In this document: in pieces, positions 1 through 64,000 of the stretch
Numbering within the stretch: position 1 is the first letter of the stretch
Layout: each line of letters opens with the position of its first letter
DNA from: an uncultured Lachnospiraceae bacterium
Lineage (GTDB): Bacteria > Bacillota > Clostridia > Lachnospirales > Lachnospiraceae
Assembly (NCBI GenBank): GCA_949949005.1
Contig: CATLHM010000001.1
Span: forward strand, 1 to 64,000
Length of the DNA stretch: 64,000 nt
Direction of reading: 5' to 3'
Translations under genes and position numbers: made by a program
The notes under the pieces: generated by a model
The model's database searches: none
What the model saw: the letters and a program-made list of their open reading frames with translations, nothing else
What the model was told of the DNA's origin: nothing

Positions 1-26
1 TTTGATTTAATTGGCTTTGCTGGCAT
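1..26 (-). CDS. Start of a divergent gene, cut by the window edge
   Basis: On the minus strand an ATG at 26 is preceded by a perfect GGAGG (34-38) with 7-nt spacing, and the visible codons read MPAKPIKS before the window ends. The product cannot be identified from eight residues. It matters because its start and promoter region (about 27-110) occupy the place where the 5' part of cas10 should be. A transposase or other inserted gene is possible but unproven. Confidence 0.5.
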
Positions 27-81
27 ATATTGGCCTCCATAGGTATAGTAAAATGCTTGCATTTTCACTATCCATTATGGA

Positions 82-861
82 ATGGGATCAAGCGTTTGTC
101 ACTCCGTCAGGATATTTTGCGCTTACAAAGAGATTGTATGTTATACCATGGACGGGCAGAAAGAGGACAGGATAAAGGACGGTAGTTATACATATCCGCT
201 GGAAAAAGAAAGGGACAAGGATAAAGTTACCAGTATGGGGTTTAGCGTATGTGCAGGAATTGCATTTATCAACAGTCATTTCCCATTTTATGCAGGATAC
301 GAAGTGGCAGAATCCTGCTGTGAGTCTGCTAAAAGCAGGGCTAAACAGGATTGCTATAAAGGTTACAGTACAAATGAGAAAAGCGGGAAGCCTGATCGGG
401 TGGCAAACTGGGTGGATTTTCACTTTTGTCAAAATATCCAGGCTCAGAACCTGAGCGTAATGCGGGCAAAAGAATACAGGACAAGCCATGGAGAAGAACT
501 TATGATTCGGCCTTATTTTATTCGGACAGACGGAGATTTTGGAATAGAGGGGAAGGTGGAACGGGAAAAAACGCTGGATAGTTTAAAGAATGCCATTCGA
601 TATTTCCAGGACAGTAAGAATATGCCAAAGGTATTTGCAAAGAGACTTCGCAACACATATCCTCAAGGTGAGTTCCAGATGGAATTGCTCTATAATTTTT
701 TGAAATCGAGGGGCTGGAAGCTTCCAGATGGGAAGGATGACCTGTATTATGAAGATGAGGGGAGGAAGATAGCAAAATGGTATGACGCTCTGGAAATGTT
801 TGATCATTTTATGGCTTCCGACAGAGAAGAAATGCCAGGGGAGGGGATAGGGCATGAATAA
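82..861 (+). pseudogene. cas10: Cas10 C-terminal remnant (second Palm and C-terminal domain)
   Basis: Residues about 50-90 match the second Palm domain of type III Cas10: SVCAGIAFINSHFPF, then AGYEVAESCC and SAKSRAK. The tail, with IRPYFI, KVFAKRLRN and AKWYDALEMFDHFM, is the helical C-terminal domain. Cas10 is the large subunit of the type III effector and normally also carries an HD nuclease and a GGDD cyclase Palm that makes cyclic oligoadenylates; a full protein is several hundred residues longer. Here the frame is open only from base 52, stops occur in all three frames just upstream, and a divergent gene begins at 26, so HD and GGDD are missing. The ATG at 82 has no good ribosome site. 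The end overlaps csx10 by 8 nt, as in an intact operon. A separate functional half-protein cannot be excluded. Confidence 0.75.
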
Positions 862-2980
862 GTTTTTATTAGAAATTACCTTACAGAGCGATATGTGTGT
901 GTCTGATGGAGGGGTATACAATAGCAGTGTAGACATAGATGTCTGCCATGATGAAAATGGTTTTCCCTATATTCCTGCAAAGCGTATCCGTGGCTGCTTA
1001 AGGGAATGTGCGATTGAACTGCGGGACTGGGGAATGGATAGTCCATGGGAGAAGATGTTCGGAGACAAGGGCGACAGTGCAAAACGGGCGGCAGTCCGTA
1101 TCGGTGATGCACATTTGAAAGAATTCCGCGAAAAGGACAGACTGGTGAAGAAAAATACCGGTAAGACAGTATTCCATCCCCAAAACATTTTGAACCATTT
1201 TGCATATACCAGAACCCAGACAGCCATCAATCATGAGACAGGTGTGGCAGAACCTACTTCTTTGAGGACAATGCGCGTTGTTGCCAAAGGAACGGTTTTT
1301 ATTGCCGAAATAAATATGGAGCCTTCTTATGAAGAGACTTTGAGAACCTGCTGTGAAGTTTGGCACAATATGGGGGTGTCCAGAACCAGAGGGCTGGGAG
1401 AAATTAAGGTTTCTTTGGAGCCGGTAAATAACAGGGAAGAAGAAAAAGAACATGCGGCATATCAAGAGGGGGCAGAAATTCTGTGGTATCAGCTTCAGTT
1501 GGAAGAGCCGGTGATCTGTAAAAGCGTCAACGGGCAGGAGGCAAGAACCCTGGATTACATTGAGGGAAGTAAGATGCAGGGGCTTTTGCTGGAAAATGTT
1601 GCTTCCAGAGAAGAAGTTATCTGCATGATCGGCAGTGGTGAATTATTTTGTTCCAATGCCTATATTTCTATAAACAATATCCGGGGAACGGAAGTACCGG
1701 CTTATATTCATGCGGTAAAAAATGATGAAAACCATTATGTGAATGGGTTATATCCGGATCCCGATTGTGTAAAAAACGAACATCTGCAGTTAAACAGAAT
1801 GAAACACTGTTATGTATACATTGATGAGAAGCAGAAGCTGCATAGGGAAAAGGTTAGGATTGAAGAACGTTATCATCACCGCAGGCCGGAGGATAAAGGG
1901 ATCGGGCGCGCATCAGAGGAAGAAAATGGTGACAGCCAGTTCTACCAGATGTCTTCCATTGAAGCAGGACAGACGTTTCAGGGATATTTTGCAGGAACGG
2001 CAGATCAGATAAAGACAATCTATAACATTCTTTCCCAACGTGGGATATATCATATCGGATATTCCAGAAGCTCAGAATATGGCAGAGTCCGGCTCAGGAT
2101 TACAGGCATGGAAAAAAAGCCTCAGCCAATCAGAAGAAAGACGAAAAACTTTTGCGTAAAACTGGAAGCACCGGCTATTGTATATAATAAAAATGCATTT
2201 TACTCCACCAATGCGGACGATTTGATTGAGGAAGTAAATGTTGTGTTAGGCATTTCAAAGGATATGCGGGCCGATATCCGAAAGTATGTCCAGTATGTTG
2301 TCCTGGGCGGCTACAATGTCACCTGGAAATGTCCGAAGCCTGTCATTGTGGCTTTTGAAAAGGGAACCGTTCTTTCTTATTCGCTGCCCTTTGAAACGGA
2401 ACTTACGGTTCCGCCCGTCTTTTTAGTAGGGGAACGAGTGACGGAAGGTTATGGGGAGGCCTCCATCCATTTTTTGGATGACATGGAAAGTACCCAGGGG
2501 CTGCTGGAAATCAGTGACGACCGGAAAGGACAGCCGGAAGGCCTTGTAGACGCAGCGGAATCTGAGTTTACCTACGCATTGTGCCGGGAGTTATTTCAGG
2601 ATTATGTACAGATGAAAGCGGCACAGGATGCGAAGGGAAGCGGATTTGGTTTAGAGATAAGGCCGACCGTCAGCAATATGCTCCTGATGTGCTATGAGAA
2701 TAAGGACTTTGAAAGCTTAAGAAATGTCTGTTATGAGCGATATGGAAAAAATACGGATGATAAAGAAAAAAAATTACGCTATGCAAACGAGATATTGGAG
2801 AAAGTGGAAGAGGGAGCGGAAAGAATCGTGGAATATTTTGCCGGCCAATACCACATTGATCATTTTACAGTTGAGGCCAATACAGTAAAAATGCTTTATC
2901 TGGACAGCTTCCTGAAACAGTTGAAGTATAATTTCCGTCAGGCAGAAAAGGAAGAGGGAGGCGAGGAAAATGAGCAATAG
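854..2980 (+). CDS. csx10: Csx10-like RAMP protein of type III-D CRISPR (Cas5 family)
   Basis: This 708-residue RAMP-superfamily protein should be the Cas5-like subunit that caps the crRNA 5' handle in the type III effector. Visible RAMP features are an N-terminal strand LLEITLQSDMCVSDGG, the IPAKRIRGCLRECA segment near residues 40-55, a glycine-rich GVSRTRGLGEIKV near 175-187, and a second GYSRSSEYGRVRLRI near 395-410, implying at least two ferredoxin-like modules. It starts with an ATG that overlaps the cas10 remnant by 8 nt and it overlaps the next gene by 11 nt, so translation is probably coupled. Assignment to Csx10 rests on the opening motif and on the company of csx19-like and TIGR03986-like genes, which is typical of subtype III-D. 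Confidence 0.75.
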   Translation: MNKFLLEITLQSDMCVSDGGVYNSSVDIDVCHDENGFPYIPAKRIRGCLRECAIELRDWGMDSPWEKMFGDKGDSAKRAAVRIGDAHLKEFREKDRLVKKNTGKTVFHPQNILNHFAYTRTQTAINHETGVAEPTSLRTMRVVAKGTVFIAEINMEPSYEETLRTCCEVWHNMGVSRTRGLGEIKVSLEPVNNREEEKEHAAYQEGAEILWYQLQLEEPVICKSVNGQEARTLDYIEGSKMQGLLLENVASREEVICMIGSGELFCSNAYISINNIRGTEVPAYIHAVKNDENHYVNGLYPDPDCVKNEHLQLNRMKHCYVYIDEKQKLHREKVRIEERYHHRRPEDKGIGRASEEENGDSQFYQMSSIEAGQTFQGYFAGTADQIKTIYNILSQRGIYHIGYSRSSEYGRVRLRITGMEKKPQPIRRKTKNFCVKLEAPAIVYNKNAFYSTNADDLIEEVNVVLGISKDMRADIRKYVQYVVLGGYNVTWKCPKPVIVAFEKGTVLSYSLPFETELTVPPVFLVGERVTEGYGEASIHFLDDMESTQGLLEISDDRKGQPEGLVDAAESEFTYALCRELFQDYVQMKAAQDAKGSGFGLEIRPTVSNMLLMCYENKDFESLRNVCYERYGKNTDDKEKKLRYANEILEKVEEGAERIVEYFAGQYHIDHFTVEANTVKMLYLDSFLKQLKYNFRQAEKEEGGEENEQ

Positions 2981-4283
2981 GGTTAACCCAATTGTAAAGA
3001 GAGTTTATTATGCAGCAGAAGTCCTATTACGCTCCCCGCTGGCAATTTCGAATGGGGAAGGTGAGACGACAGATATGGATGTTTTGCGGAACAGGAAAGG
3101 GGAGCCTTTTATTCCGGGAACATCCATTGCAGGGGCATTTCGCAATTTTCTGCTTAAGAAAAAAGATGAGGATTGCAGCTTTGGCTTTTCCAGGGATGAG
3201 GATGGCAGAATGAGTTCTGTCTGCATTTCTGACTTCTATTTTAAAGGAAAGCCTGTGATTACAATAAGGGATGGGGTAGAGCTTTCTGATGGTAAGCAGG
3301 TTCAAAATAAATTTGATATGGAAGTAATAGAAACCGGGGCGAAAGGCGTACTGTATTTTAACTATGTGATCCGTGAGAACAGCCCGATTTTTGATGCGGA
3401 CTGTGAGGCGGCCCAATTATTCTGTGGGATGGAGCGAGGAGATATTCGATTTGGCAGTAATAAAAACAGGGGATTTGGAAGACTGGCGTTGGGAAAGATT
3501 TATCGGTCTGAGTTTACGCGGGAAAATCTGAAGGAATGGATTTCCTTTGGTAAGGAGTTAAGGGAGGTTTCTGCTTATCAAAGTGAAGAAGAATATAAAG
3601 CATGGATGCAGAACCGTCAGACGCCGGAAGAAAAGTATTACAGAATAATAATCCCATTGAAGCTGACCGGAGGAATCAGTATTCGAAGGTATTCTGCAGA
3701 GCCGATGAAAGCAGATTTTGAGCATATCACATGCAATGGGGAGTCGGTAGTTCCGGGGACAAGCTGGAATGGGGCGATCCGGGCAGATGTAAAAAATATT
3801 CTTTTGCAGCTTGGATGCAGCGACTCAAGGTGCGCGCTTTTATTGAACAAGTGGTTTGGATATGTAAAGGTGAAAAAGAAATCTGGTTTTTCAAAGAAAC
3901 AAAAACCGGATGCGCAGCAGTCCTGCGTGGTAATCGGGGAGAGTATTATCCATGGTACAGTACGTGTGCCAATGACCAGAAATAAGATCAGCCGGTTTGA
4001 TGCTTCGACCATAACCAGTGCGCTTTATTCAGAAATCACAAGCTGTGGCGGGGAGACAGAACTTGAGATCATGGTAAAAAAAGATGCTATATATTATCAT
4101 GCGCTTTTGGCCGTTCTGGAATTGGCCGTGCAGGATATCTGTAAAGGTTACGTGGCTGTCGGAGGACAGACAGCGGTAGGGCGGGGGATTTTTAGGGGAT
4201 CATCGGACGGATTTTTAGAGGAAAAGATAAGAAAACAAGGGCAGCAGGAACTGATTTATCTGATAAAAGAGAGGGAGAAGTGA
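2970..4283 (+). CDS. Cas7-like double-RAMP protein (type III effector backbone)
   Basis: This 437-residue protein has two Cas7/Csm3-like RAMP halves. The first has IPGTSIAGAFRNFL (near residues 47-60) and the glycine-rich loop RFGSNKNRGFGRL. The second has VPGTSWNGAIRADVKNIL and the loop VGGQTAVGRGIFRG. Proteins of this kind polymerise along the crRNA and often carry the aspartates that cut target RNA; which aspartates do so here cannot be decided by eye. It overlaps csx10 by 11 nt and the next gene begins 3 nt after its stop, so all belong to one transcription unit. The fusion of two Cas7 copies is known in type III-D and III-E relatives. Confidence 0.75.
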   Translation: MSNRVNPIVKRVYYAAEVLLRSPLAISNGEGETTDMDVLRNRKGEPFIPGTSIAGAFRNFLLKKKDEDCSFGFSRDEDGRMSSVCISDFYFKGKPVITIRDGVELSDGKQVQNKFDMEVIETGAKGVLYFNYVIRENSPIFDADCEAAQLFCGMERGDIRFGSNKNRGFGRLALGKIYRSEFTRENLKEWISFGKELREVSAYQSEEEYKAWMQNRQTPEEKYYRIIIPLKLTGGISIRRYSAEPMKADFEHITCNGESVVPGTSWNGAIRADVKNILLQLGCSDSRCALLLNKWFGYVKVKKKSGFSKKQKPDAQQSCVVIGESIIHGTVRVPMTRNKISRFDASTITSALYSEITSCGGETELEIMVKKDAIYYHALLAVLELAVQDICKGYVAVGGQTAVGRGIFRGSSDGFLEEKIRKQGQQELIYLIKEREK

Positions 4284-4286
4284 CAG

Positions 4287-4676
4287 ATGAGGTATATGGA
4301 TTTAACGAGAGTGGCGGAAGCGCCCGGATGTGGGCAAATGCTTGCGTATACACGGAAAAAAGTGATTTTTCAGCCCTATAGTAATCTCGGGGAAGTGAGA
4401 GATGTGTTGGCAGATACTGAACTATTGGAACTGCATCTGTTTGACGGGCAGAAGGAATACCGCTCCATTGCTTCCCGCAGCCTGCGGTTTGAGGGTGGTA
4501 GGATTGAGGCTGTTGCACAATTTCCGGCGGATAGGGAAAGGGATGTTTATAAAGAAACTGTAATGCTGGAGAAAGAATTTGGCGCGAAGATTATGGTTTT
4601 GAACCATATTCACTATGATGAATCTAACGGCATGGCGGATATTGACAATTATCGTTTAAGAATGGGGGATGAATAA
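4287..4676 (+). CDS. csx19: Small type III-D accessory protein, Csx19-like
   Basis: This 129-residue protein lies between two RAMP genes, with its stop overlapping the next start (TAATG). No motif allows firm naming. Csx19 (TIGR03984) is a small protein encoded at this position in type III-D operons, next to the TIGR03986 RAMP protein, and the LLELHLFDGQKEYRSI region is compatible with it. It may be an accessory or small subunit of the effector. Position supports the assignment more than sequence does. Confidence 0.5.
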   Translation: MRYMDLTRVAEAPGCGQMLAYTRKKVIFQPYSNLGEVRDVLADTELLELHLFDGQKEYRSIASRSLRFEGGRIEAVAQFPADRERDVYKETVMLEKEFGAKIMVLNHIHYDESNGMADIDNYRLRMGDE

Positions 4677-6712
4677 TGGGCGCCAACAATAAAGAGTACA
4701 CTTTTGTGAATCCATATAACTTTATTCCGCTGGGAAAGGGGCGATCGTTTGTAAAAGAGGAAAGCGGGAAGAAGTATACAGGCGTGATAAACTACACTTT
4801 GAAGACAGTAACCCCGCTGTTCATACCAAATACCAGAAGTGAAGATGCATTTAAGATGTTGAAAAAATATGAAAAGCATAAGTCTTATGATTTTTTTTCC
4901 TATAGAGATTTGTCGGAGTTAGAGGATTCCGTGGAAAAAGAACTTCCCAAACCGGTGATACCGGGAAGTGAAATGCGGGGAATGCTCCGGAATAATTATG
5001 AGATACTGACAAATTCCTGCATATCAGCGGTGGATGATGAGACATTGCTCAGCAAGAGAACGCAGGAAAAATATAAAGCTGGCCTGTTGGAACGCCGTGT
5101 AAGCGTAAAGGATGGAAAAGAAGAAGTCAGATACCGTTTGATTAATGTAAGAGATGACTGTCTGCTGCGGACAGAGGGAGCAAACAATCTGACGGATGCA
5201 TTGGGGTGCTGGGATGAAAAGCCGGGCATGAAAGGAAGAAGGGAGTGGGGGATTAAGTGCTATATCCAGGATTCTCTTTCAGAGGGCGAAAAAGTGGCAT
5301 TCGATTATAAGGGACGTGACAGAGGCAAAGCCCTTGCATTGAATGTAGAAAAGGCAGAAAAGGAGAATCTTGGCCGTAGCATTGGATATCTCCTGAAAGG
5401 TGAGACAGGCCCGGAGATGAAGAATCCTTCTACCGGTTTGCCAGCCAAACAAAATAAACACTGCGCCCATGTGTTCCGTCAGCCTGATGATGTGGATAAG
5501 CAGGTGATCCGTGTCTGTAGAAACGAGGATTTTAGTCAGGACTATCTGACCGGTATTTTGGATGTTGTCCTGAAATTATATGACAAAAACAAGGCGGGCG
5601 CATATGGAGAATACAGGACAGAATACGAAAAGTTTAAGGAAGGCAAAGGAAATCAGTTCTTTCCGGTGTATTACAGCACACTTTCTTACAGCGGGAACAA
5701 AGTGGACAGCCTGATGTTATCCCCTGCATGTATTACCCGGGAGATTTATACGAGAATGCTCTCGGATATGGTAGGGGATAAAAAGTCCTGTGAAAAATCA
5801 GGGAAACTATGCCCGGCCTGTGCTTTGTTTGGCACATTCAGGGACGGGAAAGAAAGTGTTGTGTCCAGAATACGTGTGGCGGATTTGGAATGTCTGGAGC
5901 AGGATAACCGTAAATGTTTTGATGCCGCCCCGGTTACGTTACAGCCTCTTGCACAGCCAAGGTTTAATCCGGAATTTTATATGAAAAAACCTGATAAGGA
6001 TGCCGTATTTTGGACATATGAATATTACGTGGACAGCAAGGGGCATGTCCATAAGAATATGGCTGGAGTCAATGGGCGCAAGTTTTATTGGCATCATGCG
6101 GATTTTAAAATGGAAAATTGCACTGCAGAACCAAACAAGATGAACAAGACGATCCGGCCTTTGAAAAAAAATATTTACTTTCTGGGCAAGATTTATTTTC
6201 ATGATCTTTCAGAGCGAGAATTGAATACTTTGTGTTATTTGGTGAATGCCGGAGACGATGAGGAGTTGGACAAGAAGCATCACGGATATAAATTGGGCGC
6301 GGCAAAACCTCTGGGATTTGGAAGTGTGGCGATGCAGATCAATAACGTGCAACTTCGCCAGATTGTACAAACAGAAAATGAGACAATTGATTTGAAGGAG
6401 ATTCCATATCAACCGGATAAACAGAATACGCTGGTGGATTCTCAGGTTGTGGAAGATTTTCAGAAGATGACAGATTTTAAACTGTTGAGCGGTGAAAACG
6501 TCAGCTATCCAAGAAGACATCCGAATGACGATATTTTCGGCTGGTTTGCAGCAAACCATAAGGGATATTCTAAAAATAAAAAGACAGGACAGAATAGGTT
6601 CGTTAACATGCCGCAGTCCAGAGACACTATGTTGTTTGACCAGTATTTAAAACCAATGGAGCCGAAAACGGTCACTAATGAATTAGGAACAAAACTTTCT
6701 ATAAAAAATTAA
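4676..6712 (+). CDS. TIGR03986-like type III-D CRISPR RAMP protein
   Basis: This 678-residue RAMP protein has KPVIPGSEMRGMLRNNYEIL near residues 92-110 (the usual Cas7-type G-S-x-hRG segment) and a Cys-rich CPACALFGTF loop near 381-390, followed by SRIRVADLE. A C-terminal glycine-rich KLGAAKPLGFGSVAM is near 542-556. These features and the length fit the TIGR03986 family found with csx10 and csx19 in subtype III-D, where such proteins act as a large Cas7-type subunit. It is the last gene of the operon. No T-rich terminator hairpin is obvious downstream, where a palindromic repeat and a MITE-like element follow. Confidence 0.75.
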   Translation: MGANNKEYTFVNPYNFIPLGKGRSFVKEESGKKYTGVINYTLKTVTPLFIPNTRSEDAFKMLKKYEKHKSYDFFSYRDLSELEDSVEKELPKPVIPGSEMRGMLRNNYEILTNSCISAVDDETLLSKRTQEKYKAGLLERRVSVKDGKEEVRYRLINVRDDCLLRTEGANNLTDALGCWDEKPGMKGRREWGIKCYIQDSLSEGEKVAFDYKGRDRGKALALNVEKAEKENLGRSIGYLLKGETGPEMKNPSTGLPAKQNKHCAHVFRQPDDVDKQVIRVCRNEDFSQDYLTGILDVVLKLYDKNKAGAYGEYRTEYEKFKEGKGNQFFPVYYSTLSYSGNKVDSLMLSPACITREIYTRMLSDMVGDKKSCEKSGKLCPACALFGTFRDGKESVVSRIRVADLECLEQDNRKCFDAAPVTLQPLAQPRFNPEFYMKKPDKDAVFWTYEYYVDSKGHVHKNMAGVNGRKFYWHHADFKMENCTAEPNKMNKTIRPLKKNIYFLGKIYFHDLSERELNTLCYLVNAGDDEELDKKHHGYKLGAAKPLGFGSVAMQINNVQLRQIVQTENETIDLKEIPYQPDKQNTLVDSQVVEDFQKMTDFKLLSGENVSYPRRHPNDDIFGWFAANHKGYSKNKKTGQNRFVNMPQSRDTMLFDQYLKPMEPKTVTNELGTKLSIKN

Positions 6713-6753
6713 TCTATTACGTTCAGATATTAGTGAATGGACTATGAGTGACT

Positions 6754-6802
6754 GGCTTTCATGTCGTGGTGGAGCGCCGCGTCAGCGGCGCATGTAAGTT
6801 TA
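6754..6802 (+). repeat. Short palindromic repeat family A, copy 1
   Basis: A roughly 48-bp segment runs from GGCTTTCATG to CATGTAAGTTTA with a central hairpin GCGCCGC-GTCA-GCGGCGC. A second copy lies on the opposite strand at 46316-46362 with only a few differences, concentrated in the loop. It could be a REP-like element or the end of a mobile unit. It sits 40 bp after the effector operon and might act as a 3' boundary. Confidence 0.6.
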
Positions 6803-6887
6803 TCATAGGGTGCTGGTTGAGAAAATTGAACTGGCAAAATCGGAGCAAAAGGTACTTAAGATCATATTGAAGATCGTGATGGAAAAA

Positions 6888-7031
6888 TATAGTGAACGAC
6901 AAAAATCTTTGTTTTTGGCGTTCGCTGCGCCGATTTTGCGTTGCGTGAAACGCAACATTTACCTTTGCAAAATCATGCGCATCCCCCGGAGGTATTATAG
7001 TAAACGACAAATTATTTTGTCGTTTACTATA
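6888..7031 (+). mobile_element. MITE-like element, copy 1
   Basis: This 144-bp element is bounded by imperfect 16-bp inverted ends, TATAGTGAACGACAAA and TTTGTCGTTTACTATA. Internally it has a hairpin GCGTTGCGTGAAACGC and a terminal stem formed by GTAAACGACAAA and its complement. A second, inverted copy lies at 32525-32685 and a worn fragment at about 25676-25750. It has no coding capacity. It sits 87 bp before the promoter of the first CRISPR leader. Confidence 0.7.
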
Positions 7032-7117
7032 ATACGATTTGGTGATCTGACAGAAGATTTTTTAGAAATCAGTCAGTAGCAAAAAGATATCGGATATACG
7101 TAACTTGAAAATTAGAA

Positions 7118-7276
7118 TTGAAAACCAGGGGGATGGGCGGTATAATAACGAAAGAGGGAAATTTGTAGAAAAACCCAAAAATCTCTTTAAAAAGCACTAT
7201 TGTCAGAATATTCTGGCAATTACATGCAGAAATAGCTCCTGGAACCATTGATTTTAGTGGGCTTGGGAGAGATACC
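7118..7276 (+). promoter_or_regulatory. CRISPR leader 1: promoter plus near-palindrome
   Basis: TTGAAA (7118-7123) is separated by 17 nt from TATAAT (7141-7146), a near-consensus housekeeping promoter. Then follows the 20-nt near-palindrome TTGTCAGAATATTCTGGCAA (7200-7219), 57 nt before the first repeat. The same layout recurs before the other three arrays, so this is the leader that drives pre-crRNA transcription and probably marks the spacer-integration end. Confidence 0.8.
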
Positions 7277-7385
7277 GTAGAAATGAGAAAAGCCCGTTTA
7301 GGGCATTGACACATTTCCGTACGCTCATTTTAATCTCCTTTACAGTACAGTAGAAATGAGAAAAGCCCGCTTAGGGCATTGATGT
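7277..7385 (+). CRISPR. CRISPR array 1 (two repeats, one spacer)
   Basis: A 36-nt repeat beginning GTAGAAATGAGAAAAGCCCG and ending GGGCATTGACAC lies at 7277-7312. A 37-nt spacer follows (7313-7349), then a terminal repeat from 7350 that diverges in its last bases. The repeat can fold a short GCCC-GTTTA-GGGC stem. The leader on the left sets transcription rightward. Confidence 0.9.
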
Positions 7386-7491
7386 ACGGTAGCAATTACA
7401 ATATCAGATTTTTAGTATTTGCGAGAACTGTTGTTAGAGAGCGCAGGGATCCTTTTGAGATTTCATCTCACGAGGCGGATATTACCCGGGA

Positions 7492-7581
7492 ATGGGTGAT
7501 GCAGTTATGGCTTTACAGGCAAAAGCCGAAGATAATGGTGTTGTTGATATGAGTTTGGACGGTATTACCAGTATTATTTGA
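7492..7581 (+). pseudogene. Antitoxin C-terminal fragment in the 7386-7850 gap
   Basis: A short frame ends with ALQAKAEDNGVVDMSL and then a stop. This resembles the C-terminal ALYEVSDMAQKNGTSGMTLEEI region of the intact antitoxin at 7851-8168, suggesting a decayed earlier copy. Nothing else supportable was seen in 7386-7850 except promoter-like TATAAT boxes just before 7851. Confidence 0.35.
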
Positions 7582-7850
7582 TCCAGACCGGACATATGAT
7601 AACAGAGATTTTGGAGTCATGGGAACAAATATGGGGAAGGGGAGGATGCAAAAAGAAGCCGAAAATTGAATAGGAGAAGCCAAGAGAATACCCTGCGATT
7701 GCCGAAGCCGCCGCAAGGTTTTTTATATTTTTATTCTTCTTTACCCATCCCATCTGTCAGAGTCCATGCTTTTTGTATATTGGCACTTAAAACGCTGTAC
7801 TATATAATACAAATAGGGTTATAATAACTACAAACAAAGGAGCATTTATC

Positions 7851-8168
7851 ATGGCAACATCTGTTATGCAGTTTCGTGTTGACGACGAATTAAAGGCACA
7901 GGCTACCGCCGTATGTGAAAATTTAGGGATTGATCTTCCAACTGCACTTAGAATGTTTATGAAGCGAACGGTTCTTGTTAATGGTATTCCATTTAGTATG
8001 ACTTTGCCTAAACAGGACTTCAAGGTTCAGCGGGCAGTCCGGGCATTGTATGAGGTTAGCGATATGGCTCAAAAAAATGGGACTTCAGGCATGACTTTAG
8101 AGGAAATCAATTCTGAAATCGAAGAATCCCGAAACCAACGTAGGCTAGAGGGAGAAGAACAGGCATGA
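7851..8168 (+). CDS. RelB/DinJ-family antitoxin
   Basis: This 105-residue protein opens with a ribbon-helix-helix domain: MQFRVDDELKAQATAVCENLGIDLPTALRMFMKRTVLVNGIPF is spread over residues 6-48 and matches the RelB/DinJ pattern. The C-terminal half (ALYEVSDMAQKNGTSGMTLEEIN) would wrap and neutralise a toxin. AAAGGAG lies 9 nt before the ATG. Its stop overlaps the start of a PIN-type toxin gene by ATGA, as in an addiction module, but that toxin is frameshifted. Such antitoxins usually repress their own promoter. Confidence 0.85.
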   Translation: MATSVMQFRVDDELKAQATAVCENLGIDLPTALRMFMKRTVLVNGIPFSMTLPKQDFKVQRAVRALYEVSDMAQKNGTSGMTLEEINSEIEESRNQRRLEGEEQA

Positions 8169-8580
8169 GGTATTATGCAACTATTGATACAAATGTTCTG
8201 GTTTCAGCCATGTAAACGCCGACTCTATCCCTGGAAAGATTGTAGAAGAAGCTTTATCAGGTGAGATTATCCCACTGTACAATGAAGAGATCATTGCAGA
8301 ATATAACGATGTTCTCAGAAGGCAGAAATTCAGATTTGACAGAAATTCCGTCCACTTTCTTGTAGACACTATTATAAGCCGAGGTATTCTTATTGATGCT
8401 GGAGCAGTGGATGATATTCTTCCAGATGCATCAAATGTCATATTTTATGCTGTTACAATGGAGAAACGAAAAGAAAATGAGGCGTACCTTTTAACCGGAA
8501 ATTTAAAACATTTTCCCAGCAGATCATTTATTGTCACTCCATGGGAAATGCTTGAAATAATGAGAAATAACGGAGCTTGA
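8165..8580 (+). pseudogene. PIN-domain toxin, frameshifted
   Basis: The gene opens MRYYATIDTNVLVSAM, which carries the first acidic residue of a PIN nuclease, then hits TAA at 8213. From 8215 the sequence continues in another frame with NADSIPGKIVEEAL, LYNEEIIAEYNDVLRR, LPDASNVIFYAV and LLTGNLKHFPSRSFIVTP to a stop at 8578-8580, which is the rest of a PIN toxin. A small indel near 8211-8215 therefore breaks the toxin while its antitoxin stays intact. PIN toxins are RNases. Sequencing error is possible, but the second module nearby is broken too. Confidence 0.8.
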
Positions 8581-8765
8581 TGGAAAGTCTCTGCTTATAC
8601 TCTATCTTTTTGCGGTGAATCATGTCAACAAAAAGCAAAAATGCAATTACGGATTACCGATAAGTCCACATGGACTCTCCTTCCTTTCCGCCAACACAAA
8701 TTCGGGTACCTCACAAGGGAATAAGGGGCAATGAAGACATTTATGGCTTTCCTTATAGGTTTTAA

Positions 8766-8924
8766 TTGAAAACCTAGAAAGTAGGTTGTATAATAAGAAA
8801 GCAGGAAAATATTTTGAAAAACCAAAAAAACTGTTGAAAAAGCATTATTGTCAGAATATTCAGACAATTACATGCAAAAATGGTTCTCGAAACCCTTGAT
8901 TTTAGCGGGTTTGGGAGAGATACC
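8766..8924 (+). promoter_or_regulatory. CRISPR leader 2: promoter plus near-palindrome
   Basis: TTGAAA (8766-8771), 17 nt, TATAAT (8789-8794), then TTGTCAGAATATTCAGACAA (8848-8867), 57 nt before the first repeat. Box spacing is the same as in leader 1. The gap 8581-8765 before it shows nothing supportable. Confidence 0.8.
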
Positions 8925-9256
8925 GTAGAAATGAGAAAAGTCCGTTTAGGGCATTGACACCCTTCATGCTTGTAAACATCATCTCCAGGTTTCTTTGCGT
9001 AGAAATGAGAAAAGTCCGTTTAGGGCATTGACACATACACTAATGGTTCCATATGATTGGCTTTGCCACCAAGTAGAAATGAGAAAAGTCCGTTTAGGGC
9101 ATTGACACAAACCACTTGCCTATTCCAATAAAGTGGAATTTCGCAAAGTAGAAATGAGAAAAGCCCGTTTAGGGCATTGACACCGAAATCCGTTTTCATA
9201 CAGCATAGGAATCTGCACCAGTAGAAATGAGAAAAGCCCGTTCAAGGCATTGACGC
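8925..9256 (+). CRISPR. CRISPR array 2 (five repeats, four spacers)
   Basis: Repeats lie at 8925, 8999, 9073, 9148 and 9221, each 36 nt; spacers are 38, 38, 39 and 37 nt. The first three repeats read AAAAGTCCG instead of AAAAGCCCG, which keeps the hairpin by a wobble pair. The last repeat is degenerate (TTCAAGGCATTGACGC), marking the leader-distal end. Transcription is rightward from leader 2. Confidence 0.95.
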
Positions 9257-9428
9257 ATGATAAACATTGCCGATTGTATGTTCATCAATAAAAACTCGTA
9301 TATTATGCACATAATATGTTGACACTATGAAACAATTTGCGTATGCTAAACAAAGAGCAGTACACGGAATGAGTTGTTCTTATGTTAATAATAGGAAAAA
9401 GGTATGTATAAAAGTGGAGGTGTATAAT

Positions 9429-9707
9429 ATGGCATCTGTGACGAATTTGAACATACGAACAGAGAAAGCGGTGAAGGAAGCGGCAGAGAATATCTTTGCA
9501 GAACTTGGACTGAATATGACTACGGCGGTAAATATGTTTTTAAGGCAGACAATACGGGAAAATGGCATACCTTTTTCTTTAAAGCTGAATACGCCAAATG
9601 AAATAACAATGGCTGCCATAGAAGAGGGAAGACGGATTGCTGCTGACCCGAATGTAAAAGGGTATAAGAGTCTCAGTGATTTAAAGGAGGCTCTAGATGA
9701 TATATGA
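9429..9707 (+). CDS. RelB/DinJ-family antitoxin (second module)
   Basis: This 92-residue antitoxin starts at the ATG preceded by GTGGAGGTG. The N-terminal ribbon-helix-helix (VTNLNIRTEKAVKEAAENIF, then GLNMTTAVNMFLRQTIRENGIPFSL) is typical of DinJ. The C-terminal part (MAAIEEGRRIA, YKSLSDLKEALDD) is the toxin-binding tail. An upstream in-frame extension to 9327 is unlikely because the ribosome site fits 9429. It overlaps the start of a truncated YafQ/RelE-type toxin. It should act as repressor and antitoxin, but its toxin looks non-functional. Confidence 0.85.
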   Translation: MASVTNLNIRTEKAVKEAAENIFAELGLNMTTAVNMFLRQTIRENGIPFSLKLNTPNEITMAAIEEGRRIAADPNVKGYKSLSDLKEALDDI

Positions 9708-9831
9708 AGTTAAATTCACCAACCAGTTCAAGCGGGATTTGAAATTGGCGAAAAAACAGGGAAAAAATATTGATAAGCTTTTCGATGTAATCAGTACCAT
9801 TGCAGAAGGTAAAAAATTGGATGAAAAATAA
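9697..9831 (+). pseudogene. YafQ/RelE-type toxin, truncated at 44 codons
   Basis: The frame starts in the last codons of the antitoxin and reads MIYEVKFTNQFKRDLKLAKK, then IDKLFDVISTIAEGKKLDEK and a stop. Full YafQ toxins are about 90 residues and continue after this point with the catalytic half; the downstream bases do not restore it. YafQ is a ribosome-dependent mRNA endonuclease. The missing half should abolish activity. Confidence 0.8.
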
Positions 9832-9886
9832 GTAACTTTTTTAAAAAGAAAACGCATTATAAAGAATTATTTTTTCGTCCAACAAA

Positions 9887-10035
9887 TTGAATTTTCGCCC
9901 AGTATAAGAAAACAGAAAAATATTTTGAAAAACCAAAAAAACTGTTGAAAAAGAATTATTGTCAGAATATTCAGGCAATTACATACAAAAATGGTTTTTG
10001 AAACCCTTGATTTTAGCGGGTTTGGGAGAGATACC
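9887..10035 (+). promoter_or_regulatory. CRISPR leader 3 with a damaged promoter
   Basis: The near-palindrome TTGTCAGAATATTCAGGCAA (9959-9978) is again 57 nt before the first repeat. The promoter is degraded: TTGAAT (9887-9892) and TATAAG (9903-9908) are only 10 nt apart instead of 17. This array is probably weakly transcribed or silent. Confidence 0.65.
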
Positions 10036-10198
10036 GTAGAAATGAGAGAAGCCCGTTTAGGGCATTGACACCATTTTTGTCGGTACACTACGGTGCATGC
10101 GCGCAAATAAGTAGAAATGCGACAAGCCCGCATAAGGCACAGAGAAAATTCCTAACACAACTTCATCCCCTACATTTCCCCCGTAGAAATGAAGAACC
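10036..10198 (+). CRISPR. CRISPR array 3 (decaying)
   Basis: One good repeat lies at 10036-10071 (GAGAGAAGC variant). A 39-nt spacer follows, then a degenerate repeat at about 10111-10146 (AAATGCGACAAGCCCGCATAAGG), another spacer-length stretch, and a remnant at 10183 that keeps only GTAGAAATGAAGAA. Repeat decay increases away from the leader. Confidence 0.75.
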
Positions 10199-10242
10199 CA
10201 CCCCCATTCATCGCGCCACCTACACGAAGAGAGGCACACCCC

Positions 10243-10787
10243 ATGGTCATCATCCAGAACTACACTCTAAAGCAAAAAGGAGACACCCCGGTTTTTTTGT
10301 AAAAAGCAGGGAGGAATCACATTGCCCTTGTTGTGGGGAAAATTTTAAAGTAATCGGAAGCCGCAGGAGAAGCTTGCATAAGCAGGACGACTCCTGCATT
10401 TTTTTAGTGGTGAGAAGGCTCCGTTGCCGTGGCTGTAAGAAAATCAGCCATGAATTACCGGATATAGTGGTGCCGTATAAGCGCCACGAATCAGATACCA
10501 TTGCAAGCGGACTGAGGGAGGATGTGCCGCCGGAGGCAGATTGCTGCCCGGCGGAAGGCTCCACGATCAGCCGGTGGAAGCACTGGTTTTTTTATAATCA
10601 GACATTTTTGGAGGAATCACTTCATGCCTTGCAAAATCAGCAGGAAATCACTTCAATTCTTATTCTTCCTTTATCCCCATTGCATCGCCAGCCCGAAGGA
10701 TGGCTCAGACTTTTTGTTTATTATCTTGTGAACGCGGGCTTTTGGATACATACCCGTTTTAGCGTAGGACTGATGGAGAGGGCATGA
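10243..10787 (+). pseudogene. DUF6431-like zinc-ribbon protein, frameshifted
   Basis: An ATG at 10243, with GAGAGG upstream, reads MVIIQNYTLKQKGDTPVF and then stops because of a frame change in a run of seven T (about 10291-10297). The sequence continues in another frame with VKSREESHCPCCGENF, VRRLRCRGCKKISHELPD and VVPYKRHESDTI, a four-cysteine zinc ribbon typical of DUF6431, and ends at 10787. One extra T would join the halves. DUF6431 proteins are uncharacterised and often lie near transposases. The T-run could allow slippage rather than inactivation. No transposase is visible next to it. Confidence 0.6.
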
Positions 10788-10915
10788 TAAAATGCGCTTA
10801 CTGAGATACTAGACATAAATCCAGAGTACAAGTATACGGATAACAGTGTGAAATCAGAGATTTTACCATCCTGATTTGTACGCCCGCCGGGGCGGGCAGA
10901 TGGAAGCTGGCATGA

Positions 10916-10984
10916 AAGGATAACACTCTGGCGCAGCGGGCAGCAGGTTATCTGAAAGAACACGGAGGAAAAGGGACAAAATGA
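10916..10984 (+). pseudogene. Tail of a lost gene before the CARF gene
   Basis: A 22-codon open stretch (KDNTLAQRAAGYLKEHGG and on) ends in a TGA that overlaps the ATG of the CARF gene as ATGA. That overlap is typical of operon neighbours, so it may be the 3' end of a deleted upstream gene. A GCCCGCC-GG-GGCGGGC hairpin lies just upstream at about 10882-10897. The rest of 10788-10915 shows nothing recognisable. Confidence 0.25.
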
Positions 10985-12540
10985 ATAAGAACCTGGCAGA
11001 AAAAACACAGCAGTGGAAGCAGTTAGAGAGAAAAACATTTGAGCAGAGGCAGATTGCAGATGAATTTTATGAGAGAAATCTCATGAAACTGATTGAGGAG
11101 GATTTTATAGACAGGAATAAAGCAAAGGTATTTGAGAAGGTAGAATATCTGGTGGCGTCGGTGGGAACCTCCTATGAGCCGATCGTGCTGAATATCAGAC
11201 TTCTAAGGCCAAAGCGGATTTTGTTTCTGCATACGGCAGAGACGGAAAGCACGTTGAGCAAGATCGTGAAATATTGTGAGCTGGAAGTGGTGGAGTATGA
11301 AAAACGCAGGGTAAGTGAGACCAGCCCGCTGGACATTTATCAGGAGATCAAAAGAAGCTACATTGACTGGGGAAAGCCGGGAAAGATGTATATTGATTTT
11401 ACCGGAGGCACCAAGGCTATGTCGGCAGCAGCGGCCATGGCCGGAGCCATGATCGATGTGCAGTTGGTATATGTGGGATCTAATGATTACCTTACGGATT
11501 TCCGTAAACCAAATCCGGGTTCGGAAACCTTATTTTATATTGACAATCCGCTTGCCGTATTTGGGGATTTTGAGATAGAAAAGGCATTGGCTCTGTTTGA
11601 AAGGTATAATTACGCGGGCGCACAGGAAAAGCTGGGGGAGCTGAAGGAAAATATACCGGATCCGGCTATCCGGCAGCAGATGAATTTTGTGTATCTGCTG
11701 GCCAAGGTTTATGAGGCATGGGATGCGCTGGACTTTGGGGAAGCATTTGTGCAGATCAGGAAGCTGAATCACCAACTGCGCAGGGATCGGATGATGCACG
11801 ATACTTTCCTGTTGATGGACTGCTATGAATGTCTGGAAAAGCAGGAGGAAATATTGAGGTATTTGAATGAAATACCGGAGATGCTCAAAAAGAGACAAAA
11901 TGCTGAGATTATCAAATCAAAAAGCATCATGCACGCGCTGATGTTCACCATGTACCAAAGCGCCTGCATCAGGGAGAAGCAGGAAAAGTACGATATGGCG
12001 ACACTACTTTTTTACCGGCTGCTGGAAATGATAGAGCAAAGGAGAATGTCCCATTATGGCCTGTATGTATCCCAGATGAACTATGCGGAAATAAAATACG
12101 ATAAAAAATATCAGCCTGCCTATGGGGAACTGGATGCCAAGGGACAATTTGAGCTCTTCAAGGGGAAGGTAAAAGAGATAAAGGCGGAGCTGTTTGGGCG
12201 GCCGGGAAATGAATATCTGCCGGAGCAGGTTTCTCTTCTGGAAGGGTTTATTATGCTGATGGCTCTGGGCGATCCGATTATCCATATCCAGGGGAAAAGG
12301 GAGATCGATAAGCTGAAAAGAATCCGGTCTATGGTATATTTGAGAAACAACTCTATTTTTGCCCATGGGCTTGGGCCGGTCAGCTATGGCGATTATACCA
12401 AATTTAAAAACTTTGTTCTGGAAATATTCCAGAGCTTTTGCGTGGTAGAGAGGGTCAGCTATCAGACCTATGCCAACAATATCAAGTGGATCAATCCTCT
12501 CAAGTCAAAGAATTACGTGATGGGAATGGGAGGGAATTGA
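10981..12540 (+). CDS. CARF-HEPN CRISPR accessory protein (TIGR02710-like)
   Basis: This 519-residue protein has a CARF-type Rossmann domain: EYLVASVGTSYEPIVLNIR at residues 55-73, KRILFLHT at 78-85, and the ligand-loop signature DFTGGTKAMSAAAA at 139-152, followed by VQLVYVGSNDY. The C-terminal region carries RNNSIFAH (R455-x6-H462), the RNase motif of HEPN domains. Family knowledge: CARF domains bind cyclic oligoadenylates made by Cas10 and switch on the HEPN RNase during type III immunity. GGAGGAAAAGGGAC precedes the ATG. Its stop overlaps the cas1 start by one base. With cas10 truncated here, its activator would have to come from another Cas10, or it has another role. Confidence 0.8.
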   Translation: MNKNLAEKTQQWKQLERKTFEQRQIADEFYERNLMKLIEEDFIDRNKAKVFEKVEYLVASVGTSYEPIVLNIRLLRPKRILFLHTAETESTLSKIVKYCELEVVEYEKRRVSETSPLDIYQEIKRSYIDWGKPGKMYIDFTGGTKAMSAAAAMAGAMIDVQLVYVGSNDYLTDFRKPNPGSETLFYIDNPLAVFGDFEIEKALALFERYNYAGAQEKLGELKENIPDPAIRQQMNFVYLLAKVYEAWDALDFGEAFVQIRKLNHQLRRDRMMHDTFLLMDCYECLEKQEEILRYLNEIPEMLKKRQNAEIIKSKSIMHALMFTMYQSACIREKQEKYDMATLLFYRLLEMIEQRRMSHYGLYVSQMNYAEIKYDKKYQPAYGELDAKGQFELFKGKVKEIKAELFGRPGNEYLPEQVSLLEGFIMLMALGDPIIHIQGKREIDKLKRIRSMVYLRNNSIFAHGLGPVSYGDYTKFKNFVLEIFQSFCVVERVSYQTYANNIKWINPLKSKNYVMGMGGN

Positions 12541-13550
12541 TGGCGGTTTTGTATATTAAGGAGCAGGGAGCGGTAATCCAGAAGCTGGGGGAGCGCATTG
12601 CGGTCAAAAAGGGAAATGAAACCCTTCTGGAATTTCCAGTGCTTCATGTAGAAAACATGGCATTGATCGGGAATGTCCAGATTACGGCACAGGCTTTGCA
12701 CATGCTGATGGAAAAAGGAATTGATGTGAGCCATTTTTCCTATTCGGGAAAATACCTGGGGCAGACAGCAGCGGATGCATCAAAAAATATTTTTTTGCGG
12801 TTTGAGCAATACAGCTTTTACCTTGATATTGAAAAAAGAATGGAAATGGCCAGGCTGATTGTGGCTAACAAGATTGAAAATCAGATTGCGGTAATCCGGG
12901 AACACTCATGGCGGGGAAGCGATTATGAGTGGAAAAAGGATGTAGGGCAGATGGAACAGTACATACAACAACTGCCGGATAAGCGGACGTCTAACGAGAT
13001 ATTGGGAATAGAAGGGATCTGTAGCAATATTTATTTCCGGGCATTTGGTCAGATGTTAAAATGTGAGTTCCCTTTTCAGGGGAGGAACCGAAGGCCGCCG
13101 AAGGATCCGGTAAATGTACTCCTCAGCCTTGCTTATACTTTCCTTACCAAGGAGGTATGCAGCGCGCTGGAGGCAGAGTCCTTTGAACCGTATCTGGGAT
13201 TTCTGCACGGAATCAGGTATGGGCGCAAGTCGCTGGCGTTGGATATGATGGAAGAATTTCGCCAGCCGGTGGTGGACAGGCTGGTGATTCTTCTTTTTAA
13301 TAAACGGATGATAGGAAAATATGATTTCGACATTCCGCAGGATGGGCGCATCCTTTTAAATGAAGACGGGTTTAAGAAATTCTGTACGGAATATGAGCGC
13401 TGGATGAGCGGAAGGAATACGGCCAGTGGGGAGAAATCCTTTCGCCGATGCATTAGAGAGCAGATTGCCGCACTGAAAAAAGCGGTGAGCGAGAAAGGGC
13501 AGTATCAGCCGTATAGCTGGGGAAAGCGTCATGTACCTGATCAGTTATGA
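12540..13550 (+). CDS. cas1: Cas1 spacer integrase
   Basis: This 336-residue Cas1 has an N-terminal beta domain (MAVLYIKEQGAVIQKLGERI) and a helical catalytic domain. Metal ligands are visible as E158 in LGIEGICSNIYF, H223 in FLHGIRYGR, and D235 or E238 in SLALDMMEEFRQPVVDR. Cas1 with Cas2 captures prespacers and integrates them at the leader end of CRISPR arrays. The start at 12540 overlaps the CARF stop (TGATG) and is preceded by GGGAGGG. The 3' end overlaps cas2 by 20 nt. Cas1 is not fused to the reverse transcriptase here; that is encoded two genes downstream. Confidence 0.95.
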   Translation: MAVLYIKEQGAVIQKLGERIAVKKGNETLLEFPVLHVENMALIGNVQITAQALHMLMEKGIDVSHFSYSGKYLGQTAADASKNIFLRFEQYSFYLDIEKRMEMARLIVANKIENQIAVIREHSWRGSDYEWKKDVGQMEQYIQQLPDKRTSNEILGIEGICSNIYFRAFGQMLKCEFPFQGRNRRPPKDPVNVLLSLAYTFLTKEVCSALEAESFEPYLGFLHGIRYGRKSLALDMMEEFRQPVVDRLVILLFNKRMIGKYDFDIPQDGRILLNEDGFKKFCTEYERWMSGRNTASGEKSFRRCIREQIAALKKAVSEKGQYQPYSWGKRHVPDQL

Positions 13551-13815
13551 CATAACGGATAACAGAATACGGGGAAAAATCGCAAAGGAGCTATCCGGAT
13601 ATGGGCAGCGTGTCCAGTACAGTGTGTTTGAGTGCAGGATCACAGAACAGCAGTATAGAGAGCTGTATCAGAAGCTGGTGATCCTGATGCAGGAGGAAGA
13701 GGAAGGAAATATCCGTATTTACAATATATGCGGAAAATGTGAGCAAAAGCTGTGTACCATCGGTATTGAGAGCAGGGAAATGGCCTTGGATAAGGATGAA
13801 TTGATTATTATTTAA
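13531..13815 (+). CDS. cas2: Cas2
   Basis: This 94-residue Cas2 has the ferredoxin-like opening MYLISYDITDNRIRGKIAK with the conserved Asp in SYDITD, and QRVQYSVFECRIT. It forms the Cas1-Cas2 complex that measures and positions prespacers. It starts inside the end of cas1 and is followed after 33 nt by the RT-primase gene, so the three form an adaptation operon with the CARF gene. Confidence 0.95.
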   Translation: MYLISYDITDNRIRGKIAKELSGYGQRVQYSVFECRITEQQYRELYQKLVILMQEEEEGNIRIYNICGKCEQKLCTIGIESREMALDKDELIII

Positions 13816-13848
13816 TGGTTTTTAACATATACGGAGATTTAGAAAAGG

Positions 13849-16650
13849 ATGAGCTTATATAATAAAATTATTGATTTACAGAAACTGTCACAGGCATGGA
13901 AAGAAGCCAGAAAGAACCATCCGGCAGCAGGTGTGGACAACGTTACCTTTGAGGAGTTTGAAGAAAGGAAGGCGGAAGAAATACGTCAACTGCATCAGGA
14001 ATTGAGGGAACACAGGTATCGTGCGCTCCCGGTGAAAAGGGTGATCCTGTATAAAGGCGAAAAGGCCCGTGAGATTGCGCTGTATGCCATGCGGGATAAA
14101 GTGGTGCAGAGGTCATTGGAGGCTGAGCTTAAGAAGCTGTATGAGGGGCAGTTTTCTCCGCAGGCCTTTGCGTACAGGAGCAGTAAATCCGCCTTGAACG
14201 CTGTGAATGAGATTGACCAAAGGATCAAGTCCGGCAGGTATTCATGGGCGCTGCGGCTGGACATTTCCGGCTTTTTCGATTCCATACAATGGGAAAAGCT
14301 GGAGGGAATGCTGAAGAAAAACATCAAAGAGGAGGACGTCATTTTTCTTATAGAAGAGAATTGTAAATCGGTAATGCTGGACGAGGGCGGCGGGCTGATA
14401 GAAAAAAAGATGGGGATTTATCAGGGCAGCGCGGTATCGCCGACGCTATCCAACATTTATATGATGGATTTTGATGATCAGATGACAAAGGGGGCGGCAT
14501 ACTATGTCCGTTATTCGGATGATATGCTCCTTCTTGGAAAGAGCAGGGAAGAGCTGCTTGAAGAATGCGTAAAGGTGAAGGCAGGACTGAGCCGTCTTGG
14601 GCTTTGTCTAAACGAGGGGAAAACAGTGTGTGCGCCCCTTGAAGAGGGTGTCGATTTCCTTGGCTATCATTTTGGAACGACTGGTATGGCAATTCCGGCA
14701 AAGGCTGAACGGAATCTGGAAGAACGCCTGGAGACCATGTGGCTCACTTCTTCCGAAAAAACAATAGAAGAGAAACTAAAGAGCGCATTGGAAATCGTGG
14801 GAGGCTGGGAGCAGTATTTCCGCGGAGAAAGAGAAGTACACAGTATTTTCGAGTATATTGTGCTGATGCGGTTTTCCGGTAAAAAGAAAGAAGGGCTGAC
14901 AAACCAACGTCGGGAGCTATCCAATTACTGTAAGGATATTGCAGTTTATCTTGCAAAGATCTGGAAAGAGGAAGGTGAGGAAGCCTTGGAACTGTTGGAA
15001 TACGAACAGTTTTACCAGATTTGGACATTGCAGGGGGCGGGGCAGAAAGCGCATGACAATTTAAAGGAGCTGCTGGATTTATACAGGAGTTATATCATAC
15101 AAGAAAATGCAGATACGGCAGTGGAGCTCATGCAGTTATATACCGACAGAGGGGAGTACCAAAAGGCCGCATTCTGGCAGAAGCAGAGCGAGCATTTGGA
15201 GAAAAAGGCATATGGCACAGGCAGTCATGTGATACTGCCGGACAACGGTGAGACATCTATTTCTTTCGACCGTTCCAGCGCGGAAAAAATACTGAATCTG
15301 TTTGTGGGGAGGGAAGATATTTACAGCAGTGAGGAAATAGGCAGCGGAGGTAAAAGGCAAAACGAAATTCAGGCATATCCGCTGACGGCCCAGAAGCTTT
15401 ATGAGCATTTATGCGGAAAAGTTACCCTGGGAACCTACGTGCAGCGTTCCAATGGGACAGTGCGTTATATTGTGACGGACATTGATGTCTCGAAAAAGGT
15501 ACTGTTGCAAAACGAGAGGGGAAGCGTGGAGTACAGGGCGTATCTGGAAAAAGCGCTGCAAAAGGCCAATGAGGTGTTGGAGCTTTACCGTGAATTTGGA
15601 ATGACCGGATATATCGAGTATTCCGGAGGGCGCGGCTACCATGTCTGGCTTATTATGACGCAGTGGATACCGGTTCGGTATGCGAATATGTTTTGCGACG
15701 TGGTAGAGAGCAGGCTGGGAAAAACAGAAGAGGGGATAGGGATAGAGTTTTTTCCCAATAAAACGAGACTAAAGCCAGGCAAATTCGGACAGGCCATAAA
15801 GCTTCCCTGGGGATTCCATATGAGGACAGGTGAGAGGTCTTATTTTTTGGACGATAGCGGAAACAGGGTGACGAACGTTAATCTGTTTCTGGACAGCCTT
15901 GCAAAAAATTCGCTGGGAGCTTTGAAAAAGGTTCTGGCAGTGAATCTGAAAGAAAACGACAATGCAGGTGAAAAAAAGATAGAAACAGATTTGAGCGCTT
16001 ATCAGGACACTCCGGAAAATGTCCTTGAAGTCCTTAAGGGATGCAGCCTGATGGGATACCTTTGCAACAAAGCGGCCAAGACGGGATATTTGACGCATTT
16101 TGAGAGACTGTCAATTTTATACGTTTTTGGGCATTTAGGAGAGGATGGAAAACAGTTTGTACACACCGTCATGTCGCATACTCTAAATTATCAGTATAAT
16201 ACCACGGAACGCTTTATCCGGCGGATTCCGGAAAAGCCGGTAAGCTGCATCAAGCTCAGGGAGCAATATAAACAGATTACTGCGGAATACGGATGCAACT
16301 GCGATTTCAAAAGGAGTAAAAACTGCTATCCCTCCCCGGTGCTCCATGCCATTTTGCTTTCCAATGATCTGCAAAAGGATGTTACCATACCGACCAGCCG
16401 CACGATCACGAATGAAAAAGAAAAAAAGATAGTAGAAGAACTGAATGTCCACAAAAAGGCGCAGGAGCTGGCGGAGAAAATACTGGAACTGAAAAAGCAA
16501 AAACGGAGCATCGATGCTTCTGTATTAAAGATAGAGAAGGAATTGGAAAAGCTGTTTGATCTTGTGAGGGCAGATTGTCTCGAAATCGAATTGGGAATGC
16601 TGGTCCGCAGAAAAAAGGAGGCAGGGTATGAGTGGCTGATTGAGATTTGA
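13849..16650 (+). CDS. Reverse transcriptase-primase (RT-AEP) fusion of the CRISPR adaptation module
   Basis: This 933-residue protein starts with a group-II-like reverse transcriptase: GVDNVTFEEFEE (28-39), AYRSSKSALNAV (108-119), motif A LRLDISGFFDSI with D138, motif B YQGSAVSPTLSNIY (191-204), and YSDD (222-225) in place of the common YADD. A helical, TPR-like linker follows (about 400-450). Then comes an archaeo-eukaryotic primase-polymerase domain: YIVTDIDVS with catalytic D544/D546, YSGGRGYHVW with H598, and AIKLPWG near 649-655. The C-terminal part has C732, C739, C800, C816/C818 and C826, compatible with a PriL-like iron-sulfur or zinc site. RTs next to Cas1 allow spacers from RNA, and CRISPR-associated prim-pols are linked to adaptation. 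A single chain could prime and extend on RNA or DNA, which is inference. The gene ends 130 bp before leader 4. Confidence 0.9.
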   Translation: MSLYNKIIDLQKLSQAWKEARKNHPAAGVDNVTFEEFEERKAEEIRQLHQELREHRYRALPVKRVILYKGEKAREIALYAMRDKVVQRSLEAELKKLYEGQFSPQAFAYRSSKSALNAVNEIDQRIKSGRYSWALRLDISGFFDSIQWEKLEGMLKKNIKEEDVIFLIEENCKSVMLDEGGGLIEKKMGIYQGSAVSPTLSNIYMMDFDDQMTKGAAYYVRYSDDMLLLGKSREELLEECVKVKAGLSRLGLCLNEGKTVCAPLEEGVDFLGYHFGTTGMAIPAKAERNLEERLETMWLTSSEKTIEEKLKSALEIVGGWEQYFRGEREVHSIFEYIVLMRFSGKKKEGLTNQRRELSNYCKDIAVYLAKIWKEEGEEALELLEYEQFYQIWTLQGAGQKAHDNLKELLDLYRSYIIQENADTAVELMQLYTDRGEYQKAAFWQKQSEHLEKKAYGTGSHVILPDNGETSISFDRSSAEKILNLFVGREDIYSSEEIGSGGKRQNEIQAYPLTAQKLYEHLCGKVTLGTYVQRSNGTVRYIVTDIDVSKKVLLQNERGSVEYRAYLEKALQKANEVLELYREFGMTGYIEYSGGRGYHVWLIMTQWIPVRYANMFCDVVESRLGKTEEGIGIEFFPNKTRLKPGKFGQAIKLPWGFHMRTGERSYFLDDSGNRVTNVNLFLDSLAKNSLGALKKVLAVNLKENDNAGEKKIETDLSAYQDTPENVLEVLKGCSLMGYLCNKAAKTGYLTHFERLSILYVFGHLGEDGKQFVHTVMSHTLNYQYNTTERFIRRIPEKPVSCIKLREQYKQITAEYGCNCDFKRSKNCYPSPVLHAILLSNDLQKDVTIPTSRTITNEKEKKIVEELNVHKKAQELAEKILELKKQKRSIDASVLKIEKELEKLFDLVRADCLEIELGMLVRRKKEAGYEWLIEI

Positions 16651-16704
16651 GATTGTTTTTTCCTGGTTGGCGAAGCGGGCAGGAACGTTACTATTCCCGA
16701 CGCA

Positions 16705-16729
16705 GGAATGCGCATAAACTGCGCATTCC
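16705..16729 (+). other. Perfect 10-bp hairpin after the RT-primase gene
   Basis: GGAATGCGCA (16705-16714) and TGCGCATTCC (16720-16729) pair perfectly around a TAAAC loop. No T run follows, so it is a weak terminator candidate at best. It lies between the adaptation operon and the promoter of array 4. Confidence 0.5.
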
Positions 16730-16780
16730 GTAAGAAAATGCTTCGAGAGAGAGTGAAAAAACAGAAAAAATAAGTTTGAG

Positions 16781-16939
16781 TTGAAAATGGAATAGGATAA
16801 GAATATAATTGTAGTAACAGCTAAATTCCGAAAAGACAAAAAAATGGCCTGAAAAGTGTAATTGTCAGAATATTCTGGCAATTACTTGCAAAATCAGAGC
16901 CTGAAACCATTGATTTTACTGGGGGTGCGGAGGGGGAGC
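16781..16939 (+). promoter_or_regulatory. CRISPR leader 4: promoter plus near-palindrome
   Basis: TTGAAA (16781-16786), 17 nt, TATAAT (16804-16809), then TTGTCAGAATATTCTGGCAA (16862-16881), 58 nt before the first repeat. The palindrome is identical to that of leader 1. Confidence 0.8.
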
Positions 16940-17485
16940 GTAGAAATGAAGAAAGCCCGTTTAGGGCATTGACACCCTGCATATATTCATATAGGTCCTT
17001 AAATGTCAGATTCGTAGAAATGAAGAAAGCCCGTTTAGGGCATTGACACATTTACAATACCAATATGGCGACATATCCGGTTGATAGTAGAAATGAAGAA
17101 AGCCCGTTTAGGGCATTGACACAGATCATCTTCTGCTGATTTCTTTTTATTATGGATAAGTAGAAATGAAGAAAGCCCGTTTAGGGCATTGACACCTTTT
17201 CATTTGTTTCTTTATTCCTGATGATAATAAAGTAGAAATGAAGAAAGCCCGTTTAGGGCATTGACACACGGTCACTTGGTCGTATACGAGACCCTCTTCG
17301 GTTGTGTAGAAATGAAGGAAGCCCGTTTAGGGCATTGACACGTATCTTCCAGCTCTTTTCGCAGCTTCGACTATTTGTAGAAATGATGAGAGCCCGTTTA
17401 GGGCATTGACACTCTTTCGGCATCGCCTTATACATTGCGTACCAGACTGGTAGAAATGAAGAAAGCCCGCTCAGGGCATTAATAA
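16940..17485 (+). CRISPR. CRISPR array 4 (eight repeats, seven spacers)
   Basis: Repeats start at 16940, 17014, 17087, 17160, 17232, 17306, 17377 and 17450; spacers are 38, 37, 37, 36, 38, 35 and 37 nt. The repeat begins GTAGAAATGAAGAAAGCCCG and ends GGGCATTGACAC, differing from arrays 1-3 in the AAGAAAG block. Repeats 6 and 7 carry single changes (AAGGAAG, ATGAGAG), and the last repeat is degenerate (GCTCAGGGCATTAATAA). It is the longest array and lies next to the adaptation genes. Confidence 0.95.
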
Positions 17486-17498
17486 AGTTTGATCGGAG

Positions 17499-17567
17499 CG
17501 CAGATGCGAAACCGCCTACGCGGATTTCGCACCGCGTTGTCGCAAAAAACGCGGCATGGAGGTTAAA
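17499..17567 (+). promoter_or_regulatory. Two-hairpin 5' leader cassette, copy 1
   Basis: A first stem pairs GCGAAACCGC with GCGGATTTCGC around CTAC (one bulged A). A second pairs CGCGTT with AACGCG. The cassette ends in CATGGAGGTTAA directly before the start codon of the MYG1-like gene. A near copy lies at 36275-36341 before an unrelated gene, with changes that keep the stems. Confidence 0.65.
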
Positions 17568-18413
17568 ATGAATTGTCCAAACATTGCGACGATCAGGAAT
17601 GCATTTACACATAGTGGATTTTTTCATGCAGATGATGTGTTTTCATCTGCATTACTTTTGATTCTCAATCCGGAGATTAAGATTGAACGCGGCGCAAAGG
17701 CTCCCGAGCATTATGAAGGGATTGTATTTGACATAGGGTCGGGACGGTTTGATCATCACCAATCTGACAGGCGTGTCCGAAAAAATGGTATTCCGTATGC
17801 GGCGTTCGGCCTTTTATGGGAAGAGTATGGAGCGCTTCTTTTGGAAGAGGAAGATGTGCGGCAGTTCGATAAAGATTTTGTACAAATTTTGGATGAGTCT
17901 GATAATACCGGAAAGGAAAACCTGATAGCGCAGTGTATTTATGACTGGAATCCCCAATGGAATGAGCCGGAAATCGATGGGACAGAGCGCTTCGAGGAGG
18001 CGGTGGAATGGGCGCGGCGGCTTCTGGATGCAAAATTCAGAGCAATGCGGGCGAGAAGAGAAGCGTTTGCGCAGGTGCGTACCTGGATGCAGGAGCAAAC
18101 CGCTCCGATCTTGTGGCTGAAAAAGGCCATGCCATGGAAGGAAGTTGTAAGAGGAACAGAGTTTTTGTATGTATGTTTTCCGTCAGTGCGCGGGGGATAT
18201 GCGGTACAGGCAGTGCCGAGGGATGATAATGCGACAGAACTAAAAAAGCCGTTCCCTGTAGAATGGCGCGGAAAAACGGCTGAAGAATTGCGTTTGCTGA
18301 CAGGAATAGGGACATTTTGTTTTTGCCATAATTCGGGATTCTTATGTGCGGCAGAGAGCAGGGAGGATGCCGCAAAGGTTGTGGAGATGGCGTTGGAGTA
18401 CGAGGATAAGTAG
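17568..18413 (+). CDS. MYG1-like (UPF0160) DHH-type exonuclease
   Basis: This 281-residue protein has the MYG1-family metal motifs: FTHSGFFHADDVFSSALL near the N-terminus and VFDIGSGRFDHHQ near residues 53-65. Eukaryotic MYG1 is a 3'-5' RNA exonuclease of DHH-like type; bacterial members are little studied. The start at 17568 is chosen because the preceding ATG at 17556 is part of ATGGAGG, the ribosome site. The gene lies directly behind the two-hairpin leader and right after CRISPR array 4. Its role here is probably unrelated to CRISPR because the leader cassette also occurs elsewhere. Confidence 0.8.
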   Translation: MNCPNIATIRNAFTHSGFFHADDVFSSALLLILNPEIKIERGAKAPEHYEGIVFDIGSGRFDHHQSDRRVRKNGIPYAAFGLLWEEYGALLLEEEDVRQFDKDFVQILDESDNTGKENLIAQCIYDWNPQWNEPEIDGTERFEEAVEWARRLLDAKFRAMRARREAFAQVRTWMQEQTAPILWLKKAMPWKEVVRGTEFLYVCFPSVRGGYAVQAVPRDDNATELKKPFPVEWRGKTAEELRLLTGIGTFCFCHNSGFLCAAESREDAAKVVEMALEYEDK

Positions 18414-18453
18414 TAAGAAGCAGTGTTTTTTATAATAAAGGAAGTGTGTCAGG

Positions 18454-19005
18454 ATGAACGTAGTAGCAAAAATGAACTTAAACAATGCCGTCGAGCGTGT
18501 GTTGCACGTGCCGGGAAATTACACGGGCGGTATTCTGGAAATGACGCTGGCGATTGACTGCGCCCTGCCGGTGGAGTATGTGAGGCAGACCGCTGCAGAG
18601 ATAGCGGCCACGCTTCGGGCTCACAGCGAGGTGTTTCGGAATGTGCGGCTGAACCTTTTGTATTATAAGAGCGAGGAAGAAATAGAAAACTGGGTGGTGC
18701 CTATTTCCTTTCTTCAGATGAGCAGGTGCTTTGAGGACTATGTAAGAGGGGAAGAAGAGAAATCCTTAGACCGTCTTGCGGAGAACTTAAAGCTTTTTCA
18801 TGCCAGATCGAAGTTGATTCTGGTGCTGGCAGGGGAGGAGCTTAAGATACGGGATAAAGAGGTACTGCAGAGAAATATGCAGCCTTTTCTTGGGAAAAAG
18901 AGTCTGTTTTTGAAAGTGAGACACCGGGAATGCGCAGTTCCTGGTACGGAGGATTCGGAAATGAAGTGGCTCAGAGGGTCGGAGCTGATGAGGGAGTGGC
19001 AGTGA
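18454..19005 (+). CDS. Unrecognised 183-residue protein coupled to a LysR regulator
   Basis: No family was recognised. The protein is soluble, with no signal peptide or membrane segment. It opens MNVVAKMNLNNAVERVLHVP and carries alternating charged helices (ENWVVPISFLQMSRCFEDYV, then KLILVLAGEEL). AAGGAAGTGTG lies just upstream of the ATG. Its stop overlaps the LysR start (GTGA), so the two are probably translated together and act in one process. Confidence 0.7.
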   Translation: MNVVAKMNLNNAVERVLHVPGNYTGGILEMTLAIDCALPVEYVRQTAAEIAATLRAHSEVFRNVRLNLLYYKSEEEIENWVVPISFLQMSRCFEDYVRGEEEKSLDRLAENLKLFHARSKLILVLAGEELKIRDKEVLQRNMQPFLGKKSLFLKVRHRECAVPGTEDSEMKWLRGSELMREWQ

Positions 19006-19907
19006 CAGGAAATCTTGAATACTATAAGGTGTTTTACTATACGGCGAAAAACAACAGCCTGACCATGGCGGCGGCGGAGCTTTCCGTCTCCCAGCCGGCC
19101 GTGAGTCAGGCTTTAAAGCAGTTGGAAGCCGCCCTTGGGGTAAAGCTGTTTGTGCGCTCCGCAAAGGGAATCCGACTGACACCCGAGGGGGAGGTACTTT
19201 ACGGGTATGTAAAGCCGGGATATGAGCAGATCCTGTTGGGGGAAAGACGTCTTTCGGCCATGCGGGGGCTGGAATCCGGCGAACTGAAAATAGGGGCAAG
19301 CGATATGACTCTGAAATATTGCCTGCTTCCTTATCTTCAGGAGTACCATGAGAGGTTCCCCGGCATTAAGGTGACGGTGACCAATGGGCCCACGCCCCGG
19401 ACAGTCACGCTTTTAAAAGAGGGGAAGATAGACTTTGGGGTAGTCAGCACCCCGGTTTCGGACAGGCAGGGGTTTCATGTGACGCCGGTTCGGGAGATTG
19501 AGGACGTGTTCGTGGCAGGGCGCAGATTTATGCAGTACAAAAACCATATGCTCGATCTGCAGGAGCTTGAGAAGCTTCCGATTATATTTTTGGAGGGGGA
19601 TACCAGCACCAAAAGCTATATGACCCGGTTCCTTGCACAGAATGGGGTGGAGCTTCATCCGGAGTTTGAACTGGCGACCAGTGATATGATCGTGCAGTTT
19701 GCCCTGCGCAGTCTCGGGGTGGGAAGCGTAGTGCGGGACTTTGCCCAGGAGTATTTGGAGGACGGGCGGCTCTTTGAACTGCGCTTTAACAAGATCATCC
19801 CAAGGCGGCAGATTTGCGTGATCTGGGATGAGAGAGGGGGCGTCTCAAAGGCGGCGGGGGAGTTTTTGGAGATGGTGAAAGGCGGGACAAATCCGGAAGT
19901 GAAATGA
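19002..19907 (+). CDS. LysR-family transcriptional regulator
   Basis: This 301-residue regulator has an N-terminal winged helix-turn-helix (YYTAKNNSLTMAAAELSVSQ, then AVSQALKQLEAALGVKLFVR) and a periplasmic-binding-like effector domain (GELKIGASDMTLKYCLLPYL, then LLKEGKIDFGVVSTP). The start is a GTG at 19002 overlapping the previous stop, with GAGGGAG upstream; longer frames lack a site. LysR proteins bind a small ligand and control neighbouring genes, often divergent ones, but no divergent target is adjacent. A 23-nt tandem repeat begins inside its last codons. Confidence 0.85.
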   Translation: MTGNLEYYKVFYYTAKNNSLTMAAAELSVSQPAVSQALKQLEAALGVKLFVRSAKGIRLTPEGEVLYGYVKPGYEQILLGERRLSAMRGLESGELKIGASDMTLKYCLLPYLQEYHERFPGIKVTVTNGPTPRTVTLLKEGKIDFGVVSTPVSDRQGFHVTPVREIEDVFVAGRRFMQYKNHMLDLQELEKLPIIFLEGDTSTKSYMTRFLAQNGVELHPEFELATSDMIVQFALRSLGVGSVVRDFAQEYLEDGRLFELRFNKIIPRRQICVIWDERGGVSKAAGEFLEMVKGGTNPEVK

Positions 19908-20045
19908 TTCCAAAGTAGGAAGCAAAGTGACGTCAAATTCGGAAGCTAAATAATGCCAAAAACGGAAGATAAATTAAGAAAAATCGAGAAGTAAAAGCGC
20001 GCCAAAACCAGAAGTGAAATATTGCCAAAATCGGAAGCGGGAAGT
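19895..20045 (+). repeat. 23-nt tandem repeat, six and a half copies
   Basis: Units start at 19895, 19918, 19941, 19964, 19987, 20010 and 20033 (partial), each exactly 23 nt, with a consensus near GGAAGTGAAATAATGCCAAA plus three bases. Conserved parts are GGAAG at the start and CCAAAA at the end. The array runs from the last LysR codons to about 50 bp before the ATPase gene at 20094. A period of 23 is not a multiple of three, so it is not coding. Confidence 0.8.
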
Positions 20046-20093
20046 ATAATAGCTATAAAACCGGAAAGAATGAGTGCAGAAGGAGAATTGTGA

Positions 20094-21359
20094 ATGAAGA
20101 AAGAATACATGAAGAGACTGACGGACAAACTGCTTCTGGAACGGTTGGAGGCTTCCGGCGCGGTTTTGATCGAGGGGCCGAAATGGTGTGGAAAGACCAG
20201 AACGGCAATGGAGGCCGCAAAAAGCACTTTATTTATGCAGGATCCTGATAAGTATTCCTCTTATATGAAGGCGGCTGATACAATGCCCTCCCTTCTTTTA
20301 AAAGGCGAGGTGCCCAGGCTGATCGATGAATGGCAGATGGCCCCGGTGCTCTGGGATGCCGTGAGGCATATGGTAGATATGCGCGCACAGGCGGGGCAGT
20401 TTATTTTGACGGGCTCTGCGGTTCCCCGGGATAACATCGCCATGCATACGGGAACTGGAAGGATTTCAAGGCTAACCATGCGCCCTATGAGCCTTTTTGA
20501 ATCCGGGGAGTCCACAGGGACAGTTTCCATGAAGCGACTTTTTGACGGGAAATCAGAAATAGAGGGAATGTCGGAGCTGTCTATAGAAAAGGCGGCTTTT
20601 TGTATTGTCCGCGGCGGCTGGCCTGCTTCCATAGGCGAAAATGAAAGGGTGGCGTTCCGGCACGCGATTGACTACGTAGAGGCGGTCATCAATGCGGATA
20701 TTTCCAGAGTGGATGAGGTTGAAAAAAATCCCTCAAAAGTGAGAGCCCTTATGCGGTCTCTTTCCAGAAACATATCCACATCGGCGTCCATGCGCACGAT
20801 TCGCGACGATATAGCGATGGGGGATGAGAGTATATCTGAAAAGACGATCAGCCAGTATTTGAATGCCCTGGACCGAATATTCGTGACGGAAAACCTACCG
20901 GCATGGAACCCGGCGTTGCGGTCAAAAACTGCCATCCGTACATCGCCTAAACGGCAATTTGTTGATCCGTCTATCGCAGCGGCAGTTCTTCGTCTGACTC
21001 CGGAGAGGCTGTTGGAGGATTTTGAATATTTTGGATTTTTATTTGAAGCCATGTGCGACAGGGATCTCAGGATTTATGCAGAGGCAAATGACGGCCAATT
21101 ATTCCACTACAGGGATAAGTCAGGTCTGGAGGCGGATGCCGTGATCTGCCTTGCCGATGGAAGATGGGGAGCCATAGAGGTAAAGCTTGGCTCCAAAGAA
21201 ATTGAAGAGGCAGCAGTGCATTTGTCAGAGTTAAGAAAACGTGTCGATACACAGAAGATGAAGGAACCGTCTTTTCTGATGATTCTTACCGGGACAGAAT
21301 TTGCCTACAGGCGCAAGGATGGTGTTTTAGTGGCGCCCATAGGATGCCTGCGCGATTAA
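20094..21359 (+). CDS. ATP-binding protein, AAA plus DUF4143 type
   Basis: This 421-residue protein has a variant Walker A, IEGPKWCGKTRTAMEAA (residues 26-42), Walker B-like PRLIDEWQMAP, sensor FILTGSAVP, and a C-terminal DUF4143 region ending in a nuclease-like ADAVICLADGRWGAIEVKLG (D-x(n)-E-x-K). These ATPases are frequent, variable accessory genes in gut Firmicutes, and their function is not established. AGAAGGAGAATTGTGA lies before the ATG, which directly follows the 23-nt tandem repeats. Confidence 0.8.
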   Translation: MKKEYMKRLTDKLLLERLEASGAVLIEGPKWCGKTRTAMEAAKSTLFMQDPDKYSSYMKAADTMPSLLLKGEVPRLIDEWQMAPVLWDAVRHMVDMRAQAGQFILTGSAVPRDNIAMHTGTGRISRLTMRPMSLFESGESTGTVSMKRLFDGKSEIEGMSELSIEKAAFCIVRGGWPASIGENERVAFRHAIDYVEAVINADISRVDEVEKNPSKVRALMRSLSRNISTSASMRTIRDDIAMGDESISEKTISQYLNALDRIFVTENLPAWNPALRSKTAIRTSPKRQFVDPSIAAAVLRLTPERLLEDFEYFGFLFEAMCDRDLRIYAEANDGQLFHYRDKSGLEADAVICLADGRWGAIEVKLGSKEIEEAAVHLSELRKRVDTQKMKEPSFLMILTGTEFAYRRKDGVLVAPIGCLRD

Positions 21360-21516
21360 GGGCAAAAGCGATTGGGTCGGATAAAAATCGTGCAGGGATG
21401 AGCTCACAACCAAAATGGATTCAGGCAGGCGATAGCCAATTCCCCTAGGCTGTGTTATGATGGTCGAAAGGCAAGCGAAAAGCAAGGCAAAGCGCAGAAA
21501 GGATAAAAGGGATCAT

Positions 21517-22113
21517 ATGATTAAGAATATTGTGTTTGATATCGGAAACGTGCTGGCAGGCTTCGTGTGGGAGGATTTTTACAGAAGCTTTGGTTATTCG
21601 GAGGAGATTTTTCAAAAGCTGGCAAATGCCACGGTGAAAAATCCCATGTGGAATGAGATGGACAGAGGTGCCATGAGCGACGAGGAGCTTCTTGCAGGCT
21701 TTATCCGAAACGATCCGTCCATAGAGGGACAGATTCGGGAGGTCTTTGAAAATGTCCGGGGGATGGTCCGGCGCTACGACTATGCCATTCCCTGGATTCG
21801 GGAGCTGAAAGAAAGGGGACTTGGAATTTATATTATTTCCAACTTTGCCCACAAGGCCCATATGGAGTGCGCGGATGCGCTGGATTTTCTTGAGGAGACA
21901 GACGGGGCGATTCTGTCCTATCAGGTGAAGCTGATCAAGCCCGACCCGGAGATTTACCGGCTTCTGTGCAGGAAATACGGGTTATCGGCTTCAGAATGTG
22001 TGTTCATTGATGATGTGGAGAAAAATGTGGAGGCGGCCAGGGCTGAGGGGATGGAGGGAATTGTTTTCCGCACCCTGGAGCAGGTGAAGGGGGAGCTGGC
22101 GGCAATGCTCTGA
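21517..22113 (+). CDS. HAD-superfamily hydrolase (YihX-like)
   Basis: This 198-residue HAD phosphatase has motif I VFDIGNVLAGF with the nucleophile Asp, motif II IIISNFAHKAH, motif III VKLIKPDPEIYR and motif IV CVFIDDVEKNVEAA. The second motif-I residue is Gly rather than Asp, as in YihX-type enzymes that act on sugar phosphates. The start at 21517 has AGGGATC upstream; the upstream in-frame ATG at 21457 would add a basic tail without support. It is monocistronic or read into the next gene 35 bp away. Confidence 0.8.
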   Translation: MIKNIVFDIGNVLAGFVWEDFYRSFGYSEEIFQKLANATVKNPMWNEMDRGAMSDEELLAGFIRNDPSIEGQIREVFENVRGMVRRYDYAIPWIRELKERGLGIYIISNFAHKAHMECADALDFLEETDGAILSYQVKLIKPDPEIYRLLCRKYGLSASECVFIDDVEKNVEAARAEGMEGIVFRTLEQVKGELAAML

Positions 22114-22148
22114 GCCAAAAAGGGCTTTTATTTGCGGAGGTGATTGCG

Positions 22149-23732
22149 ATGGGAACCTATTTGAATCCGGGGAATAAGGGATTTCAGAAAATTCTGCAGT
22201 CGGAATATGTGGATAAGACCGGTTTGATTGAATTGATCAATAAGACCATAGGGACAATGGAAATGCTGACCTGTATCAGCAGGCCAAGGCGTTTTGGAAA
22301 GTCCTATGCGGCAAAGATGCTGTGTGCGTACTATGACTGTTCCTGCGATTCCCATGCGCTCTTTGATGACAAGGAAATAGCGGGGACGCAGGGGTATCTG
22401 GCGCACTTGAATCAGTACCATGTGATTAATCTTGATATTACCGGTTTTATTTCCGAGGCAAAGAGGCGGAGAAAACCAATGGCAGATGTGCCGGACGAAA
22501 TCGTAAATGCCATCCATAAAGAGTTGGAGGAACTATTTCCGGAGCGGGCCGCCGGAGGAAGCCTGATGGAGGATTTCATCCGCTGTGTAGAAGAGACAGG
22601 CAGAGAATTTATATTTATTATTGACGAGTGGGATGCTCTGCTCCGCGAGGCAAAGGGGGATGCGGAGGCCTGGTCGGCGTATTTAAATCTGCTCAGGGGC
22701 TGGTTTAAAAACAATAATTTTACACCAAAGGTAGTGGCAGCCGCTTATATGACCGGAATCCTGCCCATCAAAAAGGACGGCTCCCAGTCGGCGATTTCAG
22801 ACTTTATAGAATATCCGATTCTTGATCCGGATGGATTTGCAAAGTTCACCGGTTTTACGCAAAGAGAGGTAGAGAGACTGTGCGAAAGCCATGGGATGAG
22901 TTTTGAGGATGCTAAAAGCTGGTACGACGGGTATGATTTTCCGGATGTTGGGGCCGTTTACAATCCCTATTCGGTCACCCTGGCGATGCTGAAAAAGAAG
23001 TTTGGCTCCTACTGGCAGAAAACCTCGGCGGCAGAGTCGCTGATGACCTATATCAATATGGATTTTGAAGGGCTGCAGGAGACGATTTCACGGCTGATTT
23101 CCGGAGAGGAGATCGAGGTCAACACAGACTTTTTCGAGAATGATTTTGAAACCTTTAAAAGCCGCGATGATGTGCTGACGCTGTTGATTCATTTGGGGTA
23201 TCTGGCCTGGCATGAGGAGGATGGCACAGTACGGATTCCCAATGAGGAGGTGAGGATTGAGTTCCGGAAAATCTTAAAGAGCGGGAATATGAACCCCAAA
23301 TGGATGGAACTGCTTGGTCATTCCGAAAAGCTTTTGAAGGATACCATTGCGGGTAATGGGGAGGCAGTGGCAAAATCAATAGAGGCGTTACGCGATACCC
23401 AGTATGCGCCCACGTTCTACAATAATGAACAGGCGTTACGGTATGTGATTAAGTTTGCGTATATCTCTGCCATTGATCAGTATATGAAAGTTGAGGAGCT
23501 TCCGTCAGGAAAAGGGATTGCGGATGTAGTGTATCTGCCGAAGCAGAAATCGCAGCTCCCGGCATTGGTGGTTGAACTGAAATGGAACAGGTCACCCGAG
23601 GGAGCAATCCGGCAGATGAAAGAGAGAAATTACCCGGCAGTATTGAAATCTTATGAGGGAGAGATTGTGCTGGTGGGGATCAATTATGACGCAAAGAAAA
23701 AAGAGCACAGTTGTGTAATTGAAAGGATATAA
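22149..23732 (+). CDS. AAA-ATPase-like protein with C-terminal PD-(D/E)XK domain
   Basis: This 527-residue protein belongs to the AAA-ATPase_like/PDDEXK_9 family: NPGNKGFQKILQSEYVDKTG, Walker A variant SRPRRFGKSYAAKML, Walker B FIFIIDEWDALLR, SWYDGYDF in the middle, and a C-terminal nuclease-like fold with KGIADVVYLP and PALVVELKWNRS (D-x(n)-E-x-K). GGAGGTG lies 6 nt before the ATG at 22149. The family is expanded in Lachnospiraceae and its function is unknown. A paralogue lies at 46535-48349 and a remnant of a third at 30581-30688. Confidence 0.85.
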   Translation: MGTYLNPGNKGFQKILQSEYVDKTGLIELINKTIGTMEMLTCISRPRRFGKSYAAKMLCAYYDCSCDSHALFDDKEIAGTQGYLAHLNQYHVINLDITGFISEAKRRRKPMADVPDEIVNAIHKELEELFPERAAGGSLMEDFIRCVEETGREFIFIIDEWDALLREAKGDAEAWSAYLNLLRGWFKNNNFTPKVVAAAYMTGILPIKKDGSQSAISDFIEYPILDPDGFAKFTGFTQREVERLCESHGMSFEDAKSWYDGYDFPDVGAVYNPYSVTLAMLKKKFGSYWQKTSAAESLMTYINMDFEGLQETISRLISGEEIEVNTDFFENDFETFKSRDDVLTLLIHLGYLAWHEEDGTVRIPNEEVRIEFRKILKSGNMNPKWMELLGHSEKLLKDTIAGNGEAVAKSIEALRDTQYAPTFYNNEQALRYVIKFAYISAIDQYMKVEELPSGKGIADVVYLPKQKSQLPALVVELKWNRSPEGAIRQMKERNYPAVLKSYEGEIVLVGINYDAKKKEHSCVIERI

Positions 23733-23790
23733 ACAGAAAAAACACCTATGGCAACTTGAGCAGGAGACCTTAAAACAGTGTCAGGAAATT

Positions 23791-24033
23791 TCATTTTTCC
23801 CCTTCATCCTCAGGAAAAATATCCGCCATAGTCTGTTTTTGGGTATATTTCCCATACACCCAGATAAAAATCCACAGCAAAATGGGAAGTCCGATGGTGG
23901 CGATGATACAGGCCCCAAACAGCCTGTCCGAGCCGGGAAAATCCAGAACCGAGACAATCAGTGTGGCGACATATAAAAGCACCAGCAGTACAATACAGAT
24001 TATGGCGGCGATCTGTTTGGGTTTATTTTTCAT
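23791..24033 (-). CDS. Small two-helix membrane protein
   Basis: This 80-residue protein has two hydrophobic segments, IAAIICIVLLVLLYVATLIV and CIIATIGLPILLWIFIWVYG, separated by a short loop, and ends in an acidic tail. AGGAAGGAG lies 6 nt before its ATG. It is unrelated to its plus-strand neighbours. Function unknown. Confidence 0.7.
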   Translation of the reverse strand: MKNKPKQIAAIICIVLLVLLYVATLIVSVLDFPGSDRLFGACIIATIGLPILLWIFIWVYGKYTQKQTMADIFPEDEGEK

Positions 24034-24191
24034 GGACGGCTCCTTCCTGGGGCGGAATCATTTTTAGTTGGGAACAGTATAACCTGTGTACACCCTGATC
24101 TATTCCTTATTATATCATACGCAGCGCTTTATAATTGTTAAAAATTTATGTACAAACCATTAGAAAAAAATGTCCCCGGGAGGGCTGGAAC

Positions 24192-24908
24192 GTGAATTAT
24201 AAAATCGCGATTTGCGACGATTCCACAGCAGACCAAAACTATATTAAGGATATGACCAGGCGCTGGGCGGCAGAGGCACGGCATGTCCTGCACATAGATA
24301 CTTTTGTCTCGGCGGAGAGCTTTCTGTTTCACTATGCGGAGCATAAGGATTATGACATTCTGCTGCTGGATATTGAGATGGAGGGGATGGATGGAATTTC
24401 CCTTGCAAAGAAGCTGCGGCAGGAGAATGACCAGGTGCAGATTGTATTTGTCACCGGTTTTCCGGACTTTATGGCTCAGGGCTATGAGGTATCCGCCCTG
24501 CATTATCTGTTGAAACCTCTGGAGGAGGAGGCCTTTTGCAGGGTTTTGGACAGGGCCGCGGCCAATCTGAAAAAGGCGGACAGGTCGGTAATCTTTATCG
24601 TGGACGGGGAGGCTCTGCGCCTGGATGTGAGGGAAATAATGAGTGCGGAGGCCTTGGCTCATTTTTGCCGGATCAGGACGGTAAGGGGGCAGTTTGAGGT
24701 CAGGCAGAATTTTTCGGAGCTTGCAGAGAAATTGGGGGAAGGGTTCATCCGTACCCACCGTTCTTATCTGGTTCAGGTGGCCTGCATCAGGCGTATTTCC
24801 AAAACAGAGGTTATACTGGACAATTGGGAAAAGGTTCCTCTCTCCCGCAGTAATTATCAGGCTGTGAATCAGGCGTTTATCAGGCATTTCGAGGGGGAAT
24901 GGAAATGA
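24192..24908 (+). CDS. LytTR-family response regulator (AgrA-like)
   Basis: This 238-residue regulator has a receiver domain (NYKIAICDDSTADQNYIKD; phosphoacceptor in ILLLDIEMEGMDG; FVTGFPDFMAQGYEVSALHY; LLKP) and a C-terminal LytTR DNA-binding domain (RTVRGQFEVRQNFSELAEKL, then FIRTHRSYLVQVACI). The GTG at 24192 is chosen because GGGAGGG lies 7 nt upstream. It overlaps the kinase gene. LytTR regulators commonly control peptide export or quorum genes; the two ABC half-transporters downstream are the likely targets. Confidence 0.9.
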   Translation: MNYKIAICDDSTADQNYIKDMTRRWAAEARHVLHIDTFVSAESFLFHYAEHKDYDILLLDIEMEGMDGISLAKKLRQENDQVQIVFVTGFPDFMAQGYEVSALHYLLKPLEEEAFCRVLDRAAANLKKADRSVIFIVDGEALRLDVREIMSAEALAHFCRIRTVRGQFEVRQNFSELAEKLGEGFIRTHRSYLVQVACIRRISKTEVILDNWEKVPLSRSNYQAVNQAFIRHFEGEWK

Positions 24909-25678
24909 AGCTTATGGATTTGCTTTTCGGAAGGGTGATTGACCGCAGGATTGCGGAATATCAAAATGATCTGATCAAAAAGCATTGCGACGAGGTGCAG
25001 AATATCTACAAGACTATGCGGGGCTGGCGGCATGATTACCACAATCATATCCAGACCCTGCTTGCCCTGGCAGACGATGAGGAAAAGACCAGGAAGTATC
25101 TTTTGGACTTAAACGCAGACCTTACCTGTGTGGACACGGTGATAAAGACAGGGAATGTGATGGTGGACGCTATCTTAAATTCCAAATTATCGCTGGTAAG
25201 GTCAAAGGGCATTGAGGTCAATGCCAGGGCGGTGGTGCCCTCTGATCTGCAGATCTCGGAAATCGATTTGTGTGTGATTATCGGAAACCTCCTTGATAAT
25301 GCTCTGGAAGCCTGCCTGGCCCGGGAGCCCGGGCAGCGTCCTGGGAGAGAGCCTGATCAAAGCCCCGGGCATGACCCTGACAACAGCTCCGGACAGGCTC
25401 CTGAAAGGAACGTGGATCATGAAAAAGCGCAGGAGAGTTTTATTCGTCTGTTCATCGGCATATTGAAGGATCAGCTCTATGTGACGGTCTCAAATTCGGT
25501 GAGCGGCCAGGTCAGGAAAGAGGGGAAGACTTATCTCTCCACCAAGAACAGCGAGGGCCATGGGTTCGGACTGATGCGGGTGGATCGGATTGTAAAAAAA
25601 TATGACGGTTATATCAACCGGCAGGACGAGGAGGGCGTATTTGCAACCGAGATCATGCTGCCGCTGGAAGCGTTCTGA
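24905..25678 (+). CDS. GHKL sensor histidine kinase without a membrane sensor
   Basis: This roughly 257-residue kinase has the H-box MRGWRHDYHNHIQTLLALAD, an N-box IGNLLDNALEACLA and a G-box EGHGFGLMRVDRIV, matching the AgrC/GHKL class. No membrane segments precede the H-box, whereas AgrC-type proteins usually have several, so it must sense a cytosolic signal or be recruited by a partner. After the N-box is an insertion of Pro/Gly/Asp-rich short repeats (REPGQRPGREPDQSPGHD and on), absent from normal GHKL domains. The start overlaps the regulator; the ATG at 24905 has better spacing to GAGGGGG than the one at 24899. Confidence 0.85.
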   Translation: MKLMDLLFGRVIDRRIAEYQNDLIKKHCDEVQNIYKTMRGWRHDYHNHIQTLLALADDEEKTRKYLLDLNADLTCVDTVIKTGNVMVDAILNSKLSLVRSKGIEVNARAVVPSDLQISEIDLCVIIGNLLDNALEACLAREPGQRPGREPDQSPGHDPDNSSGQAPERNVDHEKAQESFIRLFIGILKDQLYVTVSNSVSGQVRKEGKTYLSTKNSEGHGFGLMRVDRIVKKYDGYINRQDEEGVFATEIMLPLEAF

Positions 25679-25750
25679 TTGTGTGGTGAAGGACAAAATA
25701 ATCCCTTCGGGGATACACACGATTTTGTAAGGGAAAGGCAGCGCCTTTTG
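25676..25750 (+). repeat. Worn fragment of the MITE-like element
   Basis: GACAAAATAATCCC, a CGGGGATACACACGATTTTG block and nearby bases resemble the corresponding part of the copy at 32525-32685 (GACAAAATAATTTG; GGGGGATGCGCACGATTTTG). The inverted ends are lost. It lies between the kinase and the ABC transporter genes. Confidence 0.4.
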
Positions 25751-25846
25751 CGGTACCACTCGTGTCAAAATTCAGGCAGTTCGTGCCATGCTTTGTATCT
25801 TGCCCCTCCTGTATGATAGGATCTTGGCAGAAAGGAGGGAGCATCT

Positions 25847-27658
25847 GTGAAATACAATGTTTTCCAGAATGTATTATTTTTATTGAAAGATATTAAAAAA
25901 GAGTATCCGTTTTTGCTTCTTTTGATTTTCCTGCAAATGATTCTTTCCGTGGTCTTTCCGGTGTTTGGCATCTATCTTCCCAAGCTTGCGTTGGAACTGG
26001 TGCTGGAAGGGGCGGACAGCGGGAGGATCGGTCTGGTTTTGGGGGCGTTTGGCCTGGTCATGGCGCTTTCCATGGCTCTTTCGGGGATGGCAGGGGAAGG
26101 AAAGTACATGATGTACAATGACATGAGGCGTTATTATCAGACAGAGCTGGTTTTTCAGTCCTTAAGCTGCGACTACAAGAATGTGGAGAGCAAGGAGGGG
26201 CAGGCGAAATACCAGAAGGCAATGTCCACGCTTCAGGCCGGAGACTGGTCGGGCACTTCCATGATGCTGGTGTCTGCCATCAACATTGTGGTCAGCGCCC
26301 TTTGTTTCGTCATTTACTCGGGTATCGTGTCGGCCTTAAGTCCGCTTATGATTCTGGCTCTTATCGCCCTGTCCCTGATCAGCCTGTTTGCCACGCGCCG
26401 GGCTCAGGGCTATGAGCACAGCCGCCGGGACGAGACGGCGGAGTATGACAAAAAGCTGGGGTATTTAAGCCGGGCGGGAAGCGATGTAAAGTATGGCAAG
26501 GACATGCGGCTGTATGGTACGGAGGGCTGGTTTATGGATTTGAGGGACAGCCTGATCGACCAGAGTACCAGGCTGGTGAACCAGATTCAGAACAGGTACT
26601 TTACCTCCGGTGTGGTGGGCGCTTTTGTGCTTTTGCTGCGGGACGGGATTGCCTATACCTATCTGATCTATGCGGTGGTATCGGGGCGCATTACGATTCC
26701 TGATTTTACCCTGTATTTCGGGGCGATCACTGCCTTTTCCGGCTTTGTGGGCAGTATTGTAAACTCTTTAAACGAGTTAAACGGCGCGAACCTGCAGATG
26801 AACACCATGCGCGCTTTCCTGGATCAGACCGACGATCCGGAGCCGGAAAATCCCAGAGAACTCTCAGAGCTTAAGGATTATTCCATCGAATTTCGGGACG
26901 TGTGCTTTTCCTATCAGGCAGACGCCGGGAAGGTGCTGGAGCATTTTTCCATAAAGATCAGTCCGGGGGAAAAGATTGCGCTGGTGGGCGTGAACGGCGC
27001 GGGCAAGACCACCATGATCAAGCTCCTGTGCGGCTTCTATCGGCCTGATTCGGGACAGATACGAATCGGCGGGGAGGACATCGGCAATTTTCGGAAAAAG
27101 GATCTGCTCCGCTTATTTTCCGCTGTTTTTCAGGATATTTATATTCCGCCTTTCAGCGTTTTGGAGAGTGTTTCCATGCGGGAGCAGGAAAAGACGGACC
27201 AGGCCAGAGCCGAAGAATGCTTACGACAGGTGGGGCTTTGGGAAAAAATATCCTCCTGCCAGGACGGAATTCATACGCCCATGACAAGGGAGATCAAAGA
27301 GGGGATCGTTTTATCAGGGGGCGAACAGCAAAAGCTGCTGATGGCAAGGGCACTTTACAAGGACGCGCCGATTCTGATTCTGGACGAGCCCACGGCGGCC
27401 CTTGACCCGATCGCGGAGAGCCGCACCTATGAGCAGTTTCAGGAGATGGCATCGGACAAAACCGCAATTTACATTTCCCATCGGCTGGCCTCCACCCGGT
27501 TTTGCGACCGGATCTGCTTTCTGAGCGGCGGAAGAATCACAGAGGAGGGCACCCATGAGGAACTGATGGAAAAGGATGGAACCTATCGGGAAATGTTCCT
27601 TTTGCAGAGCAAATATTATCGGGACGGGAAGGAGGAGATGGAAGATGCAGAATCATAA
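25847..27658 (+). CDS. ABC transporter, fused permease and ATPase (half-transporter 1)
   Basis: This 603-residue protein has an N-terminal six-helix exporter domain (LLLLIFLQMILSVVFPVFGI and others) and a C-terminal ATPase with Walker A VGVNGAGKTTMIKLL, signature LSGGEQQKLLMARAL, Walker B ILILDEPTAALDP and H-loop YISHRLAS. It starts with GTG at 25847 behind AAAGGAGGGA. It overlaps the next gene by 14 nt, and the two should form a heterodimeric exporter. Downstream of a LytTR two-component pair, such exporters often move peptides or drugs; the substrate is unknown. Confidence 0.9.
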   Translation: MKYNVFQNVLFLLKDIKKEYPFLLLLIFLQMILSVVFPVFGIYLPKLALELVLEGADSGRIGLVLGAFGLVMALSMALSGMAGEGKYMMYNDMRRYYQTELVFQSLSCDYKNVESKEGQAKYQKAMSTLQAGDWSGTSMMLVSAINIVVSALCFVIYSGIVSALSPLMILALIALSLISLFATRRAQGYEHSRRDETAEYDKKLGYLSRAGSDVKYGKDMRLYGTEGWFMDLRDSLIDQSTRLVNQIQNRYFTSGVVGAFVLLLRDGIAYTYLIYAVVSGRITIPDFTLYFGAITAFSGFVGSIVNSLNELNGANLQMNTMRAFLDQTDDPEPENPRELSELKDYSIEFRDVCFSYQADAGKVLEHFSIKISPGEKIALVGVNGAGKTTMIKLLCGFYRPDSGQIRIGGEDIGNFRKKDLLRLFSAVFQDIYIPPFSVLESVSMREQEKTDQARAEECLRQVGLWEKISSCQDGIHTPMTREIKEGIVLSGGEQQKLLMARALYKDAPILILDEPTAALDPIAESRTYEQFQEMASDKTAIYISHRLASTRFCDRICFLSGGRITEEGTHEELMEKDGTYREMFLLQSKYYRDGKEEMEDAES

Positions 27659-29480
27659 ATGGAAGAGTATCGGCAGTTCTATCAGGCTGATCTGGGAAAT
27701 GGACAGATGGCTTTTGATTCACAGCCTGGCAGCGTCTGTGATCGAGGCGGCGCTGCCCTTTATCGCCATCGTTCTCTCGGGCTATGTGCTGGACGGCCTT
27801 AAGGAGGGGGAAAGGATAGAAAAGCTTTTAGCCGTTTCCCTGAGCGCGGTTTTGGGAATCTTTGTGCTTACCGTACTGAGGGATTATTTCAAGAAGCTGA
27901 AAACGGTTCACACAGGCAGATGCGGGAAGCGGTATGAGACTATGATGAGCATGAAAACCATCTCCATGGACTATCCCCTGCTGGACAGTCCCCAGGTCAA
28001 TGAACTGAGGGCAAGAATTCAGCACGACAACGAATGGGGAGCCGGGTTTTACTCCCTGGCGTGGCAGCTTCCCTGGCTTTTGGATAATCTGATTTCCACT
28101 TTTATATCAATCGCGCTGATCCTGCCTCTGTTCTGGAAATATCATGTCTTCACGAACGTTTTCGCCGCAGAGTTTTTTGTCCTGTTTGGCCTTGCGGTAG
28201 CGTTTCATGTGGGATTTCAGGCAAAAAAGAATAGGGAATTGTTTCAATTGCTGGACGACCCCTCCCTGGACAAGAGCTATTTCAGCTATTATCTGTGGAG
28301 AGGCCAGGATTACCACACGGGAAAGGATGTCCGAATTTACGGCACAAAGGCGCTGATCGAGAAGAAATTAGAGGGCGATCTTTTGATAAAAAGGGCATGG
28401 ATGAAAAAGATCACTGCCAACAATATGCAGTCAGGCTTCTGGAATCATTTCATGGCTGGCTTTTTGCAGACCCTCTCTTACCTGTTTGTGGTAGTCCAGG
28501 CTGCAAAGGGAGTGCTGAGCATGGGAGCGGTGGTAAAGTATGCGGGGATTATTTACAGGTTTTCCAAGTCCCTGGCCGATCTTTTCACTGCTCTGGAGGA
28601 GTATTCCGTTTCCGGAAACAGGCAGCTTTCCACTTTGGAGTATCTTAATATAGAAGATGTGCTGGCCAGAGGAAAGCTTCCGGTGGAAAAACGGGCCTTT
28701 TGCAAGGGCGGCGACAATGAGTATGAGATCCGGTTCCGGGACGTGTCTTTCCGCTATCCCGGCAGCGAGGAATACGCCCTGCGCCACGTGAATATCAGGT
28801 TTCATGTGGGAGAGCGGCTTGCGGTAGTGGGGCCAAATGGCAGCGGCAAGACCACCCTGATCAAGCTGCTCTGCCGCTTGTACGACCCCGACGAGGGGGA
28901 GATTTTGCTCAACGGAATCAACATCAAAAAGTATGATTATAAGGAATACATGGGAATTTTTTCCGTGGTTTTTCAGGACTTTAAGCTCTTTTCATTCTGT
29001 CTTGGACAGAATGTGGCGGCGGGGGTGGACTATGACAGGGAAAAGGCTGCAAGCTGCCTGGAAAAAGCGGGTTTTGCAGTGAACCCTGACAAGCTGCCCT
29101 CTGGGCTTGACACGTATCTTTATAAGGATTATGAGGGAGACGGGGTGGAGATTTCCGGCGGCGAAGCCCAGAAGATCGCCCTTGCAAGGGCGCTTTACAA
29201 GGACGCGCCCTTTATCATTCTGGATGAGCCCACGGCGGCCCTTGACCCGGTGGCGGAGTATGAAATTTACTCGAAATTCAATGAGATTGTGGAGGATAAA
29301 ACAGCCATCTATATTAGCCACCGTCTTTCCTCCTGCCGTTTCTGCGACGAGATTGCGGTGTTTGACCACGGGGAGATCATCCAGCGGGGGAGCCATGAGC
29401 AGCTTGTGTCCGATGTAAACGGAAAGTATTACGAGCTGTGGCACGCTCAGGCGCAGTATTATGTGGAAAGCGGTGGATGA
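27645..29480 (+). CDS. ABC transporter, fused permease and ATPase (half-transporter 2)
   Basis: This 611-residue partner of the previous gene has transmembrane segments in its first 330 residues and an ATPase with Walker A VGPNGSGKTTLIKLLC, signature ISGGEAQKIALARAL, Walker B FIILDEPTAALDP and YISHRLSS. The ATG at 27645 lies behind AGGAGGAGATGG, inside the end of half-transporter 1, indicating coupled translation. Both ATPase sites look complete. A short open stretch after its stop (29481-29550) is not clearly a gene. Confidence 0.9.
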   Translation: MQNHKWKSIGSSIRLIWEMDRWLLIHSLAASVIEAALPFIAIVLSGYVLDGLKEGERIEKLLAVSLSAVLGIFVLTVLRDYFKKLKTVHTGRCGKRYETMMSMKTISMDYPLLDSPQVNELRARIQHDNEWGAGFYSLAWQLPWLLDNLISTFISIALILPLFWKYHVFTNVFAAEFFVLFGLAVAFHVGFQAKKNRELFQLLDDPSLDKSYFSYYLWRGQDYHTGKDVRIYGTKALIEKKLEGDLLIKRAWMKKITANNMQSGFWNHFMAGFLQTLSYLFVVVQAAKGVLSMGAVVKYAGIIYRFSKSLADLFTALEEYSVSGNRQLSTLEYLNIEDVLARGKLPVEKRAFCKGGDNEYEIRFRDVSFRYPGSEEYALRHVNIRFHVGERLAVVGPNGSGKTTLIKLLCRLYDPDEGEILLNGINIKKYDYKEYMGIFSVVFQDFKLFSFCLGQNVAAGVDYDREKAASCLEKAGFAVNPDKLPSGLDTYLYKDYEGDGVEISGGEAQKIALARALYKDAPFIILDEPTAALDPVAEYEIYSKFNEIVEDKTAIYISHRLSSCRFCDEIAVFDHGEIIQRGSHEQLVSDVNGKYYELWHAQAQYYVESGG

Positions 29481-29553
29481 CTTGGTGGCTGATGGGTTGG
29501 ATGCTTCCTTCCGGAATATTTACCGACAGTATGGACTGGAGAATTGCTTTGAG

Positions 29554-30234
29554 TTAGAGGGGAAATTTTTTCGATTTTAGAGGTTTAAGATAGTTTTTCT
29601 TCAGAGTTCTGTCATCGCCGAAGAAATATCTTTCAGACTTTGATAAGGAGCCATTTTCCAGTTTTAATTCTGTCAACTTTAAGGTACATACTAAATCAGC
29701 AACCTGAAACAACCTATAATCTGATGGAAATACCTTTCGGAATTCAATATTATCTAAAAGCGTATGAAATACGGCAGCCAGAATTTTATTAACCTCAATC
29801 TGTCCGTTATCATAATAGATTTTTACCGTATCGAAATTCAAAAAATAGTCATAATGGCTCCTTATAAATTCGGAAATCTTTTTACTTAAGGCTCCCGCTC
29901 CCTTGATTGGATCATCAATATGTTTTTTCTCTATGTATACGCATTCACAATATATATCAATGCCCCGTAAAAAGGCCATTAAACGTTTTAAGATTTTCCT
30001 GCGTTCTTCTATTTCCATATAGCGATATTCCGCCTCTTGACGTATGATTGGCCCGGCATGTACACAATGATTAGGTAAACCAGATTCGGATAGCGAGGAC
30101 TCTAATTTTTTCAGGGAATCATTCAAATCTAATTTTTGATTATGAAATACCATAGAAATGATGTAATAAGGCGCATGATAATCGTAGCTGCCAAAGTCTC
30201 CTGATTCATCAATAAAAATACTTAATTCATCCAT
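29554..30234 (-). CDS. DUF3800 protein
   Basis: This 226-residue protein opens ELSIFIDESGDFGSYD, the hallmark of DUF3800, and has acidic residues later (KIYYDNGQIEVNKIL, FQVADLVCTLKLTEL) consistent with an RNase H-like fold. DUF3800 genes often occur singly on mobile or accessory DNA; the biochemical role is not established. Its coding is more AT-rich than the flanking ABC genes, suggesting recent arrival. Confidence 0.8.
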   Translation of the reverse strand: MDELSIFIDESGDFGSYDYHAPYYIISMVFHNQKLDLNDSLKKLESSLSESGLPNHCVHAGPIIRQEAEYRYMEIEERRKILKRLMAFLRGIDIYCECVYIEKKHIDDPIKGAGALSKKISEFIRSHYDYFLNFDTVKIYYDNGQIEVNKILAAVFHTLLDNIEFRKVFPSDYRLFQVADLVCTLKLTELKLENGSLSKSERYFFGDDRTLKKNYLKPLKSKKFPL

Positions 30235-30372
30235 TTATAAATACACCTTTCCGGATTATTGTTTTATAGAAAAACCAATGAAATTATCTATAAGAATTGA
30301 TAAGGAAAATTCTTTTCCCAATGTGTTGAGATAACTTGACATCAATAGAAAGTTTATTAGGCATTTATATAT

Positions 30373-30397
30373 CAAAAAGGCGGGTGTCTTACCCGCC
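30373..30397 (-). terminator. Intrinsic terminator on the minus strand
   Basis: On the minus strand GGCGGGT-AAGAC-ACCCGCC is followed by TTTTTGAT. It lies downstream of the lipase-DtxR operon, which ends at 30655, and probably terminates it. The gap 30235-30654 otherwise holds only the remnant at 30581. Confidence 0.65.
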
Positions 30398-30580
30398 AGT
30401 TGGTGGACCCGGGTCTTTCGACCAGCCCATAGCTGCATCTGATGCAACTTTATATTATGATAAGAGTACCATACTTATTCCTGAAAGGCAATATTTTTTA
30501 CATCTTTCCTCAAATTTCCTCGAATTAGACGGCAACACCAATGCTCTCAGAGTTTTTCGTGCTTTGACATTGCCCAAAGC

Positions 30581-30688
30581 GCATCCGCGGATGATGCGCC
30601 GGAGCAAATCAAAAAATATGGGTTTGCATTTAAAGGAAAAGAGTGCCTGATTGGTCAAGCGGACAAAAACCGAAAGATCTTCCCATAA
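30581..30688 (+). pseudogene. C-terminal remnant of an AAA-ATPase/PD-(D/E)XK protein
   Basis: The frame reads ASADDAPEQIKKYGFAFKGK and on to a stop. It matches the C-terminus of the paralogue at 46535-48349 (ERIRKYGFAFCGKKVLI). Nothing upstream extends the homology, so only the tail of a lost copy remains. It overlaps the 3' end of the lipase gene on the other strand. Confidence 0.45.
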
Positions 30689-31650
30689 TATCCCTTAAGC
30701 ACCCGAGCCGGGCTGTTGTAGATTTCATGCTTGCTCCCCGGCACCCTGACCAGACGGGCGGTGGGTGCATTTCCCACGAAGTGCCGGATGGCGGAGCCCT
30801 TCACGGTACTGTCGTTTGTGGACTGGAATACAAGAACGGGAACTGCAATCCGTCTGCAGTTCTTTTTTTGACGGATGAAATTGCAGGCGTTCAGGGACTG
30901 GTAAGCCCAGCCATAGCTGGAACCGCTATTCTGAAAGAGAGGAGTTTTCTCTTTTTTCACCTGATAGTAATGGTATCTGTGGGGGCAGGCGGAGCAGCTA
31001 TTCTTAAAATTCTCGCCGGGGACAAAGGCGTGCTGGCCGGGAGCATAAGTATTTTCCCTGTGCAGGCGCATCATAATGCGGCCCAGGATCCTTCCCATAA
31101 GGGGCGGTATTCCCACCGAGATCCCTAACATGGGCGCGGTGAGGATGGCCTTCTGGAAGGTATGGGGATAGATTTCCAGATAAAAGGCCCCGATGCAGCC
31201 GCCCATGGAATGGGCATACAAATACAGGGGAAGAGAGCCGCAGGAGGGCTGCACGATTCCCGTCACAAAGGCGTGGAGATCCTTTACATAGTCGGTAAAG
31301 CGGTTCACGTGAACCATGTTGGGATGGTCGGTCTCCCGGAAGGAGCGGCCGTGTCCCCGGTGGTCGGCCAAATAAACCTGGTAGCCTGCTTTTACAAAAT
31401 AGTAAATGACTTCCTTATATTTTTCGATGGATTCCGTATAGCCGTGGCTGATCACCACCGCGCCCTTTGCATCCTCTGGCCGATAGGCCTCATAGTAAAG
31501 GCTGCCCCCGCCCGGAAGGATCTCCATATAGCCGCGTACGCAGATGGAGGCCAGATAGGGAATCACCTTTTTGTCCATAATTTCCTCAAACCGGGAATCC
31601 GGGATAATGTGGATTGGTGTCTGACTGGATGATAAATGTTTTGTTCTCAT
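30655..31650 (-). CDS. Alpha/beta hydrolase (monoacylglycerol lipase-like)
   Basis: This 331-residue serine hydrolase has GAVVISHGYTESIEKY, HRGHGRSF, nucleophile elbow LYAHSMGGCIGAF, acid VPVLVFQSTNDSTV and catalytic His in VPGSKHEIYNS. The pattern fits Hydrolase_4/lysophospholipase enzymes. It overlaps the 3' end of the DtxR-type gene by 4 nt (ATGA), so the two are co-transcribed from the promoter near 32091. Why a metal-dependent regulator and a lipase share an operon is unclear. Confidence 0.85.
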   Translation of the reverse strand: MRTKHLSSSQTPIHIIPDSRFEEIMDKKVIPYLASICVRGYMEILPGGGSLYYEAYRPEDAKGAVVISHGYTESIEKYKEVIYYFVKAGYQVYLADHRGHGRSFRETDHPNMVHVNRFTDYVKDLHAFVTGIVQPSCGSLPLYLYAHSMGGCIGAFYLEIYPHTFQKAILTAPMLGISVGIPPLMGRILGRIMMRLHRENTYAPGQHAFVPGENFKNSCSACPHRYHYYQVKKEKTPLFQNSGSSYGWAYQSLNACNFIRQKKNCRRIAVPVLVFQSTNDSTVKGSAIRHFVGNAPTARLVRVPGSKHEIYNSPARVLKGYYGKIFRFLSA

Positions 31651-32012
31651 AATGTTTTAATGTGCCTCTTGATGGCTTCAAAGCTTTCCTTACTGATGTC
31701 ATGTTCAATCTTGCAGGCGTCCTGGGCGGCCACCTTTTCATCGACCCCAAGCTGTATCAGCCACTTGGTAAAAAGCTCGTGGCGCTCGTAGATCATCTCT
31801 GCGATTTCCTTTCCCGAAGGGGTTAGGTAAATAAAGCCCTCTTTGGTGACGGTGATATGGGCCTTTTCCCGGAGGTTTTTCATGGCGACGCTGACGCTGG
31901 ATTTCTTAAAGCCCAGCTCCTGCGCAATATCCACGGAGCGGACTACGGGGCGGGTTTTGCTCAGTATCAGTATGGTTTCCAGATAATTTTCGGCGGATTC
32001 ATTGATATGCAT
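31647..32012 (-). CDS. DtxR/MntR-family metal-dependent regulator
   Basis: This 121-residue protein has an N-terminal winged helix-turn-helix (SAENYLETILILSKTRPVVR, then DIAQELGFKKSSVSVAMKNL) and a dimer/metal domain with ERHELFTKWL and QDACKIEHDIS, carrying the Cys, Glu and His ligands of the family. It lacks the SH3-like third domain, like MntR. DtxR proteins repress iron or manganese uptake when loaded with metal. It is divergent from feoA, and palindromes in the feo promoters fit as its operators. Confidence 0.9.
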   Translation of the reverse strand: MHINESAENYLETILILSKTRPVVRSVDIAQELGFKKSSVSVAMKNLREKAHITVTKEGFIYLTPSGKEIAEMIYERHELFTKWLIQLGVDEKVAAQDACKIEHDISKESFEAIKRHIKTL

Positions 32013-32053
32013 AGGATATTCTCCTGGTTCTCTTGATTAACATGCTGCTCAAT

Positions 32054-32096
32054 AGGTCTTACGACCTGCGCACGCTTCAGCGTGCTTCCTATTATA
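32054..32096 (-). promoter_or_regulatory. Promoter and tandem-hairpin leader of the dtxR-lipase operon
   Basis: On the minus strand TATAAT (32091-32096) has an upstream TGG, an extended -10. Two hairpins follow in the early transcript: GCACGC-TGAA-GCGTGC (32070-32085) and AGGTC-GTAA-GACCT (32054-32067). The leader could stabilise the mRNA or regulate it. Confidence 0.55.
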
Positions 32097-32140
32097 CCAT
32101 AAAATCCATCCAATAAATATAAAAAATTTCTGAATTGGTA

Positions 32141-32179
32141 TTGACAACTAATAAGAGATAGTTTAATCTAACGTTAGAT
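32141..32179 (+). promoter_or_regulatory. feoA promoter with an overlapping palindromic operator
   Basis: TTGACA (32141-32146) and TAATCT (32164-32169) are 17 nt apart. A perfect 14-bp palindrome ATCTAACGTTAGAT (32166-32179) covers the -10 box, which is where a DtxR-type repressor would sit. The repressor gene is divergent and adjacent. Confidence 0.65.
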
Positions 32180-32256
32180 AGAGGAAACGATACATAAGTT
32201 CAAATAACGAACCTAAAAACGGGATCTGCATATTTTTAAAAGAAAGAAGGTGCGAT

Positions 32257-32469
32257 ATGCCATTGTCATTCGTAAAAGAAGGAGAACCGGGCGTAATACA
32301 TAAGGTCGGCGGCAGGGAAGAAACCAGGAGATTCCTGGAGGGCCTTGGCTTTGTGACAGGAGGCGTGGTGACCGTGATTTCCCGGATCGGGGGAAGCCTG
32401 ATTGTCAATGTCAGGGACGCGAGAGTGGCCATCGGAAGGGATATGGCCAATAAGATTTTGGTAAATTAA
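32257..32469 (+). CDS. feoA: FeoA-domain protein, first copy
   Basis: This 70-residue SH3-like FeoA protein (PGVIHKVGGREETRRFLEGL, then GFVTGGVVTVISRIGGSLIV) is a cytosolic partner of the FeoB ferrous iron transporter. AAGAAGGTG precedes the ATG at 32257. It is separated from the second feoA by a 161-bp MITE-like element at 32525-32685, which probably inserted into the operon. Confidence 0.9.
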   Translation: MPLSFVKEGEPGVIHKVGGREETRRFLEGLGFVTGGVVTVISRIGGSLIVNVRDARVAIGRDMANKILVN

Positions 32470-32524
32470 ATTCATTTATTCCCACGGGCAATGAGTCAGG
32501 CGGATGCGAAGCGTCCATTTGACT

Positions 32525-32685
32525 TATAGTAAACGACAAAATAATTTGTTGTTTACTATAATCCCTCCGGGGGATGCGCACGATTTTGCATAGGTAGCTG
32601 TTGCGTTTCACGCAACGCAAAATCGGCATAGTGAATTTATTCACGTTGTGAACGCCAAAAACAAAAATTTTTGTCGTTCACTATA
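32525..32685 (-). mobile_element. MITE-like element, copy 2 (inverted)
   Basis: This is the inverted copy of the element at 6888-7031, with ends TATAGTAAACGACAAA and TTTGTCGTTCACTATA. It has about 17 extra bases in the middle (around GTGAATTTATTCAC). It lies between the two feoA genes and could change their co-expression. Confidence 0.7.
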
Positions 32686-32711
32686 AGTAAATCAGACAGG
32701 AGGAGACGGTT

Positions 32712-32939
32712 ATGAAAACATTAAAGGAGATCACCTGCGGCAATACAGTCAGGGTGGAAAGGCTTACCGGCGACGGCCCGGTGAAGAGAAGGATCATGGA
32801 TATGGGAATTACAAAGGGAGTAGAGGTTTTCGTCAGGAAGGTGGCGCCCCTGGGCGATCCGGTGGAGGTGACGGTGCGGGGCTATGAGCTGTCTCTGCGC
32901 AAGGCGGACGCAGAAATGATTCTGGTTGAAAATGTCTGA
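32712..32939 (+). CDS. feoA: FeoA-domain protein, second copy
   Basis: This 75-residue FeoA (LKEITCGNTVRVERLTGDGP, then VKRRIMDMGITKGVEVFVRK) is longer and more canonical than the first copy. GGAGGAGACGG lies before the ATG. It ends 78 bp before feoB, with a small hairpin and a palindrome between. Two FeoA proteins per FeoB are common in Clostridia. Confidence 0.9.
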   Translation: MKTLKEITCGNTVRVERLTGDGPVKRRIMDMGITKGVEVFVRKVAPLGDPVEVTVRGYELSLRKADAEMILVENV

Positions 32940-32944
32940 AAAAA

Positions 32945-32993
32945 GCCCGCTGCAGGCGGGTATATTTTATGAAGCAAAGTTAGTTAAAACTAA
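32945..32993 (+). promoter_or_regulatory. Hairpin and second palindrome before feoB
   Basis: CCCGC-TGCAG-GCGGG (32946-32960), followed by TATATTTTAT, resembles a weak attenuator. TTAGTTAAAACTAA (32980-32993) is a palindrome in both arms and recalls the site before feoA, so feoB may have its own DtxR-controlled promoter. Confidence 0.5.
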
Positions 32994-33017
32994 TATAAGA
33001 TAGAGGAGAGATGACAA

Positions 33018-35201
33018 ATGGCGATCAAAATAGCACTGGCAGGAAATCCAAACTGCGGTAAGACAACATTGTTCAATGCCCTGACCGGCTCCAATCAATT
33101 TGTGGGAAACTGGCCGGGCGTTACGGTAGAAAAAAAGGAAGGGAAGTTAAAGGGGCATAAGGATGTGATCATCATGGATCTTCCCGGTATCTATTCCCTT
33201 TCCCCTTACACTATGGAAGAGGTGGTGGCCCGCAATTACCTGATTACGCAGCGTCCGGACGCCATCATCAATATTGTGGACGGAACCAACATCGAGAGAA
33301 ATCTTTATCTTTCCACCCAGCTTATGGAGCTTGGAATTCCTGTGGTCATGGCAGTGAACATGATGGACGTGGTGGCCAAAAGCGGCGATACCATCCATAT
33401 TTCAAAACTCAGTGAAAAGCTTGGCTGCCCGGTGGTCGAAATTTCCGCCCTCAAAGGAAGCGGTGTGATGAAGGCGGCGGAAAAGGCCGTTGCCATTGCG
33501 GAAAAGAAAGAAGCCGTTACCAAGGTACACAAATTCGCGGTAAAGGTGGAAAACATGCTGGACGAGATAGAGGATCTGCTGGGAAGCGACATTCCAAAGG
33601 AACAGAGGCGTTTCTTTGCCATCAAGCTTCTTGAAAGGGACGATAAGATTGGGGAACAGATGAAGCGGGTTCCTGACGTATCCGCCCAGATCAGCCGGAT
33701 TGAAAAGGAGATGGACGATGACGCGGAGAGCATTATCACCAATGAACGCTATGTTTACATTTCCTCCATCATCGGCGACTGCTATCAAAAGGCAAGCAGG
33801 GAAAAGTTGACGGTATCCGACAAAATTGATAAGATTGTAACCAACCGATGGGCAGCGCTCCCCATTTTTGCCCTGGTTATGTTCCTGGTATATTACGTGT
33901 CCGTGACCACGGTGGGAACATGGGCCACGGACTGGGCCAATGACGGGGTGTTTGGGGAGGGGTGGAGCCTCTTTGGGCTGGAGATTCCCGGCATTCCCGT
34001 GCTGGTGGAAAATCTGCTCACGGCCATCGGCTGCGCTGACTGGCTCTCGGCTCTGATTCTGGATGGCATTGTGGCCGGCGTGGGTGCAGTGCTGGGCTTC
34101 GTGCCTCAGATGCTGGTATTGTTTCTCTTCCTGGCCTTTCTGGAGGCCTGCGGCTATATGGCGAGAGTGGCCTTTATCATGGACAGGATTTTCAGAAAGT
34201 TTGGTCTTTCCGGCAAATCCTTTATCCCTATGCTGATCGGCAGCGGCTGCGGCGTTCCCGGCATCATGGCTTCCAGAACCATCGAAAACGACCGTGACCG
34301 GAAGATGACCATCATAACCACCACATTTGTCCCCTGCGGCGCAAAGCTGCCCATCATCGGGCTGATTGCAGGTGCCCTCTTCGGCGGCGCATGGTGGGTG
34401 GCTCCCTCCGCCTACTTTGTGGGGATCGGAGCCATTATCTGCTCCGGCATTATTCTGAAAAAGACCAGAGTGTTTGCAGGCGACCCGGCTCCTTTCGTGA
34501 TGGAGCTGCCTGCCTACCATATGCCTACGGTCGGCAACGTGCTTCGGAGTATGTGGGAGAGAGGCTGGTCTTTTATCAAAAAGGCAGGCACCATCATCCT
34601 GTTATCCACCATCGTGTTGTGGTTTCTCATGAGCTTTGGCTGGGCGGACGGCTCCTTTGGAATGCTGGACGAAGAGATGCTGGACGGCAGTATTTTAGCC
34701 TCCCTTGGCGGTGTCCTGGCTCCTTTGTTTGCCCCTCTTGGATGGGGCCACTGGAAAATGGCGGTTGCGGCCATTACCGGACTGATTGCAAAGGAAAATG
34801 TAGTGGGTACCTTTGGTATCCTCTTCGGATTTGCAGAAGTGGCGGAGGAAGGGGAAGAGATCTGGGGGCAACTTGCGGGAAGCATGACGGCAACCGCCGC
34901 TTATTCCTTCCTGGTATTTAACCTGCTCTGTGCTCCCTGTTTCGCGGCCATGGGCGCCATCAGGCGGGAGATGAACAACAGGAAATGGTTCTGGTTTGCC
35001 ATCGGCTATCAGACGCTCCTTGCCTATGCGGTGTCCCTGTGCATATACCAGCTTGGAAATCTGTTTACGGCAGGCGTATTTGGAATCGGAACCGCTGCAG
35101 CCATGCTTCTGGTGATCGGCTTTTTGTACCTGCTTTTCAGACCATACAAAGAGGTGGACACTCTTAAGGTGGATAGGAAGAAAATGGCGCGGGCCCAATA
35201 A
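33018..35201 (+). CDS. feoB: FeoB ferrous iron transporter
   Basis: This 727-residue FeoB has the N-terminal G domain (G1 GNPNCGKTTLFNALTG, switch region NWPGVTVEKKEG, G3 DLPGIYSLSPYT, G4 VNMMD), a GDI-like helical region, and a membrane domain with the two conserved Gate halves (FIPMLIGSGCGVPGIMASRT, and later ATAAYSFLVFNLLCAPCFAA). It imports Fe(II) across the cytoplasmic membrane. GAGGAGAGATGAC precedes the ATG. Length is normal and no key motif is missing. Confidence 0.95.
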   Translation: MAIKIALAGNPNCGKTTLFNALTGSNQFVGNWPGVTVEKKEGKLKGHKDVIIMDLPGIYSLSPYTMEEVVARNYLITQRPDAIINIVDGTNIERNLYLSTQLMELGIPVVMAVNMMDVVAKSGDTIHISKLSEKLGCPVVEISALKGSGVMKAAEKAVAIAEKKEAVTKVHKFAVKVENMLDEIEDLLGSDIPKEQRRFFAIKLLERDDKIGEQMKRVPDVSAQISRIEKEMDDDAESIITNERYVYISSIIGDCYQKASREKLTVSDKIDKIVTNRWAALPIFALVMFLVYYVSVTTVGTWATDWANDGVFGEGWSLFGLEIPGIPVLVENLLTAIGCADWLSALILDGIVAGVGAVLGFVPQMLVLFLFLAFLEACGYMARVAFIMDRIFRKFGLSGKSFIPMLIGSGCGVPGIMASRTIENDRDRKMTIITTTFVPCGAKLPIIGLIAGALFGGAWWVAPSAYFVGIGAIICSGIILKKTRVFAGDPAPFVMELPAYHMPTVGNVLRSMWERGWSFIKKAGTIILLSTIVLWFLMSFGWADGSFGMLDEEMLDGSILASLGGVLAPLFAPLGWGHWKMAVAAITGLIAKENVVGTFGILFGFAEVAEEGEEIWGQLAGSMTATAAYSFLVFNLLCAPCFAAMGAIRREMNNRKWFWFAIGYQTLLAYAVSLCIYQLGNLFTAGVFGIGTAAAMLLVIGFLYLLFRPYKEVDTLKVDRKKMARAQ

Positions 35202-35255
35202 AGATAAGCGAAGCATATTTGAGCATATTTGAAATGGAAAGGAAAGGGTGCTGAT

Positions 35256-35405
35256 ATGGGAACGATTGTTACTGCCGCGGCTTTAGTCTGTATCGTGGGA
35301 CTGGTGGTGCGGAAAATGGTCAGGGATAAAAAAAGCGGAAAATCCCTGCAGTGCGGCTGTGATTGTACACATTGCAGCGGATGTGGGACAATAAAAGGTA
35401 AATAA
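35256..35405 (+). CDS. FeoB-associated Cys-rich membrane protein
   Basis: This 49-residue peptide has one membrane helix (TIVTAAALVCIVGLVV), a basic stretch, then CGCDCTHCSGCG with five cysteines. This is the family found immediately after feoB in Firmicutes, probably assisting iron transfer. GAAAGGGTGCTGAT lies before the ATG. It is too short to be found by length-based gene calling. Confidence 0.85.
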   Translation: MGTIVTAAALVCIVGLVVRKMVRDKKSGKSLQCGCDCTHCSGCGTIKGK

Positions 35406-35438
35406 AGGTAATATCTCCTAAAAATAATATATCCATAG

Positions 35439-35470
35439 AAAAGAGCCGGGCAGTTTTCCTGGCTCTTTTT
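35439..35470 (+). terminator. Intrinsic terminator of the feo operon
   Basis: GAGCCGGG and CCTGGCTC pair around CAGTTTT and are followed by TTTTT. The A-rich 5' flank also pairs with the T tail. It separates feo from hypB. Confidence 0.85.
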
Positions 35471-35553
35471 GCTAAATAAAAGCTGAAAAAAGCTAAAAAA
35501 TATGGTATGATAAAAATATCGAAAGCCATTACAGATGGAAGGAGAGGTATTTC

Positions 35554-36225
35554 ATGAAGGAAGTCAGGATTTTGGAGATCAAACAAAGCGTCTTCGCGGA
35601 AAATGACAGGGAGGCCGAAGAGCTTCGCGCAGAGCTGAAGGAAAAGGGAGTTTTTCTTTTAAATCTCATGTCCTCTCCGGGGGCCGGCAAGACTACCACC
35701 CTGATGAAAACCATTGAGGCGTTAAAGGGCGATTTCAGGATCGGCGTCATGGAGGCGGACATTGACTCGGATGTGGATGCCAGGACGATTGCAGGCTCCG
35801 GGGTGAAGGTGATCCAGCTTCACACAGGGGGCATGTGCCATCTGGACGCGGGGATGACCAGGCAGGGCCTGGAGGGATTAGAAACCGGGGACATTGACCT
35901 GGCCATTCTCGAAAACGTGGGAAACCTGGTATGCCCTGCGGAGTTTGACACGGGCGCAGCCAGAAACGCCATGATTTTGTCCGTGCCGGAGGGGGACGAT
36001 AAGCCGCTGAAATATCCGCTGATGTTTTCCGTCTGCGATGTGGTTCTGATCAACAAAATTGACGTCCTGCCCTATTTTGATTTTGACCTGGAAAGGTGTA
36101 AGGAATCTATATCCATGCGCAATCCGAAGGCAAAGGTCATTTCCGTCTGTGCCAAAACAGGGGAAGGCATGGAGGATTGGACAGGCTGGCTCAGGGAACA
36201 GGTCAGAATGTGGAAGGAGGAATGA
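35554..36225 (+). CDS. hypB: HypB hydrogenase nickel-insertion GTPase
   Basis: This 223-residue GTPase has the P-loop SSPGAGKTTTLMKTIEAL, IGVMEADIDSDVDA, the metal-site segment HTGGMCHLDAGM, ENVGNLVCPAEFDTGA and NKIDVLPYFDFD. HypB delivers Ni to [NiFe] hydrogenases with HypA. No N-terminal His-rich tail is present. It is followed, after the two-hairpin cassette, by a large oxidoreductase and hypA; no hydrogenase structural genes are in the window. Confidence 0.9.
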   Translation: MKEVRILEIKQSVFAENDREAEELRAELKEKGVFLLNLMSSPGAGKTTTLMKTIEALKGDFRIGVMEADIDSDVDARTIAGSGVKVIQLHTGGMCHLDAGMTRQGLEGLETGDIDLAILENVGNLVCPAEFDTGAARNAMILSVPEGDDKPLKYPLMFSVCDVVLINKIDVLPYFDFDLERCKESISMRNPKAKVISVCAKTGEGMEDWTGWLREQVRMWKEE

Positions 36226-36274
36226 GCGGGGTCTGCGTATGGACGTAATGGGCGGCAAGCGGCCCGGATTGAAT

Positions 36275-36341
36275 CGCAGATGCGAAACCGCCTGGGCGGA
36301 TTTCGCATCGCGTTGCCGCAAAACGCGGCATGGAGGTTAAC
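36275..36341 (+). promoter_or_regulatory. Two-hairpin 5' leader cassette, copy 2
   Basis: This is nearly identical to 17499-17567: GCGAAACCGCC pairs with GGCGGATTTCGC, and CGCGTT pairs with AACGCG, ending in CATGGAGGTTAA before the ATG. Loop bases differ from copy 1 while the stems hold, which is what selection on RNA structure would give. Confidence 0.65.
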
Positions 36342-39128
36342 ATGAAGAAAAATTTAGACAAAGAACGATACCCGGATTATGTGTATCCGGAGCATAAAAC
36401 CCAGGGCGATGAGCCGGTGCGGGAAAGCATTGTGAAGCTGGGGAAGATGATCACCGACCGGATTCCCCAGAAGCTGGGCCTTAAGAAGATTACGCCCCAG
36501 GATCCGGAGTATTGGGGGCTTGCCGGGGTGGTTACCGACGAGGAGGCGGAGATTGCCTTAAAGCTGGGGGTTAGAAAGCCCAAGACTCTCCCGGAGATTG
36601 CAAGGCTTACCGGGATTTCCGAGAAGGAGCTGGAGCCAAAGCTGCAGGAGATGTCCGTTAAGGGAATTTTGGAGTACAACTGGGAAAATTCCAGGCATGA
36701 GAAACAGTATATTCTTCCCATGTTTGTGCCCGGGTCAGCGGAATTTTTTAACATGAACAGTAAGGTGATGGAGGAGCATCCCGAGGTCACCCTGTTTTTT
36801 GAGCATATGTCAAGGCTGCCCCTGGAACATGTGACTCCCTTTGTGGGGGAGGGAGGAAACGGCATCGGCATGCACGTGATTCCGGTGGAGAAGGCCATAG
36901 AGATGGAGAGTGAGTCTGTTGATTTAGAGCATATTTCCTACTGGCTGACCAAATATGAGGGCAAATATGCGAAAAGCCCCTGCTCCTGCCGCCGTTCCAG
37001 GCTTTATCATGACGAGGGTTGTGCCGACGATCCGGAGGGCTGGTGCGTGGCGGTAGGGGATATGGCGGACTATGTGGTGGAGACACAGAAGGATGGCTGC
37101 TATATCACCAGAGAGGAAGCGCTTGATATTTTCAGACAGGCGGAGGACAACGGCTTTGTCCATCAGATCACCAACATTGACGGGGCCAACAAGATCTTTG
37201 CCATCTGCAACTGTAACGTGAACGTGTGCTATGCCCTGCGTACCTCCCAGCTTTTTAACACACCTAACATGTCCCGCTCCGCCTACATAGCAAGGGTGGA
37301 CAAAGAAAAATGTGTGGCCTGCGGTAAGTGCGTGGAGTCCTGTCCTGCCGGGGCGGTGAAGCTGGGGCAGAAGCTCTGCAAAAAGGACGGCAGCGAGGTG
37401 ACTTATCCGAAGATGCCCCTTCCCACAGAGCAGAAGTGGGGAGAGCACATGTGGACCCACAATTACAGGGATGTGAACAGGATCAACTGCTACGATACAG
37501 GCACTTCTCCCTGTAAAACTGCCTGTCCCGCCCATATCGCGGTACAGGGGTATCTGAAGCTGGCAAAGGAGGGGCGCTATGAGGAAGCGTTGGCCCTGAT
37601 CAAAAAGGACAATCCCCTTCCGGCCATCTGTGGCCGTATCTGTAACCGCCGCTGTGAGGACGCCTGTACCAGGGCGACTCTGGATGAGGCGGTGGCCATT
37701 GACGCCGTGAAGCGCTTTGTGGCGGAGAGGGATCTGAATGCAGAGACACGGTATATTCCCAAGCCTACGGTGCCTTCCCTGAAAGGGCATTTTGATGAGA
37801 AAATTGCCATTATAGGCTCCGGCCCAGCAGGGCTTTCCTGCGCCTATTTCCTGGCGGACAAGGGCTATCAGCCTGTGATTTTTGAAAAGAGTGACAGACC
37901 CGGCGGCATGCTGACCTACGGGATTCCGCCCTATAAATTGGAAAAAGACCTGATTCAGGCGGAAATCGACGTGATAAAACAGATGGGAGTTACCATCAAG
38001 TGCGGCGTTGAGGTGGGAAAGGACGTCACCATTGACCAGCTCCGGGCACAGGGTTACAAGGGCTTTTATATTGCCATCGGCTGTCAGGGTGGAAGAAAGC
38101 CCGGCATTCCCGGGGAGGATGCAGAAGGCGTCTACACGGCGGTGGAATTTTTGCGGCAGGCCGGAGAGAAAGAGGCCTTTGACCTTGGCGGCGATGTGAT
38201 TGTGGTGGGCGGCGGAAACGTTGCCATTGACGCCGCAAGAATGAGCGCCAGATGCGGCCGGGGAAAGGTATCCATGCTCTGCCTGGAAAGCCGGGACGAG
38301 ATGCCTGCAAGCCGGGAGGAAATTCTGGAAGCCACGCAGGAAAAGATTTCCATTATCAACGGATGGGGCCCAAAGGAGATTCTCACGGAAAACGGCAGGG
38401 CGGCAGGTGTGATTTTCAAAAAATGTGTCCGTGTCTATGATGAAAACCATCGGTTTGCCCCGGTTTATAATGAGGAAGAGACCATGACGATTTCCTGCGA
38501 CAGCGTGATTTTCAGCGTAGGACAGGGAATCGAATGGGGGAATCTGATTCAGGGTACCAGGGTGGAGCTTTGGCCAAACGGCGGCGCGCTGGCGGACAGT
38601 CTCACTTACCAGACGGCAGAGCCGGATATTTTTGTGGGCGGCGACGTTTACACCGGCCCGAAATTTGCCATTGACGCCATTGCGGCAGGACGGGAGGGAG
38701 CTATCTCCCTGCACCGGTATGTCCACGAGCACTGCACCCTGACCATCGGAAGAAACAGGCGGGACTTCATAGAGCTTGATAAGGAGGACATCTCTATTGC
38801 CAGCTATGACAATACGGACAGACAAAGACCTGAGAGAGCAGAGGAAGCCCAGAGCCGTTCCTTCCGCGACCTGTCTCAAACCTTAACCGAGGAACAGGTA
38901 AAGGCCGAAACCTCCCGCTGTCTTGGCTGTGGCGCTTCGGTGGTGGATCCCAATAAATGTATCGGGTGCGGCATCTGTACCACCAAATGCGTGTTTGACG
39001 CCATTTCCCTTCACAGGGAGCTGCCGGGCTGTTCAGAGATGGTGAGGTCGGAGGACAAACTGAAGTATGTGCTTCCTAACATGATCAAGCAGTCCCTGAA
39101 AATCAAGTTTGCCGGGAAAAAGGATTAA
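36342..39128 (+). CDS. Iron-sulfur FAD/NAD(P)-dependent oxidoreductase (GltD-like core)
   Basis: This 928-residue redox enzyme has several parts. An N-terminal region of about 300 residues carries cysteine motifs (SPCSCRRS, CADDPEGWC, ICNCNVNVC). A 4Fe-4S segment CVACGKCVESCP lies near 322. A GltD-type Fe-S region follows (CKTACPAHIAVQGYLKLA, CGRICNRRCEDAC). The FAD site is IGSGPAGLSCAYFLADKG near 490, the NAD(P) site VVGGGNVAIDAARMSA near 621, and a C-terminal ferredoxin motif is CIGCGICTTKCVFDA. It probably moves electrons between NAD(P)H and a ferredoxin-like partner. The start at 36342 is chosen because the ATG at 36330 forms part of the ribosome site. It lies between hypB and hypA. Confidence 0.85.
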   Translation: MKKNLDKERYPDYVYPEHKTQGDEPVRESIVKLGKMITDRIPQKLGLKKITPQDPEYWGLAGVVTDEEAEIALKLGVRKPKTLPEIARLTGISEKELEPKLQEMSVKGILEYNWENSRHEKQYILPMFVPGSAEFFNMNSKVMEEHPEVTLFFEHMSRLPLEHVTPFVGEGGNGIGMHVIPVEKAIEMESESVDLEHISYWLTKYEGKYAKSPCSCRRSRLYHDEGCADDPEGWCVAVGDMADYVVETQKDGCYITREEALDIFRQAEDNGFVHQITNIDGANKIFAICNCNVNVCYALRTSQLFNTPNMSRSAYIARVDKEKCVACGKCVESCPAGAVKLGQKLCKKDGSEVTYPKMPLPTEQKWGEHMWTHNYRDVNRINCYDTGTSPCKTACPAHIAVQGYLKLAKEGRYEEALALIKKDNPLPAICGRICNRRCEDACTRATLDEAVAIDAVKRFVAERDLNAETRYIPKPTVPSLKGHFDEKIAIIGSGPAGLSCAYFLADKGYQPVIFEKSDRPGGMLTYGIPPYKLEKDLIQAEIDVIKQMGVTIKCGVEVGKDVTIDQLRAQGYKGFYIAIGCQGGRKPGIPGEDAEGVYTAVEFLRQAGEKEAFDLGGDVIVVGGGNVAIDAARMSARCGRGKVSMLCLESRDEMPASREEILEATQEKISIINGWGPKEILTENGRAAGVIFKKCVRVYDENHRFAPVYNEEETMTISCDSVIFSVGQGIEWGNLIQGTRVELWPNGGALADSLTYQTAEPDIFVGGDVYTGPKFAIDAIAAGREGAISLHRYVHEHCTLTIGRNRRDFIELDKEDISIASYDNTDRQRPERAEEAQSRSFRDLSQTLTEEQVKAETSRCLGCGASVVDPNKCIGCGICTTKCVFDAISLHRELPGCSEMVRSEDKLKYVLPNMIKQSLKIKFAGKKD

Positions 39129-39131
39129 GTC

Positions 39132-39476
39132 ATGCATGAGCTTGGGGTAGTGTTTCATATTATGGACAGTCTGGAAAAGGTTGCAAAGGAAAATCAGGTG
39201 ACGGACATTACGAAAGTGGTGTTAGAGCTGGGGGAGGTTTCCACGGTGCTGGAGGATTACCTCCAGAGCTGCTGGAAATGGGCGATCCAAAAGAGGGAGC
39301 TTTTTGCCCGGGCGGAGCTGGTGGTGGAAAAGCTTCCCGCCATTACCTGGTGCGATGGCTGTAAGCAGACCTATCCGACTGTGGAATACGGAAAAATTTG
39401 TCCCTACTGCAAGAGCCCGGATACCTGGCTTTTGCAGGGGAATGAATTTAATATTAAGGAAATAGAGGTACATTGA
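39132..39476 (+). CDS. hypA: HypA hydrogenase nickel metallochaperone
   Basis: This 114-residue HypA starts MHELGV (the N-terminal Met-His-Glu binds Ni) and has the zinc site CDGCKQTYPTVEYGKICPYC. It begins 3 nt after the oxidoreductase stop. In HypA the segment after the first helix is usually more conserved; here it is divergent (VLELGEVSTVLEDYLQSCWK) but recognisable. Confidence 0.9.
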   Translation: MHELGVVFHIMDSLEKVAKENQVTDITKVVLELGEVSTVLEDYLQSCWKWAIQKRELFARAELVVEKLPAITWCDGCKQTYPTVEYGKICPYCKSPDTWLLQGNEFNIKEIEVH

Positions 39477-39555
39477 GCAATAGGGGGAGGGGATTCCTGC
39501 CACGGACAATGGAAGCTGACGGGCGGAACAAGCTTGCGGCGATCTTTGTTTGGCC

Positions 39556-40512
39556 TTATTCCTTTTCCGAGACAATCATCTTCGCAATGTCCTCATTCTC
39601 TGCCTCCGGATGTTCCCTCAGCAGCTTTAGGATATGGTCGATAACAGATTGTTCCTGATCCAGCAGGTCGGCCATCTCCTCCGGCGGGATATTGCGGGAA
39701 TGCATTTTTCGGACGGAGGCGGTTATCACGGTGAGTCTGCCTGAATCATAGCCATCCTCATAAAGAACTTTTTTTACATATTCTTCATTATACTCATAAA
39801 TCGACATGGCAATTACCTCTGCTTTCTGCTTTATGAGAAAGTCTTTCAGAATGTTTTCGGAGATACATTTCTCCACGGCATTTCTGACTGCTTTCTCCAT
39901 AGACATGGTTTTCATATTTTCCCGTATTTTCGCTACAAAGCAGGCATAATCTGACAGGGAACGGCACCTTTTCATCAGTGCCGGATTATGTCCGTGACTG
40001 ATATTGATAATCCGCACGGTCAACTCGATGCAGCCTTCGCCCTTGTTTTCAAAGGACTGAGACAGCTTCTGGGTATATTCTTCCCGTACCCGTTCCAACC
40101 CGTTATAAAAAACGATATAATGAGGTGTGGGGATCAGGATGCGTCTGTGAATGCTCAAATCCGTCTCTCCCAGCAGCTTTTTGTACAGGTCTGCAAAGTA
40201 GAAAAAGCCCCGTAGCGCCATGTTGGGGCACCAACTGGACTGGTGCTCGTACAGGCTCATATTGCTGTCAATCATAAAGGAAAGATCGTTCTTCATTTTC
40301 ATGAAAATGGCATTTTCGAGGGTATTTACGGTTAAATCATTTTCATTGGCGTATTCCGTGTCATTTAGCGCGTTGTAGAGCTCAAGCAGCCGTTTTTTGT
40401 CGCGGAACAGCATTCGGAATATCCTGTCCTTGTAGGTGCGGTAGAGGGGAGCGGTTTCTTCCTCAATCAAATCTTGCGGCATGGTATCCGCATCGCGCGA
40501 TTTTCTTTCCAT
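39556..40512 (-). CDS. Rpn-family recombination-promoting nuclease (PD-(D/E)XK)
   Basis: This 318-residue protein has the Rpn core RIFRMLFRDKKRLLELYNAL, DLSFMIDSNMSLYEHQSSWC (D-x(n)-E-x-Q nuclease motif) and MALRGFFYFADLYKKL. The tail repeats short helices around EEYVKKVLYEDGYDSGRL. AAAGGAG lies before the ATG at 40512; a longer in-frame upstream extension has no ribosome site. Rpn proteins were once annotated as transposases and promote recombination in E. coli. It stands alone. Confidence 0.8.
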   Translation of the reverse strand: MERKSRDADTMPQDLIEEETAPLYRTYKDRIFRMLFRDKKRLLELYNALNDTEYANENDLTVNTLENAIFMKMKNDLSFMIDSNMSLYEHQSSWCPNMALRGFFYFADLYKKLLGETDLSIHRRILIPTPHYIVFYNGLERVREEYTQKLSQSFENKGEGCIELTVRIINISHGHNPALMKRCRSLSDYACFVAKIRENMKTMSMEKAVRNAVEKCISENILKDFLIKQKAEVIAMSIYEYNEEYVKKVLYEDGYDSGRLTVITASVRKMHSRNIPPEEMADLLDQEQSVIDHILKLLREHPEAENEDIAKMIVSEKE

Positions 40513-40801
40513 AAAAGTCTCCTTTCGTTTCCGGCAGGCAAATGAAGCCGCCCTTTGAAAGGAACATTTCATCCCTGCCTTTTGTGTGAAGTTTGATGTG
40601 ATTTTAAAAGCAGGGAACTCAGACATTTTAGATAAGAAATTATCCAGATAATAGTTTCTGTGAAAAAAGATAAGAAAAAATTTCACAAAAAATGATAGAA
40701 CGGATTTCCGTCAGAATTACTGTGCTTTGTATCAATTATAGCAGATGTGTCGAAAGAAGGTCAATCTTTTTACAAAATTTTAATATTTTCTCAATCAGGG
40801 T

Positions 40802-41035
40802 TATACCCTCTGGGAAACGGAACCTGCGGACTACGCAGTGTTTAAATGCTTTGGCCCTGACGGCGATTGCCTGGGCGAGACTTGGAGTAAGTTTTTCAAG
40901 GAATTTATTCCCCAGACAGGCTACAGGCAGACAGAGGGTACCGACTATGAATTATATCCCGAAAAGGGGGAAAGCGGTCTGTTTTGCGTGCTGTGGGTTC
41001 CTGTGAAGCAGATTTGCGAATCTGACCGGGTATAA
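40802..41035 (+). pseudogene. GyrI-like effector-binding domain fragment
   Basis: The frame reads YTLWETEPADYAVFKCFG, later FIPQTGYRQTEGTDYELYP and SGLFCVLWVPVK, a C-terminal GyrI-like/AraC effector-binding domain. The N-terminal part and any regulator domain are absent; the upstream 40513-40801 stretch is non-coding and AT-rich. It is probably the relic of a deleted regulator. Confidence 0.6.
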
Positions 41036-41090
41036 CGGAAGTAGTCAGTTCTTTATGTGTAAGGATTTTTTGTTTTTGCAAAATAAAGCT

Positions 41091-42284
41091 TTAATCTTCC
41101 GCAAGCCAATTTGCTACATCTACAATACGGATTCCTTCGTACTGATATTCCTCACACCTGGTTCTGGCTATCAGCATTCTCGGGTAGGCATCCTTGATTG
41201 AGAGCAACGGACGAACTTCTCGCTCAAAGGTCTTTTCTTCGCTGATATCATCAGATATCTGTATATATATTTTTTCATTGCGTTTCAACGCAACAAAGTC
41301 GATTTCTTTCTTATACAGCACTCCGACATACACTTCATACCCTCTGCGAAGCAGTTCTACAGCAACGATATTTTCAATGGTTCGGCCCCGGTTCATATTC
41401 TTAGATCCCAGCTTTGCATAGCGGAAAGTATGGTCACTGAGGTAATATTTATCACTGGAGGAAAGATATTTTTTCCCCACAATATCGTATCTGCGCACCT
41501 TATAAAATGCGAAAGCATTGCAGAGGTACTCAATGTAATTCCCAACCGTCTTGTGATTGATCTTATCTTTCTGGTTTGTCAGAGCGTCAGCGATATTTCT
41601 TGCAGATGTCAGGTTTGACATATTATCCATGAGAAAGTCTACGATACGGCTCATCAGAATTGGATTACGAATTTTGTATTTCTGCTTGATATCACGGACG
41701 ATCAAAGTATCAAATACATCGGCAATATAATCATACTTGGCTTCCTGATCCTTATACAGATAGGAACCTGCCATGCCGCCTTCTTTTAAATAACGGTCAA
41801 AGGCGGCGTAATAATCTGTCAGGTTATAATATCTCAAAAACTCTTTGAAAGAAAAAGGGAATATTTTGATTTCAAAGGTTCTGCCGGTGAACAAGGTAGC
41901 CAAATCGGAGCTAAGCAGGAATGCATTGGAACCGGTGATGTAGATATCAAACATTTCTAATGCATGAATATTATTGATTGCCAGCTCGAAGCTCGGACAC
42001 ATCTGCACCTCATCAATAAGTACAAAATTTTCGATACCTTTTTTATAGGACTTCTCAATGTGAGTGTTCAGCACATGATAGTCCTTAAAATTTTCAAACT
42101 TTGTCAAGTTATAGTTAATGTGAATGATGTTGGCATCCGTATAAGTTTTTTCCACATAATCCCTAAATGCCTCCAACAGCTTTGATTTTCCACTTCGTCT
42201 GACACCAGTAATAACTTTAATATCCGGTGTTCCGATAACACTTATCATTTTGTCAAGATATACATTTCGATCAATCAGTTTCAT
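41091..42284 (-). CDS. ATP-binding protein, AAA plus DUF4143 type (second)
   Basis: This 397-residue ATPase has Walker A ITGVRRSGKSKLLEAFRDYV, Walker B NFVLIDEVQMCPSFELAI, sensor IYITGSNAFLLSSDLATLFT and a C-terminal DUF4143 half ending ELLRRGYEVYVGVLYKKEID and FVALKRNEKIYIQIS, a nuclease-like D-x(n)-x-K region. It starts at 42284 behind GGAAGGTGG. It differs strongly from the ATPase at 20094. Coding is AT-rich compared with its neighbours, suggesting transfer. Confidence 0.85.
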   Translation of the reverse strand: MKLIDRNVYLDKMISVIGTPDIKVITGVRRSGKSKLLEAFRDYVEKTYTDANIIHINYNLTKFENFKDYHVLNTHIEKSYKKGIENFVLIDEVQMCPSFELAINNIHALEMFDIYITGSNAFLLSSDLATLFTGRTFEIKIFPFSFKEFLRYYNLTDYYAAFDRYLKEGGMAGSYLYKDQEAKYDYIADVFDTLIVRDIKQKYKIRNPILMSRIVDFLMDNMSNLTSARNIADALTNQKDKINHKTVGNYIEYLCNAFAFYKVRRYDIVGKKYLSSSDKYYLSDHTFRYAKLGSKNMNRGRTIENIVAVELLRRGYEVYVGVLYKKEIDFVALKRNEKIYIQISDDISEEKTFEREVRPLLSIKDAYPRMLIARTRCEEYQYEGIRIVDVANWLAED

Positions 42285-42500
42285 GTTTTCACCACCTTCC
42301 ATTCATTATAGTATTTCTATTTCCCAAAAACAATATATTTTTGATTTTGGGAAATAGATTTTTTGTACCAGCACTGTGAGCCTGAAACAAAGCACCTACC
42401 GAAAGGCTGTTGGAAGAATTTTAAAAGCTATGGTAACCTGTTTTCGTTAATGTGCGTCCGTCGGACGCTGTGGAATGCAGATTGTTGGTTTCCTTAGAAT

Positions 42501-42546
42501 AAAAAACGCCATGCAATCGGACAATTTGTCGCATGGCATTTTTTAT
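42501..42546 (-). terminator. Bidirectional intrinsic terminator
   Basis: GCCATGC and GCATGGC pair, flanked by AAAAAA on one side and TTTTTT on the other. On the minus strand it ends the HelD-fusion transcript, whose stop is at 42603. The rest of the gap 42285-42602 holds only the ATPase promoter region and a small CGTCCGTCGGACG palindrome. Confidence 0.8.
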
Positions 42547-42602
42547 TACAATAAGCTGGCTCGCAGAGCATGACAGCGTTACCCGGCAATAGCCGCGGCT
42601 TG

Positions 42603-45600
42603 TCAATGTTTCCTGAACCCGCACAGCCTTTCATATTTATCCACAACCTCTTTCTGGGTTTTCCCCACAATGAAATAGTAATCCATCATAGCCTCGTTTT
42701 CCGTGTAAAGGTAGGAGCCGTAGGCCGGAATGTCACAGCAGATGGCAGGGTGGTCGGTTGCCATAAGGATACCGTAGCCTTTATCGGAAAAAAGGAAGGG
42801 CAGCTTTTGGAACCCGGTCTGCGCCGTGTCCTGGGGCAGTTTGGGCGACGAATCCCGGGATAGAGACTTACCGAAGCCGCTGTGGGAGATATATCTGGCA
42901 GTTCCCCGAAGGGAAAGCCCGCTTTGGCCCTCATCCCCCATTCCGTAGAGGTTTTCTCCCTTCTGCCAGCTTAGGTAGAGCCAGATTCTGGATTTCCCGG
43001 CGGCCAGTTCTTCGATCTGGCGGCTTTCCTTTTCCCGCTCCGAGAGCAGGAGCTTTTTATCCCGGGTAAAATAGCTGACGGCGCCTGTAGCCTTGCTGAC
43101 CCGCAGGATGAGCTCGTCGGTGAAAAGTTCCACAAGGCCTCCGGAGCGGCCGCCCGGCTCCCGGTACATCCATGTCCTGTCCATATCCCGGAGGGCAATT
43201 TGGGGTTTTGCCCTTTCCGGAAGCTGAGGGCCTCTGGTAAAGCTGACCCGCACAATGGCATCCGTCACAGGGCATAAACGCAGCAGTCCATAGCGGCTCT
43301 GGATGAAAAGGCCGTCTGCCTGCTTGTTCACCCACCTGGCGGAAAGGTCAATCCTGGGGTGGCCTGCCGGACGGAGTTTTTCTGTGGCAGGCATGTCTCC
43401 GAAAGAAAAGGCCTGCTGGTCGGTTTTCATGGAGCCGGTTTTGGGGATACCGGGGTTTGTGGTGTATGGCTTTGTGATGCCAGGCGATGCAAGGCTCCCG
43501 GCCTTTGCCTTGCTTCCCGGGATAATCGGCTTCGGGCCGGAGAGCAGGATGGTCTGGGAAGGCGGCTGTTTGACCTTGGGAACAGCCAGGGTGGCAACCA
43601 CCTTTTTCCGGGGCGTAACGGGGGCGAGCGCGGCTGGTTTCGGTGGAGAAGCTACGGCTTTTGTTTCCGGGGCTGCTACCTGCGTCGTATTTTCCGCCAA
43701 CGATTCGTCCGCCGCCCGCGTCGTATTTTCCGCCAACGATTCGTCCGCCGCCCGCGTCGTATTTTCCGCTAACGATTCGTCCGCCGCCCGCGTCGTATTT
43801 TCCGCTAACGATTCGTCCGCTGCCCGCGTCGTGTTTTCTGTCAACGCCTTGTCAGCTTTCCGTATTGTGTTTTCTGCCAACGATTCATCCGCCGCCTGCG
43901 CTGTATTTTCTGCTAACGATTCGTCCGCCGCCTGCGCTACGTTTTTCGGCAGCGGATCCGCGATCAGCCCGGTGAGGCTGCCGCTGTGGAGTACACACAG
44001 CTCATGCAGGGCTCTTGTGGCCGCCACATACAAAAGCTTGGCGTGGCCGTCGTCCACGGGATATTCTTCCCGGGTGGGATTCAGGATCAGTACGGCGTCG
44101 AATTCCAGACCTTTGGTGTACTCCACCGGAAGTACCAGGATGCCGTTGCCAAACACTGCCTTTTCCAGATCATTTTCCAGTACGGGAACATATTTGCCAA
44201 GCTCCCTTGCCGCCAGAGCGGCACTTTCCCGGCTGCGGCAGACTACGGCGATGGTGTCTAAGCCTTTTTGCTGCCAGTCTTTTAAAATATGGGCCGCCTT
44301 TTGGAACATCTCCCTGCCGCTTTCTGTTTCTATGAGGCTGACCGGATTGCCGTGGCGGATGATGGGCTCCACGGGATAGCTGGAAAACTGTCCGTGGTGC
44401 AGAATATCGGTGGCAAATTCCGAGATTTCAACGGTGTTGCGGTAGCTTTTTTTCAGCACACCGAAATTTGCCATGTCATCGGTGAGGATCAGCTCCTTTA
44501 GTTCCTCCCAGTCATTCAGCCCATAGCCGAAGTGGATATTCTGGGAAACGTCGCCCATGATGGTGTAGGTGCAGTCCTTGATACAGAAATCCAGCACGCT
44601 GTAGGCCATCATGCCGAAATCCTGGGCCTCGTCAATGACCACATGGTGGGCTTCGCTGATGATCTCCGTTTCCTTTACCCTTTTATAAAGATAGGCAAGA
44701 GCCGCCAGGTCATAGACATCGAAGGCGGTTTCGGGGATTTCCACACAGTAGCCTTTGATCTGCTGGCCGATCAGAAAATCCTGATACAGTTTAAAGATCG
44801 ACTTTTTCCACTGCTTAGGGCCGAATTTTCCACGGTATGCGCCCAGGATTGTTTTGCGTTGGAGTTCGGAGTAGGAGATTTCCTTTCCCAGAAACTCGTC
44901 CTGGAGCTTGATGGTGAGCCGATCGTTAAGCATGTTGATTTTGCTCTGGATGGAGACGGAAGGGTTTTGCCGCAGATAATCCAGGATGGCCTCCTCGGAC
45001 AGAAGCTGGATCACTTCCCCGGGACGGGGCGGTTTTTGGTTTGTTTTGTCTACTATAATGGTGCGTCCGTTTATGATCTCCTCCGCAAATGCCCTGCGGT
45101 CCAGCAGAACGGAGCTAAGAGGGATGGTTTCCCGCTCCAGCCGCAGGCAGAAGTCTTCCAGGTTATGAAACCAGCCCAGTGTGCCTTTCACCGCATCTTC
45201 CCGACGCATCTGATCCGCGCTTAAAATCCGGTATTTTTTATCATCCCAGTCCTCGTACAGGAGCCGTACAAAAAGCTGTTCCATGGTCATCTGCCGGATT
45301 CCGTACACATCCAGGTCAGGCAGCACGCCGGTGATGTAGTTAAGCAAAATCCGATTGCTTCCTACAATATAAAAATCCTCTGGCTTGAAGCGCTCCTGGT
45401 AATTATACAGGATAAAGGAGATCCGGTGCATTGCCACGGTGGTTTTGCCCGAGCCTGCCACGCCCTGGACGATCAGGCTGTGATAGGGGGACTTGCGGAT
45501 AATATCGTTCTGCTCTTTTTGGATGGTGGCGATGATCTCCCCCAGCACAGCCTGCTTGTTCCGGGCAAGGTATTTGGTCAGAAGATCGTCATTGGCAACC

Positions 45601-46109
45601 ACCTCCGTGTCATAAAAATCGAGGAGCCTGCCATCCTCAATCTCGTAGGTTCTTTTCAGCTTCAGGTCGATCTTGACAGGTGCGCCTGAGGGGGAGGGAT
45701 AGCTGCATTTGCCAAGGCCGTTTTCATAGTAGGCGTTTGCCACCGGAGCCCGCCAGTCGATGACCATCTGATGGGTGGTATCCCTGGAAATGCCGCCCCG
45801 TCCGATGTAAAGGTCTTCCTCCTTGCCAAGTTCCTCGTCCCGGAAGGCAATCCTGCCGAAATAGGGTTTGCTTAAGGCCTTTTCATTTCTGGCAAGGGCC
45901 CGCTTCATGTGGTCGTGGAGCGTAATGGTGTTGTTCAGGATGATGTAGACCTCCGCATCATTGTCGTGGTAATGATCCAGCATCTCATCAATATCCGCCT
46001 GCATTTTGTCCACTTCCTTTCCGTAGCTCTCCACATTGCTGCGGACTACGGCAAGGGTCTCTTCAAGATGTGCTTCTTCGTCCTGCCGGGACATGGGTTG
46101 GTTACTCAT
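42603..46109 (-). CDS. HelD-like helicase fused to a GH31 N-terminal-like domain
   Basis: This 1168-residue protein has an N-terminal UvrD/HelD-type motor: a coiled-coil arm (about 10-80), Walker A VQGVAGSGKTTVAMHRISFI near 214-233, VVIDEAQDFGMMAYSVLDF, and motif VI LYVAATRALHELCVL. HelD removes stalled RNA polymerase from DNA. After residue 720 come seven 12-residue repeats (AADESLAENT type), a Pro/Ala/Lys-rich stretch, and from about 923 a beta-rich domain with LYGMGDEGQSGLSLRGTARY, FSDKGYGILMATDHP and MMDYYFIVGKTQKEVVDKYE, typical of the N-terminal domain of GH31 glycosidases. The catalytic barrel is absent. The start at 46109 fits GGAG spacing. A fusion through deletion is the simplest reading. 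Confidence 0.75.
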   Translation of the reverse strand: MSNQPMSRQDEEAHLEETLAVVRSNVESYGKEVDKMQADIDEMLDHYHDNDAEVYIILNNTITLHDHMKRALARNEKALSKPYFGRIAFRDEELGKEEDLYIGRGGISRDTTHQMVIDWRAPVANAYYENGLGKCSYPSPSGAPVKIDLKLKRTYEIEDGRLLDFYDTEVVANDDLLTKYLARNKQAVLGEIIATIQKEQNDIIRKSPYHSLIVQGVAGSGKTTVAMHRISFILYNYQERFKPEDFYIVGSNRILLNYITGVLPDLDVYGIRQMTMEQLFVRLLYEDWDDKKYRILSADQMRREDAVKGTLGWFHNLEDFCLRLERETIPLSSVLLDRRAFAEEIINGRTIIVDKTNQKPPRPGEVIQLLSEEAILDYLRQNPSVSIQSKINMLNDRLTIKLQDEFLGKEISYSELQRKTILGAYRGKFGPKQWKKSIFKLYQDFLIGQQIKGYCVEIPETAFDVYDLAALAYLYKRVKETEIISEAHHVVIDEAQDFGMMAYSVLDFCIKDCTYTIMGDVSQNIHFGYGLNDWEELKELILTDDMANFGVLKKSYRNTVEISEFATDILHHGQFSSYPVEPIIRHGNPVSLIETESGREMFQKAAHILKDWQQKGLDTIAVVCRSRESAALAARELGKYVPVLENDLEKAVFGNGILVLPVEYTKGLEFDAVLILNPTREEYPVDDGHAKLLYVAATRALHELCVLHSGSLTGLIADPLPKNVAQAADESLAENTAQAADESLAENTIRKADKALTENTTRAADESLAENTTRAADESLAENTTRAADESLAENTTRAADESLAENTTQVAAPETKAVASPPKPAALAPVTPRKKVVATLAVPKVKQPPSQTILLSGPKPIIPGSKAKAGSLASPGITKPYTTNPGIPKTGSMKTDQQAFSFGDMPATEKLRPAGHPRIDLSARWVNKQADGLFIQSRYGLLRLCPVTDAIVRVSFTRGPQLPERAKPQIALRDMDRTWMYREPGGRSGGLVELFTDELILRVSKATGAVSYFTRDKKLLLSEREKESRQIEELAAGKSRIWLYLSWQKGENLYGMGDEGQSGLSLRGTARYISHSGFGKSLSRDSSPKLPQDTAQTGFQKLPFLFSDKGYGILMATDHPAICCDIPAYGSYLYTENEAMMDYYFIVGKTQKEVVDKYERLCGFRKH
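43684..43945 (-). repeat. 36-bp in-frame minisatellite inside the helicase fusion
   Basis: Seven tandem 36-bp units encode AQAADESLAENT-like repeats; the four central units are almost identical at the DNA level, and the third from the N-terminal side (IRKADKALTENT) is the most diverged. The unit is a multiple of three, so copy-number change keeps the frame. Confidence 0.9.
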
Positions 46110-46214
46110 TGAGATCATCTCCTTTCGTGCTGCTTCATAGGGTGCTATTTTATTTTATCGAAAAGTAAAAAAATTACTAGACTTTATTTTCAGAATGTGA
46201 TAAGCTAGATAATG

Positions 46215-46242
46215 AAGTGTGGGTAAAAACCGCACTTTTTTT
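46215..46242 (+). terminator. Terminator-like hairpin
   Basis: AAGTGTGG and CCGCACTT pair around GTAAAAA, followed by seven T in total on the plus strand. No plus-strand gene lies just upstream, so it may be a relic. The surrounding 46110-46534 gap otherwise holds palindromic repeat A. Confidence 0.5.
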
Positions 46243-46315
46243 GCGTTAAGGCCTCATTGCTTTTTCGGGGGGAAACGGATATACTGGAAACAGAGAGAAG
46301 GCAGGCCGTGTTGAG

Positions 46316-46362
46316 TAAACTTACATGCGCCGAGCGCGGCGCACCACCATGGCATGAAAGCC
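46316..46362 (-). repeat. Short palindromic repeat family A, copy 2
   Basis: This is the inverted copy of 6754-6802, running from TAAACTTACATGCGCCG to GGCATGAAAGCC, with a GCGCCG-AG-CGCGGCGC hairpin. Loop length differs from copy 1 while the arms are kept. Confidence 0.6.
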
Positions 46363-46534
46363 GATTGCTCCGCACGACCTGCTCCCGCAATCGTCGCTGG
46401 TATTCGTATTCCGGGCTATTGCCCTACATACTCATACCGGCTTACCCGTCCAATGTCTGTATGGCTGTGCGTGCAAGCAAGCCTATCCACACAGCCGCTG
46501 TTCGGGGCTTTCAAAATAAAAAAGGGGGATTTCT

Positions 46535-48349
46535 ATGTCCAGGACCATTGGGATCGGCAGACAGGATTTTGAAAAGATAAGAGTAAATCATAACTTCTAT
46601 GTGGATAAAACCGATTTTATCCGGCAATGGTGGGAGGCGTCTGATGATGTGACGCTGATTGTCCGTCCCAGGAGGTTTGGAAAAACTCTGAATATGAGTA
46701 TGGTGGAGCAGTTTTTTTCCATCGCCTATGCAGGGCGGGGGGATTTGTTCGAAGGGCTTTCCATATGGGAGGAAAAATCCTTTGATGGGGAGAAGTCCCC
46801 CGAAATGGGAAAATCCCCTCACGGGGAAAAATCCCCTCACGGGGATTACAGATACAGGCAGCTTCAGGGAACTTATCCTGTGATTGCGTTAAGTTTTGCG
46901 AAGGTAAAAGAAACTACTTATATAAATGCCAGGAAAAAGATTTGCCATATTATCAGAACCCTGTACAATCAATTTGATTTTCTTTTGGAGAGCGGGAAGC
47001 TGAACGATAATGAGCAGGATTTTTTCAGAAATGTCTCGGCGGATATGGAGGATTACATGGCTGCGGAATCCCTGAACGCCCTGTCGGGATTTCTGATGAA
47101 ATATTATGGCAAAAGAGTGATCCTTCTTCTGGACGAATACGACACTCCCATGCAGGAGGCCTGGATGAATGGCTACTGGGATGAGATCGTCGCCTTTATC
47201 AGAAGCCTGTTTAACGCTACCTTCAAGACGAATCCTTATTTGGAGCGCGCCATCATGACGGGAATCACTAGGGTGAGCAAAGAGTCAATTTTTTCTGATT
47301 TAAATAATCTCAGGGTAGTAACCACTACCTCTGAAAAGTATGCAGAGTGTTTTGGTTTTACGGAGGAGGAGGTCTTTGCGGCGCTGGATGAGTTTGGCCT
47401 GTCCGGTCAAAAAAAGCAGGTAAAGGACTGGTACGACGGATTTACATTCGGGGACAGGAACGAAATCTATAATCCTTGGTCAATCATTAATTTCCTGGAG
47501 GAAAGAAAGGTAGGGGCGTACTGGGCAAACACCAGTACCAACGGCCTTGTAGGAAAGCTGATCAGGGAAGGAAAGCCGAATATCAAGCAGGATTTTGAAG
47601 CTCTCCTAAAGGGAGAAGTACTTCATGTAGAGATAGATGAGCAGATTGTTTATAACCATCTGGCAGGAAGAAAGAATGCCATATGGAGCCTTCTGCTTGC
47701 CAGCGGATACCTGAAGGCAGTGGGCAACGTTTTTGTGGAGGAGACAGGGCGCACTTATTATGACCTTGCGCTGACCAATAAGGAAGTGCGGATTATGTTT
47801 GAAAAAATGGTGCAGGACTGGTTCTCACAGAGCGATAATTATAATGAATTTATCCGCGCGCTTCTGCTGAAGGATTTAAAGGCCATGAACCTCTATATGA
47901 ACAGAGTGAGCGTGGAAATGTTCAGTTATTTTGACACGGGTAAAAAGCCTTCGGAGGAGGAACCGGAGCGATTTTATCACGGCTTTGTGCTGGGACTTAT
48001 GGTGGAGCTTTCTGACCGGTATGTGATTACATCCAACCGGGAGAGCGGCTTTGGAAGGTATGATATTGTGCTAGAGCCGCGAATCCCCAATGGGGCTGCA
48101 AACGGCTCACTCCCAGGCAACGCTATCACAAATGATGCGATTATTATAGAGTTCAAAGTACAGGGGCCAGAGGAAAAGGAGCTTTCCGACACGGCAGAGG
48201 ATGCCCTGCGGCAGATCGAGGAAAAGAACTACGAGGCGGCTCTTGTGGCAAAGGGAATTCCCCGGGAGCGCATCCGCAAGTACGGGTTTGCATTTTGTGG
48301 AAAAAAGGTTTTGATCAGAGAAAAAGTAAATCTTTTCCACAATATATAA
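46535..48349 (+). CDS. AAA-ATPase-like protein with PD-(D/E)XK domain (second)
   Basis: This 604-residue paralogue of the protein at 22149 has IGRQDFEKIRVNHNFYVDKT, Walker A RPRRFGKTLNMSMVEQF, Walker B VILLLDEYDTPMQEAW, DWYDGFTFG and C-terminal GRYDIVLEPR with IIIEFKVQGP (D-x(n)-E-x-K). After residue 83 is an insertion of repeats (EKSPEMGKSPHGEKSPHGD) encoded by CCCCTCACGGGG hairpins. AAAAAGGGGG precedes the ATG. It is complete, and a broken third copy lies at 30581. Function is unknown; defence or mobility roles have been suspected for the family. Confidence 0.85.
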   Translation: MSRTIGIGRQDFEKIRVNHNFYVDKTDFIRQWWEASDDVTLIVRPRRFGKTLNMSMVEQFFSIAYAGRGDLFEGLSIWEEKSFDGEKSPEMGKSPHGEKSPHGDYRYRQLQGTYPVIALSFAKVKETTYINARKKICHIIRTLYNQFDFLLESGKLNDNEQDFFRNVSADMEDYMAAESLNALSGFLMKYYGKRVILLLDEYDTPMQEAWMNGYWDEIVAFIRSLFNATFKTNPYLERAIMTGITRVSKESIFSDLNNLRVVTTTSEKYAECFGFTEEEVFAALDEFGLSGQKKQVKDWYDGFTFGDRNEIYNPWSIINFLEERKVGAYWANTSTNGLVGKLIREGKPNIKQDFEALLKGEVLHVEIDEQIVYNHLAGRKNAIWSLLLASGYLKAVGNVFVEETGRTYYDLALTNKEVRIMFEKMVQDWFSQSDNYNEFIRALLLKDLKAMNLYMNRVSVEMFSYFDTGKKPSEEEPERFYHGFVLGLMVELSDRYVITSNRESGFGRYDIVLEPRIPNGAANGSLPGNAITNDAIIIEFKVQGPEEKELSDTAEDALRQIEEKNYEAALVAKGIPRERIRKYGFAFCGKKVLIREKVNLFHNI

Positions 48350-48518
48350 AAAAATCCTCCGTTTTGTCCGATAATATATACGTAGAAAAGGATTTCGAAC
48401 CGAAAATACAAAAAATTGCACAACTGTTGTAACGAAAAGTCAGTTTTTTGTAACAGAGTTGCGGACAGAGGGAAAATGTAGTTTTTGTTTTTCGGAAGCA
48501 GACAAACGGAGGTGTAAA

Positions 48519-49235
48519 ATGAATACGGTATCCCAGGTGGAATATGTAGCGCAGACCAATGCGGCCTATGAAACATCCGGCGCTAAGAAGAAGCCGGCGA
48601 ACTATGGCAGAACCATAGGAAATCCCCAGCTCAGCGAGGAAGGACAGAAGTATTACGAGGAATTAAAGAAGAAGTATTCCAACATGGACTTCATTCTTGT
48701 GAGCAAGGACATGAAGGAAATGGCCAAGGCACAGGCGGGAAGCTATGCCAATCCCAACCGGCTTGTGGTGCTGGTGGATGAAGAGAAGATAGAGAGGATG
48801 GCCACAGACGAGAATTTCCGCAAGCAGTATGAGGGAATCATTGCAAACGCTGCCGTAAAGCTCCCCCAGATGCAAAAGAGCGTGGGCAGTAACCCGGCGG
48901 TGAAGGGCTTTGGCATGCAGATTAACGATGGCGGCAACGCATCCTTCTTTGCAGTGGTGGATAAATCCCTGGCAATGCAGAGGGAACGAATCCAGAAGAA
49001 CAGGGAGAAAAAGGCGGAAGAGAAGAAGGCTGAGGCTAAGAAGGATGCCAAAACGGCGGCTGAGGAAAAGTTAAAGGAGAAACACGCCGGGAAAACCGAG
49101 GATGAGGATTTAGTCACGGTGACGGCCTCTTCCATAGACGAGTTGATCAGAAAAATTAACGATATAACCTACGGAGCCGCAATACAGACGGATTTCGAGA
49201 GGGCAAGGGGACAGCATATAGACTTCAGATGGTAA
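48519..49235 (+). CDS. DUF6033-like protein with charged C-terminus
   Basis: This 238-residue protein is soluble and opens NTVSQVEYVAQTNAAYET. Its middle (YYEELKKKYSNMDFILVSKD, FRKQYEGIIANAAVKLPQM, GMQINDGGNASFFAVVDK) resembles the Lachnospiraceae DUF6033 family. A Lys/Glu-rich coiled coil (about 168-208) follows. GGAGGTGTAAA lies before the ATG at 48519. No function is known. Two similarly charged proteins lie at 49409 and 52679. Confidence 0.65.
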   Translation: MNTVSQVEYVAQTNAAYETSGAKKKPANYGRTIGNPQLSEEGQKYYEELKKKYSNMDFILVSKDMKEMAKAQAGSYANPNRLVVLVDEEKIERMATDENFRKQYEGIIANAAVKLPQMQKSVGSNPAVKGFGMQINDGGNASFFAVVDKSLAMQRERIQKNREKKAEEKKAEAKKDAKTAAEEKLKEKHAGKTEDEDLVTVTASSIDELIRKINDITYGAAIQTDFERARGQHIDFRW

Positions 49236-49408
49236 GGGATTGTCCGGAAACAATTTGTGGCAGCCCCTGAGAAAACCGGCTCTGACAAGAGGCAGAAGAA
49301 CCAGCTTTTGAGTGAGCGGCAATGCGTATTTTCAAAAGAGTTGATCTGATGAAAATACGCTTTTTCTATAGAATTTTGAAAAGAGAGGGCGGGAAGCGGA
49401 GAATTATT

Positions 49409-49900
49409 ATGGAAGTAAACAATCATGTAAAGGCAGGGTATACACCCGGCAGAGGATGCCAGGCAATAATGCCTGGCGGGGAAAAGAGGGCCAGCGGTTC
49501 CCAGGGGAAGGATTTTTCTGCAAAAATGTCAAACGTCCTTGCGCAGAAGGAAGAGAAGCAGGATGGGGCGGCGGAAAATCCCCTTCAGACGACAGAGGAA
49601 ATGATGAGGTTTATCCGTGAGAGAAAGCAGGAAATCTATGATAAAGTCCGAAAAGGACAGACCGAGGTAAAGATTCGGATCGGGGCCCAGGAATATACCG
49701 AGAAAGAGTGGGATAAGCTGATCGAAAGCTTTGACGAGGCGGAGGATGACATCCGCAGGCAGCTTCAGGAGGCAAGAGAGCAGCAGAGAAAGGCCAGGGA
49801 GAAGCTTGCCGTGAGAGAGAAGGAGGATGCAGAAGAGTACCAGGAGGAAGCCTTGATCGAAAAGCTTCTTTCCGACCGGGAGAAGGATAAAGAAATCTGA
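49409..49900 (+). CDS. Unrecognised coiled-coil protein
   Basis: This roughly 163-residue protein opens MEVNNHVKAGYTPGRGCQ, has a region with TEEMMRFIRERKQEIYDKVR and RIGAQEYTEKEWDKLIESFD, then a long Arg/Glu/Gln coiled coil. The start at 49409 has GCGGAGAATT upstream; in-frame starts at 49322 and 49349 are less well placed. It precedes the rhamnosidase by 39 bp and may share its transcript. Confidence 0.6.
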   Translation: MEVNNHVKAGYTPGRGCQAIMPGGEKRASGSQGKDFSAKMSNVLAQKEEKQDGAAENPLQTTEEMMRFIRERKQEIYDKVRKGQTEVKIRIGAQEYTEKEWDKLIESFDEAEDDIRRQLQEAREQQRKAREKLAVREKEDAEEYQEEALIEKLLSDREKDKEI

Positions 49901-49939
49901 TTTCGCAGCCGCCTGCGGGGCGGCAGAACGGAGGTCAAA

Positions 49940-52627
49940 ATGCAGGTATATGATTGCAGGGTAAATCATCTAGCGAATCCCCTGGGTTACCAGATCAAGG
50001 AGCCGGTGTTTTCCTGGAAGGTAGGGGGCGCAGCGGGTAAAAAGCAAAAGGCCGCAAGAATCCTGGTTTCCCTGAAGGAGGATTTCAGCGAGCCTGTGCT
50101 GGATACCGGATGGCGGGAGGATTTGGACTCGCTGGGAACCAGGCCGGGACTGGCCGGGGAGGCAGGCCTTAGGCCTTATACCAGGTATTATTGGACGGTG
50201 CAGGTAAGGAGCGGGCAGGGCGAGGAGGCATCCGGGGAGCTCTGTTGGTTTGAAACCGCCAAAGAAAAGGAGCCCTGGGAGGCAAAGTGGATCGGATGCA
50301 GGAGTCAGGAAAAGAGGCATCCTGTTTTTTCAAAGGAGTTTGCCCTGTCCAAAGAAGTGGAGAAAGCCCGGCTTTACATCTGCGGGCTGGGGCTTTACGA
50401 GGCCTACATTAATGGAAGGAAAGCCGGGGATGAGCTGCTGACTCCCTACAGCAACAATTATCATGCGTGGCTGCAGTACCAGACCTATGACGTGACGGAG
50501 CTTTTGACGCAGGTGTCTGCGGCAGAGGAGCCCGCAGCCCGGAAGCCTTTAGCACAGGTGTCTGCCTCACGAAAGCATTCAGGGCAGGAAAGCGCAAAGT
50601 TGGAGGTACATCTGGGCAACGGCTGGTACAAAGGGAGATTCAGCTATGACGACAGCACCGGAAAGGGCTATTACGGCGACGACTGGAAGCTGATCGCAGA
50701 GCTTCGGGTGTCTTATGCGGACGGCAGCAGCCAGGTGTTTGGCACCGACGGGAGCTGGCAGATGGGATTTGGCAATATTACGGACTCCAATCTCTATGAC
50801 GGGGAGCATGTGGATGATACCCTGCCCCGGGAGGCTTTACAGCAGGCAGAGCTTATGGAGGCGCCAGGAGCCCCTCTTTGTGCAAGGCTGAGCACGCCCG
50901 TAAGGGTGAGGGAGGAACTGCCCGCAGTAGAGCTGATCCACACGCCTGCCGGGGAGACGGTGCTGGATTTGGGACAGAACATTGCGGGGAGTTTTCGCCT
51001 GAGGGTGAAGGAGCCCAAAGGGGCCCGAATCCGCCTGCAGTTTGGCGAAATTCTCCAGCAGGGGAATTTTTACAGAGACAATCTGCGCTCGGCAAAGGCG
51101 GAGTACACGTATATTTCCGACGGAGAAGAGCATGTGCTGACGCCTCATTTTACCTTCTATGGTTACCGCTATGTGAAGGTGGAGGGAGTCCCTTCCCTGA
51201 AAAAGGAGGACTTTTCCGGGCTTGCGCTTTATTCCGAGCTTGTGCAGACGGGCTTTTTGACCACAGGAAATGCCTTGGTCAACCGGTTGATCTTAAATAC
51301 CCAGTGGGGACAGAAGGGGAACTTTTTGGATGTGCCTACGGACTGCCCCCAGCGGGATGAGCGTATGGGGTGGACGGGGGATGCCCAGGTCTTTTCGGCT
51401 ACGGCCTGCTATCAGATGGACAGTTATGCCTTTTTTAAAAAATACCTTTATGATATGGCCACGGAACAGGAGGCAGGGGAGGGACGGGTACCGGAGGTGG
51501 TGCCCTCCTTCGGACATGAGAACACTTCCTGCGCATGGGGAGATGCGGCCTGTGTCATCCCCTGGAATCTGTACCGTTTTTATGGGGATAAGCAGATACT
51601 GGAGGAGCAGTATGAGAGCATGAAGGCCTGGGTGGACTACATGACCCGGGTGGACGGCGCGGACAATGGCTGGCGCAGGAGATTTCATTTCGGAGACTGG
51701 CTGGCTCTGGACGGGCCCGGCGGCATAGACGGCGTGATGGGCGGCACGGAGGTAGGGTTTATCGCCAGCACCTATTACCGCTACAGCACCCAGCTTCTGG
51801 CGAAAGCGGCCAGAGTCCTTGGAAAAGAGGAGGAGGCTTCCCGCTATGAGGCTTTGGCGGCCAGAATCCTTGACGGCATCCGGCAGGAGTATTTTTCCCC
51901 TCTGGGACGGTGCTGTATCGACACCCAGACCGGGCTTTTGCTCACCCTGCGCCATGGGCTTTCGGTGAATCCGGAAAAAACGAAGGAAGCGCTGGTACAG
52001 AAGCTGAAGGACAACAACGGGATGCTCAAGACCGGTTTTGTGGGAACACCCCTTCTGTGCGAGGAGCTCACCCGCATGGGCAGAGTAGATATGGCCTATG
52101 ACCTTCTTTTGAATGAGGAATATCCCGGCTGGCTTTATGAGGTGAAGCTGGGAGCCACCACCATCTGGGAGCGCTGGAACAGTGTGCTGGCCGACGGAAG
52201 CATTTCCTCCACAGGGATGAACAGCTTAAACCATTATGCATATGGTTCTATTGTGGAGTGGATTTATTCCCGGTGTGCCGGAATTTTGCAGGATGAGGCT
52301 TATCCGGGCTTTCGTCGAGTGATTTTCTGCCCACAGGTGAGCCGGGAGCTTGGATGGGTGGACGCCCGGTATGATTCCGCCTCCGGAACCTGGCGGAGCA
52401 GTTGGAGAATTTTGGATGAGAACCACCTAGAGGTGAAGGTGAGCGTGCCTTTCGGGTGCAGCGCAGAGCTTCTGCTGCCTCTTGCCCCGGAAAGCCTTTG
52501 GGAGAGGGAGCCGGGCAATCCTGTGTTTGCCAATGTGAAGGATGGAAAAATCTATCTGGAAGCCGGGGAATACAGTATTTCCTACGAGACGGTCAAATCC
52601 ATGGAAAAGCAGGAAGCGGCAAAATAA
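49940..52627 (+). CDS. Alpha-L-rhamnosidase, GH78
   Basis: This 895-residue protein has the order of GH78: an N-terminal beta domain (PVFSWKVGGA), the Bac_rhamnosid_N region (EKARLYICGLGLYEAYINGR), a concanavalin-like domain (GETVLDLGQNIAGSFRLRVK) and the (alpha/alpha)6 barrel with DVPTDCPQRDERMGWTGDAQ (catalytic acid region) and GATTIWERWNSV. It releases L-rhamnose from plant or bacterial glycans. No signal peptide is present, so it acts in the cytosol. An insertion with QVSAAEEPAARKP and QVSASRKHSGQES interrupts the N-terminal part. GGAGGTCAAA precedes the ATG. Confidence 0.9.
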   Translation: MQVYDCRVNHLANPLGYQIKEPVFSWKVGGAAGKKQKAARILVSLKEDFSEPVLDTGWREDLDSLGTRPGLAGEAGLRPYTRYYWTVQVRSGQGEEASGELCWFETAKEKEPWEAKWIGCRSQEKRHPVFSKEFALSKEVEKARLYICGLGLYEAYINGRKAGDELLTPYSNNYHAWLQYQTYDVTELLTQVSAAEEPAARKPLAQVSASRKHSGQESAKLEVHLGNGWYKGRFSYDDSTGKGYYGDDWKLIAELRVSYADGSSQVFGTDGSWQMGFGNITDSNLYDGEHVDDTLPREALQQAELMEAPGAPLCARLSTPVRVREELPAVELIHTPAGETVLDLGQNIAGSFRLRVKEPKGARIRLQFGEILQQGNFYRDNLRSAKAEYTYISDGEEHVLTPHFTFYGYRYVKVEGVPSLKKEDFSGLALYSELVQTGFLTTGNALVNRLILNTQWGQKGNFLDVPTDCPQRDERMGWTGDAQVFSATACYQMDSYAFFKKYLYDMATEQEAGEGRVPEVVPSFGHENTSCAWGDAACVIPWNLYRFYGDKQILEEQYESMKAWVDYMTRVDGADNGWRRRFHFGDWLALDGPGGIDGVMGGTEVGFIASTYYRYSTQLLAKAARVLGKEEEASRYEALAARILDGIRQEYFSPLGRCCIDTQTGLLLTLRHGLSVNPEKTKEALVQKLKDNNGMLKTGFVGTPLLCEELTRMGRVDMAYDLLLNEEYPGWLYEVKLGATTIWERWNSVLADGSISSTGMNSLNHYAYGSIVEWIYSRCAGILQDEAYPGFRRVIFCPQVSRELGWVDARYDSASGTWRSSWRILDENHLEVKVSVPFGCSAELLLPLAPESLWEREPGNPVFANVKDGKIYLEAGEYSISYETVKSMEKQEAAK

Positions 52628-52678
52628 ACAGTATAGCCGTTTATAATACTTTTTACATAGATCAAGGAGGATGATGTG

Positions 52679-53527
52679 ATGAGTATGATGGGAGTTGGCG
52701 GAGTCAGTGTGAGTAAGGCCATTGTGCGGAACAGGGATGGAAGCGTGGCCGGAACCATGACATACCGCAAACCAGGAACAGGAAAAAAGAAAGCGCTGAG
52801 GTACAGCTTCAAGCGAATATCGGGACAGATTTTGTCCGCTAAGACACCCGGCGTGGCAAGGCGTGTGGTGACCAAAGCCCGCCACGAGGTGGTGAATCTT
52901 CTGAGGAAGAAGAATGGCGGTTATGACGAGGATGAGCTGCGGCACGCCATTATCCATGCGGAGAGGATGGTCAGGATCGCCAAAAAGAAGATGCGCCACT
53001 TACAGGAAGAGCAGGACGCCAAGAAGAAGGGCGGCATCTGCGAGGCGGAGGTGGCGGAAAAGACCGAGGAAGCCGCTTCCACCGAAGAAAAGCTGATGGA
53101 AGATTTAGGCGGCGAGGAAATCTTAAGCCAGGAAGAAATGAAAAAGCTTCTGGAAGAGTTTGAGGAAATCATGAAAGAGCTGGAGGAGAGCGGCGGCCTT
53201 GATTTGGAGGAGCTTATGCCTATCTCGTCAGAGGAAATGGATCCGGAGGATCTGGAGCTTTTAAAGAAAAAGCACCGGGCCAAGGAGATGAAGGAGATCA
53301 TGGAAGCAGATATGAAGTATCTGAAAGCCATGTTCAACAAGCTGGAAAGAGAGCGTCAGGAGAGCCTGGATTCCATTAAGAGCGACTTCGGCGCAAGCGG
53401 CCCCTCAAATGGCCAGTCCAACGGGGTTTCCTTGGAGCTTGGCGGTGTGATCGCCGCCCAGGGGGCGCAGCCCCTGACACAGATCACCGTCATGACAGAG
53501 GGCGGAAGCATTGACATTTCCCTGTAG
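52679..53527 (+). CDS. Unrecognised acidic coiled-coil protein
   Basis: This 282-residue protein has a basic N-terminal third (VSVSKAIVRNRDGSVAGTMT, KKKALRYSFKRISGQILSAK) followed by long acidic coiled coils (EEMKKLLEEFEEIMKELEES, EEMDPEDLELLKKKHRAK) and a Gly/Ser-rich end. GGAGG (52666-52670) fits the ATG at 52679. It is located between rhamnosidase and sugar isomerase. No family recognised; like 48519 and 49409 it looks lineage-specific. Confidence 0.65.
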   Translation: MSMMGVGGVSVSKAIVRNRDGSVAGTMTYRKPGTGKKKALRYSFKRISGQILSAKTPGVARRVVTKARHEVVNLLRKKNGGYDEDELRHAIIHAERMVRIAKKKMRHLQEEQDAKKKGGICEAEVAEKTEEAASTEEKLMEDLGGEEILSQEEMKKLLEEFEEIMKELEESGGLDLEELMPISSEEMDPEDLELLKKKHRAKEMKEIMEADMKYLKAMFNKLERERQESLDSIKSDFGASGPSNGQSNGVSLELGGVIAAQGAQPLTQITVMTEGGSIDISL

Positions 53528-53552
53528 TATGTGGGAAAATAGGAGAAGGAGA

Positions 53553-53577
53553 CAGGGGCGCCGGTAAGGCGCCCCTG
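53553..53577 (+). other. Strong 10-bp hairpin before the sugar isomerase gene
   Basis: CAGGGGCGCC and GGCGCCCCTG pair perfectly around GGTAA. No T run follows, so it is not a standard terminator. A second small stem (CGCC-TGAG-GGCG, about 53587-53598) lies before the GGAGGG of the next gene. Confidence 0.5.
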
Positions 53578-53620
53578 ATAAAAAAACGCCTGAGGGCGGC
53601 AGTATGGAGGGTAAGTTAAA

Positions 53621-54406
53621 GTGAAAACAGGAGCACAGCTTTACACGGTAAGGGCGTATACCCAGAATGAAAAGGATTTTGCCTATACCATGAAAAGGAT
53701 TGCCCAAATCGGGTATAAGACCGTTCAGATTTCGGCAATCGGAAAGGACATTCCCCCGGAGAGGATCCGTGAAATCTGCGACGGGGAGGGCCTGGAAATC
53801 GTGCTGACCCACAGCGATGTGAACCGTATTTTATATGACACGGACAAGCTGATTGCGGAGCATGAGGTTATGGGATGCCCTTATATCGGCATCGGTTCCA
53901 TGCCGGATAAATACCGGACGCCGGAATGGCTGTCCCATTTTGCAGAGGATTTCAGGGAGAGCGCCAAAAAGATTGCAGACGCAGGAAAGCTTTTAATGTA
54001 CCACAATCACAATTTTGAGTTCAGAAAGCTCAGGGCCGAGGGCGCTGCCCAGGGGGATGAAAACAAGCGCGTGATCGAGTACATGATGGAATGGTTTAAG
54101 CCGGAGGAGCTGGGTTTTACCTTAGATACCTATTGGGTGCAGGCCGCAGGCGGCGATGTGTGTGAGTGGATCAGGCTTCTGGCGGATCGGATTCCCTGCG
54201 TCCACTTAAAGGATATGGCGGTGGGAGAAGGGGGAGCCATGATGGCGCCGGTCATGGAAGGAAACCTGAATTTCCCGGCGATCCTTAAGGCACTGGAGTC
54301 CACAAGCTGCAAATATATGCTGGTAGAGCAGGATGTGTGTCTGACCAGTCCCTTTGACTGCTTAAAAACCAGCTATGAGAACCTTGCGGCGGCAGGGTAT
54401 TGCTGA
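53621..54406 (+). CDS. Sugar phosphate isomerase/epimerase (xylose isomerase-like barrel)
   Basis: This 261-residue TIM-barrel enzyme has metal and substrate motifs LMYHNHNFEF, LGFTLDTYWVQAAGGD, VHLKDMAVGEG and YMLVEQD. The family interconverts ketoses or dehydrates inositol-type sugars. GTG is the start, with GGAGGG upstream. With the next gene (a Gfo/Idh/MocA dehydrogenase) it forms a typical oxidise-isomerise pair for sugar or inositol degradation, possibly of rhamnosidase products. Confidence 0.85.
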   Translation: MKTGAQLYTVRAYTQNEKDFAYTMKRIAQIGYKTVQISAIGKDIPPERIREICDGEGLEIVLTHSDVNRILYDTDKLIAEHEVMGCPYIGIGSMPDKYRTPEWLSHFAEDFRESAKKIADAGKLLMYHNHNFEFRKLRAEGAAQGDENKRVIEYMMEWFKPEELGFTLDTYWVQAAGGDVCEWIRLLADRIPCVHLKDMAVGEGGAMMAPVMEGNLNFPAILKALESTSCKYMLVEQDVCLTSPFDCLKTSYENLAAAGYC

Positions 54407-54498
54407 TATTATTATAAGAGAGGGTAAAATAATTTGCCGGGACGGGCTTTTTGCCCTGTGCGGACAAAGAAGGAAGAGGAAAGGAGTATCGCAAAAAA

Positions 54499-55671
54499 AT
54501 GGATAAGGTAAAGTTGGGAATTATTGGAGTTGGAAACATGGGCTGCGGCCATATCGGAAACCTGTTAAAAGATCTGGTGCCGGAAATCGAGCTTGTGGCT
54601 GTGGCGGATAACAGAGAGGCAAGGAGAGCCTGGGCGAAGGAAAATCTGCCGGAGAGCATTGCAATTTTTGAGGATGGGGACAGCCTGATTGATTCGGGCG
54701 TCTGCGAGGCCGTGCTGATTGCCGTACCTCACTATGACCATCCGACTTTTGCGATCAAGGCTTTTGAGAAGGGACTCCATGTGATGTGCGAGAAGCCTGC
54801 CGGGGTTTACACCAAGCAGGTGCGCGAGATGAATGAGGCGGCCGCAAAGACAGACAAGGTATTCGCAATGATGTTCAACCAGCGTACCAATCACTTGTAC
54901 CGCAAGATGAAGGAGCTGGTAGAGAGTGGAAATTACGGAAAGATTAAGAGGGTAAACTGGATCATTACCGACTGGTACCGTACCCAGGCTTACTATAATT
55001 CCGGCGGCTGGAGGGCTACCTGGGCCGGAGAGGGCGGCGGCGTTCTGCTCAATCAGTGTCCCCACAACCTGGATTTACTGCAGTGGATCTGCGGACTGCC
55101 CGTGAAAGTTCAGGCTTTCTGCCACAATGGAAAATGGCATGATATTGAGGTGGAGGATGACGTGACGGCCTATCTGGAATTTGAGGGCGGGGCCACAGGA
55201 GTCTTTATCACAACCACGGCGGATGCCCCCGGAACCAACCGTTTTGAGATCACCATGGAAAAGGGCAAGCTGGTCTGCGAGAACGATGCCCTGACCTTAT
55301 ATGAGCTGGATGTCAACGAGAGAGAGCATTGCTTTACCAGCAAAGAAGGCTTTGCAAAGCCCACGGGTCATGAGATCAAAGTGGAGACGGACGGAGAAAA
55401 CTTACAGCATGTAGGCGTTCTGCGGGCCTTTGCCGCAAATATCCTGCGGGGCGAGCCGTTGGTGGCAAGAGGGGAGGAAGGCATCAATGGCCTTACCCTT
55501 TCCAATGCCATGCATCTGTCGAGCTGGCTGGGAAGGCCGGTGGAAATTCCCTTTGACGAGGAGCTTTTCTTAGAGAAGCTGAATGAGCATCGGGCAAACT
55601 CCAGACTGAAGGAGAATGTGCAGGAGGTTACTTTCGACACGGAGGGAAGTTACGGGATCGGGAGTAAATAA
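54499..55671 (+). CDS. Gfo/Idh/MocA-family oxidoreductase
   Basis: This 390-residue enzyme has an N-terminal Rossmann fold (KVKLGIIGVGNMGCGHIGNL), GLHVMCEKPAG (the conserved EKP with catalytic Lys) and a C-terminal substrate domain with GGGVLLNQCPHNLDLLQWIC (catalytic His region). It oxidises a sugar or inositol with NAD(P). The start at 54499 follows AAAGGAGTATCGC. It is probably in one operon with the isomerase 93 bp upstream. Confidence 0.9.
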   Translation: MDKVKLGIIGVGNMGCGHIGNLLKDLVPEIELVAVADNREARRAWAKENLPESIAIFEDGDSLIDSGVCEAVLIAVPHYDHPTFAIKAFEKGLHVMCEKPAGVYTKQVREMNEAAAKTDKVFAMMFNQRTNHLYRKMKELVESGNYGKIKRVNWIITDWYRTQAYYNSGGWRATWAGEGGGVLLNQCPHNLDLLQWICGLPVKVQAFCHNGKWHDIEVEDDVTAYLEFEGGATGVFITTTADAPGTNRFEITMEKGKLVCENDALTLYELDVNEREHCFTSKEGFAKPTGHEIKVETDGENLQHVGVLRAFAANILRGEPLVARGEEGINGLTLSNAMHLSSWLGRPVEIPFDEELFLEKLNEHRANSRLKENVQEVTFDTEGSYGIGSK

Positions 55672-55703
55672 CAGTATATATAGTGAAGGGATGGTGCAAA
55701 GGT

Positions 55704-55871
55704 ATGTCTGAAAAGGAACTTATCACAGTAACGATTGATAATTACATGAATCTTCAGCGTATCAAAAAAGCCAATGGCGATAAGGAAAATATAGAACTTG
55801 ACTATCAGTTAAAAGGACTTGTCGCTAAATTATCCAGCTTTGGTGTAAACGTGGAGGATTTGACGCTTTGA
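55704..55871 (+). CDS. Small unrecognised protein
   Basis: This 55-residue protein (MSEKELITVTIDNYMNLQRI and on) is hydrophilic. A GTG start at 55683 is also possible. GAAGGGA lies about 12 nt upstream of the ATG at 55704. No family recognised. Confidence 0.5.
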   Translation: MSEKELITVTIDNYMNLQRIKKANGDKENIELDYQLKGLVAKLSSFGVNVEDLTL

Positions 55872-55903
55872 CAGGAATTGAATAAGATTGAACCATGTTT
55901 TCA

Positions 55904-55940
55904 AGCAGGAGGTAGGTGAACTAATCACCTACCTCCTGCT
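55904..55940. other. Perfect 16-bp inverted repeat between convergent genes
   Basis: AGCAGGAGGTAGGTGA (55904-55919) and its exact complement (55925-55940) are separated by ACTAA. No T run follows on either strand. It lies between convergent genes and could be a factor-dependent or weak bidirectional terminator. Confidence 0.6.
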
Positions 55941-56001
55941 CGATTACACCTTACAGCATCTGTGTGTGCCGGGGACAGTCGGGACAACCCGGCGTGGCGT
56001 G

Positions 56002-56868
56002 TCAGGTATGACAAAACTTACACCCGGAGGGCGTGGCAGCGCAGCCTCCCAAGGCCGTTTCCCGAAGCTCATAGGGAATCCTTTTTCCCACATGGTACAT
56101 GGTGTCCAGCATTTCGTCAAAGGAAATCATCTGGCGGATACCGGCAAGGGCAATCTCGGCGGCGGCAAGGGCGTTGGCAACGCCGGCGGCGTTCCGGTTC
56201 TGGCAGGGGTACTCCACCAGCCCTCCCACCGGGTCGCACACCAGCCCCAGCATGTTGATCAGGACGGTGGAGGCGGCGTCCAGGCTTTGTGTGGGGCTGC
56301 CGCCCATGAGCTCTACGGCAGCGGAAGCGGCCATGGCGGCAGCTACGCCAACCTCTGCCTGACAGCCCCCGACCGCCCCTGCTACGGTGGCGTTGCGCAT
56401 GGCAAGATAGCCGATAGCCCCGGCGTTAAAGAGGGCGTCAATCATTTGTCCGTCCGAAAAGGAATAGCTCTGCTGGAGAGAGAGCAGCAGGCCCGGCACA
56501 ATGCCGGAGGAGCCTGCGGTGGGAGCGGCCACGATCACACCCATGGAAGCATTGACTTCCAGTACGGCCATGGCGTAGGTGATGCCCCGGCTTAAAACGC
56601 TTCCGCAGACAGCGCCTTTCTTTTCAAAGTTATCGCTTAACATTTTGGCCTGGCCTCCGATCAGCCCGCCCATGGAAGGGACAGCGCTTTTTAACGGGGC
56701 AAAGGCAGACTGACGCATAATTTCCAGAGCTTTTGCCATACGCGCGCATACTTCCGGCATGGACATTTCCGCCAGATCGCATTCGCGCAGCTTCATAATT
56801 TCTGAAATCGGCTTTTGTCTGCTGTCACATAAATTTAACAATTCTTCTGCATTTTTGAAATCTGTCAT
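56002..56868 (-). CDS. sdaAA: L-serine dehydratase, alpha subunit
   Basis: This 288-residue Fe-S subunit has the catalytic pattern GAVCGSVLSRGITYAMAVLE, VIVAAPTAGSSGIVPGLLLS and GCQAEVGVAAAMAAS, GLVCDPVGGLVEYPCQNRNA, and ends CKFCHT. Conserved cysteines ligate a 4Fe-4S cluster that acts as Lewis acid to make pyruvate and ammonia from serine. The start at 56868 follows GGGAGGAAAC. It is 62 bp downstream of the beta subunit on the same strand. Confidence 0.95.
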   Translation of the reverse strand: MTDFKNAEELLNLCDSRQKPISEIMKLRECDLAEMSMPEVCARMAKALEIMRQSAFAPLKSAVPSMGGLIGGQAKMLSDNFEKKGAVCGSVLSRGITYAMAVLEVNASMGVIVAAPTAGSSGIVPGLLLSLQQSYSFSDGQMIDALFNAGAIGYLAMRNATVAGAVGGCQAEVGVAAAMAASAAVELMGGSPTQSLDAASTVLINMLGLVCDPVGGLVEYPCQNRNAAGVANALAAAEIALAGIRQMISFDEMLDTMYHVGKRIPYELRETALGGCAATPSGCKFCHT

Positions 56869-56930
56869 ATCGAAGTTTCCTCCCAAAGCTTCCTTTTACG
56901 GGAAAAGCTAAAATTCTGTGCCGCTATGGC

Positions 56931-57599
56931 TTAATTTTGGATCAGCATCACGTCATGGATGTGGGGATTGTCCCTCAGCCGGGAAGCGATGTGGTCGGGG
57001 AGCTTTCCGTCCGACTCCACAATCGTGTATGCCGTCTCCCCTTTTGACTCCCGGAAAATGCGCATAAAAGCAATGTTGACATTGTAATCTCCCAGACATT
57101 TGGTGATGTGGGCCGCCACACCGGGCTTGTCCTGCTGAATAATGATGACGGCGTTATACTCTCCCGTGAAATCCACCTGCACCTGATTGATGCGCACGAT
57201 CCTCACCTTTCCGCCGCCTGTGGACTCCCCCCTTACGCTCATCACCCTGCCGTCCTCATTTTCCATGCGGATGTCAACGGTGTTGGGATGGAGATCGGTG
57301 TTTGTGTCGTTTGGGATAAAAGAAAAGTCGATTCCCTTGGCGGCGGCAATGGAAAAGGAATCCCGGATTCGGATGTCGTCGGTGGAGAATCCCATAATTC
57401 CCCCAAGGAGGGCACGGTCCGTACCGTGGCCCCGGTAGGTTTTGGAAAAGGAACCGTAGAGGGTAAAGGTTACCTTTTTAAGGACTCCGTTATTCATTTT
57501 CTGGGCCAGATAAGCGATGGCGCAGGCTCCGGCAGTATGGGAGCTGGAAGGCCCTACCATGTTGGGACCGATTACATCAAATACACTGATAAAAGACAT
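56931..57599 (-). CDS. sdaAB: L-serine dehydratase, beta subunit
   Basis: This 222-residue subunit has the signature SVFDVIGPNMVGPSSSHTAG and a C-terminal ACT domain (YNAVIIIQQDKPGVAAHITK, VNIAFMRIFRESKGETAY) that may bind serine. GAGGATACAAACT precedes the ATG at 57599; an upstream in-frame ATG at 57635 has no site. It is divergent from the sigma factor gene. Confidence 0.95.
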   Translation of the reverse strand: MSFISVFDVIGPNMVGPSSSHTAGACAIAYLAQKMNNGVLKKVTFTLYGSFSKTYRGHGTDRALLGGIMGFSTDDIRIRDSFSIAAAKGIDFSFIPNDTNTDLHPNTVDIRMENEDGRVMSVRGESTGGGKVRIVRINQVQVDFTGEYNAVIIIQQDKPGVAAHITKCLGDYNVNIAFMRIFRESKGETAYTIVESDGKLPDHIASRLRDNPHIHDVMLIQN

Positions 57600-57776
57600 A
57601 GTTTGTATCCTCGTTTCCCTGCGGTTTTTATGCAAAATGAAGAACTATGGAGCTGAAAAACCGCATATTTACAGAAAATTTTATCATATTTAAAGTTTGT
57701 TGACAACAAATTGAAAATATACTCGCAAATGAAAAAAGTTACATAGCAAAGATATTTTGATAAAATGGAAATAAAA

Positions 57777-57804
57777 TGTAACCTTTTGCCCACTTTGTGC
57801 GTGT
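57777..57804 (+). promoter_or_regulatory. Candidate ECF-type promoter
   Basis: TGTAAC (57777-57782) and CGTGT (57800-57804) are 17 nt apart, a box pair resembling autoregulated ECF promoters. It lies just upstream of the sigma gene (GGAGG then ATG at 57828). Confidence 0.45.
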
Positions 57805-57827
57805 TTAAAGCAAAGGAGGTGAAACAC

Positions 57828-58304
57828 ATGGATAGCGGGAAGGACATAAGGGAAGCGGTCATAAAATACAGCGATACCCTCTATAAAGTCTGTATTGTCA
57901 TACTCTGCAATGAGCATGATGTTCAGGACGCCATACAGGAGACATTTTGCCGTTATCTGGAAAAAAAGCCAAAGTTTCGCGATGAGGAGCATGAAAAGGC
58001 ATGGCTGATCCGGGTGGCTACCAATATCTGCCGTGACATGATACGCTTCCGAATCCGGCACCCAAAGGTTTCCATCGACGAAATAGAAAACACTCTTGCG
58101 GCGCCGGAGGAAAAAGAGATATTAAGAGAACTTCTCGAACTGCCAGTCAGGCAAAAAACAGTCATTTATCTGCACTATGTAGAAGGATACCAGATAAAGG
58201 AAATAGCAGATATTCTTGGAATCACAAAAAGCGCGGTAAAGCTTCGGCTGCTGCGGGGAAGAAAACAGATGCGGGATGCGGTCAGTATGGAAGGAGGCAT
58301 ATAA
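57828..58304 (+). CDS. RNA polymerase sigma factor, ECF-like
   Basis: This 158-residue sigma-70-family factor has region 2 (AVIKYSDTLYKVCIVILCNE, VQDAIQETFCRYLEKKPKF, KAWLIRVATNICRDMIR) and region 4 (LPVRQKTVIYLHYVEGYQIK, EIADILGITKSAVKLRLLRG). AAAGGAGGTG lies before the ATG at 57828. The stop overlaps the next ATG (TAATG), so the downstream membrane protein is probably its anti-sigma factor. Confidence 0.9.
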   Translation: MDSGKDIREAVIKYSDTLYKVCIVILCNEHDVQDAIQETFCRYLEKKPKFRDEEHEKAWLIRVATNICRDMIRFRIRHPKVSIDEIENTLAAPEEKEILRELLELPVRQKTVIYLHYVEGYQIKEIADILGITKSAVKLRLLRGRKQMRDAVSMEGGI

Positions 58305-59197
58305 TGGACGGATATGAGGTAAAGAAAGTCATGGATCAGGTGCATATTTCATCAAAGATGCAGGAGGAGATCATTGGGAATATCCGGAAACGGACGGAGC
58401 ATGGAAATAAGAATACAAACGTGTGGAGCTTTAGAAGGATGGCGACGGCTGCGGCAGCGTTCGTACTGGCGGCAGGTGTAGTCAGCTTTCCGGTGCGGGC
58501 GTTCGTGGAAAGCGTGGTGCAGGAGAGAATGGAGAGCGTTCCCGAAGAGGAAATGAAAGGGCTTAACGATATGGTGCAGTCGCAGCATGACGTGTTGGCG
58601 GACGGTTTTTCAAGGGCGTATTCCGACAGTGAAAAGGAACGCAGTGAAGCACTCTGGCAGGCATATAAAAACGGGACATTCCCCGAAAAGGTCATTGCAC
58701 AGGCAGACAGTGAGGAGGATGCACCGGAGGGTACGCTCTGCTATATCAGGGCTACGGGCGTTTTCAATCTTCCCGCGCAGGAAATGACGGACGAGGAAAT
58801 GCTTCAGATTATTGATTTCCAGCATAAGATGAGCTATGCTGTTGCACATGGTCCGCAGGTACAGGCAGCCGCAGCGGAGGCACGGGAAAAAACAGCACGG
58901 CTTGAAAAAGCTGTACAGGACGCAAATGGAATCAGCAGGGATGAAGCGGTTGAAATTGCAAAAAAACAGTTATTGACAGATCTTGGCGATAAGGCGGATG
59001 AACTGGAATTAATGACAGACAGTTCCGGCAGCGGCGCGAGCCTGTTGGACGCATCGGATTATTCGGAAGCAGAGTTTACGGGTGAGAGCAAGGCGGGCGT
59101 GATATACGACATAAGTTTTGGTAATCCGGATACCCATGCTGTTTATGGATACATCATTGACGCTGTGGACGGAAGTATTCTGTACATATACAAGTAA
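58304..59197 (+). CDS. Probable anti-sigma membrane protein
   Basis: This 297-residue protein has a cytosolic N-terminus of about 45 residues, one membrane helix (RMATAAAAFVLAAGVVSFPV) and a large outside domain. That domain (YSDSEKERSEALWQAYKNGT, EDAPEGTLCYIRATG, ISRDEAVEIAKKQLLTDLGD, YIIDAVDGSILYIYK) is shared with the lipoprotein at 59299. The ISRDEAVEIAKKQL and VDGSIL segments look PepSY-like. It starts one base inside the sigma stop, typical of sigma/anti-sigma pairs. The membrane topology fits signal sensing at the cell surface. Confidence 0.75.
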   Translation: MDGYEVKKVMDQVHISSKMQEEIIGNIRKRTEHGNKNTNVWSFRRMATAAAAFVLAAGVVSFPVRAFVESVVQERMESVPEEEMKGLNDMVQSQHDVLADGFSRAYSDSEKERSEALWQAYKNGTFPEKVIAQADSEEDAPEGTLCYIRATGVFNLPAQEMTDEEMLQIIDFQHKMSYAVAHGPQVQAAAAEAREKTARLEKAVQDANGISRDEAVEIAKKQLLTDLGDKADELELMTDSSGSGASLLDASDYSEAEFTGESKAGVIYDISFGNPDTHAVYGYIIDAVDGSILYIYK

Positions 59198-59221
59198 AAT
59201 ACAAAAATATTGAAGCGGTAG

Positions 59222-59254
59222 AGCCGGAAAAGCAACAACACTTTTTCCGGCTTT
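59222..59254 (+). other. Hairpin between the anti-sigma and lipoprotein genes
   Basis: AGCCGGAAAA pairs with TTTTCCGGCT around a GCAACAACAC loop, followed by TT only. It may be a partial terminator or mRNA-processing stem that lowers lipoprotein expression. Confidence 0.5.
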
Positions 59255-59298
59255 GCGGCAGGGAGTGACCTAAATAAATGAGAAACGAGAGGATAAAA

Positions 59299-60189
59299 AT
59301 GTTGAAAGAAAAGTATCCAAAGTTATCAGCTGCTTTTGTTGCAGTTTTAACGTTTGCAAATATTTTTTCTCTGACCGGATGTGGGAAAACGGAGAATACC
59401 GGCTCACAGGCAGATCAGAAAGTACCATTTGAGATTTCAGAAACAGAACAGGAGGTAATGTCAGCACATACTGACGCATCAGTCCAAACTGATGCAGACA
59501 CTGCCCAGACGCAGAACGATGAACAGGGTGCAGGAATGAGCGGTACGATGAGGGCATATTCCGACAAAGAAAAAGAGCGTATGGCCAAGCTGCAGGAATC
59601 CTATCAGAATGAAACTGCAAAGCCTGAAAAGATGATTCAGGAGGTAGACAGCGCGGAGGATGTGACGGAAGGAACGCTCTGCTATATCATATCTACCGGA
59701 GAATATTATCTGCCGGACAGGGAGCTTACCGACGAGGAGCTTTTGGAGATTATTGACTGCAATTTCCGGATAGCTCTCAACACGAATCGAAAGACACAGG
59801 CGCAGTGGGATGCACAGACTCGCGCCGAGAGGGCTGAGCTTGAGGCAAAAGTGAAGGCGGCAGGCGGCATCAGCGAGGAGAAGGCGGTAGAGATTGCTCA
59901 GAAAGCGATGGAAACAGACCTTGGTGAAAAAGCAAAGGAATTAAAGTTAGGTGTAGATGAGACATTTGGCTGGAGTTCGGATCTGTGTGTGGCAGATTGG
60001 AGCGAAATAAAGGAAAAAGACAAGGGCGCATTAGCATATTCCGTTGGATTTGGCAATATGATAGAAGATGAGACAGAGATAGAAGATTGGCTCAATTACG
60101 TATGTGTGGTCAATGCTGTGGATGGCAGTATTTTAGAGGCTTACACGATACAGGGATTAGGAGATAATACTGTCTATTATGAGCACTAA
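59299..60189 (+). CDS. Lipoprotein paralogous to the anti-sigma outside domain
   Basis: This 296-residue protein has a signal peptide (YPKLSAAFVAVLTFANIFSL) with lipobox LTGC, then a low-complexity spacer and the same domain as its neighbour: YSDKEKERMAKLQESYQNET, EDVTEGTLCYIISTGEYYLP, ISEEKAVEIAQKAMETDLGE, VNAVDGSILEAYT. The start at 59299 has GAGAGGATAAAA upstream; 59278 is an alternative. It could compete for, or pass on, the signal sensed by the anti-sigma protein. Confidence 0.8.
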   Translation: MLKEKYPKLSAAFVAVLTFANIFSLTGCGKTENTGSQADQKVPFEISETEQEVMSAHTDASVQTDADTAQTQNDEQGAGMSGTMRAYSDKEKERMAKLQESYQNETAKPEKMIQEVDSAEDVTEGTLCYIISTGEYYLPDRELTDEELLEIIDCNFRIALNTNRKTQAQWDAQTRAERAELEAKVKAAGGISEEKAVEIAQKAMETDLGEKAKELKLGVDETFGWSSDLCVADWSEIKEKDKGALAYSVGFGNMIEDETEIEDWLNYVCVVNAVDGSILEAYTIQGLGDNTVYYEH

Positions 60190-60318
60190 CTCTGATAAAT
60201 CCAGACAGGATCGGAAAAGAAGTCTGTTTTTCTGATCCTGTAATATAGCTTGCAAGGGCGCCTTTCGTCTGACGGATGGTTCCTTTCTGCGACAGATCGT
60301 AAAGGAGGACAGAAAGAA

Positions 60319-61854
60319 ATGAAAGAACTTGAATATCAGGGCACAGTGAAAAGATGGGACATGTTTGAGATTGTACTTGAAGGGCCGAAGGAGGGAAATC
60401 CCTTTACGGAGCAGGAAGTAAGGGCAGAATTTTGCGGGGCTCAGGAAACCGTCTCCTGCGACGGGTTTTATGACGGGGAAGGGATTTACCGGGTGAGATT
60501 TATGCCTGCCTTCGAGGGAGAGTATTCCTTTACGGTGAGCAGCAGCTTTGGAGAAGAACAGAGAGGCGCTTTCCGGGTGGAAGCGCCGGATGAGGGCTGC
60601 CACGGCCCTGTGAGGGTGGCGGATACCTGGCATTTTGCCTATGAGGACGGCACGCCTTATTATTCTGTGGGAACCACCTGCTATGTATGGCATCTGCAGT
60701 CTGCGCAGCGGCAAAGGGAAACCCTGGAGACTCTTGAAAAAAGTGCTTTTAACAAGATTAGGTTCTGCATCTTCCCCAAGCATTACGATTATAATCTGGG
60801 GGAGCCCCAAGGGTATCCCTATGAGGGGACACCGGTGGATTCCAGCAAGATAAACAGCGAAAATTTCTGGGACTATACCGGAAAAACAGAAGGGAACCAC
60901 TGGGATTTTACAAGGTTTCGCCCGCAGTATTTCCGGCATATTGACCACTGCATTGAAAAGCTGCAGAAGCTGGGGATAGAGGCAGACCTGATCATCATGC
61001 ACCCTTACGACAGATGGGGATTTTCGCGTATGAGCAAGGAGGAGGACACCCTGTATTACAACTACATCATTGCCAGGTTCAGCGCATACCGTAATGTCTG
61101 GTGGTCTCTGGCAAATGAGTATGATCTGATGCCTCAGAAGTCTTTGGAAGACTGGGAGGGGTATGCGGCTATTCTGGGCGAAAAAGACCCTTATCACCAT
61201 CTCAGGTCTATTCACAACTGTATGAACCTGTACGATTTTCAGCGTCCATGGATTACCCACTGTAGTGTACAGAGGATTGATCTCTACAAAAGCGCGGAAA
61301 CGGTAAGCGAGCTGCGGCAGAGATTTCGGAAGCCGGTGGTGATGGATGAGATGGGTTATGAAGGGGATATTCAGCACGGATGGGGGAACTTAACCGGCGA
61401 GGAGATGGTGCGCAGATTCTGGGAGGCGGCCTGCCGGGGAGGATACCCGGGACATGGGGAGACCTATCTGAACAAAGAGAGCCTCTGGTGGTCCCACGGA
61501 GGAAAACTCTACGGAGAAAGCCACAAGAGATTTGCCTTTTTGCTGGAAATTATGAAGGAGACGCCGGGAGGCGGCCTAAAGCCCTGGGAGAGGGGCGGTT
61601 GGGACGAGGTGTGCGGAGTTCCTCAGAGAAGCCTAAAAATGACCGGGGACGTGGAGGATTATTATCTGTTTTATTACAGCTTTATGCGGCCTTCCTTCCG
61701 GGAGTTTTATTTCGATGAGGAAAGCCGCTGGCGGGTACGGGTGCTGGATACCTGGAATATGACGATTGAGGACCGGGGGATTTTTCAGGGGAAATTCAGG
61801 GTGGAGCTTCCGGCCAGAGCGTACATGGCGGTTCAGATCCGGAGAGTATCTTAA
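60319..61854 (+). CDS. Glycosidase-like protein (DUF5060/DUF4038, GH140-like)
   Basis: This 511-residue protein has an N-terminal beta domain (VKRWDMFEIVLEGPKEGNPF, typical of DUF5060) and a TIM barrel (YYSVGTTCYVWHLQSAQRQR, FNKIRFCIFPKHYDYN, WWSLANEYDL with a candidate acid, PVVMDEMGYEG with a candidate nucleophile), then a C-terminal beta region (DUF5605-like). Such enzymes act on apiose- or rhamnose-containing glycans, or on other plant side chains. No signal peptide. GGAGG precedes the ATG at 60319. Confidence 0.8.
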   Translation: MKELEYQGTVKRWDMFEIVLEGPKEGNPFTEQEVRAEFCGAQETVSCDGFYDGEGIYRVRFMPAFEGEYSFTVSSSFGEEQRGAFRVEAPDEGCHGPVRVADTWHFAYEDGTPYYSVGTTCYVWHLQSAQRQRETLETLEKSAFNKIRFCIFPKHYDYNLGEPQGYPYEGTPVDSSKINSENFWDYTGKTEGNHWDFTRFRPQYFRHIDHCIEKLQKLGIEADLIIMHPYDRWGFSRMSKEEDTLYYNYIIARFSAYRNVWWSLANEYDLMPQKSLEDWEGYAAILGEKDPYHHLRSIHNCMNLYDFQRPWITHCSVQRIDLYKSAETVSELRQRFRKPVVMDEMGYEGDIQHGWGNLTGEEMVRRFWEAACRGGYPGHGETYLNKESLWWSHGGKLYGESHKRFAFLLEIMKETPGGGLKPWERGGWDEVCGVPQRSLKMTGDVEDYYLFYYSFMRPSFREFYFDEESRWRVRVLDTWNMTIEDRGIFQGKFRVELPARAYMAVQIRRVS

Positions 61855-61894
61855 AAGTGAACGGATCACCTGTACACCAATCTGTTTTTGATTT

Positions 61895-63025
61895 TTATTC
61901 TGCCTCTGCCAACTGGTGGAGGCAGGATAATGCCCGTTCGTCGTGGGTTTTCATCCGCTCGATCTGAGCGGCAAACAGGCGTCGGTTTTCCGGCCTGGCA
62001 AGCTGGCGTATCTGCTTTTCGCCCCGTTCCCAGCCGCCCAGGACAGGAATCATTTCCTCCCACAGAATTTTCGTGATCTGTTCGAATTCCGCCGCGGCTT
62101 TTTTCAGGCCGGGTGCCTGCAGGGGATATTTTTCCGCCATTTGGCGCAGATACTTTGCGGCGTTCATGCGCCCGTCAGAGAGGCAGTCCATGGCGTCTCC
62201 ATGACACATCATGCGTTCCACCAGCACGGGAAAGACAGCGTCACGGGGAAAATCCCTGTCGTATAAAAGCGCATTTTTCCATGCGTCATAGGCAAGGGTT
62301 CCCTTGGCATAGGTTCCGCACATGCGTCCTTTTAAAGCTTCTGTGGCATTTGCGAGCACTTCCTTCAGGGAAAAGGGCAAAAGGGGCTTTGTGCCGGTGG
62401 CAATCAGGGCAATGGTCTCGGGATTTTCCCACCAGTCTCCTGTGATGAAGTAACCGTTTTTATCAAAGGTAACGCTTGCCCGGTATTCCGGATATTCCTG
62501 AAAAACATTCCATCCCAGCAACAGATTGCCGTTTTCCCGATAACCGGCAATGACGCAGGCTTCCGGCGGCCCGATGATGCCCAGGGCAATGACGGGATTG
62601 CCCTGGGCTATTTCATTGCGGATAAAAGCCATGAAATCTTCTTTTTGAACAGAAGGAGATTTGCCGGAGCCGGGCATCCGCTGTTTCACCTGCGGGCAGT
62701 TCGGAAAGTGCTCTGCCTCTTGTTTTGGATCCGGCGTGCGTTTCAGGATTTTCAAATCCCGTTCCATGGCGCGCATTCCGCAGAGGAAGATCTGATCCGG
62801 ACTGTCAAAGGAAAGGATCGCATCCACATTGCCGCCGTTCCAGCAGGAGGTATCCCAGACCAGCCGGAATGCTGCGCCGCTTTCCGCCATGGCCCGGGCA
62901 TAATCTACGGGGATACCCAGATACCTGGCGCAGGAGAGTATGCACATGGGAAAGGGCGTACAGCCGTCCTGCCCGTAAGCCACTCTGGGGACGCCGTATA
63001 AGATTGCCGAATGATTATTTTCCAT
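61895..63025 (-). CDS. BtrH/C39-peptidase-like protein
   Basis: This 376-residue soluble protein opens AILYGVPRVAYGQDGCTPFP, which places a Cys where cysteine-peptidase-like or BtrH N-terminal domains have one, followed by ALGIIGPPEACVIAGYRENG and LLGWNVFQEYPEY (candidate His/Asn positions are unclear). The helical C-terminal half is unassigned. The start at 63025 follows GCGAGGAAAATA and overlaps the AraC gene by 11 nt, so the two work together. Confidence 0.6.
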   Translation of the reverse strand: MENNHSAILYGVPRVAYGQDGCTPFPMCILSCARYLGIPVDYARAMAESGAAFRLVWDTSCWNGGNVDAILSFDSPDQIFLCGMRAMERDLKILKRTPDPKQEAEHFPNCPQVKQRMPGSGKSPSVQKEDFMAFIRNEIAQGNPVIALGIIGPPEACVIAGYRENGNLLLGWNVFQEYPEYRASVTFDKNGYFITGDWWENPETIALIATGTKPLLPFSLKEVLANATEALKGRMCGTYAKGTLAYDAWKNALLYDRDFPRDAVFPVLVERMMCHGDAMDCLSDGRMNAAKYLRQMAEKYPLQAPGLKKAAAEFEQITKILWEEMIPVLGGWERGEKQIRQLARPENRRLFAAQIERMKTHDERALSCLHQLAEAE

Positions 63026-63458
63026 TATTTTCCTCGCTTTCGTGTTGTTTACCGCAATGACTGGTTTTTGGGGCTGGTTTTTCGGGCAGACCGATGCCGA
63101 ACACGCCCGCGCAGAGCCGGATGCGGGTAAGCGAAGGCTCTGCGGCGCGAAACTGTGACGGCGAATAACCCGTAAAACGCCTGAAAACCCGTGAGAACAC
63201 GGTCCGGCCCGAAAATCCGTACTGTATGGCAATATCAATAATCTTTTTATCCGTACACAGAAGCTCCCCGGCGGCATTGGCAATTTTTCGCTCCTGGATA
63301 TAGCGGGAAAGGGATTTCCCTGTGCTTGCGCGGAACACATCCCGGATGTGTGCCAGAGAAAAGCCTGTCTGGCGGGCAAGCTCCTCCAGATTGATTTCTT
63401 CCTGTACGCGGGTCTCCACAAATGTGCAGACAGACCATATGAGAATGTATTGATTCAT
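63015..63458 (-). CDS. AraC-family DNA-binding regulator (HTH only)
   Basis: This 147-residue protein consists of the AraC double helix-turn-helix: EEINLEELARQTGFSLAHIR, STGKSLSRYIQERKIANAAG and KIIDIAIQYGFSGRTVFSRV, then FRRFTGYSPSQFR, plus a short tail. No ligand-binding domain is present; the coupled BtrH-like protein may supply one in trans. The start at 63458 has GGAGGTG upstream; an earlier frame start at 63533 is less likely. Confidence 0.85.
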   Translation of the reverse strand: MNQYILIWSVCTFVETRVQEEINLEELARQTGFSLAHIRDVFRASTGKSLSRYIQERKIANAAGELLCTDKKIIDIAIQYGFSGRTVFSRVFRRFTGYSPSQFRAAEPSLTRIRLCAGVFGIGLPEKPAPKTSHCGKQHESEENNGK

Positions 63459-63551
63459 TGCAGCACGGTTCACCTCCGGATTTCGATTGCTTATAAGCAG
63501 GTAGAGTATAACACAGCCAGGAGGGCGGCGCACGATAATTTTAAGGATGTT

Positions 63552-64000
63552 TTAGGACGGATGCTTTAAGACAATAGCCTGTCTGACAAAGTCGGCGGTT
63601 CCGGCTCCGCCTGCCTTGTCAATGTTGTTCTTAAAGCGTTCATCACAGACGTACATTTCACCCAGCCCGCGAAGGATTTCATCGGTACATACATAGTAGT
63701 GATCGGTTATAAATTGCTGTAATGCAGAGATTTTCTCCTGCACTTCATGGGCGTCGGGAGATAAATGCTTTATTTTTCCCAATTCGGAAAACATTGTCAT
63801 CATTTCGTCTGCAAGTTTGCCATAACCTTCTTTATCCCGGGAAATATCCTTTTGCCGGTATTCCTGATACGCTTTGGTATTGCCCCATTTTGCTTTGACT
63901 TCCTCCTCATACTTTTCAATTTCACTCTTGTCGAAAACATCAAAATTCATTGCTTCTGCTCCTTTCTTTTGAATTTCCCGGGTAAAGGCAATCAGTTCCC
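63552..64000 (-). CDS. TipA-type regulator, C-terminal part (cut by the window edge)
   Basis: The TipAS ligand domain is clear: SEIEKYEEEVKAKWGNTKAY, LADEMMTMFSELGK, HYYVCTDEILRGLGEMYVCD and NNIDKAGGAGTADFVRQAI. The frame stays open upstream to the window edge (ELIAFTREIQKKGAEAM before the internal Met at 63950), matching the linker that joins TipAS to a MerR helix-turn-helix. The full gene is therefore a MerR/TipAL-type regulator of multidrug response. An internal start at 63950, giving a TipAS-only product, is possible because AAAGGAG precedes it. Confidence 0.8.
   Translation of the reverse strand, partial: ELIAFTREIQKKGAEAMNFDVFDKSEIEKYEEEVKAKWGNTKAYQEYRQKDISRDKEGYGKLADEMMTMFSELGKIKHLSPDAHEVQEKISALQQFITDHYYVCTDEILRGLGEMYVCDERFKNNIDKAGGAGTADFVRQAIVLKHPS

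Follow-up and report, generated by a model that had tools for sequence, protein, structure and literature searches.

A reverse transcriptase–prim-pol fusion of the CART-CAPP kind in a type III-D-like CRISPR locus, and relatives without the prim-pol domain

Reverse transcriptases (RTs) of CRISPR systems have been divided into the classes CART, CART-Cas1, Cas6-CART-Cas1 and CART-CAPP (PMC10415136). The last of these, in which a prim-pol is fused behind an N-terminal RT, was introduced as CAPP_A type 2 (CAPP-RT) with the Caloramator australicus protein CCJ33120 as an example (Zabrady et al. 2021, PMC8211822) and later received the name CART-CAPP (Zabrady et al. 2023, PMC10415136). Both papers describe it near cas1 and cas2. 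In the later report, purified CART RT domains prime de novo and extend on RNA and DNA, and the isolated prim-pol of the Caloramator fusion is inactive, which the authors call unexpected. The RT mutant of a Geobacillus CART-CAPP is their second example of an inactive prim-pol, and they propose that such inactivity is frequent and that the domain readily loses its function (PMC10415136). CAPP is reported to bind Cas1, and a CAPP prim-pol, by context MpCAPP, to prime inefficiently on RNA (PMC8211822). By term search, the word 'primase' is absent from the main text of three older RT surveys (PMC6013744, PMC5513706, PMC5541045).

The DNA analysed here (the window) is a stretch of 64,000 nucleotides from an uncultured Lachnospiraceae bacterium. 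It encodes a 933-residue protein of the published CART-CAPP (CAPP-RT) kind: the RT is N-terminal to a CAPP-type prim-pol (PP), as matches to RVT_1, AEP-TOTE and NF040561 show, and the gene belongs to a cas1–cas2 operon in a type III locus. The combination of RT and prim-pol in this order, with an unfused Cas1 and a CARF-HEPN gene, had been singled out for biochemical study in an earlier, sequence-only reading. The combination is not new: it was named CAPP-RT in 2021 and CART-CAPP in 2023, in both cases near cas1 and cas2, and we reject the interpretation as a novel system. The features of the locus and of the protein are as follows.

82..6712, + strand: type III-D-like effectors (Cas10 C-terminal fragment, Csx10/Cas5-like, Cas7, Csx19, Cas7 fusion)
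7145..10153, + strand: three more short CRISPR arrays (2, 5 and 2 repeats; 1, 4 and 1 spacers), with a leader copy before each
10981..12540, + strand: CARF-HEPN (Csx1/Csm6-like) gene (PF09670, TIGR02710, PADLOC CARF1--CARF_HEPN)
12540..13550, + strand: cas1, unfused (PF01867, E 3.8e-92); its ATG start, read from the sequence at 12540, overlaps the CARF-HEPN stop
13531..13815, + strand: cas2 (PF09827, TIGR01573), with a 20-nt overlap with cas1
13849..16650, + strand: predicted RT-CAPP (CART-CAPP type) adaptation polymerase, 933 aa; open frame without internal stop (Pfam, NCBIfam, PADLOC, model)
13849..14853, + strand: RT with N-terminal extension and thumb, residues 1–335; D138, D224, D225
14854..15273, + strand: helical linker, residues 336–475, the least conserved segment (model helices 333–454; 0 of 140 columns invariant; NF040561 profile position 39 at residue 396)
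15274..15948, + strand: prim-pol (AEP), residues 476–700; D544, D546, H598, E633
15991..16353, + strand: Cys-rich C-terminal domain (CTD), residues 715–835; C732, C800, C816, C818; weakly like the Fe-S domain of the primase large subunit
16462..16647, + strand: C-terminal helix and Gp157-like/TOTE tail, residues 872–933 (PF22709, E 1.6e-18)
16781..17485, + strand: leader region and 8-repeat CRISPR array (36-nt repeat; 7 spacers of 35–38 nt)

Pfam places RVT_1 at residues 69–275 (E 8.5e-29) and AEP-TOTE at residues 504–693 (E 4e-27), and the NCBIfam model NF040561, 'CRISPR-associated primase-polymerase type A1', spans residues 396–899 with 249 bits against a cut-off of 200. The RT matches 7kft at E 1e-19 and can be aligned with group II RTs starting at residues 1–3; it therefore has an N-terminal extension, unlike the RT of the Caloramator fusion (713 aa), which is described as having none (PMC10415136). 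Both the RT and the PP folds were recovered in the predicted model. An RT, a linker, a prim-pol and a Cys-rich C-terminus in one chain, as first read from the letters, are borne out; the linker, called TPR-like in that reading, is indeed helical in the model, while its likeness to TPR is one of position. An apparent loss of the third PP acid by an Asp to Gly change (EEGIG vs EEGID in an alignment) was dismissed, because counting to E260 of MsCAPP gives E633 as the conserved acid, which leaves the PP triad intact. The Marinitoga proteins MsCAPP and MpCAPP (7nqf, 7p9j), which are TPR-type CAPPs, differ from the window fusion in having no RT, and their prim-pol is active in published assays. The Cas6-RT-Cas1 and RT-Cas1 proteins (Marinomonas) share a CRISPR RT with it, and RNA-derived spacers are reported there (PMC10415136); in the window, by contrast, Cas1 is separate from the RT chain, and a prim-pol is fused to the RT instead.

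The operon reads as had been claimed, with the fusion behind separate cas1 and cas2 genes and a CARF-HEPN gene in a type III-D-like locus. The fusion starts 33 nt past the cas2 stop. A promoter-like site at 16781–16809 agrees at 11 of 12 positions, with 7 such sites in the whole scan vs 11.1 expected in shuffles. Exact cores (23–27 bases) of three of the 13 window spacers had no match in viral_contigs. RelB-family antitoxin genes (7851–8168 and 9327–9707) lie between the leader and mini-array units, and a DUF6431 gene (10065–10787), also matched in L031 and L032, lies upstream of the CARF-HEPN gene. The Cas10-like gene at the contig start (1–861) comprises the C-terminal part only, and stops close the frame upstream; elsewhere in the same genome, contig C28 has a Cas10d-family match of nearly full length, and contig C12 has a second cas1. 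An upstream stretch of 57 nt and 27 nt is repeated at 17491–17572 and 36267–36346, 18.8 kb apart, with 88% and 96% identity.

Relatives of the fusion (P0001; L-numbers are relative loci, G1100 and G866 genomes) occur in few of the genomes searched. One genome_contigs scan with the prim-pol/CTD alignment gave 15 loci. Counting its own genome, strong matches (360–609 bits; next best 77 bits) were found in 5 of 397 genomes at the family level, and matches at E 1e-22 in two of 391 at the class level (its own and G1100). NF040561 matched 166 of 398 genomes of the phylum at E 0.001 and exceeded its curated cut-off in three of them, again including its own. In control genomes, matches at E 0.001 were common (9/14) and none was over the cut-off (0/14), so CAPP status was given to over-cut-off matches only. 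The PP-CTD part matches 12 plasmid records, all below 60% identity, and the CTD plus tail of P0001 or of L081 matches no plasmid at E 1e-3. Viral contigs contain three distant loci, which were scanned with the PP and CTD models.

There are 14 complete RT-PP-CTD fusions: P0001, L031, L033, L035–L042, L069, L071 and L072. The closest public relative, L031, is 98.7% identical across the protein and, as a near-copy, was left out of the distance test described below; L045 has a different architecture and was left out of the residue table. Judged by frame lengths and motifs, L002 and L073 seem to duplicate the L039 protein, and L003 that of L042, and each was counted once. In the near clade, the order cas1-cas2-fusion is found in all ten loci with an intact fusion and visible upstream DNA (the window, L031, L033, L035–L038, L069, L071 and L072), and a CARF-HEPN gene lies upstream in all of these except L072. 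In the distant group of four complete fusions, L040 has cas1 and cas2 upstream and L041 has them downstream; L039 has a downstream cas1 cut by the contig end, and in L042, where the fusion is close to a contig end, neither gene was found.

Four further relatives are incomplete: L032, L034, L070 (at a contig edge) and L075. In L032 (8196–9535), cas1 has a frame break, cas2 is truncated and the RT is gone except its end; L034 (7427–9355) lacks both cas1 and cas2, along with some two thirds of the RT. PP and CTD are open in both loci, which are either damaged adaptation modules or assembly faults. Whatever PP and CTD residues remain in L032, L034 and L070 are intact. In L075 (5909–8780, − strand), the frame is broken at an A-run right after the DxD motif into two open pieces, and this break may reflect an error in sequencing, decay of the gene or a signal for frameshifting. 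The pieces keep the RT D/D/D and PP D/D/H residues, and the position of E633 is occupied by D.

Two relatives carry the RT and the CTD without the prim-pol. The first (L081, 5724–7634, − strand), in genome G1100 (3 contigs, 99% complete), is a 637-aa protein encoded directly after cas2, with cas1 about 0.5 kb further upstream; it consists of an RT (residues 6–327, YSDD), a CTD (436–553) and a Gp157-like tail. The second (L088, 7185–8816, + strand), in genome G866 (91% complete, 8% contamination), is a 544-aa protein with an RT (YVDD) and a CTD, and its gene directly precedes a cas1 that is truncated at the contig end. In Pfam, both proteins match RVT_1 and the tail (the L088 tail at 22.6 bits, under the cut-off of 27), and neither matches AEP at E 0.01. 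NF040561 matches with its C-terminal part only, profile positions 325–515 in L081 (81 bits) and 353–478 in L088 (62 bits), against the cut-off of 200. A CTD model made from 15 other proteins matches L081 at E 1.5e-29 and L088 at E 1.8e-25. A search of whole genomes with AEP-TOTE found no prim-pol in G866 and only that of L075 in G1100.

Among 3257 open frames of 113 loci, a CTD with no PP occurs in the L081 and L088 proteins alone (seven copies of loci), and 40 frames have both. Another 49 frames, some of them cut pieces, match the PP model and not the CTD model; in this the AEP-TOTE prim-pols of TOTE systems differ from the window fusion, although they belong to the same Pfam prim-pol family and the tail model is named after TOTE. 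One of them, L004, is followed by a helicase, with no RT seen. Beyond CAPPs, the CTD model gives weak matches only (L045, E 1.8e-7; L048 on a viral contig, E 9.6e-4), and the CTD alignment has matches in three genomes out of 388 at the phylum level and three out of 391 at the class level.

The origin of the RT-CTD form can be read in two ways. In the RT tree, the near clade has a support of 99, L081 falls among the fusions at 27–40 only, and L088 and L045 form a long-branched pair (70). The CTD tree is mostly poorly resolved; it groups the L081 CTD with the RT-less CAPPs L043 and L044 at 99, to which unequal ends may contribute, as the alignment comprises the last 235 residues of each protein. 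This grouping makes it less likely that the L081 protein arose from a fusion like that of the window simply by losing PP, and favours separate assembly; that PP was lost and that it was never there both stand. Since RT and CTD are found together without PP, the CTD can accompany the RT alone, which points to a CTD function with the RT or with Cas1-Cas2. It is perhaps an initiation partner of the RT, and the L081 and L088 proteins may represent a separate class of CRISPR-associated RT. Searches of an open-access library turned up no RT-CTD form without PP, and we regard its novelty as provisional.

On balance, the window protein is probably a CRISPR adaptation polymerase of the CART-CAPP kind that combines self-primed copying by the RT, CTD-aided initiation and a second, DNA-templated activity of PP with insertion by Cas1-Cas2. 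The RT would begin DNA synthesis unaided on captured RNA or single-stranded DNA and then copy it, as priming and extension on both templates by RTs of relatives suggest. The CTD would take the part that the large subunit has in replicative primases, aiding initiation through a grip on the initiating nucleotide or on the 5' end of the primer. PP would make the second strand or fill gaps after Cas1-Cas2 integration, and Cas1-Cas2, which a CAPP is reported to contact through Cas1, would integrate the duplex into the adjoining array at its leader end. The domains, the RT and PP folds of the model, the intact catalytic residues, the operon and, in two pairs, the selection described below were computed here; what the CTD does, whether PP is active in the window's clade and in which order the steps follow are inferred.

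The published view of CART-CAPPs, in which PP is catalytically dead and kept as a scaffold only while the RT does all the synthesis, is a possibility to be taken seriously, if not the one we favour. The inactive PP of the Caloramator and Geobacillus proteins (PMC10415136) speaks for it, as do the two PP-less relatives, which stay open, cas1-linked genes. Against it, PP D544, D546, H598 and E633 are kept in 14/14 complete fusions, a count to be read with the kinship of these non-independent sequences in mind. The same 14 keep RT D138, D224 and D225 and CTD C732, C800, C816 and C818, and both catalytic centres appear intact, as the sequence-only reading had proposed. The RT-less CAPPs L043 and L044 keep the PP D/D/H/E residues, but not all four CTD cysteines. 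Of the 225 PP columns, only 16 are invariant in 13 fusions, and these include the four catalytic residues, which has a probability of 1.8e-5 if columns are equal and independent; here too kinship weakens the independence.

Selection was measurable in two pairs with values in all segments. In P0001/L031, where 98.7% identity leaves few changes, dN/dS is 0.036 for PP, 0.064 for RT and 0.081 for CTD; in L036/L037, where dS of 1.0–2.2 is near saturation, it is 0.060, 0.049 and 0.025, respectively. In these pairs, purifying selection acts on PP as it does on the RT. RT and PP distances are correlated (r 0.912, permutation p 0.0002, 13 proteins). Mean identity among the 13 distinct complete fusions is 48.7% for the CTD (715–870), 40.1% for the tail, 39.3% for the RT, 36.3% for PP and 22.1% for the linker, making the CTD the best-conserved domain on average. 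Such conservation and selection of PP are not as expected of a generally decaying domain, and, being features of sequences, are no proof of activity; the two CART-CAPPs with an inactive PP may carry intact PP motifs as well. Since the PP residues are kept in 14/14 fusions, the proposal in print that a dead PP is common is not established either.

The sequence-only reading assumed that the RT needs a primer, which PP would make and the covalently linked RT would extend on RNA. Two intact centres co-inherited in one chain are in keeping with this model, but we consider it unlikely. As purified domains, CART RTs start synthesis de novo on RNA as well as on DNA, and PP is inactive in both tested fusions (PMC10415136), which weakens the model; moreover, a CAPP prim-pol primes RNA inefficiently (PMC8211822), and relatives without PP exist.

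In UG10 (DRT) systems, the prim-pol precedes the RT and no cas linkage is known. L045 (9902–14977, + strand), which we take to be UG10-like from the PADLOC model of that name matching P0001, likewise has both domains in one chain and a weak CTD match. Unlike the window fusion, it is a protein of 1692 aa with PP followed by RT, and none of the window's cas proteins matched within its 21 kb. That the window protein is a stand-alone defence RT of this sort merely neighbouring cas genes is very improbable: PADLOC UG10 models match its PP part, and in L045 PP precedes RT, but the window protein has the opposite domain order, all ten loci of the near clade show linkage to cas1-cas2, and L039, L040, L041, L075 and L081 lie beside cas1, in some cases together with cas2.

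In its model, the CTD weakly resembles the Fe-S domain found in the large subunit of DNA primase (PriL/p58C), and four cysteines, the number expected of such a domain, are kept in all complete fusions. Foldseek with the CTD and tail gave nothing at E 0.001 or below, and their sequence profile had no meaningful match in the PDB. The spacing of the fourth Cys is unlike that of the eukaryotic primase large subunit, and equivalence is therefore not established. The sequence-only reading suggested that the Cys-rich C-terminus may hold an Fe-S cluster; the CTD is in keeping with this as a possible metal-binding domain. Tentatively, it might be a primase-large-subunit-like Fe-S module that serves the RT rather than, or as well as, PP. 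CRISPR RT-CTD proteins with or without PP would then be two-part primases in which an RT catalytic core has recruited the initiation domain of archaeo-eukaryotic primases, with PP as an optional second engine, absent in L081 and L088.

How fragments of RNA or DNA turn into double-stranded prespacers is an open question in type III systems. This group offers a clean test, with cas1-linked relatives in which RT, PP and CTD are apparently intact vs others without PP. If the CTD helps the RT to start DNA without a primer, a shared accessory domain would link RTs and replicative primases, and could lead to RTs that copy primer-free.
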